DNA of 64,000 bases from Narthecium ossifragum (taxonomy: Eukaryota > Streptophyta > Magnoliopsida > Dioscoreales > Nartheciaceae): contig OY986967.1 of assembly GCA_963920575.1 (NCBI GenBank), positions 16,844,094 through 16,908,093 of the forward strand, given 5' to 3'. Below, piece after piece: positions 1 to 64,000 of the stretch. The notes beneath the pieces were generated by a model that had not been told where the DNA came from, did no database searches, and saw nothing but the letters and a program-made list of their open reading frames with translations. The position numbers were made by a program, and so were the translations under genes. Position 1 is the stretch's first letter. Each line of letters starts with the position of its first letter.

Positions 1-1727
1 ATAGGCAATTGAGATGAGTTAGAAACCTCACTTGTACCCGAAGCTCCACTTTCTAGTGAAACCAATTTCTTGTACTCCTCAAACATTTTGTACGTGATGT
101 CTTTCACTCTTTTAGAAATCTTTTCACCATCCCCAAATGAATACATTTCATCTATTGCAAGAGTAGCATGCCTTAACTTGTACCTTGGATCAAAAAGAAC
201 TGGCACGAATGCCAAGATATTCAATTTATCACTGTTTGGCCCCCAATATTTGTCAAACTTCTCTTTCATTTTATCAGCCATGAAGCGCAATCAAATTTCT
301 TGGCTAGTCCTCCATTCTTGTAACACACCAGATAAAATGCTCAGTTCGTGAAAAAAACTATTATATGTGACATAGGAAGTGCTTGATACTTTCAAAGTTA
401 ACTCATAAAAGTGTCGTAAGAAATGTACTAATCTCCTCACTTTTACCCAATCTTCTGTAGTAGGCATTCCTTCTCTCCCATCGCCCTCAAGTTCACTTCT
501 AATTTGTGGCTCGAGCTCTTCAAACCTCCCAAATGCAGTTTCGAACTTTTGAGCGGCCTCCAACATCATATAAGTGGAGTTCCATCTAGTACTCACATCT
601 AGACTCAATAAGCTCTTGCTTTGTATCTTCTCAATCTCCACGCACTCTTTGAACTTTTGTAACCTCATAGGAGACTGCTTCACAAATTTTACCACCGCTC
701 GAACTCGGTCAACAGAAGTGCCCATATCATTCAATCCTTCCCCAACTACTAAATTAATGATGTGAGCCACGCACCTCATATGCATGAAGTTGCCTTCCAA
801 GACACTCACCAATCTCCTTTTCAAATACTTGAGAGATGTATCATTTGAACTTGCATTATCCACTGTTACAGTAAAGACTTTTCGTATTCCCCAATCTTTG
901 AAGCATTTCTCAAGTTGCCTACCAATAGCTTCACCTTTGTAACTAGTGATCGGACAAAAGCTGATTATTTTTTTATGTAATTTCCAATAGAAATCAATGA
1001 AATGAGCTGTAATACACATATAATTGATTCTTTGAAGTGATGTCTATGTGTCTGTGGTAAGAGAGACCCTTTGGTCACTCTCTTTAAGGCACTTCTTCAA
1101 CTTTGTTTTCTCCCCATAAAAAAGATTATAACAATCTGTTCTCATTGTCCAGCTCGAAGGAACATGAAACCTTGGACTCAATGCTTTACAAAACTCTTTG
1201 AAGCCATCAGTCTCAACAAACTTGAATGGTAGCTCATTAAGTATGATCATACGAGCTAATGCATTCCTACAATAATCTTGATTAAACTTCCACGTGCTAA
1301 CAACTGTTCCATCTCCCTCTTGAGCCTTTTCAAAGGTTATTTCTCCTTGTTGGCCACTTGAGCGAGGAACCATTTTGCATTGTAGAATATGCTTCTTAAG
1401 CACCGATGTTCCATTTGTCTTTGGGTCACAACGGAAAATCTTGGAACAATAATTGCACTAGCCTCTTTGCTTTCCATTAGTAGGATCATTGAATCTATCA
1501 AAGTGTGCCCAAACTTCTGACCTTGGCTCTATAGGTTTTCTATCTGCCTTTGTCTCCACTTCTTGTCTCTTTCTTTTCTTCTTCATTGCTATTTTACTCC
1601 CACTAGTTTCAGCTTCAACAGATGCGGGAGTGGTCCGAGCGGAGCTTTCATCAATACCATAATCCTCAAGTGATTCTTGGGACAGTGAGCGAGAGAGAGG
1701 AGAACGAGACCGAGATCGAGAAGTCAT
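1..1727 (-). pseudogene. hAT-superfamily transposase, interrupted by three in-frame stops
   Basis: The minus strand carries one continuous reading frame (1727 down to the window edge) broken only by stop codons at 1458-1460, 1044-1046 and 291-293, with no frameshift. In order it shows a Ser/Arg-rich N-terminus, a nuclear-localisation-like KKKRKR stretch, a BED-type zinc finger (WAHFDRF, then CNYC and a His further on), and the RNase-H-like core. The core includes TVDNASSND, the CVAHIINLVV segment and the DVSTRWNSTY motif. A C-terminal block of DUF4413 type (YKLRHATLA) follows. These are hallmarks of plant RICESLEEPER-like hAT transposases. The dimerisation domain lies beyond position 1. The second stop falls just after TTDT, where the family normally has Trp. 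The gene therefore looks recently inactivated by point mutation rather than rearranged. Confidence 0.88.
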
Positions 1728-1800
1728 GTCAATCTAATTTGACAATATCTCAACTGTTAACTGAAAATATAACAAAAGAAAACAAAAAAAAAGAAAAGAG

Positions 1801-2132
1801 AGAATAGAGGATAGCATATAGTAAGAACACAAGCACCTTAATTAACTGCTAAAGTATTCCTGTTGTCAATTTATAAACATGATAATCGAAACCAATGCAA
1901 CCTTATTAATTACAATAGATATAACTGAAATAGATGCAAGGAAAGAGAGCATAGAGGATAGCATATAGTAAGAACACAAGCACTTTAATTAATTGCTAAA
2001 GTACTCCTACTGTCAATTTATAAACATGATAATTGAAACCAATGCAACCTTATTAATTACAATAGAGATTACTGAAATAGATGCAAGGAAAGAGAGAATA
2101 GATGATAGAATATAGTAAGACCACAAGCACTT
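1801..2132. repeat. 147-bp tandem repeat, about 2.3 copies
   Basis: The phrase starting atagaggatag recurs at 1804 and 1951, and in mutated form at 2098, giving an exact 147-bp period both times. Copies differ by scattered substitutions only. The array sits just upstream of the hAT reading frame, so it may be subterminal sequence of that element. No coding potential is seen. The stretch 2133-2273 holds nothing I recognise. Confidence 0.85.
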
Positions 2133-2273
2133 TTGGTGGGGCAGCCCACAAGTGCACAGTGCACTTATATAAGTTGGCAAGTTGCTAGAAGGTACCATAC
2201 TTCATGCATCACTATCTTCTCTGAACTTAGGCTACTACTCTTAAGTCTTAACTTAAGGCCTTCACATGTAGTA

Positions 2274-2664
2274 TGTAACAGCCCCCGCCGTCTGGGGCCG
2301 CCCAGGATCCACCTGAGAGCCCCACCCGACACAATATTGTCCGCTTTTGGCTCACCGTAGAAATCTGGAAAAACTTCCCAGTGGGTCACCCATCCTGAGA
2401 CCGTTCCAAGGCAAGAACGCTTAACCTTGGAGTTTTATGGCGGATCACTGCCATCACGGTTTTAAAATACGTTGTGTCTTATAAGAGTTACTAATATACT
2501 TCTATATACGTGGGGTTGCTTACCCGGTTACCTGATTCGGCCACACGCCCTCCAGGCGAACACCGACACCCAATACCCCGGGTCTCACAACCCAACCCCC
2601 TTAGAGGCCCAGCGGTCTCGCTGGCACAAACCGGCTAACAGATCTACAGCCTGCTCTGATACCA
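2274..2664 (-). mobile_element. Cassandra TRIM: one LTR plus internal domain and primer binding site
   Basis: Read on the minus strand, this is a primer binding site (2653-2664, TGGTATCAGAGC, complementary to initiator tRNA-Met), a short internal domain of about 65 nt, then a 316-bp LTR (2274-2589). The LTR starts TGTGAGACC and ends TGTTACA. It contains the 5S rRNA-like block with GTTAAGCG and GGTGACCCACTGGGAAG, which is diagnostic of Cassandra. The other LTR is missing: sequence beyond the binding site does not match. This is a divergent, truncated copy. Confidence 0.85.
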
Positions 2665-2689
2665 TCTGGTGCACATATGGTGTTTGATA

Positions 2690-5064
2690 ATATGCATTGT
2701 GAGATTTCTTCCCTCCCGGTGGAGCTTTATTGATCAATTGATGGGTTGTGGATGTTTTCGTTGTTGTTTGTTTTGGAGCGAAACCAGAGGACGGTTTGCT
2801 CGTGGGCTTTGTCTTCTCCCCTCATCGCAGTTTTTATCTCTTTGATTTGATTTTTTTTGTTTCTTGTTCATTGATCGATCGAGTTGATGTGAGTGTGGAT
2901 TTGTTTTGAGACCAACTGTTGGATTATGATCTCTGTTTCATCATCTCTGTTTTGGATCTAAAACAGAGGATGTTCTGGTTGTTGGGTATTAGTTGCTTGT
3001 TGGTGCTTGCTAGCAGCTTTTCTCTTGAATTTGGTTGCCTTCTATGTATGCGCGGAGGGTGCTCGATGAATTGCTTCTTTGCCGCAGTAGCTTTGGTTGG
3101 GTTGAATTCCTTTTTATTTCCTTTCGATTCATGTAGGGATTTCAAATTGTTATTGCATATGTAGCAGGGGATTTGGTTCTTCCCTATCTTTGAGCTAACT
3201 GTTCAATGTCTACTGTGATGTATTGGGCGATTGAAGTGTTATTGATTTCTCCGTTGATCTTTAGTAGCTCGAATGAAATGTTTTTAAGTTCTTAGTTCTT
3301 TCTGGGTACTTGGATCAATGCATGGCTGAGATGAGTAAACGATGGATTTTTACTTTGGTTTGGGAGTTTTCTGTCTTAGCTGCTAGTTTGGGTACATATG
3401 GCTGGTTTTCGTGTACAGGGGAATGATTTCCGGGGTTTATCTAAGAGAGAGTATTAAATTGGAGAAGTTGTTGGCTTGCTGCTATGTTGGGAGCTTATAG
3501 AGTTCCAAACTAGCAATTTCCTTTGAATGACATATGGCTTTGGATCTACCTGAAACAGATTTGTAAGGGGCGGGGAAAAACTGAGGTGCTGGGATCTTGG
3601 GAGTGCTTTAGCTTATCTTATCTGCTATTTGAGGAAGGTGGACTATTCAAATACATGCATGAAACTGACTATTATAACCACCCTAAATCATGGATGATGT
3701 GTAGATGAATATATCTCATGTCTTGCTCATGGTGGTAATCCTATGTTGGTTATATATCAATTATATTTATAGGGTGACTACACAAGATACTTGTTTAAAT
3801 TGTAATCACTATATGGTCAATGCATGGATGGAAATTTATGGCTGACCAGGATGTTGCAAGAGGTGATTTTTGGTATGTTAACTGCTTATTGATATTGAGG
3901 TGGGCCACCCGGATGCATGAATTGTGTTGATTGTATTGTCCAATGAATTTTGTATTCTTGGATGTACTTTGTGAAGTGTATAAATAATTGTGGTGATGCT
4001 GGTTATAATAGGTGCTTTGTATGGTGCAAAGGTTATGTTGTTTACTTGAGTTGTGCTCTTGAATTAATTGTTATGGGCAAGGAATGTTATGTTGAACTGT
4101 TATTAGTATGTAGACATGTGTCGTTGCTTCGATATGCTATAATTCTTTGTTGAGACATCGCAAGGTGTAATATAGAATTTGTACGAGTGCTCATGACATG
4201 GGTCTAGGCCGGGGTCGTGTCTAGGAGCTTGCTATCGAGTGTACGGGTGGACGTGGTCCCCGTGATCTATTGGGGTTTTAGGAGCATGATTAAGATGAAT
4301 TAAACTGTTGTGGTTCGAGGAGTTGTTGATCCTCTGGAAGCTTAGTCTTAGTGGCTATTGAGAGGTAGCCTAATGTCTGCTGGTCGACGCCAGTCTAGCT
4401 GTGCCCACAATTGGCAGGGTAATGTCCCGGGCTGTGGTGGAGAGTGAGCTGTGCCCACTGTTGGCAGGGTAATGTCCCAGGCTGTAGTGGAGAGCGATGG
4501 GTTGATTGCGAGCTTGGGCATAGGTTGTGACTTCCCTTTAGCTAAGACTTCGGCGCCAGATTACATTACGTATTTAGGTTGGTTATTAGTTAGTTTCTTG
4601 TGTGGAGTAGTTAGTCTCCTACTGAGCTTTTTGCTCACCCCTACTTTTGCAGGTTCATCAGGTGATGACGCCGGAGCTTGAGATCGTTGGAAGATTCGGC
4701 ATTAAATTCATTTATTTTATTTTAGTACATTCATTCGAGAATTGTATTGATATTGGAATTATGGGGTTGGAGCAATAAATTGATTCATGTATTCGGAACC
4801 AGGGAATTGTAATTAATCATTTGAATTATGTATTGGATTAGTTGAATTTATGTGATTGATCCTGGAAGTCTGGAATAAATTATTAGGTTATTCATGAATA
4901 ATTTAATGCATTGTAACTTTATTATCTGTCAGAGTGAATATAGCGAATTTTTGATGGTTTAGATTGTGATATTGAGGGCAGGTTGATTTTATAGTATTAG
5001 TGCTAACCAGGTTTTCCACACGTCCCGTGGTCCCGGTGGGTATATCCTGGGGCGGGGCGTGACA
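2690..5064 (+). mobile_element. Family-D (Tekay/Del-like) LTR fragment
   Basis: The right end (GGGGCGGGGCGTGACA) and the internal phrase TGCTCACCCCTAC followed by TTTGCAGG match the 3' parts of the family-D LTRs at 8832-11785, 44488-46916 and 60041-62446. The left part, a T/G-rich run of short ORFs, resembles the 5' untranslated part of those LTRs and the one starting at 63155. The expected TGTGAGG start is not found, so the 5' end is lost or too diverged. There is no open reading frame of note, and the left boundary is uncertain. Confidence 0.6.
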
Positions 5065-5708
5065 TACTATGTGAGAATCAATTAGTAGGCTTTTATTATA
5101 GATACTGACAAAAACTAGGGGGGCCTCCAATTGAATCAAAATAATCACAAGCTACAATGTTCAAAATTAATTCCTTCCTACAGTCGTATGAATCATATGA
5201 TAGGCGCAAACGGATATCGGGATATGGGGTACCTAATATAAAGTATCAACTGGGTTCTTAAACTACCACAACAATTACATCAAAAAAGAAAGAGGGACTA
5301 GAAATCCACCTCGCATAAATGAGCCTCATGGCTAGAGAGCAACCAGACAAATCAAGAGCACAGAATGAGCCCTTCGACGTTGGCGATGGCGATATTCTAG
5401 ACATCTACCTCTGAGCTCGCAGTACTCTGTGTTGGGATCGATTGAGTGCGAGAAAGAGGGAAATGATGGGTGGGAATAAGAGAAGTAGAGAGACAGAGAG
5501 AGCTCAGAGAGAGAAAGAGAGAGACAGAGCGAGAGGGGGGTGGAGTATGCGGAGAGCCCCGACCCCTGACCTGGAGGCCCACTAGTTTCAGCTTCAACAG
5601 ATCACTCGACATCGAACCGGAGAGCCCCGGGCTAGAGGCCCGGAGGGGTTGGAGGCGGAGGCGACGCTGGTGGTGGTGGGAGGGAAGGATCCGTTGTGAG
5701 ATCGGGGC
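5065..5708. other. Unassigned spacer with a GA-rich tract
   Basis: No gene is recognised. The tract at 5440-5545 is GA-rich low-complexity sequence. The segment 5578-5602 is an exact 25-bp copy of part of the hAT transposase gene (1599-1623), which suggests patchwork origin. Confidence 0.5.
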
Positions 5709-6180
5709 GTGGAGAATGCGGATAGGGTTAAGGGGTTGGGGAAGCCGGTGGAGATGGTGGAGCTCGGGCAGAGGATGGGAGGAGCACGACCTCTTCGACG
5801 TCTTCGTGGCGGACGCGACGAGCGAGGGCGAGTCATCGTGGCGGACGCGAGGAACGAGGGCGAAGCAGCGGAGGAGGAGGAGGTGGATGAGATTGTGAGA
5901 ATTGAGATAGGGTTAGATAAATGGGTAATGCTAACAATCTATGCTGAGAGGGTGAAGGGGTTGGGGAAGCCGATGGAGATGGTGGAGCTCGGGCAGAGAA
6001 CGGGAGGAGCCCGACCTCTTCAACGTCTTCGTGGCGGACCACGGACGCGAGGACAAGGGCGACTGAGCGAGGGTGAGGCAGCGGAGGAGGAGGTCAGGTG
6101 GGTGGGTCCGAGTGTGAGAGTGAGACCATGAGATTGTGAGAATTGAGATTGGGTAATTGGGTTAGATAAGGCCATAAGGG
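5709..6180. repeat. Imperfect tandem duplication with a 225-bp offset in a GC-rich tract
   Basis: The segment beginning aggggttggggaagccgg occurs at 5731 and again at 5956. The following stretch (gagctcgggcagag, then gacctcttc and cgtcttcgtggcgga) is repeated with it, as is the gattgtgagaattgagat stretch (about 5890 and 6132). Open frames on both strands are a by-product of the GC-rich repeats. I recognise no domain. It could be a captured and duplicated 5' part of a host gene. Confidence 0.65.
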
Positions 6181-6223
6181 GCTGGGCGGCTGCTGGGAAA
6201 TGCACTAATGGGTTAGACCTGGA

Positions 6224-6472
6224 TCAAAATAATAAACCGAACCGAACCATGTATATTGGTCCTATTGGATTAGACCACCTAGCTTATTTAAGTTCGGTTT
6301 TTCGGTTTTACCTGAAATTTTAAATTCAGAACCGAACCAAACCGAACACCGAACTATTTATGTATTTGCAAACCGAACAGAACCGTTTGAACAGAAAAAA
6401 CCGAACCGATTGGACTGAACTAATTCGGTTCAGTTCGGTTTTTCGGTTTCGAGTCGGTTCTGCTCACCCCTA
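6224..6472. mobile_element. Non-autonomous hAT-like element with AACCGAACC subterminal inverted repeats
   Basis: The left half carries AACCGAACCGAACC-type repeats and the right half their complement (cggttcagttcggttt, tttcggtttcg), so the arms can pair. It ends with tgctcacccctaa, the complement of a TAGGGGTGAGCA-type end common among plant hAT-derived MITEs. The left terminus and an 8-bp target duplication could not be fixed. The element abuts a family-D LTR fragment starting at 6473. Confidence 0.5.
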
Positions 6473-6866
6473 ATGCTCACCCTACCCGGGCTACGATTTG
6501 TAGGTGTAGGCGTCGCTGCTTCCGCCTTGGTAGCTACAGGCATATCAGCTTTTGGAGGCGCTTCGACTTTTGGCAGACCTTGAAGTTATTGGCAGACTTG
6601 AGGGCTTCATTTCAATTACTATGCTTGTTTGATGTCATTTAGCATTGGGGACTTGTACTTCTTAATTCGAGAACAAATTGTATAACTCTAAATTTTTTAA
6701 TTAATGAGAAAGGATGTTTTCTCTCAATGTTCAAATTGGGTTTGTAATAGTTAAATTATTTTTAAATCTACATTTCTGCCCTCAAGATCAAATTGTTTAA
6801 AGTTGTAGCAGATATACACTTGTTGTGTCTATTGACAATGTAAACAGGTTTAGGTGGCTCACGCCT
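6473..6866 (+). mobile_element. Family-D LTR, left surviving part
   Basis: The text tgctcaccctacccgggct up to taggtggctcacgcct matches the 3' third of other family-D LTRs, for example 11275-11750 in the solo LTR at 8832. The remainder of the same LTR resumes at 22546 after two nested insertions. The 5' two-thirds of this LTR are absent. Confidence 0.75.
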
Positions 6867-7305
6867 TGTAACACCCCGGCCCTCCACTGGGCCCCGGCCC
6901 GCGGGCTCCCGGTCCGATCAAGATCCACCCATTGTCCCCACCAGACATAATATTGTCCGCTTTTGGCTCACCGTAGAAATCTGGAAAAACTTATTAGTAG
7001 GTCACCCATCGTGTGACTACTCCAGGTCGAGTACGCTTAACCATAGAGTTTTCTGGCGGATCACTGCCAGCACGGCTTTAAAACGCGTTGTGTCTATTAA
7101 GGGCTTACTATATACTTATATCGAACCCCAGACCATACCCAGGCGTTGTGGGATTGCTTACCCGGCTACCCGACTCAGCCCCGCCCTCCAGGCGCATGCA
7201 TCTTGTCCCACGGTAGATGCAGCGGGCCTCACAATCCACCCCTCTTGGAGGCCCAGCATCCTCGTTGGCACAATTTCCGGCTGGGAACCGGCTCTGATAC
7301 CATAC

Positions 7306-7660
7306 TATAACGCCCCGGCCTTGGCCCGCAGTCTCCTGGTCTGACCAGGATCCACCCGTTGTCCCCACCCGACACAATATTGTCCGCTTTTGGCTCACGG
7401 CAGAAATCTGGAAAAACTTCCCAGTAGGTCACCCATCCCGGCACCGCTCCAAGGCAAGCACGCTTAACCTTGGAGTTTTCTGGCGGATCACTGCCATCAC
7501 GGCTTTAAAACACGTTGTGTTTATTAAGGACTTACTATATACTTATATCAAACCCCAGAATATACCCAGGCGTTGTTGGATTGCTTACCCGGCTACCCGA
7601 CTCATCCTCACCCTCCAGGTGCAGGCATCTTGTCCCATGGTAGACCCAGCGGGCCTCACA
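7306..7660 (-). repeat. Cassandra LTR with 5S rRNA-like block
   Basis: This is the best preserved LTR of the left half, 355 bp. On the minus strand it contains GTTAAGCGTGCTTG and GATGGGTGACCTACTGGGAAG, corresponding to the A-box and C-box region of plant 5S rRNA genes, the internal RNA polymerase III promoter. The outer terminus reads TATAAC on the plus strand where the family has TGTAAC. Confidence 0.85.
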
Positions 7661-7956
7661 ATCCACCCCACCTTGGGGGCCGAGCGTCCTCGCTGGCACA
7701 ATTTCCGGCTGGGAACCGGCTCTGATACCATACTGTAACGCCCCAGCCCTCCACTGGGCCCCAGCCCGCGGCCTCCCGGTCCGACCAGGATCCACCCGAG
7801 GGCCCCGCCCGACACAATATTGTCCGCTTTTGGCTCACCGCAGAAATCTGGAAAGAAAGCCCAGTGGAGGGCCGGGGCATTACAGTAAGGTATCAGAGCC
7901 GGTTCCCAGCCGGAAATTGTGCCAGCGGGGACGCTGGGCCTCCAAGGGGGGTGGAT

Positions 7957-8302
7957 TGTGAGGCCCGCTGCATCTACCGTGAGACAAGATGCCTACGCCT
8001 GGAGAGCGGGGCTGAGTCGGGTAGCCGGGTAAGCAATCCCACAACGCCTGGGTATGGTCTGGGGTTCAATATAAGTATATAGTAAGCCCTTAATAGACAC
8101 AACCCGTTTTAAAGCCGTGCTGGCAGTGATCAGCCAGAAAACTCCATGGTTAAGCGTGCTCGACCTGGAGTAGTCACACTATAGGTGACCTACTGGGAAG
8201 TTTTCCCAGATTTCTACGGTGAGCCAAAAGCGGACAATATTGTGTCGGGTGGGGCCAACGGGTGGATCCTGGTCGGACCGAGAGCCTGCGGGCCGGGGCC
8301 GG
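7957..8302 (+). repeat. Cassandra LTR, plus orientation
   Basis: It starts TGTGAGGCCCGC, directly after a purine-rich tract (aaggggggtgga), carries the 5S-like block around 8110-8210, and loses its last bases at a junction with a second LTR copy. The missing stretch (LTR end, binding site, internal domain, next LTR start) implies a deletion between adjacent LTRs. Confidence 0.8.
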
Positions 8303-8831
8303 GTTCGATATAAGTATATAGTAAGTCCTTAATAAACACAACGTGTTTTAAAGCCGTGATGGTAGTGATCCGCCAAAAAACTCTAAGGTTAAGCGTGCTT
8401 GCCTTAGAGCTGTCCCGGGATGGGTGACCTACTGGGAAATTTTTCCAGATTTCTGCGGTGAGTCAAAAGCGGACAATATTGTGTCGGGGCGCGGCGCCAC
8501 TGGGCGAATCCTGGTCGGACCGGGAGCCCGCGGGCCGGGGCCGGGGTCCAGTTGAGGGTCGGGGCGTTACACGCCTGATAAGAATTGAAAAGTGCACAAA
8601 ACACCCTTGTAATTTGGCTTTGTTGGTCTCCGAGCAATGCTTCACTGACTACTTTTATCCCATTTCAGGTATAACAGACCCTATTATGAGTTAGATCAAC
8701 TTTGGAGCTAAAAGAAGCATATTTTGGCAATTCTGGTATGTAGGATCCATCCTCCTCTATTAAGGAGATCGATCCTACTCGATCAGCACATGGAGAAAGA
8801 ACGAGCATAAAGGGATCGATCGGACTCAACA

Positions 8832-11785
8832 TGTGAGGACGCGTACCTCCAACCCAGTCCGACCGCGTCGGTCGAGGGTCTGGTTCGGTTGGTTTGGCTC
8901 GGTTGGTTACTGTTGTGAGAGAGATCGGGAGGGAGAGAAGAGAGGCGGCGATCCGCAATCTCAGAGAGAGGGGAAAGCCCGCGACGGCGATGGAGTTCCT
9001 CTCATCGGAGGCGGAGAGAGACGACGTCGGTGACGAGGGCGAGGACAGAGACCTTGGGTACGACAACTGCGGTTGGGCGACAGCAAGCCGTAGGCGACCC
9101 ATGACCGGAGGAGATCGTGACTGGCTGAGAGCTTGGAGCTTTGGGACGACGACGCGGCCAGAATAGGAGAAGATCTTGACGATACAGAGATAGGGGATCA
9201 ACCCTGCTCCTTGATTAGGATCCTAGGATGGGTTGATGCTCTCTTCTTCTCTGTTTCCCTTCTCGACTGTGATGGTGCTCTTCCTCTTCCCCTTGTGACC
9301 ATGTTATACAATGCAAATGTTTAGTTACTTGTTGCTGGATGAGTTGTATCGATGCTAAGCTATTGGTTTGCCGGATTCTGTTGAACTACTCCTTGCTACC
9401 ATGGATTTAGATACGATACTTCCTTCGTCCTTTCCTTGCTGCCATGGTTGATGCTAGATGTGGTGATTGTGTTTTGGATTTGTGACTTGGGTTTGGTTTC
9501 CCTTCTTGGATTTCTTGCCGTCAGCTATTGCTGGGCATTCATCGGATTTTTCCTTGCTTCTTTTGGGTTTGTCTCCCCTCTTGGATCTGCATGGATGTGG
9601 ATCTCTGTTTCTCCACTTGCTGCTATGGTTTGCTCGAGTGGTTTGCATTTCATTGGATTCCGATGTTGTAGCTCGGACCTAGCGATTGTTGTTGATGTTC
9701 TATTCCCACTCTTTAATGCAACGACATGCCCTGTTCTCTTCCTCTGTTCTGGGTGGATTGCTTTCTCTTCCCCCTGTTTTGCTCTTCATTTCCCTACTGC
9801 CATGGTTGCCTTCGTGAACCCTGTCCTTGGATTGACAGTTAGACCAGTTGATGGTCACGGTGTGCCATTTCTTGACTTTTCCTGAAGGCTCACCATCCTC
9901 TGTTCAGATTATCGATCGGCAGGGAAGTCGATGATCGGTAACTAGGCAGAGGGTGGAGTTGGGCTGTTTGGTGGAAGCTCTTAGCTACTGTTTTGACTTA
10001 GTAGCTGCGTTATTAGTTATGTTCAGTAGGAGTGCCGTGTCGTTTCTAGTCTTGCAGCCCAAAATTCATATCATGTAAACTGGAGGTTGCTTTACTTGCC
10101 GGCTGTGTTTCGTCGGTCTGATCATATAGTTTGAGAGTGGTTGGTTTGTTGTTTACTCTATTCCGATTGATCGCTGGATTCCTGATTTCCCTGTTAAGCT
10201 CATGTCTTCTAATTTATGTTCCTTTCTCTTCTTTACGGTAGTAGCCTGAATCTTTGGATGCTGATGGATTCATGATGATATTTCTTTTCTTTTGATTCTT
10301 AGTTCTTCTTCCTAACTCTCTAGCCTAATTGATCTTATGATTTTTCATGTAGTTGGTTGTTGAAATGCTAGGCTATCATTTAATCATGGCTATAGTTCCG
10401 GTGATCATGGTGTATGTAAGTCGACCATGTCAACTGCACATTATTGTAGCATGTTTCTTTCTCTGATCAATTCCTGTGAATTATCAACGTTAACTTCACA
10501 ATTCTTATGATCTCCTGTTAAATATCCATTCTGTACTCTTATATTATACTCTTGCTTTGGGCCAAAGGTGTGCCCCGTGTGTTGAATGATTATGCCTGGT
10601 TTGGATGCGTGAATGCCATGGGTGCCTCATGTTAGTTCTTTAATGCTAAATCTATTCTATAGTTATTTTATATTCTGTTGGACAATTGATTGATGGTTTG
10701 GTATGTAGAGGCACCTAGGCCTAGTTGCTTGAATAGGCTCATGCATGTTGTATGCATTAGAAGCATTAAGGCTAGGTGGTAGGTGATGGTTTCGATCGCC
10801 GATCCGGGGTTCTCGGATAGCCCGGATCTAGCCCTAGGACTGGGTTTTGGGTAGTCAAGGATTAGGACATGATTGTCATCAATGATTATATTTGATATCA
10901 TTTGAAGATTGTTAGGTAGTCGGGCTGATATATTATATTATTATTGAGGAATAGAGGTCGTATTGTCTGTTTGTCCCAAGGGCCTAAGTGTGAATGTCGA
11001 TGTCCATGATGTATGTCCCCGTACAAGGGGTGGTGTACGGTGAGAGCTCCGGCGGTGAGTACAGCGGCGATGCACCGACCCTGGGTCCGGGCTCGTGTTG
11101 GTCGTCCTCCTTGTTTCGCCGCTTGGGTGAGGGTGACCCTATTTAGGGGCCCATTCTGGATCGACAAGGTGTGATGCTTCCAGTGGCACCTTAGACTTGG
11201 GATGAAGGACAATACTGTTGTGGTTTCCCCTTCCTCGAGTGTGACGTAGAGTAGAACCTTACTGGGCATTGTTGCTCACCCTACCTGGGATGCGTCGGCG
11301 ATGCAGGTCGATGTAGTTTCTTCTTTCATGTGTTCCTTTAAAAGATGGCGCGGTATCTCGAGGTGATCGAGAACTTGGAGATTCGAGGAGTTCTTCTATA
11401 GATAATTTACAGACTTAATCAATGATGTATAAATTGATGTATAAATCGAGGTATAGCATGATGTATTCGAGGACATAAATGTATGATCATTAATTCAGTT
11501 GTATTCGAGAAATGTTGTAATATTCTTTAATGTAGACATTTGAGAAATGTAATAATTAGTTATATATGATTCGGCCATTGTATAAGTTGAAGTTATAAAA
11601 TTGTAAATTGTACAGATTTCTTATGCTATAATTATAAAGGGGATTCTGTCGAAATTTTTATGAACTTGAGGATTACACTGTTTAAATTCATAATAGTTAT
11701 ATACTTGTGCGCCAATTGATGATGTAAACAGGTTTAGGTGGCTCACGCCTCGATCTGGATGGGTTTTTTGGGTCGGGGCGTGACA
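8832..11785 (+). mobile_element. Family-D solo LTR nested in the 5' LTR of element A
   Basis: It starts TGTGAGGACGCG and ends GGGGCGTGACA. The exact 5-bp duplication CAACA is at 8827-8831 and 11786-11790, and the host LTR reads continuously across the site when compared with 21200-21300. Length is 2954 bp, with no internal domain, binding site or second LTR, so it is a solo LTR left by recombination. Short ORFs inside are not supported as genes. Confidence 0.92.
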
Positions 11786-11969
11786 CAACATGATGGATCG
11801 ATCCTCCACGGGACGTAGCATAACAACAATGAAAAGATCGATCGAACTCGATAGGAACGATCGATCTCGATAGGAACGATCGATCCTTCTCGGGGCGTCA
11901 CCAACAATTGAAGGAGTAGGATCGATCCTACTCCATAGAAGGATCGATCCTTTACGGCCAGAACGAAAG

Positions 11970-12022
11970 ATCAACGGCTCAGATCTAATCCGTGGGAGGA
12001 TGTTTTCCTAGGCTATAAATAG
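11970..12022 (+). promoter_or_regulatory. LTR promoter of element A: ACGG box plus TATA box
   Basis: ATCAACGGCTCAGATC (11970 onward) precedes CTATAAATAG (12013-12022). Both are preserved in the 3' LTR at 21433-21456 and 21476-21485. Immediately upstream lie several GATCGATC palindromes. The same layout recurs in LTRs of families B and D. Confidence 0.65.
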
Positions 12023-12628
12023 TCAGTTATTAGGGATTTTTTGGGGCTTTTTCCTGAACCTTTTTGGGGAGAGTTTCTGGTCCTTCTTCTAAACTTTTCT
12101 TCGACGATTCTTTGGAGGAGATCCATGGCGGGAGGAGATCATCGACTTCCACCTATGGATCGACCCCTAAAGATAAGTAGCTAAAACCCTAGCCATGGGA
12201 TTCTTATGATGTAACTAGGGTTTCTATTAGGGATTTCTGAGATCTAGGGCTTGTATACATTATTGATTGGCTTATATGGATTGATTTCTATTTCTTTTAT
12301 ACCTTGGTGTCGATTTCTTGCAGGATGTATGGATTGTTCTTGTTTGCACTTGATTCCGGAGCTTGTGTATGCTAGGGTTTGGTCTCTTCTCTTTTATTTA
12401 TAAACCCTTTAGTATAAATCTAGTTTAATATCAACCCGTAATCTTTTCTCAACTCATTGGTAGGAAATTTACTAAGCTTTCAGTCCCAATCACCTTAATC
12501 CCTGTGGACTCGAGTCGGACTCTCCGCTATCTACTAGTTCCTTAGTAGTTAAAGTAGAGCACCAGAAATTATAGTAATTTTGGTTAGACTCGTCAAGCCA
12601 CGACACTTTCCAAGTCGCATCAAAATTT

Positions 12629-12646
12629 TGGTGCCGTTGCCGGGGA
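12629..12646 (+). other. Primer binding site of element A (tRNA-Asp)
   Basis: TGGTGCCGTTGCCGGGGA starts six bases after the 5' LTR. It matches the complement of the 3' end of plant tRNA-Asp except for T in place of C at the fourth base; elements B and E have the exact C. Confidence 0.88.
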
Positions 12647-12924
12647 TTATACGGTGTTTTGAGTTGTTTACCTAGTATAGTTTCTTGCTTAATTAGTTGT
12701 TATCTGTCATTTACTATATCAAAAATCAAAAAAACAAATAAAAAAAAAAGTTTCAATACTAATATTTCCTTATCTTTTTGTGATCAGTAGGTGAAGAACG
12801 ACGCAGCATCCTTCTGAGCGGTAAAGGAGCTTCGCCAACAAACACATCATCGAGATTGCACTGTTTGTATTTCTAAACTTTGGATGATCTTTATGATGTG
12901 TGAATTAGTGATGATAAGGACACA

Positions 12925-13432
12925 TTGAGAGAATTATTTGCTCCTTGTTCTACATCACATAAACTGTCAGTATCTTCTCCTACTCATTCAGTCATGGATA
13001 ACCCTGATGACCATCCTGAACCCAATGTCAATCCTAGCCAACCTGAGGATCACGGTCGTAGGGCCATGAAGGATTTTTATGTTCCGACTTCATTCACTTC
13101 CAATTCTTGCATTTAACCCCCGGTGATTGGGGCAACCCATTATGACATTAAGCCACAATTTCTACAATCCTTACCAACCTTTCACGGACTATCTCATCAA
13201 CATCATATAGACTCATCTCATGAACAAGTACAAGCTGTGACAACCCTTCGAAGTGGTAAAACTTTTATCAATATTGAAAAACCTGAAGAACCCACATGTA
13301 ATCAAGATTTACATGCATCACAATCTCATATATCATTAGACGATGATTCACATGCATCAAAAGAACCCAATTCATCATCTGACACTCCACATTCAATTCT
13401 TCATGATTCCATTGAAGATCTGCATGCATCAC
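12925..13432 (+). pseudogene. Shortened gag of element A
   Basis: Two consecutive frames (12925-13116 and 13123-13432) read as an Athila-type Gag start (DFYVPTSF, then THYDIKPQFLQSLPTFHGL). They then jump to a C-terminal Gag landmark (AVTTLRSGK) with the central capsid part missing. An in-frame stop lies at about 13114. The tail is cut by the family-B solo LTR at 13433. The assignment rests on remembered Athila landmarks. Confidence 0.65.
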
Positions 13433-15102
13433 TGATGAGTGCATCAAAGTGCACTCTGAACAACCTTAAAACCATCTCAATTGATATATCTTCACCCTTA
13501 ATTAACTTCTTTAGCACTATTTTTATAGTATATATTACTTCGCATAGTTGCTTGGAAAATGCAGGAAATTGGAGCTGAAAGAAGCTGAAAAGATTATATG
13601 GGTCGACTTGGAAGATGAACCTGTACCTGATGATGAAGAACCAGATAATATGCCATATATGGTTGGAAAGCTCTTGAAGTCTAGATTCTGGAGAATTTTA
13701 CGGTTCGCGATTCCGAGTTTCCTAGAGGAAGTTACAACATTTTTCGTACCAGTGCGCAGTGCTGAGTGAATAGTGACGGTCGACCGTCGCATCATCCGTG
13801 GCATCGACCGTCGCGCCCAAAATCCGTACGGTCGACCGTAAAATCCTCACGATCGACCGTCAAAGCCTCACGGTCGACCGTGGAGCTCAAAAATCCTCAA
13901 GATCGACCATAAGATGCCACGGTCGACCGTAGCATCGACCGTGGCATCAACCGTTAGCCTCTGTCAAGAAAAACACTTCCGACGGACGATGCAAAGATCG
14001 ACCGCAGCTTATCAAAATAAATCATGCACCTCACTGTCGACCATCAAGGTCTACGGTCGATCGCCAGATCAGCCAGGAGCGTATAACGGGTTTAAACTTA
14101 ACCCGAGTTTGCTAATTCTTGGACCCTATAAAGAGGAAACTTAGGGCTAATCAAAGGGGAGTTCTTGGACGTTTTTGGAGGCTCTTTTTTGGACTTTTTC
14201 GAGAGGAAGAAGATGAAGGAATCTCCATTCATGGCCGAGTAATCCGCGGGCATGGCGGACGGATGGCCTAGCGAGGATTAGGGTTTCTTCTCCAACAATG
14301 GTTCATAGTTTTTAATCTTCATTGTTAAACTCTTTTCTATGTATTGGATCTTCAAATATGATTTTCAGATTATAGATTTCTATGTGGATGATTAATATTA
14401 TGAATCCAGTCATGCTTCTTTCATGATCTTATAATCCCATAGTCTTCTCTTTTGATTCTCCTACCGAGTCTTGCGAGACCTTTGCTATGCATTGCCCGTT
14501 GTGACAGCTGGTATTGTATATTCTTAGGGATCTGGTAAGACAAGGTTGGGGATCTATCCCGTGAAATCTTTGCTATGCATTGCCGATTGTGAGAGTTGGT
14601 ATTGTGTATTCTTAGAGATCCGGTTAGATAGAGTTAGGGCTTTGTCCCGATGAACTTTTGCTGCGCGTTGCCTGTAGTGACAGCCGGTATCGTGTATTCT
14701 TAGGTTTGGTTGGATGAAGTTAGAACTATAAAAAGGAAGAACCAATCATAGGAAGAGACATTTATATTTTATCAGATTCATAATTCTATATCTTCCGGTT
14801 AAGGTGATTGGGATGTGAATCCCTTAACTGAGTATTATATGAACCATTGAGAAGAGAAGAACCTAAATCCGAGTGACGTGATTCCTGAAGCCTAGCCTCA
14901 TTCAAATCCTGATTTCTTTCGTTAACTTTATCTTACCATTATATCTTCGATCTATTTTCTTAACTTTCCTCGCTCTTGATTGTTTTCAATTCATTGTTAT
15001 CTGTGTTTCTGGATCTTTTCTGCTTGTCTCTCTGTTGGATTCGACCTCTCTTATGCTGTACTGCACCGCGACCGCTATGCGTGACACATTTGAGCGACAT
15101 CA
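13433..15102 (+). mobile_element. Family-B solo LTR inside element A
   Basis: It starts TGATGAGTGC and ends GAGCGACATCA, 1670 bp, flanked by the exact duplication ATCAC (13428-13432 and 15103-15107). It is homologous to the LTRs of element B (23616-25235, 29715-31334). It differs in its regulatory part, which carries TCGACCGT-type repeats (13780-14060) where element B has GATCGATC. The TATA-like CCTATAAAG lies near 14125. Confidence 0.92.
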
Positions 15103-15107
15103 ATCAC

Positions 15108-15577
15108 CGAACATGATATCATCTCATGAGAAAGAACCAAATCCCACGACTTATGTTCCTAAGGTTCATTTTCCTGAAGCTTTAGTGGATCCTACTTCCA
15201 CTCCATACAAAAATTCAAAATTAGATGAAATGATGGGTGTGTTTAAGAAAGTTCATATTAACCTTCCTCTGCTTGATGCCATCAAACAAATTCCATCCTA
15301 TGCTAAATTCCTTAAAGATCTTTAGACTCATAAAATGCAATCTAGATCTCATGTTTCTAAGAAAATTTTCTTGACTGAGCAAGTTAGCTCAATCCTTCGC
15401 TATGATCTTCCTCCTAAGCTTAAAGATCCTGGAACCCCCACAATCTCATGCATTATAGAAAATCACACGATTGATGAAGCACTACTAGATTTGGGTGCAA
15501 GTGTTAACCTCATGCCCTACTCCTTATATTCAAAGTTTGGCATAGGAGAATTGAAACCAACGACCATGACCCTATAA
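15108..15577 (+). pseudogene. Element A gag-pol remnant: Gag end and aspartic protease
   Basis: 15108-15325 encodes the segment before protease (KLDEMMGVFKKVHINLPLLDAI, ending FLKDL and a stop), typical of Athila. 15335-15577 encodes the protease with active-site text LLDLGASVNLMP, where D-L-G-A-S is the retroviral-type aspartate motif. In-frame stops separate the pieces (about 15323 and after 15574), so no full polyprotein can be made. The protease would normally cut the Gag-Pol precursor. Confidence 0.8.
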
Positions 15578-15676
15578 TAAGCTGATCGATCAATTAAGAC
15601 CCCAAGAGGAATCCTTGAAGATGTTTTGGTTAAGGTTGATTAGTGTGTATTTCCGGTTGATTTTGTAGTTCTAGAC

Positions 15677-16597
15677 ATGGAACCCGGAGTTCAAGCTAAG
15701 AAATCTGTCCCTATAATTCTTGGCCCACCCTTCTTAGCTACGGCCAATGCTTGTATTAATTGTAGAGATGGTTTCATGACAGTCACGTTTGGTAATATGG
15801 AACTGCGTTTAAATATATTTCATGCCTCAAAGAAGCATACGTATGATGACAATTGTTTTATGATTAATGCATTGGTCAATGAGGATGAAGTGAATAGTTG
15901 TGTTGATGATACAATGCTTGCATTATTGTTGAATGTTGATACCCCGTGTGGGAGTTTTGAGAATAGTTGTGATATGTCCATCGTGGTTGAGGATGATGTT
16001 TTTGAACAATATTTGTCAAATTTGCATGAAGATGTTTTGAGTATGGATGTAGTTTTTCCGGTTGTGAATGATGAGAATAGTGATTTAAATGAGTTCTCAT
16101 CGGTTTTCAAGCATGAAAATGAAGAGGTTTTAATGGATTTTGACGATCTTGACTTAGTTACTTATGTTTACGGCATTTCATGGAAAGAGCCTCTCATTGA
16201 GCCATTACCTCCTACTTCCTCAATTCCAGCTATACCTTCTTTAGTTACACCGTCATCTTTGGAGTTAAAAACGTTGCCTTCCCATTTGAAATTTGCCTTC
16301 CTTGGACCAGATCGAACTAAAGCTTACCATGACAAGTTCATTACCCAGAGAACTTTCAATGTGGGTGATAAGGTTTGGTTATTTAATACTAGACTACGGC
16401 TTTTTCCAGGAAAACTTAAATCTAGATGGACTGGTCCGTTTGAAGTTACTCAAGTCTTTCCTCATGGGGTTGTAGAAATCCGGCATCCTAACTCTGATTC
16501 TCCTTTCAAAGTAAACGGCCAATGGTTGAAACTTTACATAGAAAATCCTCTTACTTTAGAAGCTACACAACTGTTGCATGAATCAAATCATGAGTAA
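15677..16597 (+). pseudogene. Protease tail fused in frame to the integrase C-terminus (pol deletion)
   Basis: This single 306-residue frame starts in the protease C-terminus (PIILGPPFLATANACINCRDG, residues 12-32) and runs through an acidic linker. It reaches the first residues expected before reverse transcriptase (SLELKTLPSHLKFAFLG, about 194-210). It then continues directly with the integrase C-terminal GPF/Y-type domain (VGDKVWLFN, SRWTGPFEV, residues 229-257). Reverse transcriptase, RNase H and the integrase catalytic core are deleted at about position 16307 without loss of frame. The open frame could be a chance survival or could encode a retained small protein. Confidence 0.82.
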
Positions 16598-16609
16598 CTG
16601 CATGATCAT

Positions 16610-16665
16610 TGGGTCGAGCTAGAGACGTTAAACTAAGCGCTTGATGGGAGGCAACCCATTATTGA
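16610..16665 (+). other. Conserved hairpin after the pol stop (GGGAGGCAACCC)
   Basis: GACGTTAAAC, then AAGCGCTTGATGGG and AGGCAACCCA, follows the stop codon. TGGG/CCCA forms a stem with loop AGGCAA. Element E has the same block on the minus strand (53650-53705) with CTGGG/CCCAG. I recall this block as common downstream of pol in Athila elements. Its role is unknown to me. Confidence 0.6.
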
Positions 16666-16904
16666 TGTGTTTTAATTAGTTTCTTTTCTTTCAAGTTTTC
16701 TTTGCATGCTTGATTAATTTCTACTTATTTGCATATTTGATTTTGATTGTCTATAATGCTGTCTTCGCTGCCAGTGGATGGTCGTGTTAATTGTTAACTT
16801 GGAGTGTCCATTCTTGACTTCCTTTGGTCTGAAGAGGTCCGTATTTTTACACTGTTTTTATAGGCTTAATGCCCAGATTTGTTATGCGTTTTTTCACTTT
16901 TAGT

Positions 16905-17440
16905 TAAGAAAGATCGATCCTCCAACCAGGGTAGAATCGATTCTTCTTCACACCACACATTTTTTTCATTCGGTATTAGTTGGATCGATCCCACCTATCC
17001 CAAGGATCGATCTGAGGTGGATATTTAATTGTGACAGAACGTAGTGTTTTCTTCACTCCACCACATGATTGATCGTTCTATCCCTCCGTCTGAACTTTAC
17101 TCTTTAAGATAGTCGGATCGATCGGTGTACAGGAGAATGATCGATCTTACTTGATTATTTATTTTTGACAGAACGTAGTGTATTTTGCACCACACCTTCT
17201 GATCGATCCTTCTATCTCTCCTTCAATAGTAGAAAGTAGTTGAGAGAGTAGGATCGATCCTTCCTATCGTGACTGATCGATCCTAGGTGGCTATTTATTG
17301 GTGACAGAACGTGGTGTTTTGGACGCGTACTCTCCCGATCGATCCTTCTATCCATCCTTCCCAATGAGACTAGTGAGTAAGTAGGATCGATCCTGTTAAA
17401 CGAGTTCGATCGATCGTGCTTATTTATTCACTAAATCACC
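16905..17440 (+). repeat. About 135-bp tandem repeats rich in GATCGATC palindromes
   Basis: The phrase GACAGAACGTAGTG recurs (with small changes) at 17033, 17167 and 17303, a spacing of 134-136 bp. Each unit carries two or more GATCGATC palindromes. The same GACAGAACGTA phrase also occurs in family-B LTRs next to GATCGATC (for example 37035). The array lies between the pol remnant and the extra ORF. Confidence 0.75.
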
Positions 17441-17722
17441 CGATCTCAACCGATGCGTCCACGTGGCGACGGATCAATCCAGCCGGTCTAGACCGATCGA
17501 TCCTACTCTCTCTTACCACGCTTTCAGTGTTGCGTTGAGATGTTGACATGCGGACTAGGATCGATCCATCCCCACAGGACGGATCAATCCTAGTCGCGTT
17601 ATTTTGGGGTTTATAGCCAGGTGTTGGATCGATCGTAGGCAATTCTCACCCTACGATCGATCCTCCTCTCTCCCTTCTCGTTTCGCTCGGACACCGACGC
17701 TCGTCATTCCCACCTCCGACCG

Positions 17723-19046
17723 GTGCTCGGCCTCGTCTCCGGCATGATCTCCTCACCACCATCCCACACCGCACCACATTCCCTTCCTCCATCCTTCTTC
17801 CCCACTCACGACCTCGCCGTTTCCTCCAAACCCATTCAAACCCTCCGCGCGCGGTTCTTTGCTCCCCGTCGAGCGTCGCCGACGCCGATCTTCACCTCCA
17901 CCCCTACCATGGTGCGCGCGAAGAACGTCATCCATAAAGGCCTTGGCGGCAAAGGGAAAGCCGCCGCCGCTTCCTCTTCCACCCCTCCCGCCAGACGACC
18001 ACCTTTACTCGCGGCTCCAACGAGTGCATCTCCGGCAACCTCAACATCTTCTCCGGGATCTACTCCGTCTGCACCTTCGTCATGGCCGGTCCGTGCCTTG
18101 AGACCTCCACCTTCTTCTTCGACGGCTGCTACTCCTCCTTCCGGCAAGCGGAAGGCGTCCTATTCCTTTTAGGGACGAGCGCGACACGGACACCTCCCGA
18201 CGATACGCGTCCCAGGGCTTCACCTCCACGATCAATGGTGTCGAGGTGGCTTTGACTCTCTGGGCAGTCTGCGAGGCATTGTCGATTCCTACACGCTGCC
18301 CGGGCCTTCACAGAGCCACGCTCGATGAGCTGTACGTCCATGACTCGGTCCCCCACCTTTTTCTTCACCCGGATCGCCAGGACGCAGGTACTTTTACTCG
18401 CACCGAGCTGCCGGCGCACATGTGGCTGGTAGACGACGTCCTGCGCTGGAACGTCTTCCAGGGCGGCCATGATCAGTATCGGGTCAGCAATTGGCTCACC
18501 ACGTTGTGGTTGCTAGCCAAGGACTGGGCGATCAGTATCCCACAGCAGATTTTGGATGACATGTTTCACTTCTATCGGCGGGCAGTGCTGGATAGGCTAC
18601 CGAGTTACGACGAAACAGACCTTCCGCATCCTTGACTTATCTCTGCCTTTCTCCAAAGCCAGAATCTAGTTCCAGAGGGGGAGCCAATCGTGTCACCTGA
18701 GGCACTAAAGATGGCACGATTTGGTTCCTCCACTTGGAGCAAGGTGCTAGGCCACATGCAGAAGGCCGGCGTCTTTATCCGCTAGCCGTGCCCCAGTCGT
18801 TCGCAGCATGCGTCGGAGTATGGACCGGTCGAGGACCCTACATTTGGAGAGATGTACAGGGAGTTCCGCGCTGAGTTGGCACGGTTACACCAGCACTGGG
18901 ATGTTGTAGACGCACAAGATGCGGCCTTCCTTGTGGACCTCTCGTACATTCGTACGCGTCTTGACGACATCCATCCTCCTTCGCCAATGACTGCCATTGT
19001 GCCTTATCGACCATTGTCCTTTCCTGAGTCGCGACCCCAGCCATGA
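17723..19046 (+). pseudogene. Extra 3' ORF of element A (Athila 'env-like' position), broken
   Basis: Open pieces at 17723-18172, 18246-18635 and 18852-19046 read as a Pro/Ser/Ala-rich N-terminus followed by a globular part (ELPAHMWLVDDVLRW, WLLAKDWAISIPQQILDDM). A downstream segment is joined only across stops. The position between integrase and 3' LTR, and the style of the middle part, resemble the long extra ORF of Athila elements often annotated as a putative plant transposon protein. I see no signal peptide or membrane segment. The stops at about 18170 and 18633 show it is not intact. Confidence 0.5.
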
Positions 19047-19427
19047 GTCTCGTACTTAGATGCTTGCTTGGATTACCTGTATACCTTTTAGGTTTCTCGC
19101 ATCTAAGGCCGTGTGCTGGCATGTTTTGATGCGATTTTTGTTGGTTGGCTGACTCACTTTTGTATTTGCTTGACATTATATATATATTGACTTTTGGATA
19201 TGGGGGGTGTACCCCGGAAGTGCGGGGGGCTGAGTGTACGTGGATGAATATGTTTGTTTATTGTGTCTTGCAGGTGGAAGCTTAGGATAGTTTACTTTTT
19301 ATGTCTTTGTGTGATAAATATTTGTACAGCACTTGTGCTTACTGAATAAATAGAGGGAATGCTGCCCAATTTTTCTCCATTTTTTAGGCTTATTCTTCAT
19401 TTTCCATAAATGCAATCATGGGGTATT

Positions 19428-19963
19428 CCTTCTCTGATTTTACAGGGCATCTAAACTATCGAATGCACAGTAGGGTGACATCACGCCATCACTTGGTTTT
19501 ACCGACTAACCTTTATCTGCGAATCTATTTTCATTTGTATCAACCAGCTTATTTTTCGTACGAAGCCTCTACAGGTTATCTCTACCCTATATTCTTTGAT
19601 TTATTTTTCTGACTTAGTGTAATTGGGGACAATTACATTTAAATTGGGGGGTAGAATTCTAGGAATTCATGTTTATTTATTTATTTCACGATAACCTTCT
19701 CTGATTTTATAGGGCATCTAAACTATCGAATGCACAGTAGGGTGACATCACGCCATCACTTGGTTTTACCGACTAACCTTTATCTGCGAATCTGTTTTCA
19801 TTTGTATCAACCAGCTTATTTTTCGTACGAAGCCTCTACAGGTTATCTCTACCCTATATTCTTTGATTTATTTTTCTGACTTAGTGTAATTGGGGACAAT
19901 TACATTTAAATTGGGGGGTAGAATTCTAGGAATTCATGTTTATTTATTTATTTCACGATAACC
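19428..19963 (+). repeat. 267-bp tandem duplication in the 3' region of element A
   Basis: Two nearly identical copies start at 19428 and 19695. Each includes GTGTAATTGGGGACAATT and a purine tract AAATTGGGGGGTAGAATTC (about 19641-19659 and 19908-19926). The purine tract and its neighbourhood are conserved in element E (minus strand, 52190-52235), so it is a second polypurine-tract-like site. Confidence 0.88.
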
Positions 19964-20317
19964 AAATTTTATACATCCCTTATAACGTGTCAGACGAATG
20001 AAGTTATGATGATTATTGATAACAATGCAAGACTTCAAACATTATTCGATGATTTATTCAAAAGTTCATATGTCATGTAAAATTTAGTAAATTTAGCTAT
20101 GCATGGCATGAGTTCTGTACTTTAACACTTTTACCATGATTTAGGGATAACTTGACAAATCCTGTTGCACTTGAGCACTTTCACATGTGGATGAGTTGAA
20201 GTTAGATTCTGAGCCTGAGACTAGAATAGATTTACGATTCTAGGACATGTCACAGAAGATACATGAACACATGCAATTTTCTGTCAGCAAAATGTATGTG
20301 TATGAAAAGTGTAGGGG

Positions 20318-20461
20318 TTCAACTTAGTAACCGGGCAAGATGCCTAACCAGCATGTTGTTCACGTCAAGGGTTGGATTTCCTAACAAAGAAAAAAAAATC
20401 ACTACATACTTAGTAACCGGGCAATGTGCCTAACAAGGTCTATTGTTCGCGTAAAACGGTT
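20318..20461 (+). ncRNA. Tandem pair of structured RNA motifs in the 3' region of element A
   Basis: Two copies of TTAGTAACCGGGCA, then TGCCTAAC and CACGTCAA or CGCGTAAAA. Copy 1 (20318-20376) closes with TTCAAC/GTTGGA. Copy 2 (20415-20461) closes with AACCG/CGGTT. Each holds a hairpin GGCA-3 nt-TGCC (20334-20344; 20420-20430). Copy 2 adds AACAA/TTGTT (20432-20436, 20443-20447). Equivalent pairs occur in elements B and E. This is a candidate cis-acting RNA, not a known family. Confidence 0.6.
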
Positions 20462-20842
20462 GAATTTCCTTGTGAAAAGAAAAAACAATAAAGAAAAGAA
20501 ACGAACAGAGATTTTTATGTGATAAGTGGAAAATATGTGCTTGCTTAGAGTTGTGATCTGGACTAGTCAAATGCTTGGATATAATGGATATTCTGACACA
20601 TGTGGAACCAAATCTACATACTGGAGAGTCAAAGTTATTTTTGAATCATGATTAAATATGTTGAAGTGCTAGAAGTGTGCTATGACTTGTTCTTATTTAC
20701 TTTACTTTTATATGACCATGGATTGAAGAATAGACTCATGGATATTGTTTCTACTTAGTGCATTTGAATCAATGAATTTGATAATTAATTTTGAACGATA
20801 TGTTAAAGGGGATGTATAGATGTTTGTGGGTATCATCACTAG

Positions 20843-20918
20843 AAACCCTCAGGAGACTATAACTCCTCCACTGGGGCCACCCAGGGGTTTAAAGGCTTAT
20901 TGCACATGCTAAGTGCAA
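20843..20918 (+). ncRNA. Three-way-junction RNA block ahead of the polypurine tract of element A
   Basis: Perfect stems: AAACCC (20843-20848) with GGGTTT (20885-20890), enclosing AGGAG/CTCCT (20851-20855, 20863-20867) and CTGGG/CCCAG (20871-20875, 20880-20884). A separate hairpin follows, TTGCAC/GTGCAA (20900-20905, 20913-20918). Element E has all four stems on the minus strand (51189-51264), with a different loop in the third. Confidence 0.65.
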
Positions 20919-21002
20919 TCGTGAGACCTACGAAAGTAGCTAGTTAGATTTATTGCATTAATTTTAATTTTTGTTTGCTTTGCTCGAAAACTAGCAAAGA
21001 TC

Positions 21003-21016
21003 AAGTTGGGGGGGTG
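21003..21016 (+). other. Polypurine tract of element A
   Basis: AAGTTGGGGGGGTG directly abuts the 3' LTR start TGATAAG at 21017, as expected for the plus-strand primer. Confidence 0.85.
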
Positions 21017-22540
21017 TGATAAGACTTGAAAAGTGCACAAAACACCCTTGTAATTTGGCTTTGTTGGTCTCCGAGCAATGCTTCACTGACTATTTTTATC
21101 CCATTTCATGTATAACAGACCCTACTATGAGTTAGATCAACTTTGGAGCTAAAAGAAGCGTATTCTGGCAATTCTGGTATGTAGGATCGATCCTCCTCTA
21201 TTGAGGAGATCGATCCTACTCGATCAGCACATGGACAAAGAACGAGCATAAAGGGATCAATCGGACTCAACATGATGGATCGATCCTCCACGGGACGTAG
21301 CATAACAACAATGGAAAGATCGATCGGACTCAATAGGAACGATCGGTCCTTCTCGGGGCGTCACCAACAATTGAAGGAGTAGGATCGATCCTACTCCATA
21401 GAAGGATCGATCCTTTGAGGCCAGAAAGAAAGATCAACGGCTCAGATCTAATCCGTGGGAGGATGTTTTCCTAAGCTATAAATAGTCAGTTATTAGGGAT
21501 TTTTTGGGGCTTTTCCTGAACCTTTTTGGGGAGAGTTTCCGGTCCTTCTTCTAAACTTTTCTTCGACGATTCTTTGGAGGAGATCCGTGGGGGGAGGAGA
21601 TCATCGACTTCCACCTATGGATCGACCCCTAAAGATAAGTAGCTAAAACCCTAGCCATGGGATTCTTATGATGTAACTAGGGTTTCTATTAGGGATTTCT
21701 TAGATCTAGGGCTTGTATACATTATTGATTAGCTTATATGGATTGATTTCTATTTCTTTTATACCTTGGTGTCGATTTCTTGCAGGATGTATGGATTGTT
21801 CTTGTTTGCACTTGATTCCGGAGCTTGTGTATGCTAGGGCTTGGATTGGATTCATCCAAATAAGAGGACCATGCTAGTCCCATGGTATCTCGGATGAAAT
21901 CTTCTTCGTGATTAGGGATTGTATAGTGCTAGAACCGCTATAGTAGTGCTAGTCCCACTACGTTCTATCTCTAATCCTTCATACATCCTACCTTTGTAGT
22001 TTTGGCCATCAAGATGCTAAACCCATCTTGATCTTACACCTAAATCCATATCCGTACTCTTACTTGCGATGAATTCATCCTGATAAGAGGATTTATTAGC
22101 AGTGAACGTAACTAATCCTTCGGTCACTGATATTTATATAATTGTTCTTGCCAACATGGAATCCTAACCAGAACTTGTTAAGTGATAAGGAGAACTAGCC
22201 ATTCACTTATCAACTATTAGGAAAGCCATTCATTGTGGTCAACGTACCCTGATCTTAGGTAGACCTGGTAGAACCTTAGTTATTGATTAAGAATCCTATG
22301 GTCTCTTCTCTTTTATTTATAAACCCTTTAGTATAAATCTAGTTTAATATCAACCTGTAATCTTTTCTCAACTCATTGGTAGGAAATTTACTAAGCTTTC
22401 AGTCCCAATCACCTTAATCCCTGTGGACTCGACTCGGACTCTCCGCTATCTACTAGTTCCTTATAGTTAAAGGAGAGCACCGTAAATTATAGTAATTTTG
22501 GTTAGACTCGTTAAGCCACGACACTTCCCAAGTCACTTCA
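21017..22540 (+). repeat. 3' LTR of element A
   Basis: 1524 bp, TGATAAG to TCA, followed by the target duplication ACGCC. It is the intact form of the interrupted 5' LTR. It has the ACGG box (21433-21456) and TATA box (21476-21485) and a segment of about 440 bp missing from the 5' copy. Confidence 0.88.
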
Positions 22541-22545
22541 ACGCC

Positions 22546-22581
22546 CCGATTGGGATGGGTTTTTTGGGTTGGGGTGTGACA
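22546..22581 (+). mobile_element. Right end of the family-D LTR that hosts element A
   Basis: CCGATTGGGATGGG up to GGGGTGTGACA continues the LTR interrupted at 6866. It matches the ends of the other family-D LTRs. No primer binding site follows, so it is a 3' or solo LTR. Confidence 0.75.
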
Positions 22582-23610
22582 GGCCTGCTATAGATTCCTC
22601 CATCTTGGCATCCGAACTGTGGCCCAGCGTCCCGTCCAAGAAACTACCCCCCAACTCGGCGGATCACCTGACTATGGATCCACCCTCGAGTTATTCCTGG
22701 TTCTCTTAGGGCCCTTCACCAAGCCCTGCACGTCCAGAGCACCTATCTGGTCAGCATCGACATATTACGAGCGTTTTTCTCGTAAGCCTTCCAGACTCAC
22801 ATGCTGGGTCATTGCGGGCGGAACACCAGCATGGTTGTTCCCTTTGATTTAGGGTCATCCCTAGCAATGGTAGTGGAAGGGGAGTCCCGGGTGTGAGCCC
22901 TTGTCCTCTGGATGAGGAGCCGAGGTGATCGGATCGAGTCAACATGGCAAAGTCGGAAGTTGGCGCGGAGGAAGGGGGAGTTGACTCAGAGGACGGCGTG
23001 GCACGGGCGCGACGCGGCCGTGGCACGAGGGGCACGACATGGACGTGACACGAGGGGCACAACGCGGATGTGGCATTAGGGGTGCAGCTTGATGTTGGCG
23101 CGATGCAGGCATCGAGTGGTACGGTGTGGTGGCAAGGTGTGTGGCATGACACGGGGTTGCCGGTCGAGGGGAGCGGTGACGGTGGCGCATCGGGCGATGG
23201 CAAATGTGACAGCGGGGGCGTACTGGCGGTGGTGCGAGGGCGTCGGGAGCCGCGGGTCATGGGGAGAGGTTGCCCACAAAGGAGGTAGGGGAGTGAGGAT
23301 GAGAGAGGGCTAGGGAACAGAGGAGGAGGAGGAGACCTTGAGGTGGCAGCGGCAACCGGTTGCGGCCTCAAAAGAGGAGAGGAGGTGAGAGAGAGAGGGA
23401 AGGGCGGGCGGGATTTTTAAGGAAGGAAAGGGGATGTGTGGTCCGGGTCGGAGAAGGAGAGGGAGGCCAACGGGATTGGAGTGGTGGTGGGAGGAGGAAG
23501 GAGGGAGAAGCGGTGGAGGTTGGAGTCAGAGTAGGAGTAGGAGATGGGGAGGAGAGTCCGGTTGGGGAGAAAGTAGGTAAAGAGAGAAGAGGAAGGAGGA
23601 AACGGGGGGA
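22582..23610. other. GC-rich unassigned region, GA-rich to the right
   Basis: Open frames on both strands (for example 22751-23371 minus, Pro/Ser/Thr-rich) lack recognisable domains and mirror each other, so I do not call genes. The tract 23360-23610 is purine-rich. Sequence continues beyond element B at 31335, so this was one piece before that insertion. Confidence 0.5.
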
Positions 23611-23615
23611 GGGAG

Positions 23616-25235
23616 TGATGTCGCTCAAATGTGTCACGCACAGCGGTCGCGGTGCAGTACAGCATAAGAGAGGTCGAATCTCACAGAGAGACAAGCAGGA
23701 AAGATCCAGAAAAACAGATAATAATATATTGAAGACAATCAAGAAAGCTAACTAAATTAAATTAGATCAAAGGATTAATGATAATGTAATGTTAACTAAA
23801 GATATCAGGCTTTTGATAAGGCTAGGCTTCAGAAATCACTTCACTCGGATTTAGGTTCTTCTCTTCTCAATGATTCATATAATACTCAGTTAATGGATTC
23901 ACATCCCAATCACCTTAACCGGAAGATATGGAATTATAAACCTAACAAAATATATAAATGTCTCTTCCTACGATTGGTTATTCCTTTTTATAGTTCTAAC
24001 CTCATCCAACCAAACCTAAGAATACACGATACCGGCTGTCACTACAGGCAACGCGCAGCAAAAGTTCATCGGGACAAAGCCCTAACTCTATTTAACTGGA
24101 TCTCTAAGAATACACAATACCAACTCTCACAATCGGCAATGCATAGCAAAGATTTCACGGGATAGAGCCCCAACCTTGTCTTACCAGATCCCTAAGAATA
24201 TACAATACCAGCTGTCACTACGGGCAATGCATAGCAAAGGTCTCGCAAGACTCGGTAGGAGAATCAAAAGAGAAGACTATGGGATTATAAGATCATGAAA
24301 GAAGCATGACTGGATTCATAATATTAATCATCCACATAGAAATCTATAATCTGAAAATAATATTTGAAGATCCAATACATAGAAAAGAGTTTAACAATGA
24401 AGAATAAAAACTATGAACCATTGTTGGAGAAGAAACCCTAATCCTCGCTAGGTCATCCGTCCACCATGCCCGCGGATTACTCGGCCATGGATGGAGATTC
24501 CTTCATCTTTTTCCTCTCGAAAAAGTCCAGAAAAGAGCCTCCAAAAACGTCCAAGAACTCCCCTTTGATTAGCCCTAAGTTTCCTATTTATAGCCCCAAA
24601 GTCTCTCCATCCACGGATTAGATCTAAACCGTTGATTTTCTTCACTGGGAAAGTCGGATCGATCGGACTTTAGGTGTTGGATCGATCCGTTGCGTAAAAA
24701 TCCGCTGTTTTTGGCTATTCCCGAGTCCGATCGATTGGACTATGGGTGTCGGATCGATCGGACCCCGTAGGAGGGATGGAGGGATCGATCGGACCCCGTA
24801 TGGCTGAAAAATATATGTTCTGTCACGTTTCTACGTAGTCGGATCGATCGGACCCTAGGTGTCGGATCGATCGGACTTCCAGCATATTTTCTGTTCTGCC
24901 ATTTAGAATGCGCCATCGGTACTAAAATTGCCGTAACTTTCTCTAGAAAACTCGGAATCATGAACCGTAAAATTCTCCAGAATTTAAAGTTCAAGAGCAT
25001 TCCAACCATATATGGCACATCATTTGGTTCTTCATGAGCAGGTACAGATTAATTTTTGAAGTTGATCCATATACTCTTTTCAGCTTCTTTTAGCTCCAAT
25101 TTCCTGCATTTTCCAAACAACTATGTGAAGTACATAAAAGTATAGAAATAGTGCTAAAGAAGTTGATTAAGGGTAAAGATATAGCAATTGAGATGGTTTT
25201 AAGGTTGTTCAGAGTGCACTTTCATGCACTCATCA
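23616..25235 (-). repeat. 3' LTR of element B
   Basis: 1620 bp. On the minus strand it starts TGATGAGTGCATGAAAGTGC and ends GAGCGACATCA. The promoter has GATCGATC palindromes, an ACGG box (24613-24636) and a TATA box CTATAAATAG (24584-24593 on the plus strand as ctatttatag). Confidence 0.92.
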
Positions 25236-25248
25236 CACCCCCCAACCA
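25236..25248 (-). other. Polypurine tract of element B
   Basis: TGGTTGGGGGGTG on the minus strand abuts the 3' LTR start. Confidence 0.85.
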
Positions 25249-25619
25249 GCTTATTGCTAGTCTCTAACAATTCAAAGCGCATAGAATATAATTAAGCACA
25301 CTAACGGTTTAAGGATGTAGACATGTATGATAAAAATTCTACCTTATCAAGTCAATAGTGTTTTATACAGTACAGAGCATGAAAACTTCTTATACTCATA
25401 CACATACTACCAACACATGAAATCAACTTCTACACATCAAACATGCTAATCACCATCCAGAAGAACACATGTGACGTGACAAATAAATATTACGTGCAGA
25501 AGCAACTTCTACCTACCATTAGTCCAAACACACTAATATCTTCATGACCAACATCCAACCCTCGCACTTTAAGTACAACATGCTCTTTCTTTCTCTTTTT
25601 CTTTTCAACTATCAGACAC

Positions 25620-25776
25620 TTTGCCTTTTTACGCGACGACTCTCCGCTTCTTGAGGCGCAGAGACCCGATTACTTAGCAAAACACTTAATAGTTTTTTTT
25701 TATAGCTATAAGTGGTTCTACCATTTTACGCGAGCCCCCTGCTTCCTGAGGCAAGAACACCCAGTTACTCAGTAGA
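25620..25776 (-). ncRNA. Tandem pair of structured RNA motifs in element B
   Basis: Copy 1 (25620-25681) has CTAAGTAATCGGG and CGCGTAAAA, closed by TTTGC (25620-25624) pairing with GCAAA (25677-25681). Copy 2 (25717-25776) has GAGTAACTGGG and CGCGTAAAA, closed by TCTAC (25717-25721) pairing with GTAGA (25772-25776). The closing stems differ in sequence from those in A and E but stay complementary. The interior differs, and copy 1 can form CTCT/AGAG. Confidence 0.55.
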
Positions 25777-26440
25777 TCACTTAATAGTTGTTTAGGCACA
25801 ACTTGAACAAGCTCCAGAACTTTTTCTCTTTTTTTTCTGCATGCAATACTCAACACTAGCTAATGTTGAAATCATGGTCTCGATTGACAATAGCATGCTC
25901 ATTCCTCTAGTGAGTATAATTACCACTGCACATAAAATGTTCGTGTGTGGATCACATGATGTTATACTTTCAGGTTATCACGCATGCAATCAATGTATTG
26001 GTCAATCCATATGAAAGCAACATGCATAATAAGCATAAAAATTTCAGCTCATGTACAATTTCTAGTAACATAATCAATTCAACACTATTAAACTCAATAA
26101 GGTAGCATGCATAAGGTCATGCATGCCTACACCCCCCAACCTGAAATTCACATTGTTCCCAATGTGTGCTAGTCATGTAAATAAGCAAAAGGGTGGTGGC
26201 TGAATTTTCATATATAGCATAAATAAGAATAGGAAATCAAAATAGGAGCGAGGCCACCTGGCAGAATATCTGAAATCTTGCACAGGGCTCTCCATTGTAG
26301 CCGAATTTCACAAGCAAGGAAGACGGAAGTTCAAGCATCCTAAAAACATAAAATAGCAAACAAAAGCAAATGAGAATGAAAGCAAACAAACTAAAACAAA
26401 CTAACCTAATCAAAAAGGGAAATGATAGATAGTAGAAAGA

Positions 26441-27762
26441 TCATCCCTCGTAGACAGGGTCTACGAGAGAAACGGTGTGCTCCTCAGGATCCGCTTTCTC
26501 TGGAATCTGTTTCAAGCGCTGTCCATTAACCGTAAACAGCCTCCTATCCTTCGGATCTTGAACCTCTACAGCCCCATTCTCAAATACTCTAGTAACCATA
26601 AAAGGGCCGGTCCATCGTGATCGCAACTTCCCAGGATGGAGGTGCAGTCGTGCATCATACAGGTAGACTTGCTGTCCTTCTTGAAATGTTTTCCTCAGGA
26701 TCCGCTTGTCGTGATAGGCCTTTGTTTTTGCCTTGAAGATCCGAGAACTCTCATAAGCATCATTCCTGAGTTCCTCCAGCTCAGACAGCTGGAGTTTCCG
26801 TTCCTGACTGTTTTTTCCAAGATTTGCTTTATCTCCCTATTGGCTAGTTCAGCTTGGTCATTCGTCTGTGGATGATAAGCAGTGGAAATCTTATGTGTGA
26901 CTCCATACCTGCGCATCAAAGCCTCAAAGGAGCGATTACAAAAGTGTGATCCCTGGTCACTAATAATAACTCTAGGAGTACCAAACCGGGATAAAATATG
27001 CTCTTTAAGAAACTTGATGACAGTGAAATGATCATTATTCCTACATGCAATAGCCTCCACCCACTTAGACACGTATTCCACAGCCAATAATATATATAAA
27101 TAGCCAAAAGAAGAAGGAAAGGGTCCCATAAAATCTATACCCCAACAATCAAAAATCTCTACAGTTTGAATGGGATTCAAAGGCATCATATGTCTTCTAG
27201 ATAAAGCTCCTAACGTTAGGCATCTATCACAGGATCTGCATAAAATGTTAACATCACGAAACATGGTAGGCCAGTAAAAACCACATTGAAGAATTTTCGC
27301 AGCAGTCTTTTTCATCGAAAAATGGCCTCCACATGCATGAGAGTAACAGAATGTAATGATGCTTTCGATTTCATAATCAGGGACACAACGGCGCATAATC
27401 TGGTCAGGACAATACTTAAACAGACAAGGATCATCCCAATAAAATTTCTTTACCTCAACAAAGAACCTACGCTTATCCTGCGCACTCCAAAAGGAAGGGA
27501 TCTCACCTGTCGCTAAGTAACTAACAATGTGTGCATACCATGACAGTCATGAAACTGAAAAGAGTTGCTCATCAGGGAAGTCATCCATAATTGGTGGCTC
27601 ATTTTCCTCTACTTCCACCATCAACCTTGATAGATGATCAGCGACAATGTTCTCCACGGGAAAGCGGGGACTGATCGAGCACCTAAGAATAAAAGCAAAA
27701 CAAACCAAAAACAAAAGCAAACATGCAAGCACACAACATAAAAACAACTCAAGCATTCTCAA
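26441..27762 (-). pseudogene. Element B pol remnant: RNase H end and integrase
   Basis: The RNase H end (VADHLSRL, then the acidic tail to a stop at 27547-27549) is followed in the same frame by the linker (WDDPCLFKYCPDQIMRRCVPD). Integrase follows (27396-26695), with the HHCC zinc finger (H20, H25, C56, C59 counted from the Met at 27396) and the catalytic triad D88, D147, E183, a DD35E spacing with all three residues present. A frameshift follows in 26695-26740. The C-terminal GPF/Y part (RSRWTGPFMV) is in a separate frame at 26441-26626. The catalytic core looks intact, but the stop and shift prevent a complete product. Integrase would insert the cDNA in the nucleus. Confidence 0.88.
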
Positions 27763-27788
27763 GCATACAAGAAAGCAAATCGAGGAAA

Positions 27789-28415
27789 CTAAACTACTAT
27801 ATATAAGACAGGGATTTTTAACCGCGCCCTTGGCGGCCGTGCCCTAGCACGATGATATGCAAAATCAGTAAGTGCCATGACTTGAAAGGTTAACCTTAGT
27901 AGTATCACCAAGGGTAATTCACCATGTAAATCCAAGTGGCATATGACAAGTTGGAGAACTAGCTTTTGCATTCTAACACCAATAAAAAAGGTAGCTGGAT
28001 CTCTCAAATAGAAATATATATCATCATTATGCTCAAGTTTCAGTGACTCATTCAATGACTTATCAATAATATCATCATTGTACTCAAGTGTCTGTGACTC
28101 ATCCAATGACCTATCAATAATGCCATCATGCTCGTGGTCAAGAATGGTAAGATCACAAAATCTGAAATAAATCCGTCGAAGTTTAAAAATATCTATCAAG
28201 GTCATGTTCTTTCTAACTACCCAAGGAGATGAAATAAACACTGGAAATATACCTCGTGGCTTAGAAGCAATGACTTGAAGTTCAGCCGATGGAGGTTCAA
28301 CGAATAGCTGGTCGTGGTGGTCTTGAAAATCTTCCATATCTTCATCGTTGCTGGCCGGCCCGTACTGGAGTACTTCGTCTTCTTCCATATGATGTGTCCA
28401 TCCGAGTTCGTGCAT
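27789..28415 (-). CDS. Hypothetical ORF between gag and pol of element B
   Basis: 208 codons with an acidic first third (EEDEV, NDEDMEDFQDHHD), an internal duplication (DRSLDESQTLEYNDD and DKSLNESLKLEHNDD) and a hydrophobic Leu-rich last third. I do not recognise it. It occupies the place of protease and reverse transcriptase, so it may be unrelated filler or a strongly diverged Gag tail. Confidence 0.3.
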   Translation of the reverse strand: MHELGWTHHMEEDEVLQYGPASNDEDMEDFQDHHDQLFVEPPSAELQVIASKPRGIFPVFISSPWVVRKNMTLIDIFKLRRIYFRFCDLTILDHEHDGIIDRSLDESQTLEYNDDIIDKSLNESLKLEHNDDIYFYLRDPATFFIGVRMQKLVLQLVICHLDLHGELPLVILLRLTFQVMALTDFAYHRARARPPRARLKIPVLYIVV

Positions 28416-28442
28416 GTTAAAAGATGTGATTACCTCGCATAG

Positions 28443-29492
28443 TTAGCGTGCCTTCTCCTCGTCCTTCATAAGTAGCTGCAGAATGAAAGATTCAAAATTA
28501 GGCTTGGTTTTAGCCTCCTTAAATAAGTCCAAAATTTCTGACATAGAAAATTGAGCAGAAACACGTGCATCTTCAGCATCAGAGGCATGAACATGTGCAT
28601 TACTAACATTGGAATCATGAGCATAGGCATAGTGAATGTTAGTATCATGAGCATGGGTATGAGCGCTAAAATCATCTGCATATGCATCACACACATTAGA
28701 ATCAATAGCTTGTGCATCAATAGGACTAGAATTTTGAACATGCACGCTAGCACTACAGTCATGAGCATATGCATCATCAACATGAACATCTTGAGCATGT
28801 GCACCATAAGCATTAAAATCATGGATGTAAGCATCACAAGCACTAAAGTCATCGACACATGCATCATAAGTGTTAGGCTCATCAACATGCACATCATGGG
28901 AAGTAGCAACATAAGTATCATGCACATAATCATCATAAGCACTAGGATAAGAGTAGAAAGGCTCATTGGGTTGCAGATAGCTGTTGGACGTTAAGGTGAC
29001 ATTGGGATGCTTGTAGGGTTTGGCATCAATATGAGCATGGTAATCATCCCAACGCTCCAGAATCGTCTGTGTAAGATTTGTCTCAACAAGCTCATTCAAG
29101 TGCTTCATAGCTTCATCAGGATCAATCTGCAAAAACTCACCCCTGCATCTTGTTTCAAGAATTTGACGTTCATGCTCAATTAATCCATAGTAAAAATAGC
29201 TAACTAAACACCAACTAGGATAACCATGTTGAGGGCATGAAGCTATTAAACTGTTAAATCGCTGCCATGCATCACATAATGTCTCGTCATCCTTCTGTGC
29301 AAAGGATGAAATCTTTGTTTTCAATGCGTTAATCATATAATTAGGAAGATACTCATTGACAGAAACATGACTCGTTCTATTCTCCTCTCTCAATTCGTAT
29401 ATGCTTTTCTTACGAACTGTTGTTTTAGACATTCCATCTCCCGACTTCATAGAACATGATCTCAAGTAGTCTTGATATAATTCATTTTCCAT
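28443..29492 (-). CDS. Gag-like protein of element B with Asp/His/Ala repeats
   Basis: 349 codons. Residues about 45-150 match the Retrotrans_gag capsid region (LCDAWQRFNSLIASCPQHGYPSW, then SYFYYGL and DEAMKHLNELVE). Residues about 165-310 are a run of degenerate units such as DAYAHD, DACVDD and NIHYAYAHD, rich in Asp, Ala, His and Tyr. The N-terminus lacks the usual first part of Athila Gag. Gag would form the cytoplasmic particle that packages element RNA. The open frame suggests it may still be translated or was so until recently. Confidence 0.75.
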   Translation of the reverse strand: MENELYQDYLRSCSMKSGDGMSKTTVRKKSIYELREENRTSHVSVNEYLPNYMINALKTKISSFAQKDDETLCDAWQRFNSLIASCPQHGYPSWCLVSYFYYGLIEHERQILETRCRGEFLQIDPDEAMKHLNELVETNLTQTILERWDDYHAHIDAKPYKHPNVTLTSNSYLQPNEPFYSYPSAYDDYVHDTYVATSHDVHVDEPNTYDACVDDFSACDAYIHDFNAYGAHAQDVHVDDAYAHDCSASVHVQNSSPIDAQAIDSNVCDAYADDFSAHTHAHDTNIHYAYAHDSNVSNAHVHASDAEDARVSAQFSMSEILDLFKEAKTKPNFESFILQLLMKDEEKAR

Positions 29493-29691
29493 CCTCCTTT
29501 TCAGTTTTTTTTTTTTGGTCAGTTTTTTTTCAGCAAATAAAAATAAAACGAAAATTCAAAACAAAACTAAAAAGAAAATAAAGAAAACTAAGGAAAAAGA
29601 AATAAAAATCCAAAGAAAAGGGAACAAAGTTACCGCCTTCGATGTCTTCAATCATCGTTATCTGATGATTCTGGCGCTTTTCTGAACCGTC

Positions 29692-29709
29692 TCCCCGGCA
29701 ACGGCGCCA
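29692..29709 (-). other. Primer binding site of element B (tRNA-Asp)
   Basis: TGGCGCCGTTGCCGGGGA on the minus strand, five bases after the 5' LTR. It is an exact complement of the 3' end of plant tRNA-Asp as I recall it. Confidence 0.9.
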
Positions 29710-29714
29710 ATTTT

Positions 29715-31334
29715 TGATGTCGCTCAAATGTGTCACGCACAGCGGCCGCGGTGCAGTACAGCATAAGAGAGGTCGAATCCCACAGAGAGACAAGCAGGAA
29801 AGATCCAGAAATACAGATAATAATATATTGAAGACAATCAAGAAAGCTAACTAAATTAAATTAGATCAAAGGATTAATGATAATGTAAGGTTAACTAAAG
29901 ATATCAGGCTTTTGATAAGGCTAGGCTTCAGAAATCACTTCACTCGGATTTAGGTTCTTCTCTTCTCAATGGTTCATATAATACTCAGTTAATGGATTCA
30001 CATCCCAATCACCTTAACCGGAAGATATGGAATTATAAACCTAACAAAATATATAAATGTCTCTTCCTACGATTGGTTATTCCTTTTTATAGTTCTAACC
30101 TCATCCAACCAAACCTAAGAATACACGATACCGGCTGTCACTACAGGCAACGCGCAGCAAAAGTTCATCGGGACAAAGCCCTAACTCTATCTAACCGGAT
30201 CTCTAAGAATACACAATACCAACTCTCACAATCGACAATGCATAGCAAAGATTTCACGGGATAGAGCCCCAACCTTGTCTTACCAGATCCCTAAGAATAT
30301 ACAATACCAGCTGTCACTACGGGCAATGCATAGCAAAGGTCTCGCAAGACTCGGTAGGAGAATCAAAAGAGAAGACTATGGGATTATAAGATCATGAAAG
30401 AAGCATGACTGGATTCATAATATTAATCATCCACATAGAAATCTATAATCTGAAAATAATATTTGAAGATCCAATACATAGAAAAGAGTTTAACAATGAA
30501 GAATAAAAACTATGAACCATTGTTGGAGAAGAAACCCTAATCCTCGCTAGGTCATCCGTCCGCCATGCCCGCGGATTACTCGGCCATGGATGGAGATTCC
30601 TTCATCTTTTTCCTCTCAAAAAAGTCCAGAAAAGAGCCTCCAAAAACGTCCAAGAACTCCCCTTTGATTAGCCCTAAGTTTCCTATTTATAGCCCCAAAG
30701 TCTCTCCATCCACGGATTAGATCTAAACCGTTGATTTTCTTCACTGGGAAAGTCGGATCGATCGGACTTTAGGTGTCGGATCGATCCGTTGCGTAAAAAT
30801 CCGCTGTTTTTGGCTATTCCCGAGTCCGATCGATCGGACTATGGGTGTCGGATCGATCGGACCCCGTAGGAGGGATGGAGGGATCGATCGGACCCCGTAT
30901 GGCTGAAAAATATATGTTCTGTCACGTTTCTACGTAGTCGGATCGATCGGACCCTAGGTGTCGGATCGATCGGACTTCCAGCGTATTTTCTGTTCTGCCA
31001 TTTAGACTGCGCCATCGGTACTAAAATTGCCGTAACTTTCTCTAGGAAACTCGGAATCATGAACCGTAAAATTCTCCAGAATCTAGAGTTCAAGAGCATT
31101 CCAACCATATATGGCACATCATCTGGTTCTTCATGAGCAGGTACAGATTAATTTTTGAAGTTGATCCATATACTCTTTTCAGCTTCTTTTAGCTCCAATT
31201 TCCTGCATTTTCCAAACAACTATGTGAAGTACATAAAAGTATAGAAATAGTGCTAAAGAAGTTGATTAAGGGTAAAGATATAGCAATTGAGATGGTTTTA
31301 AGGTTGTTCAGAGTGCACTTTCATGCACTCATCA
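29715..31334 (-). repeat. 5' LTR of element B
   Basis: 1620 bp, the partner of 23616-25235. TATA box 30683-30692 and ACGG box 30712-30735 (minus orientation). Most differences from the 3' LTR are C/T or G/A transitions. Confidence 0.92.
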
Positions 31335-32736
31335 GGGAGGTGATGGCCGGTGAGGCGACGCCGAGAGACGGTGGTGAACTGGGAGGAGCTGGAGGCTGCG
31401 ATGGAGGTCACGATCGAACGGCTTGGTAACCATGATGGGCTGGGCGGTGACCGGGGTCACATGCAAGCGGCCTTTGGGCCGCTACCTTTCCGCAAGGAAG
31501 GTGGCGTGAGGACTAGGCGACGCCGGAGCTGGGGAAGGAGAGGATCGGGTCGGAGCTAGGGAAGGAAAGAAGGGAAAGCGAGAAGCGTAAGAGAGAGGGT
31601 GGCTACGAAAGCGGCTTGGGCAGCTTGGTCGGGTGGGTGTAGCATGCGGGCCGACGGCAGAGTCTTGAGCGTGGGGATGGGGCCAGCGAAGGAGAGAGAA
31701 ATACGAGGCCAGAGAAAAGAGAAAGAAGTGAGAGAGGAAAGAGAAGGGGGAGCGGCTTGGTTGTGAGTGCTATCGGCGACGCACAGCCGGCTTGAAGCGA
31801 GGAGGGCCGGAAGTGAGAGAGAGAGAGAGTAGGGGGCACGAGGGCTAGACCAAGTCGAAGGGTAAAAAACAGTACCCCCAAGGAGGAGGGATCGCCGACA
31901 AGGTCGTAGCCCTGGTCAGGAGCACCATGGAGTAGTTTACTTGGCAGCGAACTCCCTATAATGATCCCTTCGTCAAGAGAACCGAGCTTGGTGGCAGAAG
32001 CTTTTGGGTGGTTTTAATTATTTTTTACTTGATGAACTATAGAGGTATGAGGGCCTTTATTTAGGCATGATACAAGAGACCTAACTAGAGTAGAACGCTG
32101 GCTTACTGACTTTCTACTCAAGTAATAGCCTATTCTAGAATGAGCAGAAAGAGTATTACTATAATTCAGATGACTAAACTTGGAATCAAAAATAAGGAAG
32201 CAACTAATTAGGATTGATGACTAAGTAGGTTAGGAGGGGTGGCAGGTGGGCTCGGCTTGGCCAGCTCCTTGATGGGCCGGCTTGGCAAGCTCCTTGATGG
32301 GCTGGCTCAAGGTGGGTCCGGGTTGGTCTTGGGTTGTGCCTAAGTTTGGTTCCATCTGGTGTGTCGGGTCCGAATTTTGAAGGGTTGAATTTTGGTGCGT
32401 AGCATGACACTATCACCCAATGACATAGTTTCAGCGTCATTGCAACCTAGCTTAGTTCTCTACATCTACCATGTAAACCTATTAATCCATCTGGCTCTAA
32501 CCATGACTAACAATACCACCTGGGTATTGATTGCGGCTCGACGATCATAGAATCTCCAATTAGCAGATGTCACACCATCATCATCAGCTAGCAATGTCGT
32601 GCACATCTTCCAAGTTAAGACAAGCCCTCTTCCCCTACAAGACACGATCCTTGAGGATAAGGACGCTTTTAAGGGGAAGAGAATGTTACCGTCGGTTTCT
32701 GACAGACTGACCCAAAAGGATTGCACCGTCGACCGA
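31335..32736. other. Flank of element B: GC-rich, then AT-rich, possible gypsy 3' end
   Basis: 31335-31895 is a continuation of 22582-23610. Its part from 31600 on is an inverted copy of 34275-34382 joined to 40726-40800. 31900-32460 has no recognised gene. A plus-strand frame near 32627-32690 reads ILEDKDAFKGKRM, which resembles the tail of gypsy integrase ORFs (LEDK motif). This is weak evidence. Confidence 0.35.
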
Positions 32737-34175
32737 TGATGAGTCGCTGAATATTCATAATTAAACCTCTTAATTTACATTTGTTAGCCCAAGAGTGTTT
32801 GTATTTGATAGTTTGTTAATTGATTTCAGGTAATGAAGATTCAAGTTCGAAAATATAGAAAAAGACTAATATGTGGAAATTACGCCGCTCCACTGTCAGT
32901 TTGAAAAGAATTCACCACATTCTCCAGATAAATCCTAAATTCTTGAAATTTGGTGGACTTATAGAAGACTTCACGATGAACAACTTTCATGTTGGACACT
33001 TTGCGATATTCTTGACAAATTAATAACAGTTTTCAAGAATATGAAGATAAACAGATGCTGGGAAATTGATCCGTCGATGCTCAGGAGAATATTCGCCAAA
33101 TATTTCAGATAAGTCCAAATAATGTCAAATCTTTGGAACAGGACAGAAGACTTCCTAATCTACATCTTTCATGTTGAGCATATTTCCAAATTCTGGACGG
33201 GTTGAACCCAGTCGCGACCGGAATAGGTTGTCAGAATTAAACCAGGAAATTCGACTTGCACTAGAGGTCCAACTCAACCCAAAACCCTAATTCCGGGAAT
33301 ACACCTATAAAAAGGTGTTTGCTGGCCGAAAATTGGAGGTCCCCATAAAGAGAAAAGAGAGAATTAGGGTTTGGAAGATTCTCTGGAGAGGATGGAGCTA
33401 CAACGTGGATCCCAATCGTTCTTCATCGAATCAAAGGCTTCCATCACAAAGATGAGTAGCTAATTATATACTTAGGGATCTCATGAAGCTTTAGTAGATC
33501 TTCCTTGTATTTTTCTAGTTAAATATTGAATTCTTTTTCTAGACATGATCTTATAGATTTGGTTTTAATGATAAAAGAGTTAAGGGAACAGAGTTCCTTG
33601 ATGTATTTTTAGTCCTACTTGATTTTGGTGATTGATGGAAGAGATCTATAGGATGGTTTTTATGTGGTTTGTGAATGACCGATGAGATATTTTATGCTTA
33701 GTGACGATAGCTTGTGCTAAGGTTACCCCGAAGACAATCTATGCTAATCGAAGATCAAATATGCCTTTGGAAAACACTCACCTTCTTTTAGGGATTCATG
33801 TAAGCTTAAGAAGCTGTGAATCTATAATGTCTAGATAAGAAAACCAGAGGATAACTAGAGAATACAAGAAGTGAAGCTAAAGTGGATTGAGTAATCCCTA
33901 GGGTTTCTCTCATTAATATATTTTAATCTTTTTAGATCGCTTTCTTAATTAGTTTTAATTAATCAGTTTCTAAAATCCAAATCAATCCTTTTCACTTTAG
34001 GTTTAGAGTTCCGAGATTTGATTCTGATTTCTCCTTCGTAATCAAAGTTTCCCTGTGGTTCGATCCCGTATTCCATCTCTATTCTACCCATAGTTTAGTA
34101 TTTTGAATAAGGGTTTATAAATTTTATTCTTGATTGAGTTTACAACATTTTTAACGACGCGTTTATAAGCGATCA
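32737..34175 (+). mobile_element. Family-E solo LTR
   Basis: 1439 bp, TGATGAGTCGC to AAGCGATCA, with exact target duplication ACCGA (32732-32736 and 34176-34180). It is homologous to the LTRs of element E on the opposite strand. TATA-like CTATAAAAAGG lies near 33308. Confidence 0.92.
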
Positions 34176-34972
34176 ACCGACGAGAATATATTTGGCCTCC
34201 CAAGTCACCTCTTGGGGCTCTTGACAAAGTTCCAACCGTGTAAATCACTGGAGAGAGTTGCTGGCTATCCCGTCTTCTCCGAGTACTGGTTTTTTCTCTT
34301 TCACCTTGCTTTAGCTCTAGTGTTTCCCACTTCTCTTTCTCTCTATTCCAGCCCCCAACTTCAAGTCGGTTGTGAGCCGCCGTGTCACACCCCGACCCAG
34401 AAAACCCATCCGGTCTGGAGCATGAGGGATCTAAACATGTTCAATTCACCTCTAGCGCATTTATATAACAATTATCACAACTAATTTGAACAATTCTATC
34501 AAAAGGGCAGTATAGCAATTTCTAATAAACTACTATCTATAATAGTTCCCGATTAACATCAAAGTAAGCAAGATTACATAATTATACAAACCTCAGAGTT
34601 ATACAATTTTCTCCTCGAATAATGATTTATAAACATCTAATCCTCGAAAAGGGAAATTATACATTTAATACATCTGTCAAAAGTAATTTATAAGAAAATG
34701 AACTGCTGGAGCTGCCAACACCTCAGGATCCTCGAGCGCCTCCTGAAGTCACTGCGCCACCAAAAGCTGATCCGCAAGAAGCTACGAAAGCGTTGGCGCT
34801 TACACCTACAAACGCAGCCCGGATAGGAGTGAGCAACAAATCTCATTAGGGTTCTAATCTACATCACTCATAAAGGAAAGTGAAGAGTAAAGTCCCATGT
34901 TCCAACCTTTATGCTTCTAATGCAAACAATTGCACGCAATGATCATACTCACAAAGATAAGATTTCAGACAT

Positions 34973-36320
34973 TGATGTCTCACGAAATGATGTCGTTAAA
35001 TCGTATACAATCCACAATTTAGAAATATATATATATATATCCTTATTCGAAACTAAACTAATAGAATAGAATAGTGATGAAATACGGGGTCGGTCCATAG
35101 GGAAAATTTTGATTTAAACAATGAAGGCGAAATTAAATCTCAAGACTCTAATCCTAAAGCAGTGAAGGGTTTATTGGATTTTGGAAACTGATTAATTAAA
35201 ACTAATTAAGGAAGCAATATAAAAAGATTAAAACAGATCAATGAGAGAAAACTTAGGGATTACTCAATCCGCTTTAGTTTCACTTCATGTATTCTCTAGC
35301 TATCCTCTTGCTTTCTTATCTAAACATTATAGATTCATAACTTCTAAAGCTTAAATGAATCCCTAAAAGAAGGTAAGTGTTTTTAAAAGATATACTTTAT
35401 CTTCGATTAGCATAGCTTGTCTTCGGGGTAACCTTAAGACAACCTATCGTCACTAAGCATAAAGTATCTCATCGGATATTAACAAATCACATTAAAACTA
35501 TCTTATGGATCACTACAGTCAATCACAGAAATCCTATAGGCCTAAAAATACGTTAAGGAATTCTATTCCTTAAACTCTATTAACATTAAAATCAAATCCA
35601 TAAGATCATGTCTTGAACAAAATACAAGATTCAAACTAGAACAATACAGAGAAGATATCCTAGAGCTTCATGAGATTCCTAAGTACATGAATTAGCCACT
35701 CATCCTAGTGATGGAAGCCATAGATTTGATGAAGAACAATAGGGATCCACGCCTTGACTACACCATCTTCAAAAACCCTATTCCACTCTTTTTCCTCTAT
35801 GTTGGTCTCCAATTTTCGGCCGGAAAACCTTCTTTTTTAGAGAGAAACTTCCCAAAGCATTAGACTTCAAGTAGGACTTTAATATCTAAAATTTCTGAAA
35901 TTAGATTTCCGCCCGACCGATTGATCGTCCATATGACCGATCGATCGTTACTATTCACCGATCAATCGTCCGTATGACCGATGGATCATCTAGACTGGTT
36001 TCTTTTGCCAACTTTATCTCGCTAATTCTTGAACTTCTCCATGGAATTTGGCAAAGCTTTCAACATGAAAGCTGTTCATCTCAATGTCTTCTAGTAGTTC
36101 TCCAAATTTCAATAATTTAGGGATTTTCTAAAAATTGTGGCGAATTCTTTTCAAACTGACAACGAAGCAGCATATTTTCAGCATATTAACCTTTTTCTCT
36201 ATTTTCTATTTTGAATCTTTATTAAACCTGAAATCAACTAACAAACTATTAAATACAAACACTCTCGGGCTAACAAAGATAAGTTAAGGGGTTTAACTAT
36301 GGATATTTTGTGACTCATCA
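34973..36320 (-). mobile_element. Family-E solo LTR, diverged
   Basis: 1348 bp, minus orientation, starting TGATGAGTCAC at 36320 and ending near 34973. It is colinear with the element E LTRs. It carries GATCGATC-type palindromes (35920-35990) that the element E LTRs lack. The flanks GACAT and GGTAT differ by two transitions, so the target duplication is decayed or absent. Contains (AT)n at 35020-35040. Confidence 0.8.
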
Positions 36321-36448
36321 GGTATGCAACAAGATGTCACAACAATATACAAGACTTGGCGTAGCATACAACTTGCCAAAAAGGTAGACATAGCAAAGGT
36401 CTAAGCAACAACTAAATATTACAATATTTTAACGGCGTCCACAGGCCG

Positions 36449-38204
36449 TGATGAGTGCATGAAAGTGCACTCTGAACAGTCTTATAACCATCTCAATTGC
36501 TAGATTATTATCCTTAATCAGCATCTTTATTACTATTTTTATACTTTGATATGCTTCACATAGCTGTTTGGAAAATGCAGGAAATTGGGGCTAAAAGAAG
36601 CTGAAAAGAGTACATGGATCAACTTCAAAAATTAATCTGTACCTGCTCATGAAGAACCAGATGATGTGCCACATATGGTTGGAAAGATTTTGAAGTCTAG
36701 ATTCTGGAGAATTTTACGGTTCGTGATTCCGAGTTTCCTAGAGGAAGTTACGGCAAATTTAGTACCGATGGCGCAGTCTGAAGGGCAGAACCAAAAATAA
36801 GCTGAAAGTCCGATCGATCCGCCGATCGATCGGACCACGCAGAAACGTGACAGAACATGTATTTTTCAGCCATAAGGGGTCCGATCGATCCCTCCATCGC
36901 TCCTACGGGGTCCGATCGATCCGACACCAATGGTCCGATCGATCGGACTCGGGAAAAGCCAAAAACAGCGGATTTTTATGCAACCGATCGATCCAACACC
37001 CATAGTTCGATCGATCGGACTTGGGAATTAAAGGTTGACAGAACGTATGCTTTCTAGAGGAGCACAGTTCGATCGATCCATCCATTGATCGGACTCGGGC
37101 GTAAATAGAAGTTGAAGATTTTAATGAGACCGATCGATCCAACATCCCGAAGAGGATCGATCGAACGTTCCTAGTGAATTAAATCAACGGGTTAGATCAA
37201 ATCCGTTGATGGAGAGACTTTGGGGCTATAAATAGGACTCTTTCTAGGGTTTGAGGGGGACTTCTTGGACGTTTTTGGAGGCTCTTTTCTGGACGTTTCT
37301 CAAGGGAAAAAGATGGAGGAATTTTCATCCATGGCCGAGTAATCCGCGGGCATGGCGGACGGATGATCTAGCGAGGATTAGGGTTTCTTCTCCAACAATG
37401 GTTTATAGTTTTTAATCTTCATTGTTAAACTCTTTTCTATGTATTGGATCTTCAAATATTATTTTTAGATTATAGATTTCTATGTGGATGATTAATATTA
37501 TGAATCCAGTCATGCTTCTTTCATGATCTTATAATCCCATAGTCTTCTCTTTTGATTCTCCTACCGAGTCTTGCGAGACCTTTGCTATACATTGCCCATA
37601 GTGACAGCCGGTATTGTATATTCTTAGGGATCTGGTAAGACAAGGTTGGGGCTCTATCCCGTGTAATCTTTGCTATGCATTGCCGATTGTGAAAGTTGGT
37701 ATTGTGTATTCTTAGATATCCGGTTACATAGAGTTAAGGCTTTGTCCCGATGAACTTTTGCTGCGCGTTGCTTGTAGTGACAGCCGGTATCGTGTATTCT
37801 TAGGTTTGGTTGGATGAAGTTAGAACTATAAAAAGGAAGAACCAATCGTAGAAAGAGACATTTATATATTTTATCAGATTCATAATTCTATATCTTCCGG
37901 TTAAGGTGATTGGGATGTGAATCCCTTAACTGAGTGCCATATGAACCATTGAGAAGAGAAGAACCCAAATCCGAGTGACGTGATTCCTGAAGCCTAGCCT
38001 CATTCAAATCCTGATTTCTTTCGTTAACTTTATCTTACCATTACATCTTCGATCTATTTTCTTAACTTTCATCGCTCTTGATTGTTTTCAATTCATTGTT
38101 ATCTGTGTTTCTGGATCTTTCCTGCTTGTCTCTCTGTGGGATTCGACCTCTCTTATGCTGTACTGCACCGCGACCGCTGTGCGTGACACATTTGAGCGAC
38201 ATTA
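36449..38204 (+). mobile_element. Family-B solo LTR
   Basis: 1756 bp with exact target duplication GGCCG (36444-36448, 38205-38209). It starts TGATGAGTGCATG and ends GAGCGACATTA, the last dinucleotide CA being mutated to TA. ACGG box 37183-37206 and TATA box 37226-37235 follow a run of GATCGATC palindromes (36790-37160). Confidence 0.92.
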
Positions 38205-39059
38205 GGCCGTTAACAAGCAACTACATATCAATCTAAATTTCGGCAATATGATAGCATAAACGACCGTCAACCGAAATTTCTGCAACCGGGCACACCCCCG
38301 GCCAACAAATACAACAATTATAATAATATATACACAGGGCACAACTCAAGCCCTTAATTCTACTAAACATTACCGAGGGTCACCGTTAGCCCACAAAACA
38401 GTAAAGGGCACAACGTCGGCCCATTTAACTATCTAAACATCCCAAGGGGCATGACTCCCTTGGTTTAACCATGGGCCTCACATAGGGCATAATTATAAAT
38501 ATATAATGCATATATATAATTAACATCTATAGCATGGCATGTTCCTCAAATTAAAAGCTACTTAAGCAATTAACCGTCTAAAAGTTATGAATTCGAATAT
38601 ACTAATCCTAGATATCACTAGGAACACTAATTTCATCATTCAAGAGGAAAAAGCATGTTTAATCATCGACAAATCCAAAGAAATCATCAAATTCAGTTAC
38701 TACAATAACCCTAAGTTAGAAACGATGAAATCTTGTCAAAACGACATCCAAACGACGTCGAAATTGAAATCAAACTCAATCAGATATTGAATTGCATGGT
38801 AGGAACATCATGTCCAAGAATTGATATAATGGAAGTCTAATTTCCACTTAATTAAGTAAGGGGTTTTAACAGTTTGATACCCTCTAATTTGCCCTAATAT
38901 AACTCTGGTACCATCTATTTTGAATAATATCAATTTCGTACCCTCACGTTACAAACACGGTCGATTTATTACCCTCCCGTCAGACGGCGTTAGTCTCTTT
39001 CACCCAGAACCGCTCATCGTGCCATGCACGTGAGCCGTTTCCTTACTCAGAAAGTGGTA

Positions 39060-39245
39060 TTTTGGTGAGAAGTGGTATTCTGGTGTGTGAGAGAGAGAGG
39101 AGAGGAGAGAGAGAACCAGAGAAGAGAGAGTGAGTGAGGAGAGGAGAGAGAAGAGAGAGGAGATCACCATCTCGACGCCAGACCTCGACATCGCAGTTTA
39201 TTAGGAGAGGAGAGGAGAGAGAAGAGAGAGAGAGTGAGTAAGTGA
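39060..39245. repeat. GA-rich low-complexity tract
   Basis: Interrupted runs of gagaga around a short unique segment. Part of a possible small insertion (from about 38860) in the minus-strand family-D LTR. Short ORFs here are not supported. Confidence 0.75.
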
Positions 39246-39729
39246 GTAACTAATTTCACAATTTCAGTTTCAAAGCAGTTTATTAGGAAATTCATCATAA
39301 TTCATATATAAATCCAAAAATCATAATTCATATATGGAAAGTTTATTATGATCTATTAACTTTCATCTTAAAAGTTACTCGAGATCATGCTCACACAGCT
39401 CAGAAATCGAGCTTGAGCTTAGTTGTTCATCAAAGAATAGAAAACCGACAAAATCCGAGAAAAACTTGCTAAAATCCGGATAAAACCACTATCAAATCGC
39501 ATGAGGCTTCAATCAGTTACTAAGCATGCAACAAAGAACTAGTTAGTGCAAAGAATGGATTAACCAACCAAACCCTAACTTTTACTTAAACGGAGGTTTG
39601 AGGTACAAACCATACTTTGTTTTGCCTATCTAGCCGTAATCCCTAGATTAAGAGAAAACCCCCAAACCAACTCAAGTAGGTAGAAACCTACCGCAAACAC
39701 AAACCTCGGCTGATTCCCTGAAAAACACT

Positions 39730-39940
39730 AATCAAAACCACTGAAACTGCCACGCTCTGGCAAGAGGATCACTCGCCACTGGGCTGACGAACCTGACGAG
39801 CCTGGTGAACCTAGCTGCATACTGCGCCACTGACTACGTATCCTGGGAGATGCTGAGGTACTCCCGAATCAAGGCCTGACGCGCACTCTGAGGGAAGTAC
39901 GCGTCAAGAAAAGATGAACGGAACGTGAGAGATGCGGATC
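39730..39940 (-). pseudogene. Chromovirus-type gag fragment
   Basis: On the minus strand a frame reads FLDAYFPQSARQALIREYL, then a stop, then VAQYAARFTRLVRFV. This matches the Retrotrans_gag core of Tekay-like chromoviruses (YFP...R...EF, VAQY...F..L.RF). It is immediately followed by a plus-strand LTR end, so the segment is rearranged. Confidence 0.65.
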
Positions 39941-39989
39941 TTTGAATCTACTCGCAGACCCAACCGGTTTCATAATTTTCGGATTTTCC

Positions 39990-40214
39990 TATGATTTGTT
40001 ATGAATTTTCTACGGATGGGCTGCGTTGCAGCAATTAAAGGTAATCAGTGAGATTAGAGGTTGTTGATTATTGTTTTATTAAGGGTGCTTTATAAATTGT
40101 TTAAGGAGACCAGTAGATTAGAGGGAACCCCTCGCCAAAAAATTTTCCGCATTAGTTAGGTTCCAATTTGCGTCGCCCGACCCGGTTGGGTCTTCGCGGG
40201 TCGGGGCGCGACAC
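39990..40214 (+). mobile_element. 3' end fragment of a family-D LTR
   Basis: TAGAGGGAACCC up to GGTCGGGGCGCGACA matches 46790-46916 closely. It lies in opposite orientation to the family-D LTR that surrounds it. Confidence 0.75.
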
Positions 40215-40725
40215 TGCTTAATCCGGTCCAAATCCACTCCAAGATCTCTCTCTCCGCCGCTGCAGTCGCCTTCAAGCTCGCCGGGAGTCGCCAGGGTCAT
40301 CCGAAGTCCGCCAGGAGCCGTCCGACGTCGAGCTTCCCTCGCGGCGGGAAGAGGGAAAAGAAGAAAAGAGAAGAAGAGAAAGGGGATCGGGTGGAGGAAA
40401 GAAAGAGAAGGGGACAGAGGATGAGGGTATTTATACTAAATTTATATTTGATCTCGGCCGTCCGTTTTAATCTTTTCCGATCGAACTCCGATCTTCCGAT
40501 CGAGAGCGCCTATAAAGATCTAATCAATCACATACATCAATCCAAGGCAATGTGTGCATTATGCGGTTGTGAAATCGACTGATAAGGTGAAATTTACCAA
40601 ATTGCCCTTGGGTCTCAAGACAAACATTGCGATCACCCGATCGCACTCAACGCGAAGAAAACCCAACCGGACCCGCGGGCCCGACCTACGCGGTCGAGCT
40701 AGGTATAGAGGTACATGTCCGTGCA

Positions 40726-41160
40726 CGACGTGGACACCGCTGCGGTTGAGGCCGCCCCCTTCTCTTTCTCCTCTCTCTCTCCCTTCCCTTCTATGCTCCG
40801 GCCTCCTCCTTTCTCTTTCCTCCGCCGGCCCAAGCGCCCAAGCTGGCCCCGACTTCGGCCGCCCACGCAATCCGCCTACCTCGCCAGCCGGCCCCTCCCC
40901 TCCCCTCCCACCACCCTTTCTCTTCTAAACATATGTCCTAGTTACCCTATAACTACTCTTCGTCCCCTTCCTCCAAACCATAACCATAATCATAATCCTA
41001 GTTTTCCTTCCTCCTACCCTCTTCTCCGCTACGTCATCCCCACCTGAGAGTTCTTTTGCCGGATAAGGACGTCAAAGGCCACGAGTAAAACTTTTCTGAC
41101 GGTACCGATAAAATCGCACAAAATAACCAATTTATACACATATTGGCATTTAAGTATTTT
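40726..41160. other. CT-rich unassigned sequence left of the BAHD gene
   Basis: Pyrimidine-rich. The first part continues the sequence interrupted at 34382 and mirrors 31600-31780. Short Pro/Ser-rich frames are low complexity. No gene supported. Confidence 0.45.
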
Positions 41161-41352
41161 ACATAATTTGCAAAAGAAAAAAAGAAGTTGATGGACACAC
41201 ATACGGGATCAGCCTTTTGTTGGATTTCAAGATCTCTGAATGCTTCCGGAATGAAACATCACTGGGCTGTCCGGAATACCAATTCCTAATAACAAATGGT
41301 GAATTATTTCTTGCAATAAAGGCGATGTCGTTGTCCAAGTGATTTGCTCCAT

Positions 41353-42726
41353 TTAGGCAATGCAAACGACCGCCATGAACTCCTCGTTTTCCAACAGCGA
41401 ACTCATTGCCGCCGACGAGAGGCACAACTCCACCGCAATGCTCCCCTCCTCCGGTCCTGGGTACACCGTCGCCTTTCCGTCCATCTTGTTCCCCGACCCA
41501 CTTCGCACCGCCACGGGCCTCCCCCATCCGAAGTCATTCCCGTACACATCAAAGCTTGGCGAGCTGCTGGTCGTCAGGCGTCGCGCTAGGTCACGCCCGT
41601 AAATAAAGTATGGATTCTGCGGCCAAGATGCCAGCATCGCACGCACTTCCTCGTCCTTGTACTCCGCAACCGCCTGGTTGAGCTGCCATGCTGCCCAGCC
41701 GAGCCCACCTTCTCTCAGTTGCCCCGCCGTCGTCTTCGCTGCCGCTCCAAGCACTGCGTTACCGACGTAAGCTTTGGGCAGCGGCGGGTTCAACCTCGAC
41801 CTGTTCCCAACGAGCACCGTGTAGGTCGTCTCTTCCTCTGGATCGAAGCATCGGGCGCGCGTCACTGACTGCCAGATGTGGGCGAGAAGAGATTGGAGCG
41901 ATGATATGCGAGCGGTTCCCATCTCAGCGTTGGCTTTGCTTTTGAGCTTCCTAATGGAAGCCGCTGGGAAATTAAAGAAACACTCTCTAACTTGAGAAGG
42001 GTACCTGGGCCTTATGATGAAGTCCTTTGGATCGCTATAAGGTAGATGAATTGGGGGAGGACTCGAATCGAGAAACCACCTATTGAAAACCGGAGTTTGT
42101 CGAACTTGGTCCAGGCCGCAGCGCGATATCTCCGACCAAGAGTTCATGAAATACCAGAAGAAGGTGCCGTCGCCGACGACGTGGTTCAGGGAGCATCCGA
42201 CGAAGACGCCGTCAGACAATTCGGTGACTTGCACGCCGAGGAGGGGCAAGGAGTGCCCGTCGTGGCAGATGGCGCCGTCGAGAGGAAAGAACGACCGGAC
42301 CATGGGAGGGACGTCGTGACCGGCGACTATGTCAGAGACTTTGACGTTTGGGGCGGAGGCATGGATGAACTCGGCTCCCTCGTCGTTGCAGTCGAGAAAG
42401 ATGGATAGGGACAGCGGGGTGGTGTGGTGGTTGACGGTGGCGAGGCGGCCGGCTAAGGGGTAGAATTGGGTGAGGGATTTGGTGAAGGAGGATAGGAGAG
42501 TGGAAACGATGGAGCTGTGAGATCCATCACCTTGCTGTTGTTGGGATTGGTGTGGATTGTAGGAGAAGAGGAGGCCCTTTTGGATGTATTCTATTGAGAG
42601 CACCATGAGATCCCATGGAGTGAGATGGATTGTGGTGTGTCTTTCTCCTCCGGCTCCGGTTATCGGCGGAGGACGGACGGTTTGTTTAGAGAGGATAAGA
42701 ACATCGCTATTGGTGGCCATGGCCAT
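41353..42726 (-). CDS. BAHD-family acyltransferase
   Basis: An uninterrupted single-exon frame of 457 codons, the usual BAHD length. It transfers an acyl group from a CoA thioester to an alcohol or amine in the cytosol; the substrate cannot be told. The catalytic HXXXD motif is H182-V-V-G-D186 (NHVVGDG). The structural DFGWG motif is at 398-402 (NDFGWGRP). The N-terminal HTTIHLTPWDL and YIQKGLLF text is typical of the clade of uncharacterised acetyltransferases like Arabidopsis At3g50280 (related to EPS1). Met1 is chosen because ATGGCCATGG lies 58 nt downstream of a TATA-like sequence. No stop, shift or missing motif is seen. It is the only intact host gene in the window, isolated among retrotransposons. 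Confidence 0.93.
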   Translation of the reverse strand: MAMATNSDVLILSKQTVRPPPITGAGGERHTTIHLTPWDLMVLSIEYIQKGLLFSYNPHQSQQQQGDGSHSSIVSTLLSSFTKSLTQFYPLAGRLATVNHHTTPLSLSIFLDCNDEGAEFIHASAPNVKVSDIVAGHDVPPMVRSFFPLDGAICHDGHSLPLLGVQVTELSDGVFVGCSLNHVVGDGTFFWYFMNSWSEISRCGLDQVRQTPVFNRWFLDSSPPPIHLPYSDPKDFIIRPRYPSQVRECFFNFPAASIRKLKSKANAEMGTARISSLQSLLAHIWQSVTRARCFDPEEETTYTVLVGNRSRLNPPLPKAYVGNAVLGAAAKTTAGQLREGGLGWAAWQLNQAVAEYKDEEVRAMLASWPQNPYFIYGRDLARRLTTSSSPSFDVYGNDFGWGRPVAVRSGSGNKMDGKATVYPGPEEGSIAVELCLSSAAMSSLLENEEFMAVVCIA

Positions 42727-42783
42727 TTCCCAGTGGTTGTGTGTGTGATTCTCTCATTTGTCACTCGTGAGACAAAGTAGCGC

Positions 42784-42793
42784 ATTATAATAA
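42784..42793 (-). promoter_or_regulatory. TATA-like element of the BAHD gene
   Basis: TTATTATAAT on the minus strand, 58 nt before the ATG at 42726. It would imply a short leader of about 25-30 nt. Support is by position and composition only. Confidence 0.4.
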
Positions 42794-43099
42794 GCCGCTG
42801 GTTCCATTATTGATGGTTCCATTATCTATATTATATTGCGTTTGGCAGTCCACTCTGGATGTCCCACCTAAATTCATCCATGTTTACTGTGATCACTGAC
42901 ATCTCGATCACAACATCCTCCCAGGAGTTGTTGGAGTTATTAAAGCTGATTTTATTTTGATAATGTTAATATATAAAAGATAATAAAATATTTATTTTAT
43001 ATTTAGTTTCTTTAATTTGAAAGTGATTAAATTCAAAATTTAGAAGTTTATAAATTGACAATCAATATGAAGGTTGACTGCGAGGTGGCACGGATGATG

Positions 43100-44200
43100 C
43101 ACCTCTCTTGACTAAAATTAAGTTTTGGCTGAAAGTCGATTTATACATCGACACTGAGAAGTCATTTTGTTGTCCGAGGTGTATGGTCGATGCGGCGGAT
43201 GAAACGAAGGTCGACCGTGAGCATGTAAAGGATGATATTCGGGTCGACCATGGTTCAAAATGTCCATCTTATTGAAGATTTGAATATTACTTTTGGAGGA
43301 AATATTTATTTAAATATTTTAGATCAATGGACGTTATGAAGGTCGACCACGAGTTCAAAACCAAGTGAAGGTCAATCCATACATCGACCCCTGGAAGTAC
43401 CTTTTGTTGTCCGAGGAGTACAGTTGATGTGACGGTGGAAGCGGAGGTCGACAGTGAAGTTTGAAAGCTAACGCAATGGATGATTCAAGCTTTGTTTTGA
43501 GCGTAATGGTTGATATGACGGACGATGCGAAGGTTGACCGTCAGTGTGCGCACACTCAAAAATAGAGCCGTTGAAGAGTTGCAGGGAGCCGTTGGAGACT
43601 TTGCTTGAACTGGTTGAAGGCCAAATATAAGTAGTCTTGGTTTGAAAACTTATTTAAAAAATTGTTATTATTTGTGAGCATTTATGCAAGCTTTAGATCA
43701 AGTTTTACTCATTCCCCTTGAGCTATAACTTTTGTAAATCTTCTTCAAGTGTGAAGAAGTAATTTGTGAAGCATCCAATAGTTGTTTGGAGAAATGGTAA
43801 AGTTACCAAGCACCCGAAAGCTTAGAGGAAAACTTGTAAAGATTTTTAAAAGTAGTGGGAGCTCAAGGAAGACCTTGAGCGAAGTGGATGTAGACGAAGA
43901 GTTGGGTTGAACCACTATAAAGTATGGTGCAATCTTTCTATCTCTTTTCTCATCATCTAAATCGCTTAATTGTACTGTTTTCATCACATTTTCAAGCATA
44001 CAACATTTAGACTCCTCCCTTTTATCTTTCTCTATTTATCGATTTATCAAAACAAAGTCCAATTCACCCTTCCTCTTGGACCTTCAGGAGTTGCCACAGA
44101 ATTGGGTGTAGGCGCGATGTACCGAATCTTGGAGGGTCGTCAGCACTAGTTCTTGAGTCCTGATATTTACACCGACCGACTAGATCAGTGTTTTACACCA
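43100..44200 (+). mobile_element. Probable Copia-type LTR remnant
   Basis: The text GTTGAACCACTATAAAG and the surrounding A/G-rich leader resemble the 3' halves of Copia LTRs. Upstream is a cluster of GGTCGACC-type palindromes (43205-43560) like those in the gypsy LTRs here. I could not fix either end or a primer binding site. 42800-43100 is AT-rich and holds nothing recognised; 44200-44418 likewise. Confidence 0.3.
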
Positions 44201-44418
44201 ACTGACATGGCATCAGTATATTATTGTATTTAAAACCTTTAAATTTTATGAATGCCACCTAAGAGTGGTTCCTTGGTTCAAAACCACCCCCCAACCCCGT
44301 CTCACCTCATCCTCACCCGCCCCTCTTCGTGGCCTCTTCCTTCGTAGTTCCGCTATGTGCTCTCCCTTTTTCTTCCTTCGTCTTCTCCGCTAGGCCGGCC
44401 TAGCTGAGACTACCTTTG

Positions 44419-44487
44419 TCACGCCTCGACCCAGAAAAACCCATCCAGATCGGGGAGTGACAGTTTGGTATCAAAGCAGGTTGTAGG
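44419..44487 (+). mobile_element. Inverted family-D LTR end joined to a primer binding site
   Basis: TGTCACGCCTCGACCC up to about 44454 is a family-D terminus in minus orientation. It is followed by GGGAGTGACA, then TTTGGTATCAAAGC (near 44464-44477, resembling the initiator tRNA-Met complement). A new LTR starts 10 bases later. The internal domain is therefore reduced to about 25 bp. Confidence 0.6.
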
Positions 44488-46916
44488 TGTGAGGACCTAT
44501 CCCCCCATTCCTGGGTCGACCGCCTGGGTCGGGCCCGTGGCTCGTTGTGGACCGCAAGGGCAATTTGGTAAATTGCGCCTTGTCGGTTTGTTTCACACCC
44601 GCGTGTGCACACACAACCTCTTATTGATGATTGTGTTTGACTAGATCCGTTTAGGGGGTTTTTGACTTGTGGATCGATCCAAACTAGTGTTGGATCGATC
44701 CAGCCACGTCTTGGATCGATCAATTTTGGCCTTGGATCGATCCGGGTACTGTAGCTGGGCAGTTGAGCTTGCGAGGACGGCCGTCGTGGCCGTCGCTCTC
44801 CGCTGTCAGAGGAGAGACGACTTCCTCTCCTCTCCTCCCCTTTTTCCCTACCTTCCCCGGCCTTCCCCCTCACTCTTCTTCCTCTTCTCTTCCTCTTCTT
44901 TTTCCCCTCCTCCTTCCTTCCTTCTTCTTCCCGCGGGGCTTTGTTTCCCCTGTTCTGGCAGCCCCTTCTTCTCCTCTTTTCTCCCTCCTCCGGCCACCGT
45001 TTTGGGAGCTTGAAGGCTCGTTGGACCCGTGGCGGCGTGAGGAAGATCTCTAGCGTGGTTTGGAGCGGGGTTGGTGACTGATTAGCGGGGAATCAACCGA
45101 GGAGTGCGTTTCCGGTAGGTGTTCTACATACGAGAGTTGTTTATGGGTTCCTCTTAGTCTAGCCATTAGATCTTGTTGTACTTGTGTTGTTGGATGCATG
45201 TTGCTTAGTATAATCTCTGGTTTAAGTTTGATGAACTTTGGTTAAGATTTTAGTAGGATTTATGCATGTTTTATCTCGGATTTTCCGGTTTCTGCTGTTC
45301 TTGAAGAACAGCCAGTTTGCGACGCGTTTTTCGATTGGTATGTGTATTATCTTGGGTTGTGATGAGAATAAGAGTTGTAGATCTCTAAGTTATCTTTCCA
45401 TTCCAGCTTATTTCATATTTTTCCTATTTTTCTACGAATTGTGGTGATTTTTCTCGTGGCCTGCGACGAGACTGATCTGAAGCAGGTATGAAGCTGGTAT
45501 GAAGCTGTTTGGATCGATTCAAATATTCCGGATCGATCCATATTTTCTGGATCGATCCAAATGTTCCGGATCGATCCCAAAGCTATTTTATGGGGTTTTG
45601 TGGACTATTTTTAGTAGTTTTGATTAGTGTTTTCCCGGTAATTGAACCGTTGGATGTTTCCCGATTTTGGATATGTTGATCCCAGCATGTAGATCTACTA
45701 GAGTCTACGTTGGATCTCGAATCCGACGTCGTTTGGACTCGGATCGACAGGGTCAACTAGCTGCTATGTAGAGAATGTTTTGGTGTTTTAATATAATATT
45801 ATATGTTCGGATTATAATATTATATTTTTACTGTTCTTCGGTTTTTGGGGTTGCTTCCCGTTGCAGGAGTTCACGGTTGACGGTTGTGGTACCGTCGTAA
45901 TGCCGGAACCCGCTGCGGATCGGCTGACAGCGGTTGGTAGTACCGCTGCAGCGATCCTGTTGGACTTGTATGCTGCCTTAACATACTGTTGCATGCCTAT
46001 TTCTCTTGCTTGTGTACGTTCATAGCATGCATTCTTTGTTGTGCATTAGTTGCATAAGGTTAGGGCGTGGGTGATTGTGGATCGACGTCCCGAGGCTGGA
46101 AGGTCGGATTTAGCCCTAAGACCGGGGTTGGGTAGTTAGGACTCAGTTCGAATTGTGATGTCCAGTCAAACTTGATGATAGGCTTAGATGACTGGTACAC
46201 ATGTTGCTTGATGATTATAGAGGTCGTGTCGGCATTGAGTCGGATGCTGAGGTGTAGCCCGTGTTCCACTGTGTTGACCCTTGAGTAGAGAGGTTGACTA
46301 CTTAGCGGTGCTATTTCCCGCGTGCAGTGCCGTTCCCTGCTTGTGGGCTAGCAGTGTTGTTTCCTGCTACTGAGTGTGACCAGACATGTGACCAGCTCGG
46401 CTGGAAGACCATGATCGTGGGCCTCAGGGACACGCGGTGGGGTTATGGGGCCCCTGTGTACACCCAGGTCTTACTTGAGGGCGACATTGTTGTGTTCCCC
46501 CTTCCTTCTGTGTGATGTAGTGTAGAACCCTACTGAGCTTATTGCTCACTCCTACCCGGGCTGCGTTTTGCAAGTGCATGCGCAAGCTCGTCTTTAGTAG
46601 CCCCTACCGGGCAGGTGTTTGGTGGCGCGGCGGCGTCTGGCGGGGTATGAGGATCGGTGATCACTTTCTACACTTTTTGTTATAGTTAGTCTCCTACGGG
46701 AGTATGATGTATAAACTGTTGTAACCCAATTGAGATTTTTGAATATTATATTATATCTTTTGAGGTTTGAAATTATTGTATTATTCAGGGGTGTTTATGA
46801 ACTGTTTAATGAAACCAGTAAGTTAGAGGGAAACCCTCGCCATTATTTCCGCATTTAGTTAGGTTTCGGTTAGCGTCGCCAGGCCCGGTTGGGCTTCCGC
46901 TGGTCGGGGCGCGACA
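44488..46916 (+). mobile_element. Family-D (Tekay-like) LTR
   Basis: 2429 bp, TGTGAGGACC to GGGGCGCGACA. It includes GGGCAATTTGGTAAATT near the start, GGATCGATCC palindromes (44672-44745 and 45505-45580), and TGCTCACTCCTACCCGGGCTGCG before the last 370 bp. The flanks do not form a 5-bp duplication. A tRNA-Met-type site lies to its left and a gag remnant to its right, so it was probably an LTR of a larger element, since rearranged. Confidence 0.82.
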
Positions 46917-47287
46917 GCTGGGCGTTACAGTATGGTATCAAAGCCGATTCCCAGCCGGAAATTGTGCCAACGAGGACGCTGGGCCCCCAAGGTGGGGTGG
47001 ATTGTGAGGCCCGCTGGGTCTACCGTGGGACAAGATGCCTGCGCCTGGAGGGCGGGGCTGAGTTGGGTAGCCGGGTAAGCAATCCCACAACGCCTGGGTA
47101 TGGTTCGGGGTTCGATATAAGTATATAGTAAGTCCTTAATAGACACAACGCGTTTTAAAGTTGTGCTGGCAGTGATCCGCCAGAAAACTCCATGGTTAAG
47201 CGTGCTCGACCTGGAGTAATCACACGATGGGTGACCTACTGGAAAGTTTTCCCAGATTTCGGCGGTGAGCCAAAAGCGGACAATATT
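46917..47287 (+). mobile_element. Cassandra TRIM fragment: LTR tail, binding site, internal domain, LTR
   Basis: GGGCGTTACA (LTR end) is followed by TATGGTATCAAAGCC, the internal domain, a purine tract, and an LTR starting TGTGAGGCCC near 47005. The 5S-like block lies around 47160-47245. The LTR breaks off after GACAATATTG. It is inserted at, or recombined with, the end of the family-D LTR. Confidence 0.85.
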
Positions 47288-47432
47288 GTTGTGATGATTG
47301 GGGTTGGGATAATTCTGGTCTAGAACATCCTTGCATGCTTAACTTTTTATCGAGTGCGATGTGTTTTAATTTATTGTTATGATTTGTTTTGGTCTCTAAC
47401 GGATGAGTATCCGTGTCTCTAGTGTCTGTACA

Positions 47433-47974
47433 GATGGCGAGGAGACGGGTACGCCCCGTAGTAGTACGTCGAGGTACGACACGCGTCGAGCGTGTTGCCC
47501 GACGGGCCAAGGAGGCCGAGGCATGCGCGGTTTCTTGCACCCACCAGCACCAGAGGCAGATTTAGCCGAGCATAGCGGGATGGGGGAGGCTTCCTTTCAC
47601 GCCCCAGAGGCTCCTTCCCCCGCTGTTGGGCGATCGTTAGTGACTGAGGTAACAGACTTCCAGCGGCTGAACCCGCCAAGGTTCAGCGGTAGGAGTGGAG
47701 ACGCGACGGAGGCAGACGAGTGGCTGGAGAGTGCACTCAGATGCTAGACCTTCTCTTCAGCGAGGATGACCCACTCCGGGTCAAAGTCGCGGCGTTCCAG
47801 CTCGACGGCGACGCCCGAGACCGGTGGCGAACTGCCCAGGCCACCAGAGTAGGAGGAGGGTTGCCGTCGTGGCCGGAGTTTTACGCTACCTTCCTTGAGG
47901 TGTACTTTCCCCAGGGGCAAATTCTAAATGTCAAGCAGGAGCAAACTACGTGCTTGGACCTGATCCCAAATTAA
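47433..47974 (+). pseudogene. Chromovirus (Tekay-like) gag remnant
   Basis: ATGGCGAGGAGACGGG at 47433 starts a basic N-terminus. The Retrotrans_gag region continues as FQRLNPPRFSGRSGDATEADEWLE (frame 47403-47747), then in another frame MLDLLFSEDDPLRVKVAAFQLDGDARDRWR and FYATFLEVYFPQ (47720-47974). Frameshifts near 47560 and 47740 and a stop at 47972 disable it. No pol follows; 47975-48350 is AT-rich with no gene. Confidence 0.75.
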
Positions 47975-48371
47975 GGTAGCAAAATCAATACTAGTGGGGA
48001 TACGAATGCTGAAGAATACATAAAACCAGTCGTGTGTAATACCCAAGAAAGCGTAAATGTATTGCAATCCATTCAATTCATTTGTTTTAGATATATCAAA
48101 TACGTGTTTTCATTATAATTTATATTTCATTTACGGTGACGTATGTTCATGGGAATAAGTTGTGGGTGAGAGGATGGACATGCTATGGCAAAATACGGTA
48201 TCAACCTCATACCCGTACAACTACGACTACATGGGGACGATTACCTTTTTGAGTATAATAAACATTTTTCATATACTTCTTACATATATTTACTCATCTA
48301 CTAATCATCTTCGAGGCGTCTCTTGCTGCATACAGGAATGTGAGCGGAGCATGAAAAGATTGGTGGAAGGC

Positions 48372-48640
48372 ACATGAAAAGAGAGTGGACGAGAGAGAGA
48401 GAGAGAGAGCGTAGTAGAGCGAGGGAGAGAGAGAGAGAGCGACGAGACCGGGGGAGAGAGCGAGTGCGGAGGAGAGCGAGGGAGAGAGTGTGCGGAGGAG
48501 AGAGGGAGAGCGACGCAACCGAGGGAGAGAGAGAGTGCGGAGGAGAGCGAGGGGGTGAGAGATTGCGTGGCGGAAAGCCAGGGAGAGAGAGACCGCGGAT
48601 GAGAGCGAGGGAGAGAGATGATTAAAGTCGATCGACACAA
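48372..48640. repeat. GA-rich minisatellite next to GRF copy 1
   Basis: Degenerate units such as gagtgcggaggagagcgaggg. It is a shorter relative of the array at 58243-59200, in the same place relative to the neighbouring GRF gene. Long open frames on both strands are artefacts of composition. Confidence 0.85.
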
Positions 48641-48827
48641 AGTAATCCCGGAGCCAAGTGACCTCTATGTCGAAGCACCCCATCAAGTCACTAATCCCGG
48701 AGCTACGGGAGCACCAGGTGGAAACAACTTATGAAGTCGCTAGGATTAGCATAATCATAATCATTCTTAGAAGTGGCCAAATTACGTGCATAATTCCCTT
48801 CTTGGGGAAAAAACGTACAACATTCAG

Positions 48828-49255
48828 TTATGACCTGCCAAAGCCATTGCGAAAATACAGTATAGACATAAATGCAAATGTCAATATTGCAGCAATCTGG
48901 TATGCCATGCGCTTGAGCTTCAATCGAAGGTTTTCTAGCTCCAGCCGGGCCACTATCATGTCTCTCTCATCCACCAAGCTTGGCCCAACGCTCGGTTCTG
49001 CTGTCGTCAGCTCACGAGCCACCCGATGGCAGATATCTTCTTCATTCCATCTGAAGAAGTTGCAACCACCATGCTCCTGTAGACGCCAACACAAGGGGTA
49101 GCTACGGCATTGTTAAACAGGGCAGCGAGAATGGACAAACATAATCTTACCCATGGTGTTGCACAGCGCAAGAACCTTTTGCCGCGGGTCTCCTCTGTAC
49201 GCCTGGTAAATAATCGGGCCTCCTTATGGCACCAACAGTAGCAAATCGTATCCAA
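48828..49255 (-). pseudogene. GRF-type zinc-finger protein gene, copy 1
   Basis: Exon 1 (49151 to about 49255) encodes CYCWCHKEARLF and GKRFLRCATPW. A 74-bp intron (49077-49150, GTAAG...CTACAG) is followed by exon 2 (48828-49076), GGCNFFRWNEED. The joined product has the zinc ligands and FF.W signature of a GRF zinc finger, then a Leu-rich coiled-coil-like segment (ARLELENLRLKLKRM) and a C-terminal hydrophobic helix (IAAILTFAFMSILYF). This layout is common in plant GRF proteins. No ATG is found in frame: a TGA lies upstream, while an ATG at 49383 is in another frame. The start is therefore damaged or in an unseen exon. A TATA-like TATTTAATA lies near 49410. Confidence 0.65.
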
Positions 49256-49657
49256 CCTCGTCGAGGTTGCGGTTGATCCAGCGCTGCGTTTTGGGCTCGT
49301 GGTCGCTCGTCAACTGCTCGACATGGCGCCGTCCGGTGGCCGTGGTTGGTATAGTAGGAGACTTCGGCCAGCAAGGTCGTCATCTTCTTTGCCCCTTCTC
49401 ATGGGTATTAAATAGGAGTAGGAGGCGGGAGTACTGGTCCAAAACAGCTTCGGTTAGCGGGAGGAGCTTGAAAACCGGTCACGTCACCCCGCGTGACCAG
49501 TTTACCGATTCAGTTCTATAACGCTTGTCCACCATCGGAACTCGCACAACAGGTGTGAAGGGAAAAGTTGTCTACGTGGCAACAGTCCCGAATTGAGAGA
49601 TTCTTGGCGTACTAAACGAGAAGGAATTCCCCTTGCTAAACGCGGGTGGCCGGGTTC

Positions 49658-51097
49658 TGATCGCTCACAAACGTCGTCGTTAAAACGTTGTAAACTCAAT
49701 CAAATATTAAATTTATATCCTTATTCAATCACTAAACTACTAGGTAGAAATAGCGGTGAAGTTGGGAGTCGATCCACGGGGAAAACGTTGGAAACTAAAA
49801 TCAATTATCAAAACCCTAAAACTAAGGAAAAGAATCAAAGATAGAATAGAGTAAACTAATGAATAAAAAAGATAAAAGGTTGATTAATTTGAATCAATGG
49901 ATAAGTGACTTAGGAATTACTCAATCCGCCCTAGTTTCGCCTTCAATCTTCTCTAATTATCCTCTTGTTCTCTTCTGTCAACATTATGGATCATATGGCT
50001 ACAAGCTCACATGAATCCCTAAAATAAGATTTATGTTCCTAACGGCATAGCCTATCTTTCTTGGCATAGGTTGTCTTCGATCCTACGATTACTTTAAGTT
50101 ATACTACTCCTAATGACCTTGGCACAACCTATCCTATCTTAGCATAGCCTATCTCACCAGCAAACCATAAATCACATGAAAACCATCCTATGAATCTCTA
50201 CAATCAATCACAGAAATCATGTAGGACTGAAAATACGTCAAGGAACTCTGTTCCCTCAACTCTATTAATAATAAAAAGCAAATTCATAGGATCATGTCTT
50301 GAGAAGAATACAAGATTCAAACCAAAGAAGATAGAAAACTATGTTAGGGTTTCATGAATAATCCTAAGTACAATAACTAGCAACTCATCTTTTGGATGAA
50401 AGCCATCGGGTTGGAATAGGAAGCTGTCACCATCCACATCCTCTCCTTCTTCTTCTTCCTCCTCCAAAAATTGTCAAAAAGATGAGAAGTTTTGCTGGAA
50501 TAACCCCTTTTTATAATAAAAACTCTTAATCCTAGAATTAAGGTTATGGCTAAGTTGAGTTGGACCTCTAGTGCAACTCGGAATTCCTAGTTTAATTCTG
50601 ACTGCCTCTTCTGGTCGCGACTGGGTTCAACTCGTCTGGAATTTGGAAATGTGCTCAACAGGAAAGAGGTAGATTAGGAAGTATTCTGTCTTCCCCCGAA
50701 GATTTTATAATATTCTGATTTATGAGGAATATTTGGGGAATATTCTCCTGAGCATCGACAGACCAGTTTTCCAGCAGCTATGTATCTTGATATTCTTCAA
50801 AACTGGTATTAATCGGTATAGAATCTCGCCAAGTGTCCAACATGAACATTGTTCATCTCTGAGTCTGCTACAACATCTCAAAGTTTCAGAATATTTGGAC
50901 GTTTGTAAAATATTTTGCGAATATATTACGGACGGTCGACGAAGCAGTTTATTTAGTCATTTTAGCCGAATTTCTTGCACTTCTTCTCAAAGCATGATTA
51001 AACCGGAAATCAACTAACAAGCTATCAAATACAACTACTCTAGGCATAACAAAGCTATGTTAAGGGGTTGGATCATGATCATTTAGTGACTTATCAC
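49658..51097 (-). repeat. 3' LTR of element E
   Basis: Starts TGATAAGTCACTAAATG on the minus strand and ends GTGAGCGATCA. The TATA-like TTATAAAAAGG lies near 50510. It differs from the 5' LTR at scattered sites. Confidence 0.92.
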
Positions 51098-51110
51098 ACC
51101 CCCCAACTTA
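51098..51110 (-). other. Polypurine tract of element E
   Basis: AAGTTGGGGGGTG on the minus strand directly before the 3' LTR. Confidence 0.85.
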
Positions 51111-51188
51111 CACTTTGCTAGTCCTCGAGCAAAGAAAATATAAAAAGAAAACAATAAATCTAACTAGCAACTTTCGTAGGTCTCACGA

Positions 51189-51264
51189 TTGCACTTAGCA
51201 TGTGCAACAAGCCTTTAAACCCCTGGGTTACCCCAGTGGAGGAGTTATAGTCTCCTGAGGGTTT
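51189..51264 (-). ncRNA. Three-way-junction RNA block of element E
   Basis: Same four perfect stems as in element A. Plus-strand coordinates: AAACCC 51217-51222 with GGGTTT 51259-51264; CTGGG 51223-51227 with CCCAG 51232-51236; AGGAG 51240-51244 with CTCCT 51252-51256; TTGCAC 51189-51194 with GTGCAA 51202-51207. The loop of the second stem differs from A while its stem is identical. Confidence 0.65.
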
Positions 51265-51644
51265 TCAGGGATGACACCCACAAACATCTATATATTCCCT
51301 TGAATATATCATTTGAAATCAATCATAATACTCATCAACTCTAATGGATGAAATAGAAATAATATCCATAAATATACCCTTCAACTCATAGTCGCATAAA
51401 AACTTAGTAAATCAAAACATGTCATAACATATTTCCAACACTTCAACATATTTAAGCATGATTAAAAATAACTTTAACACTTCTGTGTGTGAATGGGGTT
51501 CCACATGCTTCAGAGCGTCAATTATATCTAAACATTTCAACTATTCAAGATCACAATCATATTCAAGCACATATTTTCCACTTATCACATAACAATCTCT
51601 GGTTTTTTTTTCATTTTTCTTTTGTTTTCTTTTTTCTGCTGGAA

Positions 51645-51800
51645 TTTCAACTATTTTACGCGAACACCACGCTGGTTAGGCACACTGCCCGGTTACTAAG
51701 TTGAAAATCCATTTTTTTTTTCTTCTTTTTTTTCAGGAAATTCAACCGTTTTACGCGAACACCACGCTGGCTAGGCACACTGCCCGGTTACTAAGTTGAA
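51645..51800 (-). ncRNA. Tandem pair of structured RNA motifs in element E
   Basis: Copy 1 (51645-51706): outer stem TTTCAACT/AGTTGAAA, hairpin GGCA-3-TGCC (51679-51689) and hairpin ACCA-3-TGGT (51666-51676). Copy 2 (51741-51800): outer stem TTCAAC/GTTGAA, or alternatively AACCG/CGGTT, with the same two hairpins except for one outer pair. Conserved sequence TAGTAACCGGGCA and GTTCGCGTAAAA in transcript sense. Confidence 0.6.
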
Positions 51801-52639
51801 AATCCTTTTTTTCCTTTTTTTTTCGCATACTCAGATAATTGCATGTGTTCATGTATTTTCTGTGTCATAACATAAAATTGTAAATCTATCCCAGTATCAT
51901 GCTTAGAATCTAATATCAACCCCTTAACATGTGGAAGTGAACATGTGCATTAGGATATGTCAAGCTATCCTTAGATCATGGTAAAAGTGTTAAAGTATAG
52001 AAATAGTGTCATGCATAGCAAAACTTTACTATTTCTTATATGACATACAAGTCTCAAAATAATTCATAAAATAAATTTATAAAACATGCAGCTTTGTCAA
52101 ATCATATCATAATTTCATTCTTTTGACATAATTCAAGGGATGTATAAATTTGGTTACCAGAAATAAAATATGAGCATGAAAATATTATGAATTCTACCCC
52201 CAACTTGAATGTTATTGTCCCCAATTACACTAAGTCATAAAAATAAATCAAGAAGTAAAGGGTAGAGATAACCATAATGAACGCCTCAGAAATAGATTTC
52301 TCTCTCTTCCAATTTTAGTTTAGGCATCACCATCATTGAATAAATACGTCCTTCCCCACCATAACCTGTCACAGAAATATATACCTTTCCAAAAAGATCA
52401 AATATAACAAATAAAAGTCCAAAAAGGTATTAGAATCATAGAAAATTTTGGCAGAGTCTCCTTTGTATTTTCATGATATATTAATCTGTACAAACATTCA
52501 CCACACAAAAATATAACATGTACAGATAAATAGTAAAGGAGACAATACATCAAAAATAATCTTCTAGACATCACAGATAAGGAAATAAAGGACCAAAATA
52601 TCCAAGCAGGGCAACCATCAGTTATCATCCGCATAAAAC

Positions 52640-53500
52640 ACCATCACACACACGACGGCCGTCCGCGGCGAGATCAGAAATAAAATAGGCGAAAATAAGG
52701 AGAATTTAACATCGGAGGTTGCTCTAGGACGTCTAGCAGATCAAAGAGTGGTCAACATGGTCCTGATTGAAGATCTATACCGTCCGATCGAAAATCGTAT
52801 CACTGTAGCGCCTGGATCGTGTCTAGCAACAATCGGACGGCTGAGAACTCGCCGGCGATGATCGACGGTGAAACGGCGTCGCCGGAGGACGGGAAGGGTA
52901 CAGGAAGAATCGTGGAAGCCCAAGGAGTTCTCTGGTGAGGTCTGATCGAAGAATGGAGGTCCCCAGGTGGTAGAACGGAGGTCGCCGGATCGGAGGAAGT
53001 GACGGCCGGAATTGAATTCTGACGATCGGAGCTCAAAACAAGGATGGTACGATTGAGAAAGAATCGTGGAAGGCCAAGGAAGTGTTATATGTGGTTTGAT
53101 TGAAGAATGGAGCTTCCAGGCGGCGGATAGGAGGTGGTCGGAGAGGTGGATACCGCCGGGGTCGGACACAGCGATCCAGCCAGCAAACAATGGTTTTGAT
53201 GGTGGAGGAAGCTTCGTGGTAGCCGGAGGAAGGTTCTGGAGAGATTAATGGGTGATGGGCGGCACGGGATGAGGAGATTGGAGATGGCCGGCGGAAGCGG
53301 AGGGGCTCACCGGCGTCGGAGGAGAGGGTTCCGAGGGAAGAGGAGGGCGATATCGGAAAGATGGAAGGATGGCGATGGTGTTGGTGCTGGTTTGGAGGGA
53401 TGAGGGCGGCCGGAGTTGGTCGGACGACGAAGAGAGGGCGGCGGCTCGAGGACGAGCCGATGAGCCGGGACGATGAGCCGCAATCGAGGAACATTGTGGG
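52640..53500. other. GC-rich unidentified stretch in element E
   Basis: It lies where element A has its extra ORF. Minus-strand frames (for example 53033-53494) are Ser/Pro/Arg-rich without recognised domains. An imperfect duplication with a 154-bp offset is visible (gaatcgtggaag at 52907 and 53061). It may be a decayed extra ORF or captured host sequence. Confidence 0.45.
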
Positions 53501-53693
53501 AGGAGAGAGAAATTCCGGCGGAAAATAAGGAAAAATAGGAAAAAGGTGGAAAAAAATTCCAGAAAAATATGAAGAAAATCCTAAAAATCAGGGGAAAATC
53601 ATAAAAATTAAATAAAATTCTAAAAAACAAAGGAAAAAAAAAATTCATAAAACTGGGTTGCCTCCCAGGAAGCGCGAAATTTTACGTCTTTCG

Positions 53694-55019
53694 CTAGACG
53701 CTCCCGAAACAAGATTTAGGAGGCCGATGGTTCCATGTGAAGAAATACATAGCCCGGATCATGGTGAAGTTATGCAGACATGATTCATCAAAGAATAAAA
53801 AGAAGTCCTTAGCAAACAACATATGCATAGAACTAGAAATTTTGATACGACCTTTGATGAAAGGACGATAAGAATTGGCATAGTCTTCACTCATAACAAG
53901 GTTCTCCTCCTCACCACGTTCAACTAATGGGGATGATATTAAAGGTAGAATCTCAAATTGAGGCTCTAGACAAGGAATATTGATAACACTCTCATCCTTA
54001 TTATGTTTATCACTAATAGGCCCATCATCATCATTCAACTCATCGTGTAGAAGTTCAACTTGAAGTTCCCAACAGGGGGTCTCACTAATATGCACATCCT
54101 CATTATGATCATTGTAAATAGATATATTATCATCATTCAACTCATCATGAACAACCGGCGATTTAGCATAACAACTCTTATCATCGCTATCATAAAAAAA
54201 ACTTGCTTCATAAGAATAACCGAAATACATATAAGGCCCAGAATATACAACCAGATAGCATTCATCAACATCATCAACTGTATCATCAAAAGTTGGGAAA
54301 ATCATATTTTCAGCAGCTTCCAAAACATTATCAATAACATCATGAACTGGCAAAACATCACAAGCATTATAGCATGCATCAACATCATTAGAAAGATAAG
54401 CATCACAAGCATTGTCATCATTAACAAGAGGAATAGAATTATTCGCATAATCCTCATTCTCATAATACGAATCAACCATGTGGGCTAGTTGTTGTATTTG
54501 TGTCTTTATTTTCTTAATTGATTGATCATTAGAGTTAACATCGTTTCTTATCAATAATTGCTCATTCCTTATCAACGTCATTTCATTCCGAAGCTCAGTT
54601 TTAAGCTCAGCCATGCTAATGGTAATGTTTGCATTCATGTTTGCTAGTGCACTCATAAATTTGTCCAAAGTCGGGTCAGAGGATACTTATGGAGGAGGAT
54701 ATTGTTGTTCAAAACTATATGCAAAATTATGGTCCGATGTTTCTATGTTCCATGGTTGAATGTTAGGAAGTTGATAACCTTCGAATTGCCAATTAGGGTT
54801 TGTATGATTTCTAAAATTCGAATTATAAGGATATGAATGTGAATTATATGTCGGATTTGAGAAACCATATGTGTCATTATTGTAAGCGGATCCATAACCA
54901 AAACGCAAATCATCATTGGACATGGCACCCGGTGGTATATAAAAATTAGCCATACATGCAAGATAACATAAATAAGGACCACACCAAAGATAAGAAATAC
55001 AAACAGTGGGCTGGTCCAA
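53694..55019 (-). pseudogene. Gag-like region of element E
   Basis: 55019-54687 encodes an Asn/Tyr/Pro-rich segment (YPYNSNFRNHTNPNW, then FEQQYPPP and a stop), like the C-terminal linker of Athila Gag. After the stop the frame continues in 54668-53694 with a coiled-coil-like part (ELKTELRNEMTLIRNEQ, then KIKTQIQQLAHMV) and an acidic stretch containing NACDAY-type text, also seen in the element B Gag. The end joins the conserved GGGAGGCAACCC block. The capsid region is absent. Either piece could be translated, but neither is a full Gag. Confidence 0.55.
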
Positions 55020-55338
55020 GAGACGACTGTCGCTGATGCGTACTTTTGTGCGACTTGCAGAAGCGTCTCAAACAGCTAGATAAAATAACTCGGAGTTTAG
55101 AAAAAACTTACCTGACTACACAGTCCCGATCGGTCGCTCCCGTGTCCGACCGATCGCTCTTGGTGATGGGTTGCAGGTCCAAGTCCGAGAAAATCAAATT
55201 TAGTAGCTGTAAAAATCAGAAAAATTGTCAGAAATTCCTAAAAAGTGTAAAATATACAAAGGGAGAAATAATAAAGATAAGAATCTAACTAAGCAAAGAA
55301 AACTAGTTAAGAGAAAATCAATTAGTTAACCGTCGAAA

Positions 55339-55356
55339 TCCCCGGCAACGGCGCCA
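55339..55356 (-). other. Primer binding site of element E (tRNA-Asp)
   Basis: TGGCGCCGTTGCCGGGGA on the minus strand, five bases after the 5' LTR, identical to that of element B. Confidence 0.9.
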
Positions 55357-55361
55357 AAAAT

Positions 55362-56800
55362 TGATCGCTCACAAACGTCGTCGTTAAAACGTTGTAAACT
55401 CAATCAAATATTAAATTTATATCCTTATTCAATCACTAAACTACTAGGTAGAAATAGCGGTGAAGTCAGGAGTCGATCCACAGGGAAAACGTTGGAAACT
55501 AAAATCAATTATCAAAACCCTAAAACTAAGGAAAAGAATCAAAGATAGAATAGAGTAAACTAATGAATAAAAAAGATAAAAGGTTGATCAATTTGAATCA
55601 ATGGATAAGTGACTTAGGAATTACTCAATCCACCCTAGTTTCGCCTTCAATCTTCTCTAATTATCCTCTTGTTCTCTTCTCTCAACATTATGGATCATAT
55701 GGCTACAAGCTCACATGAATCCCTAAAATAAGATTTATGCTCCTAACGGCATAGCCTATCTTTCTTGGCATAGGTTGTCTTCGATCCTATGATTACTTTA
55801 AGTTATACTACTCCTAATGACCTTGGCACAACCTATCCTAGCTTAGCATAGCCTATCTCACTAGCAAACCATAAATCACATGAAAATCATCCTATGAATC
55901 TCTACAATCAATTACAGAAATCATCTAGGACTGAAAATACATCAAGGAACTCTGTTCCCTCAACTCTATTAACAATAAAAAGCAAATTCATAGGATCATG
56001 TCTTGCGAAAAATACAAGATTCAATCCAAAGAAGATAGAAAACTATGTTAGGGTTTCATGAATAATCCTAAGTACAATAACTAGCAACTCATCTTTTGGA
56101 TGAAAGCCATCGGGTTGGAATAGGAAGCTGTCACCATCCACATCCTCTCCTTCTTCTTCTTCCTCCTCCAAAGATTGTCAAAAAGATGAGAAGTTTTGCT
56201 GAAATAATCCCTTTTTATAATAAAAACTCTTAATCCCGGAATTAGGGTTATGGCTAAGTTGAGTTGGACCTCTAGTGTAACTCGGAATTCCTAGTTTAAT
56301 TCTGACTGCCTCTTCTGGTCGCGACTGGGTTCAAGTCGTCTGGAATTTGGAAATGTACTCAATAGGAAAGATGTAGATTAGGAAGTCTTCTGTCTTCCCC
56401 CGAAGATTTTATAATATTCTGACTTATGAGGAATATTTGGGGAATATTCTCCTGAGCATCGACAGACCAGTTTTCCAGCAGCTATGTATCTTGATATTCT
56501 TCAAAACTGGTATTAATCGGTATAGAATCTCGCCAAGTGTCCAACATGAACATTGTTCATCTCTGAGTCTGCTACAACATTTCAAAGTTTCAGAATATTT
56601 GAACATTTGTAAAATATTTGGCGAATATATTACGGACGGTCGATGAAGCAGTTTATTTAGTCATTTTAGCCGAATTTCTTGTACTTCTTATCAAAGCATG
56701 ATTAAACCTGAAATCAACTAACAAGCTATCAAATACAACTACTTTAGGCATAACAAAGCTAAGTTAAGGGGTTGGATCATGATCATTTAGTGACTTATCA
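55362..56800 (-). repeat. 5' LTR of element E
   Basis: 1439 bp, colinear with 49658-51097, with few differences. Ends GTGAGCGATCA next to the binding site. Confidence 0.92.
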
Positions 56801-56857
56801 GGTTCAATGGGGAAGAGACAAAGTATACACCCAATCATTACAAGCAGTAATAATTCC

Positions 56858-57490
56858 CTCGTAAAAGAATGGAATCCCTTGCTTTAGAAAGGATACCATC
56901 ATAAAAGCACGGATTCCTTCATCTTTCTCTCCGCCCTCGCCCTCGCCCTCGCCCTTGCCAACGAGGAGAGAGAGATTGGGGGGGGGGAGGGCGAGGGGCG
57001 AGCAAAGGGAGGCATGCATTGGTAAGATAGGAGATCAGGTATTACAAGGAATTCCTTCAAATATTTCAAGGCATTCCTTTAAATATGACCAGGTATTACA
57101 TGAATTATACTACAATGTATTTGTTGAAATATACTACCAGGTATTCCTTCAAATATTAGATGATGGTAGGCGGACATCACGACCACCGTGGCGGAGCTCC
57201 GCCTCCGAGAGTGGATGGAGAGAGGGTTGGAATACCTGGTGAGAGAGAGTGAGTTAATGGGTGGAGAGAAAGATGGAGGGTGATGGGAAGCCCACGTCAT
57301 CACAAAGAAAAAATTTGAATCCGATTCTACGATTTTCGAACGAATACTTCAAACCCGTCTTCCGATTGTAAAGATCTCATTTTCTTAAGTTAATCCTCAC
57401 AAATATCTAAGGAATACTTCAAATCCTCGTAAAAGAATGGAATCCCTTGTTTTAGAAAGGATACCATCATAAAAGCACGGATTCCTTCAT
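56858..57490. repeat. 65-bp direct repeat flanking a 500-bp segment
   Basis: 56858-56922 and 57426-57490 are nearly identical (ctcgtaaaagaatggaatcc to cacggattccttcat). The segment between has (CCCTCG)n-like and G-run sequence (56930-57000). Its nature is unknown. No gene is seen from 56806 to 58140, where CT-rich tracts dominate. Confidence 0.75.
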
Positions 57491-58242
57491 AGTATTTAAG
57501 TAATCTGAAATTTTCCCATGACATTGCTTTCGGCCTCTTTCCCACCTACTTAATGTACTACCCATCTCTACGTTTTCTCTGACACACTCTCTCTCTGTTG
57601 TGCATTTAATGCTTCATCATTCCTGTCTTGTCTTTGCTGTCATATTGTCACCTCTCAACATTTTTCTCTCTCTCCACCTTTCTCACTATCTCTCTCTCTC
57701 TTTCTCCCCCACACAACTTTCAGCACATGTATCTATCACAAATACCTCTTCCCTATCGATCGTCCTTCCCTAATTATGAAAAGAGGAACAACTTCCTTCA
57801 AAAATTAATAATGCACGACAGATTCGAACTATCAAAGTAGGCGTAAATAGTAAAGAAAATCGTAACAATAACGGAGTAGCTCTAAGAAATTGGGTATTCA
57901 ATACAGACTGAGGTAGTGAGAGAGAGAGAGAGGAAGACAACATATTTTAGTAGTATTCCTCAACACTAATTCAATGCATTCCCTTATAGTTTCCGAGTAT
58001 TATTCCTCGGCATGCATAAGTAATTGCCTACTCCCCCGCTCTCTTCTCTTCCACCCTCGCTCTCCCTTCCCTCTCTCTCCTCCACTCCCTCCGCAGCCAC
58101 TCTCTTTCTCCCTCGCCACTGGCTCTATGCCACGCCACGGAGGAGCGGAGGAGAGAGAGGAGAGAGACACAACGTAAGGACATGTACGAACTCTGCTACT
58201 TTGATATCAACCCATGTGGGCCATTGACCCAAAATGGCGAAG

Positions 58243-59200
58243 GATTTAAAAAGGAAGAGAGAGAGTGCGGAGGAGAGAGAGTGTGCGGAGGAGAGAGAGT
58301 GTGCGGAAGAGAACGAGTGTGCGGGGGAGAGAGAGAGTGCGGAGGATTTAATAAGGAAGAGAGAGCATGCGGAGGATTTAAAAAGGGAGAGAGAGAGTGC
58401 GGAGGATTTAAAAAGGAAGAGAGAGATAGTGCGGCATAGAGCGACGGAGGAAGAGAGAGAGAGCGAGGGGGCGGGAGATGGTTTGCAGAGAGAGAGAGAG
58501 CGATGGAGAGAGAGAGAGAGAGTGTGGAGGAGAGAGAGTGTGCGGACGAGAACGAGTGTGCGGAGGAGAGAGAGAGAGTGCGGACGAGAACGAGTGTGCA
58601 GGCGAGAGAGAGAGTGCGGAGGATTTAAAAAGGAAGAGAGAGGGTGCGGGGGATTTAAAAAGGAAGAGAGAGAGTGCGGAGGATTTAAAAAGGAAGAGAG
58701 AGATAGTGGGGCGTAGAGCGAGGGAGGAAGAGAGAGACCAAGGGGGCGGGAGATGGTTTGCAGAGAGCGAGGGAGAGAGAGAGTGCGGAGGAGAGAGAGA
58801 GGGCGAGATTGCGCGAGCGAAAGTGTGGGTGCGGAAGAGGGCGAGGGAGGGAGAGAGTGCGTAGGAGCGCGAGGGGGCGAGAGTGAGAGAGTGCGGAGGA
58901 GGGAGAGAGAGAGCGTGGGAGAAAGAGAGAGAGAGCGAGGGAGGGAGGGAGTGCGTAGGAGCGCGAGGGGGTGAGAGTGAGAGAGTGCAGAGGAGGGAGA
59001 GAGAGAGCACGGGAGAAAGAGAGAGAGAGCGAGGGAGGAAGGGAGAGAGCGAGAGATAGAGAGAACGCGGGAGGAAGAGAGAGAGTGAGAGAGAGAGCGA
59101 GGGAGGAAGAGAGAGAGAGAGCGAGGGGGTGGGAGATGGTTTGCAGAGAGACAGGGAGAGAGAGACCGCGGAGGAGAGCGAGGATGTGAGGGAGAGAGAT
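58243..59200. repeat. GA-rich minisatellite with a 277-bp higher-order period
   Basis: About 30-bp units starting ggatttaaaaaggaagagag recur at 58243, 58347, 58374, 58404, 58621, 58651 and 58681. The blocks at 58374-58490 and 58651-58767 are offset by exactly 277 bp, including gcgggagatggtttgcag. A third, shorter relative of the block end lies near 59127. The long Ser/Leu frame opposite (58125-59270) is a composition artefact. Confidence 0.85.
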
Positions 59201-59395
59201 GATTAAAGTCAGACGTCAGCAATCCCGGAGCGAAGTGACCTCCATGTCGAAGCACCCCATAAAGGCCCAAATTTCTCGCTACTGAACCTCGACGTGGAAA
59301 CAGCTTATGAACTCGCTAGGAATAGCATAATCATAATCATTCTTTGAAGTGGCCAAATTACTTCCATAATTACCAATGTATTGTACAACATTCAG

Positions 59396-59762
59396 TTATG
59401 TCAAGCGATTGTAAAAATACAGTATACACAGAAATGCACAGGTGAATATTACAGCAATCTGAAATGCCATGCACTGGAGCTTCAATCGAAGGTTTTCTAG
59501 CTCCAGCCGGGCCACTATCACGTCTCTCTCACCCACCAAGCTTGGCCCAACGCTCGGGTCTGCTGTCGTCAGCTCACGAGCCACCCCATGGCAGATATCT
59601 TCTTCATACCATATGAAGAAGTTGCAACCACCATGCTCCTGTAGACGCCGACACAAGGGGTAGCTACGACATTGTTAAACACGGCAGCGAGAATGGACTA
59701 ACAGGATCTTACCCATGGTGTTGCACAGCCCCAAAACCTTCTGCCGCGGGTCTCCTCTGTAC
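59396..59762 (-). pseudogene. GRF-type zinc-finger gene, copy 2, 5'-truncated
   Basis: Exon 2 (59396-59638) encodes GGCNFFIWYEED, the Leu-rich segment and the C-terminal hydrophobic helix. The 74-bp intron (59639-59712) keeps GTAAG and CTACAG. Exon 1 survives only from about RRFWGCATPW (59713 to about 59750). The CYCWC part, with the first zinc ligands, is replaced by CT-rich sequence containing a direct repeat of acgcgggtctcctct (59760-59790). The same minisatellite lies on its left as for copy 1, so the two are a direct segmental duplication. Confidence 0.65.
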
Positions 59763-59982
59763 GCGGGTCTCCTCTCCCTCTCTCCCTGACCTCTCTCTCT
59801 CTCCCGCCTGCTCGCAAGCCGCAGCCTCGCACCGCCGGCTCGGCAGCCACCCTCCCTCTATCCTCTCTTAGCCAAACTCGAGTACGGTGTCAGACGCGGC
59901 ATTTAAAGCAGAGAGAGAATCCGGGTGGTTGACTGAGAGACGAGGTTGGGTGACATGGCAAAAGCGAATGACGTGGTCAGGG

Positions 59983-62800
59983 GTATTTTGGTCTCGAATT
60001 GATGAATTTGGCCTGCTTAATAAACAAACACGAAAGTGTCTGTGAGGGCCCGTCCCTCAGACCTGACTCGACCACGTGGGTCGAGAGCCGGTTTCCTGTT
60101 GGTTTGGTTCCGCGTCGGGCACGATCGGGCGATCGTGTGGCGGTTTTGGACCCCGGGGGCATTTTGGTAAATATGTCCTCTGGTGGTCGGTTTCACACCC
60201 GCGTTCCACACACTGACTTTGATTGATGTATGTGTTTGATTAGAATCCCTAGGGCGCGTCCGATCGGAGCTCGATCGGGAAAGATCGATTTGGACGGCTG
60301 AGATAGATTTGGAATTTCTATATAAGGCCTGTCTCTTTCTTCTCTTTCCTTCTCTTCTTCTCCCGTCGTTTTCTTCTCTCTCTCTCTCTCTCCTTCGGCT
60401 GAGCTAGGGTTGGAGACTTTGGTCTTCGGAGCTCGGATCTTGGCGGCTCGGCTGGTGGGACGCGTGGAGGAGCTACCCTACTTGCTCAAGTAGGTGTTTC
60501 TACCTCGATCCTTGGATCGGGTTCCCCTAGGATAGGTTTTATGTACTTTCGCTGTAGGAATACATGTTAGAATACTTTGCATCTCCTTGTATCTGTGATG
60601 TTGCCCAATTCCGATATTCCTACGTTGAGATTTCTGTATTCTAATGGTTGGTTTCTGTATTATCGCCGTTTTATCGGTTTTCGTCCATTTGGACCTAGAT
60701 AGGGGATTTAACAGTCAAAAATTGGATTTTTTTCACTCCATTAGCTTCCGCATTGTTAAATATACTTGCTTGCAAAGTTTCATCTTATTCCAACATGATT
60801 TGATCCTTGAAATCCAAGAAATTGGATTTCCGGCACTGTTCTGAAGAACTGTGCTTAAGGCTCAACGGTCGATCGGTACATCGACCGTCAAGTGTTGTTT
60901 TACACTTTCTGGGCCTGGCGGTCGACCGTCGGATCGACCGTCGCATCGACCGTCAGGCTCTGTCGGGATTTTAGCCTCCCACGGTCGATGAGTCGATCGA
61001 CCGTGGGTTCTCTCTCTTTATCATCCCGCCTCACGGTCGACCGTCGGATCGATCGTCGCATCGTCCGTGAGGCTCTGTCTCGTTTTGGGCTTTCGACGGT
61101 CGATGGGCCGATCGACCGTCGCCCATGTGGTCTTCCTTGTTTGGCGTCACGGTCGACCGTCGGATCGACCGTGACATCGTCCGTGGTCTCACGGTCGATC
61201 CCTGGATCGACCGTGACATCGTCCGTGACCCCTTGGACATGGTTTTCTGGCTTTTGTTGGATGGATTTGATTTGGGGTTAGTATCTAAACATGTTGGGAA
61301 GCATGTAAGGGGGATTTGACGAGGTTTTCAAAGGATTTTCATCGGGTTTGAGAATCGATTCAAGTAACCCTCTTCTTGAGTAAATCTATGGCTTTGTTTG
61401 CATTTAATACTTGTGTGATTGTAGTTAATTGCTTAGTTGTTTGCTTAGCCATTAGCTAGCTATGAGTGCTAGCTAAATGAGGAATTGTGGAACCTTAGCC
61501 TCTTGCCGGCGAGTGCCGAGGGCTATTGTATATCTGTTGAACTTTTAACTGTTGATGTGGCATGTAGAGACATCTAGGATAGATGTTTGCCTAGGATCAT
61601 GCATCGTATGCATTAGAGGCATTTGAGGTTAGGCGGGCGATGGTCTAGGTCGCCGATCCGAGGCTCTCGGGTAGCTCGGATCTAGCCTTAGGACCGTGGA
61701 TGGGTAGTCAGGAGTAGGGTGTGATTGTTGATCAAGTCTCATGTTTTTGAGGTTTCACGCTAGTTGACTCTGATCAGTACTTGAGGTTTAGAGGTCGTGT
61801 TGTCTTCCAAAGCCAAGTGCTAAGGATGGATGTTGATGCGTTCCCGACGTGGTTCCCCAAGGCTTGGTATTCCAGCTTGGGAAGGGTGATCTTGCATGTT
61901 ACTGTTCCTTGGCCTCCTGGTAACTTGTTCAGGAGAGAGGTTTCATGACAAGAGCCCTTGGGACATCAACTGGGTTATGGGACCCGCGGCATCCGTTAAA
62001 CTTAGGTTGGGAGACAACACTGTTGTTGTTTTCCTCCTTTCAGTGTGCCGTAGAGTAGAACCCTACTGAGCTTATCGCTCACTCCTACCCGGGCTGCGTT
62101 TGCAGGTGCAGGCGGCAGTTCTTCTTCGGTGGAGCCGGCTGGGTCGGCTTTTGGCGGCGCGAGTACATCCAGAGGCGCTTGAGGTTGCTGGAGGATGATT
62201 CGTCGTACTTTTCGATATATGTTGTAACCATTTTTGGAGAACTTTTGGGATTTTGTATAAATCTGTATATTGGAACTCAGACAGTGTACGACTTGATGTT
62301 ATATTATGATTAAATCTGTTTAGCCTCTGGAACACAATTGTTTAAATTATTTATCTTTTCCGCTTGTATTGCGCCGGTTGATGATGAATAGTGATAGGAA
62401 CCCTCACGCGCCGTCCTGGATGGGTTTTCTGGGTCGGGGTGTGACAGTGTCCTTCGATTGACAAATCGAAAGACAAGTGGATTTGAAAAAAAAATTATAC
62501 GCTCTGGGCAGCTCTCGCCGACTGCAAGACAATGCAAGTCTTCTTTTCACAAAAAGTCAGGGTTTTGATTTACACTATATATTATGTTATTTCTTGTCTT
62601 AGATCACTTCATGCCATATTAATGATTTTACTTATTTTACTTTTTCTATTTTGAGTTGAAAATGTGCATCCTTTTGTTGCCGCTGAAATATTATTATTTT
62701 ATTTTTAAATCCACTTATCTTTTGATTTATCAATCGGGGACACTTTCGTGTTCGTTTACAAACCAGGTCAAATCCATAAATTCGAGACCAAAATACCCCT
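59983..62800. mobile_element. Inverted-repeat DNA element (about 400 bp) split by a solo LTR
   Basis: The left arm 59983-60040 continued at 62447-62495 is the imperfect reverse complement of 62690-62800. Shared text includes GGTATTTTGGTCTCGAATT, ACACGAAAGTGTCC, and AAGTGGATTT after the LTR. Removing the LTR and one duplication leaves a hairpin-type element with arms of roughly 100 bp around an AT-rich core, as in Mutator-like MITEs. Exact ends are unclear. Confidence 0.65.
60041..62446 (+). mobile_element. Family-D solo LTR
   Basis: 2406 bp, TGTGAGGGCC to GGGGTGTGACA, with exact target duplication GTGTC (60036-60040, 62447-62451). It contains an ACGG box (60292-60310), TATA box CTATATAAGG (60318-60327), a dense cluster of TCGACCGT repeats (60865-61230), and the CTCACTCCTACCCGGGCTGCG phrase near 62080. 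Confidence 0.92.
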
Positions 62801-62929
62801 TATCAACTCTCTCTCATCATTTAATCCCACTTGACACAAGTACAAGAGAGAGAAAGGGGAGAGATATCTCTACAATAACACATGACATCAGCCATCTTCT
62901 TCTCTTATACGAATTCCTTCATTATTTTA

Positions 62930-63095
62930 GTGGGAGAGAGAGGAATTCCTTATTTATACGAGGAATTTCTGACTTAGCCTATGAATTCCTTACTTATAAT
63001 CTGAATTCCTTAGCCTCTGAGTTCCTTACTTATGTGAGGAATTCCTTACGTATGCTAAGAATTCCTTACTTAGCCAATAAATTCTTAGTTATGCG
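62930..63095. repeat. Degenerate short repeats around GAATTCCTTACTTAT
   Basis: About eight irregularly spaced copies of gaattcctta/ttat-type text with spacing near 18-26 bp. AT-rich, no gene. Confidence 0.6.
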
Positions 63096-63154
63096 ATCAG
63101 TTAGGCCTCCGTAGCCTTTCTACGGGACACGAGGGCCCCATCAAAGACGGCAGA

Positions 63155-64000
63155 TGTGAGGACCCATATACAAATTGAGGACTTTTATGCTAATACCACC
63201 ATTCGTAGGGGGTTTTTAGCATAATCCTCCTTGATAGATATCTTAAACCCAAATCCCTTTGGGTTTCTTTTCTCCAGCCGCCACACCCGAGGGAGAGACG
63301 CCCGACGCTCGTGATCGGCGTCGCCGCGATCGTCGTCGCCGGGGGGATTCTTCACCAGCTGGAGGTTAGCGACCTCCTTCTCTCCATTTCTTTCTTCCTA
63401 GTCTTGTACTCTTCCTCACCGTGATCTCCTCCAATGGGTTCCTTTGATCGTGGTTTGGGTTGTTTGATCTTGAGTAGATCGGTTGGGTTTTCTTGAGTTT
63501 CTAGTTCTTTGTTTGTTTTGTCTGAGATTATTGCAAGCATGGTTTGGATCTTGAGATGTCGGGTTTCCCTCCTCTGTTCTTCGATTTCCGGTTGCTTGTC
63601 GATGGTGATGGTTGCTTCTTTGCTGGGGATGCTATTTGGGTTCCTTGATCGGTATGGGTTTGTTTGTAAGCCGATGAGAACCCATGGAATGGGAAGCATT
63701 GGGCCGGATATGTATGGGTTGGTGGTGGATTGCTGATGATATCGTTTCCCTGTTCTCTGGTTTTTGATGGATCTCGATGCTATGCATGCTCTGTTTTTCT
63801 TCCCTGTCTTCCTTCTTACGGTCCCCTTACGACCATGCTTTGTCTTCATGACTGATGTATAGACCTGATGGCTTGCTGAGTTGGGATGCGTTTTCCTTCT
63901 TGTTTGGATTTCTGATGGATTTCGACGAGAGTTCTTTACCTTCGTTTGGGTTTTGTTCGTTGGTCTTCGCTGAGTGTTTGGTCGGATCCCTTTTTCCGTT
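63155..64000 (+). mobile_element. Start of a family-D-like LTR, running off the window
   Basis: TGTGAGGACCC at 63155 matches the start of the other family-D LTRs. The T/G-rich part after 63400 resembles 2700-3000 and 9240-9900. The right end is outside the window. Short ORFs are not supported. Confidence 0.55.

Follow-up and report, generated by a model that had tools for sequence, protein, structure and literature searches.

Each of three LTR elements in the analysed window, a 64-kb (64,000-nucleotide) stretch of the Narthecium ossifragum genome, carries two copies of a ~75-nt motif in its 3′ noncoding region, in transcript sense, and this motif is very probably a structured and functional RNA. 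The stems that close the hairpins have changed in sequence together, so that the hairpin pair is in all likelihood a working RNA signal. The best explanation overall, which we advance tentatively, is that a group of Ty3/gypsy LTR retrotransposons uses the motif as a cis-acting RNA element, whose two sites would recruit a protein.

The host element on the + strand, A, has LTRs at 8576-12623 and 21015-22541, each of which is interrupted, the 3′ LTR near 21845-22298. Elements B and E lie on the - strand; the 3′ LTR of B (23616-25237) is 98.9% identical to its 5′ LTR (29715-31334), and that of E (49658-51098) is 97.2% identical to the 5′ LTR at 55362-56800. The primer binding sites (PBS), read from the sequence at 12629-12646 (A, +), 29692-29709 (B, -) and 55339-55356 (E, -), have the form TGG(C/T)GCCGTTGCCGGGGA. 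A PBS of the tRNA-Asp type is a trait of Athila/Tat elements; we take the PBS of element A to be of this type, and the name Athila for A, B and E is our assumption from PBS type and layout. The polypurine tracts (PPT), also read from the sequence, adjoin the 3′ LTRs at 21003-21014 (A, +), 25238-25245 (B, -) and 51099-51108 (E, -), and end with a run of G followed by TGTGAT. Directly before the PPT, A (20978-20999, +) and E (51113-51134, -) have a further hairpin, in which CTTTGCT and AGCAAAG enclose 8 nt; none of that form was seen in B.

Element B is classed as a Ty3/gypsy LTR retrotransposon by its LTR pair, PBS, PPT, gag and integrase, the last two being recognized by domain matches on the - strand (Retrotrans_gag, 28443-29492; rve and Integrase_H2C2, 26695-27396). 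The plant snoRNA snoR71 has an Rfam match within the same element, on the opposite strand and overlapping the gag ORF (29221-29327, +; 53 bits against a cut-off of 40), and no such match was present in five loci of family B, whose 3′ parts probably stop short of gag. In element E, tblastn with two queries, the B integrase and the A pol end, found no match, and neither of its two ORFs of at least 150 aa had a Pfam match. The motif is nonetheless present in E, in agreement with the proposal of the sequence-only reading that it is retained in elements without pol. The ATHILA ORF-1 domain (PF03078) was not matched in the nine ORFs scanned; according to the text cited, it is present in just 16% of Athila elements (PMC6317226). 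As for the surroundings, GA-rich direct repeats at 48390-49202 and 58237-59764, 82% alike over ~830 bp, flank element E; they may belong to the LTRs of a larger element that hosts the E insertion. In element A, a 267-bp tandem duplication with 99% identity (19428-19963, +) lies ~0.35 kb upstream of the motif, and E matches a part of it once.

The motif copies are located at 20310-20385 (A1) and 20396-20473 (A2) on the + strand, and at 25707-25785 (B1), 25610-25690 (B2), 51732-51808 (E1) and 51637-51713 (E2) on the - strand, ~0.4-0.7 kb before the 3′ LTR, with an A/G-rich linker (51714-51731, -) between E1 and E2. The two copies per element in 3′ noncoding sequence, their places and their strands are all as first reported from the letters of the window, and no ORF of at least 150 aa spans the motif. 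A covariance model run over the whole window with filters off returned only these six copies at E<=5, with 70-84 bits, the scores being those of the same six sequences from which the model was made. Taken by itself, the 5′ core is unremarkable in the window when up to 2 mismatches are allowed (45 observed vs 51 expected), and at 0 mismatches the six copies are its sole matches. BLAST links the motif of B to that of A/E at E 0.2-0.95 only, and in the remaining 3′ sequence of B and A/E it gave no match at corresponding places better than the PPT/LTR junction.

The fold of one copy is better described, according to structure prediction, as a single imperfect hairpin, or rod. From the outside in, the predicted rod consists of the closing stem (P1), an internal loop that stays fixed as NAGUA/AAAAN, the stems P2 and P3, and an apical loop that keeps CCU. 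In P2, which begins with AC-CGGG opposite UUCG-C-GU, a single C is bulged and G·U pairs are kept. P1 reads UUCAACU/AGUUGAA in E2, UCUACU/GGUAGA in B1 and UUUUGCU/GGCAAAG in B2, and outer pairs lengthen it in A1, B1, B2, E1 and E2. RNAalifold gave one common structure for the six copies, of 22 pairs, 7 of which differ on both sides in one copy or more, and the loop sequence is the same in both copies of each window element, except for two loop letters in A1. When copies are folded in isolation, the rod is the best fold of A1, B1, E1 and E2 only. A2 alone forms the inner part and no P1; its P1 arm duplex has -3.6 kcal/mol, which 2422 of 5000 shuffles equalled, and its 5′ arm looks decayed. B2 alone favours another outer pairing by 0.8 kcal/mol. 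Single-copy energies are mildly below those of shuffled sequences (z -0.9 to -3.6). Folded jointly, the two copies of E are predicted to form separate hairpins, each a rod, and those of A a rod plus an inner stem. For B, the joint fold of lowest energy is neither two rods nor one continuous two-loop stem; the copies cross-pair, because the 5′ arms of the B copies are alike. A few copies elsewhere in the genome (L009-L012) have short duplications inside the hairpin that lengthen it. A search by eye for pairing of the loops with the 5′ leader yielded nothing convincing.

The stems and inner hairpins proposed from the window alone were partly borne out. The closing stems listed for A1, B1, B2, E1 and E2 are present, and AACCG/CGGTT for A2 is not needed, since second copies related to A2 have UUCAUAC/GUUGAA with a bulged U. 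Two small inner hairpins had also been described, and both are possible as pairs. The GGCA/TGCC hairpin has 4/4 pairs in five copies and 3/4 in B2; this first inner hairpin is possible, with pairs in 95.8% of cells and no pair changed on both sides. The second, ACCA/TGGT, has 4/4 pairs in E1 and E2, 3/4 in A1 and 2/4 in A2, and fails in B1 and B2 (0/4). The fold with two small hairpins has -9.1 (E1) and -9.6 (E2) kcal/mol versus -23.0 and -24.7 kcal/mol for the rod, a gain of 14-15 kcal/mol, and was set aside on these energies together with the missing second hairpin in B.

Covariation was measured against shuffled alignments by five quantities, namely paired cells, pairs in which both sides have changed, cells in which both have, a covariation score and further pair types. 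For the rod in the six copies, 3, 37, 6, 6 and 160 of 500 shuffles, in that order, were as good, compared with 29, 173, 81, 37 and 320 of 500 for the structure of the sequence-only reading. The signal from the six copies alone is modest. In a set of 94 distinct copies, no shuffle matched the rod on three of the five measures; on the other two it was reached by 57/500 (pairs changed on both sides) and 112/500 (further pair types).

As the copies are related, a tree was used as well, along which every column was simulated with as many changes as it shows. The larger set came from 175 matches in short loci, of which the best 150 were aligned, yielding 142 distinct copies with identical ones counted once. 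In this model-fitted alignment, the covariation of P1 was reached by 0/300 simulations and that of P2/P3 by 6/300, with a tree built from the same short sequences. In a structure-blind alignment, in which the arms were anchored by the core (121 distinct anchored copies out of the best 150 of the 175), P1 covariation was 1.02 against a null of 0.22 +- 0.17 (0/200), and register shifts of -1, +1, +2 and +3 fell within noise (54, 148, 138 and 147 of 200 simulations). Compensatory change in the closing stem, from which a structured RNA had been proposed, thus extends to the larger alignment for P1 as a whole helix, where it exceeds the tree-based simulations, and not for single pairs: a phylogeny-aware test made pair by pair found none significant, the best pair, which tops all column pairs, having E 0.33. 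At the level of the helix, P1 covariation is as much an observation as the motif's sequence, place, copy number and strand. The copies fall into about five stem types, and the independent events are consequently few; among the types are UUCAAC/GUUGAA, its variant UUCA(U)AC/GUUGAA in which a U is bulged, UCUAC/GUAGA and UUUUGC/GCAAAA, besides less frequent ones such as UCAUC/GGUGA. In P2, one pair stays G·U in 139/142 copies, which favours RNA over DNA as the molecule that folds. Double mutants at one P2 pair number 17 where 9.7 were expected, a difference that carries no weight for or against pairing.

Exchange of arms gives a similar picture. Five of the six window copies have -10.5 to -14.1 kcal/mol with their own arms, and arms swapped between A/E and B have -1.4 to -4.9 kcal/mol, with the exception of A1 with the 3′ arm of B1 (-13.7). 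In a larger set of 109 distinct arm pairs, from 133 anchored copies of the best 150, A/E is clearly set apart from B. Within families, exchange makes little difference, as 5′ arms of B2 have -11.2 kcal/mol with 3′ arms of B1 and -10.8 with their own, and first-copy 5′ arms of A/E have -12.0 with second-copy 3′ arms and -12.5 with their own; the signal thus lies mainly between A/E and B.

The motif is abundant in the one plant genome searched, that of the host (379.4 Mb, 150 contigs), where the pattern AGTAACCGGGN{15,40}CGCGTAAAA has 3,294 exact matches (1649 + 1645) and its reversal has 0; in 6 cores the anchors are 30-50 nt apart. The exact core was found in 0 stretches of viral contigs, which also had no match to the integrase of B, and a stricter core pattern gave 0 in prokaryote genome contigs. 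When loci were chosen blind to the motif, by the integrase of B, exactly two copies were found by covariance-model match in 27 of 28, and the inspected part of the one without copies (L138) is unlike the element. These 28 loci stand high in a list of 150 scored integrase matches, have the window's own B among them and form one close family, 89-100% identical in integrase, so that shared descent explains much of the two-copy regularity. Among 79 short loci selected by the motif, which contain an exact or one-change core by design, two copies occur in 66, three in 5 and one in 8, and with lengths of ~500-650 bp a second copy can be missed; L101, which covers the place of L009, was left unscanned.

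Neighbouring copies are spaced by a median of 95 nt (82-168, n=67). The linkers in the sample are 64% A and, in the 40 of 67 listed, differ greatly in length and sequence between elements, whereas the hairpins are kept. The second hairpin lies ~430-600 nt upstream of the PPT. An exact PPT/LTR junction was found downstream in 25 of 41 three-kb loci and was not seen in 16; L001 and L061 are the same element and were both counted, so that these are 24 of 40 elements, and L002, L005 and L007 were omitted as overlaps. The distance to the junction is 425-440 nt in nine B-type loci, 550-604 nt in 15 A/E-type loci and 683 nt in one locus; the script class of L062, A/E, was changed to B by reading its core. 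As a protein query, the pol end of A has a few matches 3-9 kb upstream of motif matches, as at C1:6628414 with 6632909. Selection would be blurred if, as is probable, most copies in the genome are old and in decay. When 18 sources were chosen for a tree, the six B-type copies clustered with a support of 0.996, and this grouping indicates that pairs were duplicated or homogenised within families. Two loci (L046 and L051) combine a first copy of A/E type with a second copy of B2 type, a mixture that suggests recombination between families.

Cis-acting RNAs are already known from LTR elements, including the CTE, the RTE and ENE-type elements. Over the three motif stretches, Rfam 15 has no family above the gathering cut-off and, at E<=5, only unrelated sub-threshold matches, and none of its models of self-cleaving ribozymes matches. 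Full-text searches of open-licence papers gave no description of the motif among the matches listed, and the listed matches of a core-string search in such papers had just CGCGTAAAA and looked unrelated by title. Within open-licence papers and Rfam 15, this fold, paired and in this plant element group, therefore appears to be new.

Several known systems resemble the motif in part, all compared by description. The CTE of MPMV, which acts on intron-containing full-length RNA, is likewise a hairpin RNA of the 3′ UTR with two like internal loops, but it is described as one long stem whose two 16-nt loops recruit NXF1 (PMC4377836, PMC7551171), whereas the motif is predicted to form two separate hairpins with one small loop each, in a plant host. 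Two like loops in 3′ UTR RNA are found in the window elements and in 27/28 loci, and the joint folds of E and B do not place both loops in one continuous stem. The direct repeats that flank src in RSV are, as the motif is, paired repeats of an LTR element, and together with the RTE of IAP and the MTE of musD they are reported as cis elements that export unspliced RNA (PMC7551171, PMC12786077); the MTE has a complex fold with a pseudoknot and a kissing loop (PMC12786077). The nearest mechanistic model is the export of unspliced RNA, by two like 3′ UTR loops as in the MPMV CTE or by paired repeats as in RSV. Among plant elements, the ENE of Arabidopsis Evade is also structured and located between ORF and 3′ LTR, but it grips the poly(A) tail by U-rich internal loops (PMC12501189), whereas the motif has the loop NAGUA/AAAAN in two copies; U-rich internal loops flanked by G-C pairs are absent from the motif folds. 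The 3′ UTR arrays of Retand and other plant Ty3/gypsy elements share tandem repetition between pol and 3′ LTR, but are described as family-specific and were counted from three copies in the survey (PMC11963269), whereas the motif mostly has two copies, is common to families and has covarying stems. Sireviruses, also plant LTR elements, have near their 3′ end an inverted repeat that is likewise a conserved noncoding stem-loop, but they belong to Ty1/copia and the stem-loop includes the PPT (PMC2829016), whereas the motif is paired and 430-600 nt upstream of it. Diaspora, which has been placed with Athila/Calypso relatives, is reported to have just 128 bp from the pol stop to the PPT (PMC1142308), implying that the motif is not needed by every such element.

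The motif is somewhat more likely than not a protein-binding element with two sites, and we infer that a protein binds the two loops together. The full-length transcript would present two rods ~95 nt apart, with A-rich linkers between and beside them, in which the closing stem is free to change in sequence while pairing and the internal loop NAGUA/AAAAN stays fixed. A host RNA-binding protein, or the element's own Gag, might then bind both loops together and act on the full-length transcript, with export of unspliced RNA in the leading role and packaging next. Such a cis-acting protein site fits the two like sites, the fixed loop and variable stem, the A-rich linkers, the set distance from the 3′ end, the sense strand and the presence in E, where no integrase was found. 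As a role, packaging suits nearly as well as export. Export as the main role, suggested by analogy, is possible though doubtful. To our knowledge, NXF1, the receptor of the CTE, is not known in plants. It is conceivable, though unlikely, that the motif is the first case in a plant LTR retrotransposon of a cis-acting element for RNA export, which would use a plant receptor instead of the NXF1 route of animals. A compact paired RNA whose core matches one genome thousands of times would be a defined target for work on export, stability and packaging, and, if it binds a host protein, could be used as bait for that protein.

Packaging or dimerisation, in which Gag would bind both hairpins in the cytoplasm and pick full-length RNA for particles, is an unlikely alternative, in favour of which are the paired like sites on the sense transcript. 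The motif's presence in E also speaks for it; as the two pol-region queries match nothing there, E would on this reading depend on a relative for packaging in trans. Against packaging, no palindromic apical loop fit for kissing was seen by eye. Retroviral packaging signals, moreover, usually lie near the 5′ end.

In a role in stability or translation, factors that bind poly(A) or block decay would attach to the hairpin pair and the A-rich linkers, which would work like the ENE though by another fold, and the 3′ UTR structure of Evade is reported to raise RNA stability and mobility (PMC12501189). The A content of the linkers suits this role, but the internal loop is A-rich on one strand and has NAGUA on the other, instead of being U-rich as an ENE needs, which makes a triple helix of the ENE type less likely; the Rfam matches, all unrelated and sub-threshold, speak against it as well, and we consider the role quite improbable. 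Lower still is the probability that the A/G-rich tracts between the copies are extra polypurine tracts and that the hairpins help to prime or halt plus-strand synthesis in reverse transcription. Extra PPTs have been reported in Athila4 and Calypso linkers (PMC2829016), but here it is the linkers that vary highly (in the 40 of 67 listed) and the hairpins that are kept, and the RNA:DNA hybrid cut by RNase H contains no hairpin. An ordinary tandem repeat of a hypervariable 3′ UTR, functionless and with incidental inverted arms, would agree with the frequent arrays between pol and 3′ LTR in Retand elements (PMC11963269), with the clustering of B1 and B2 as from local duplication and with two copies shared among close relatives by descent, but is most improbable given that P1 covaries in a single register, that the B and the A/E families alike have two copies, and that the core is common to families whose other 3′ sequence matches no better than the PPT/LTR junction.

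Preferred over these is the two-site protein-binding element set out above, for a motif confined in the window to the three LTR elements. Between transposons of the same window, an open ORF of 457 aa (41353-42726, -) matches the plant Transferase family (PF02458) and is presumably of the BAHD type.
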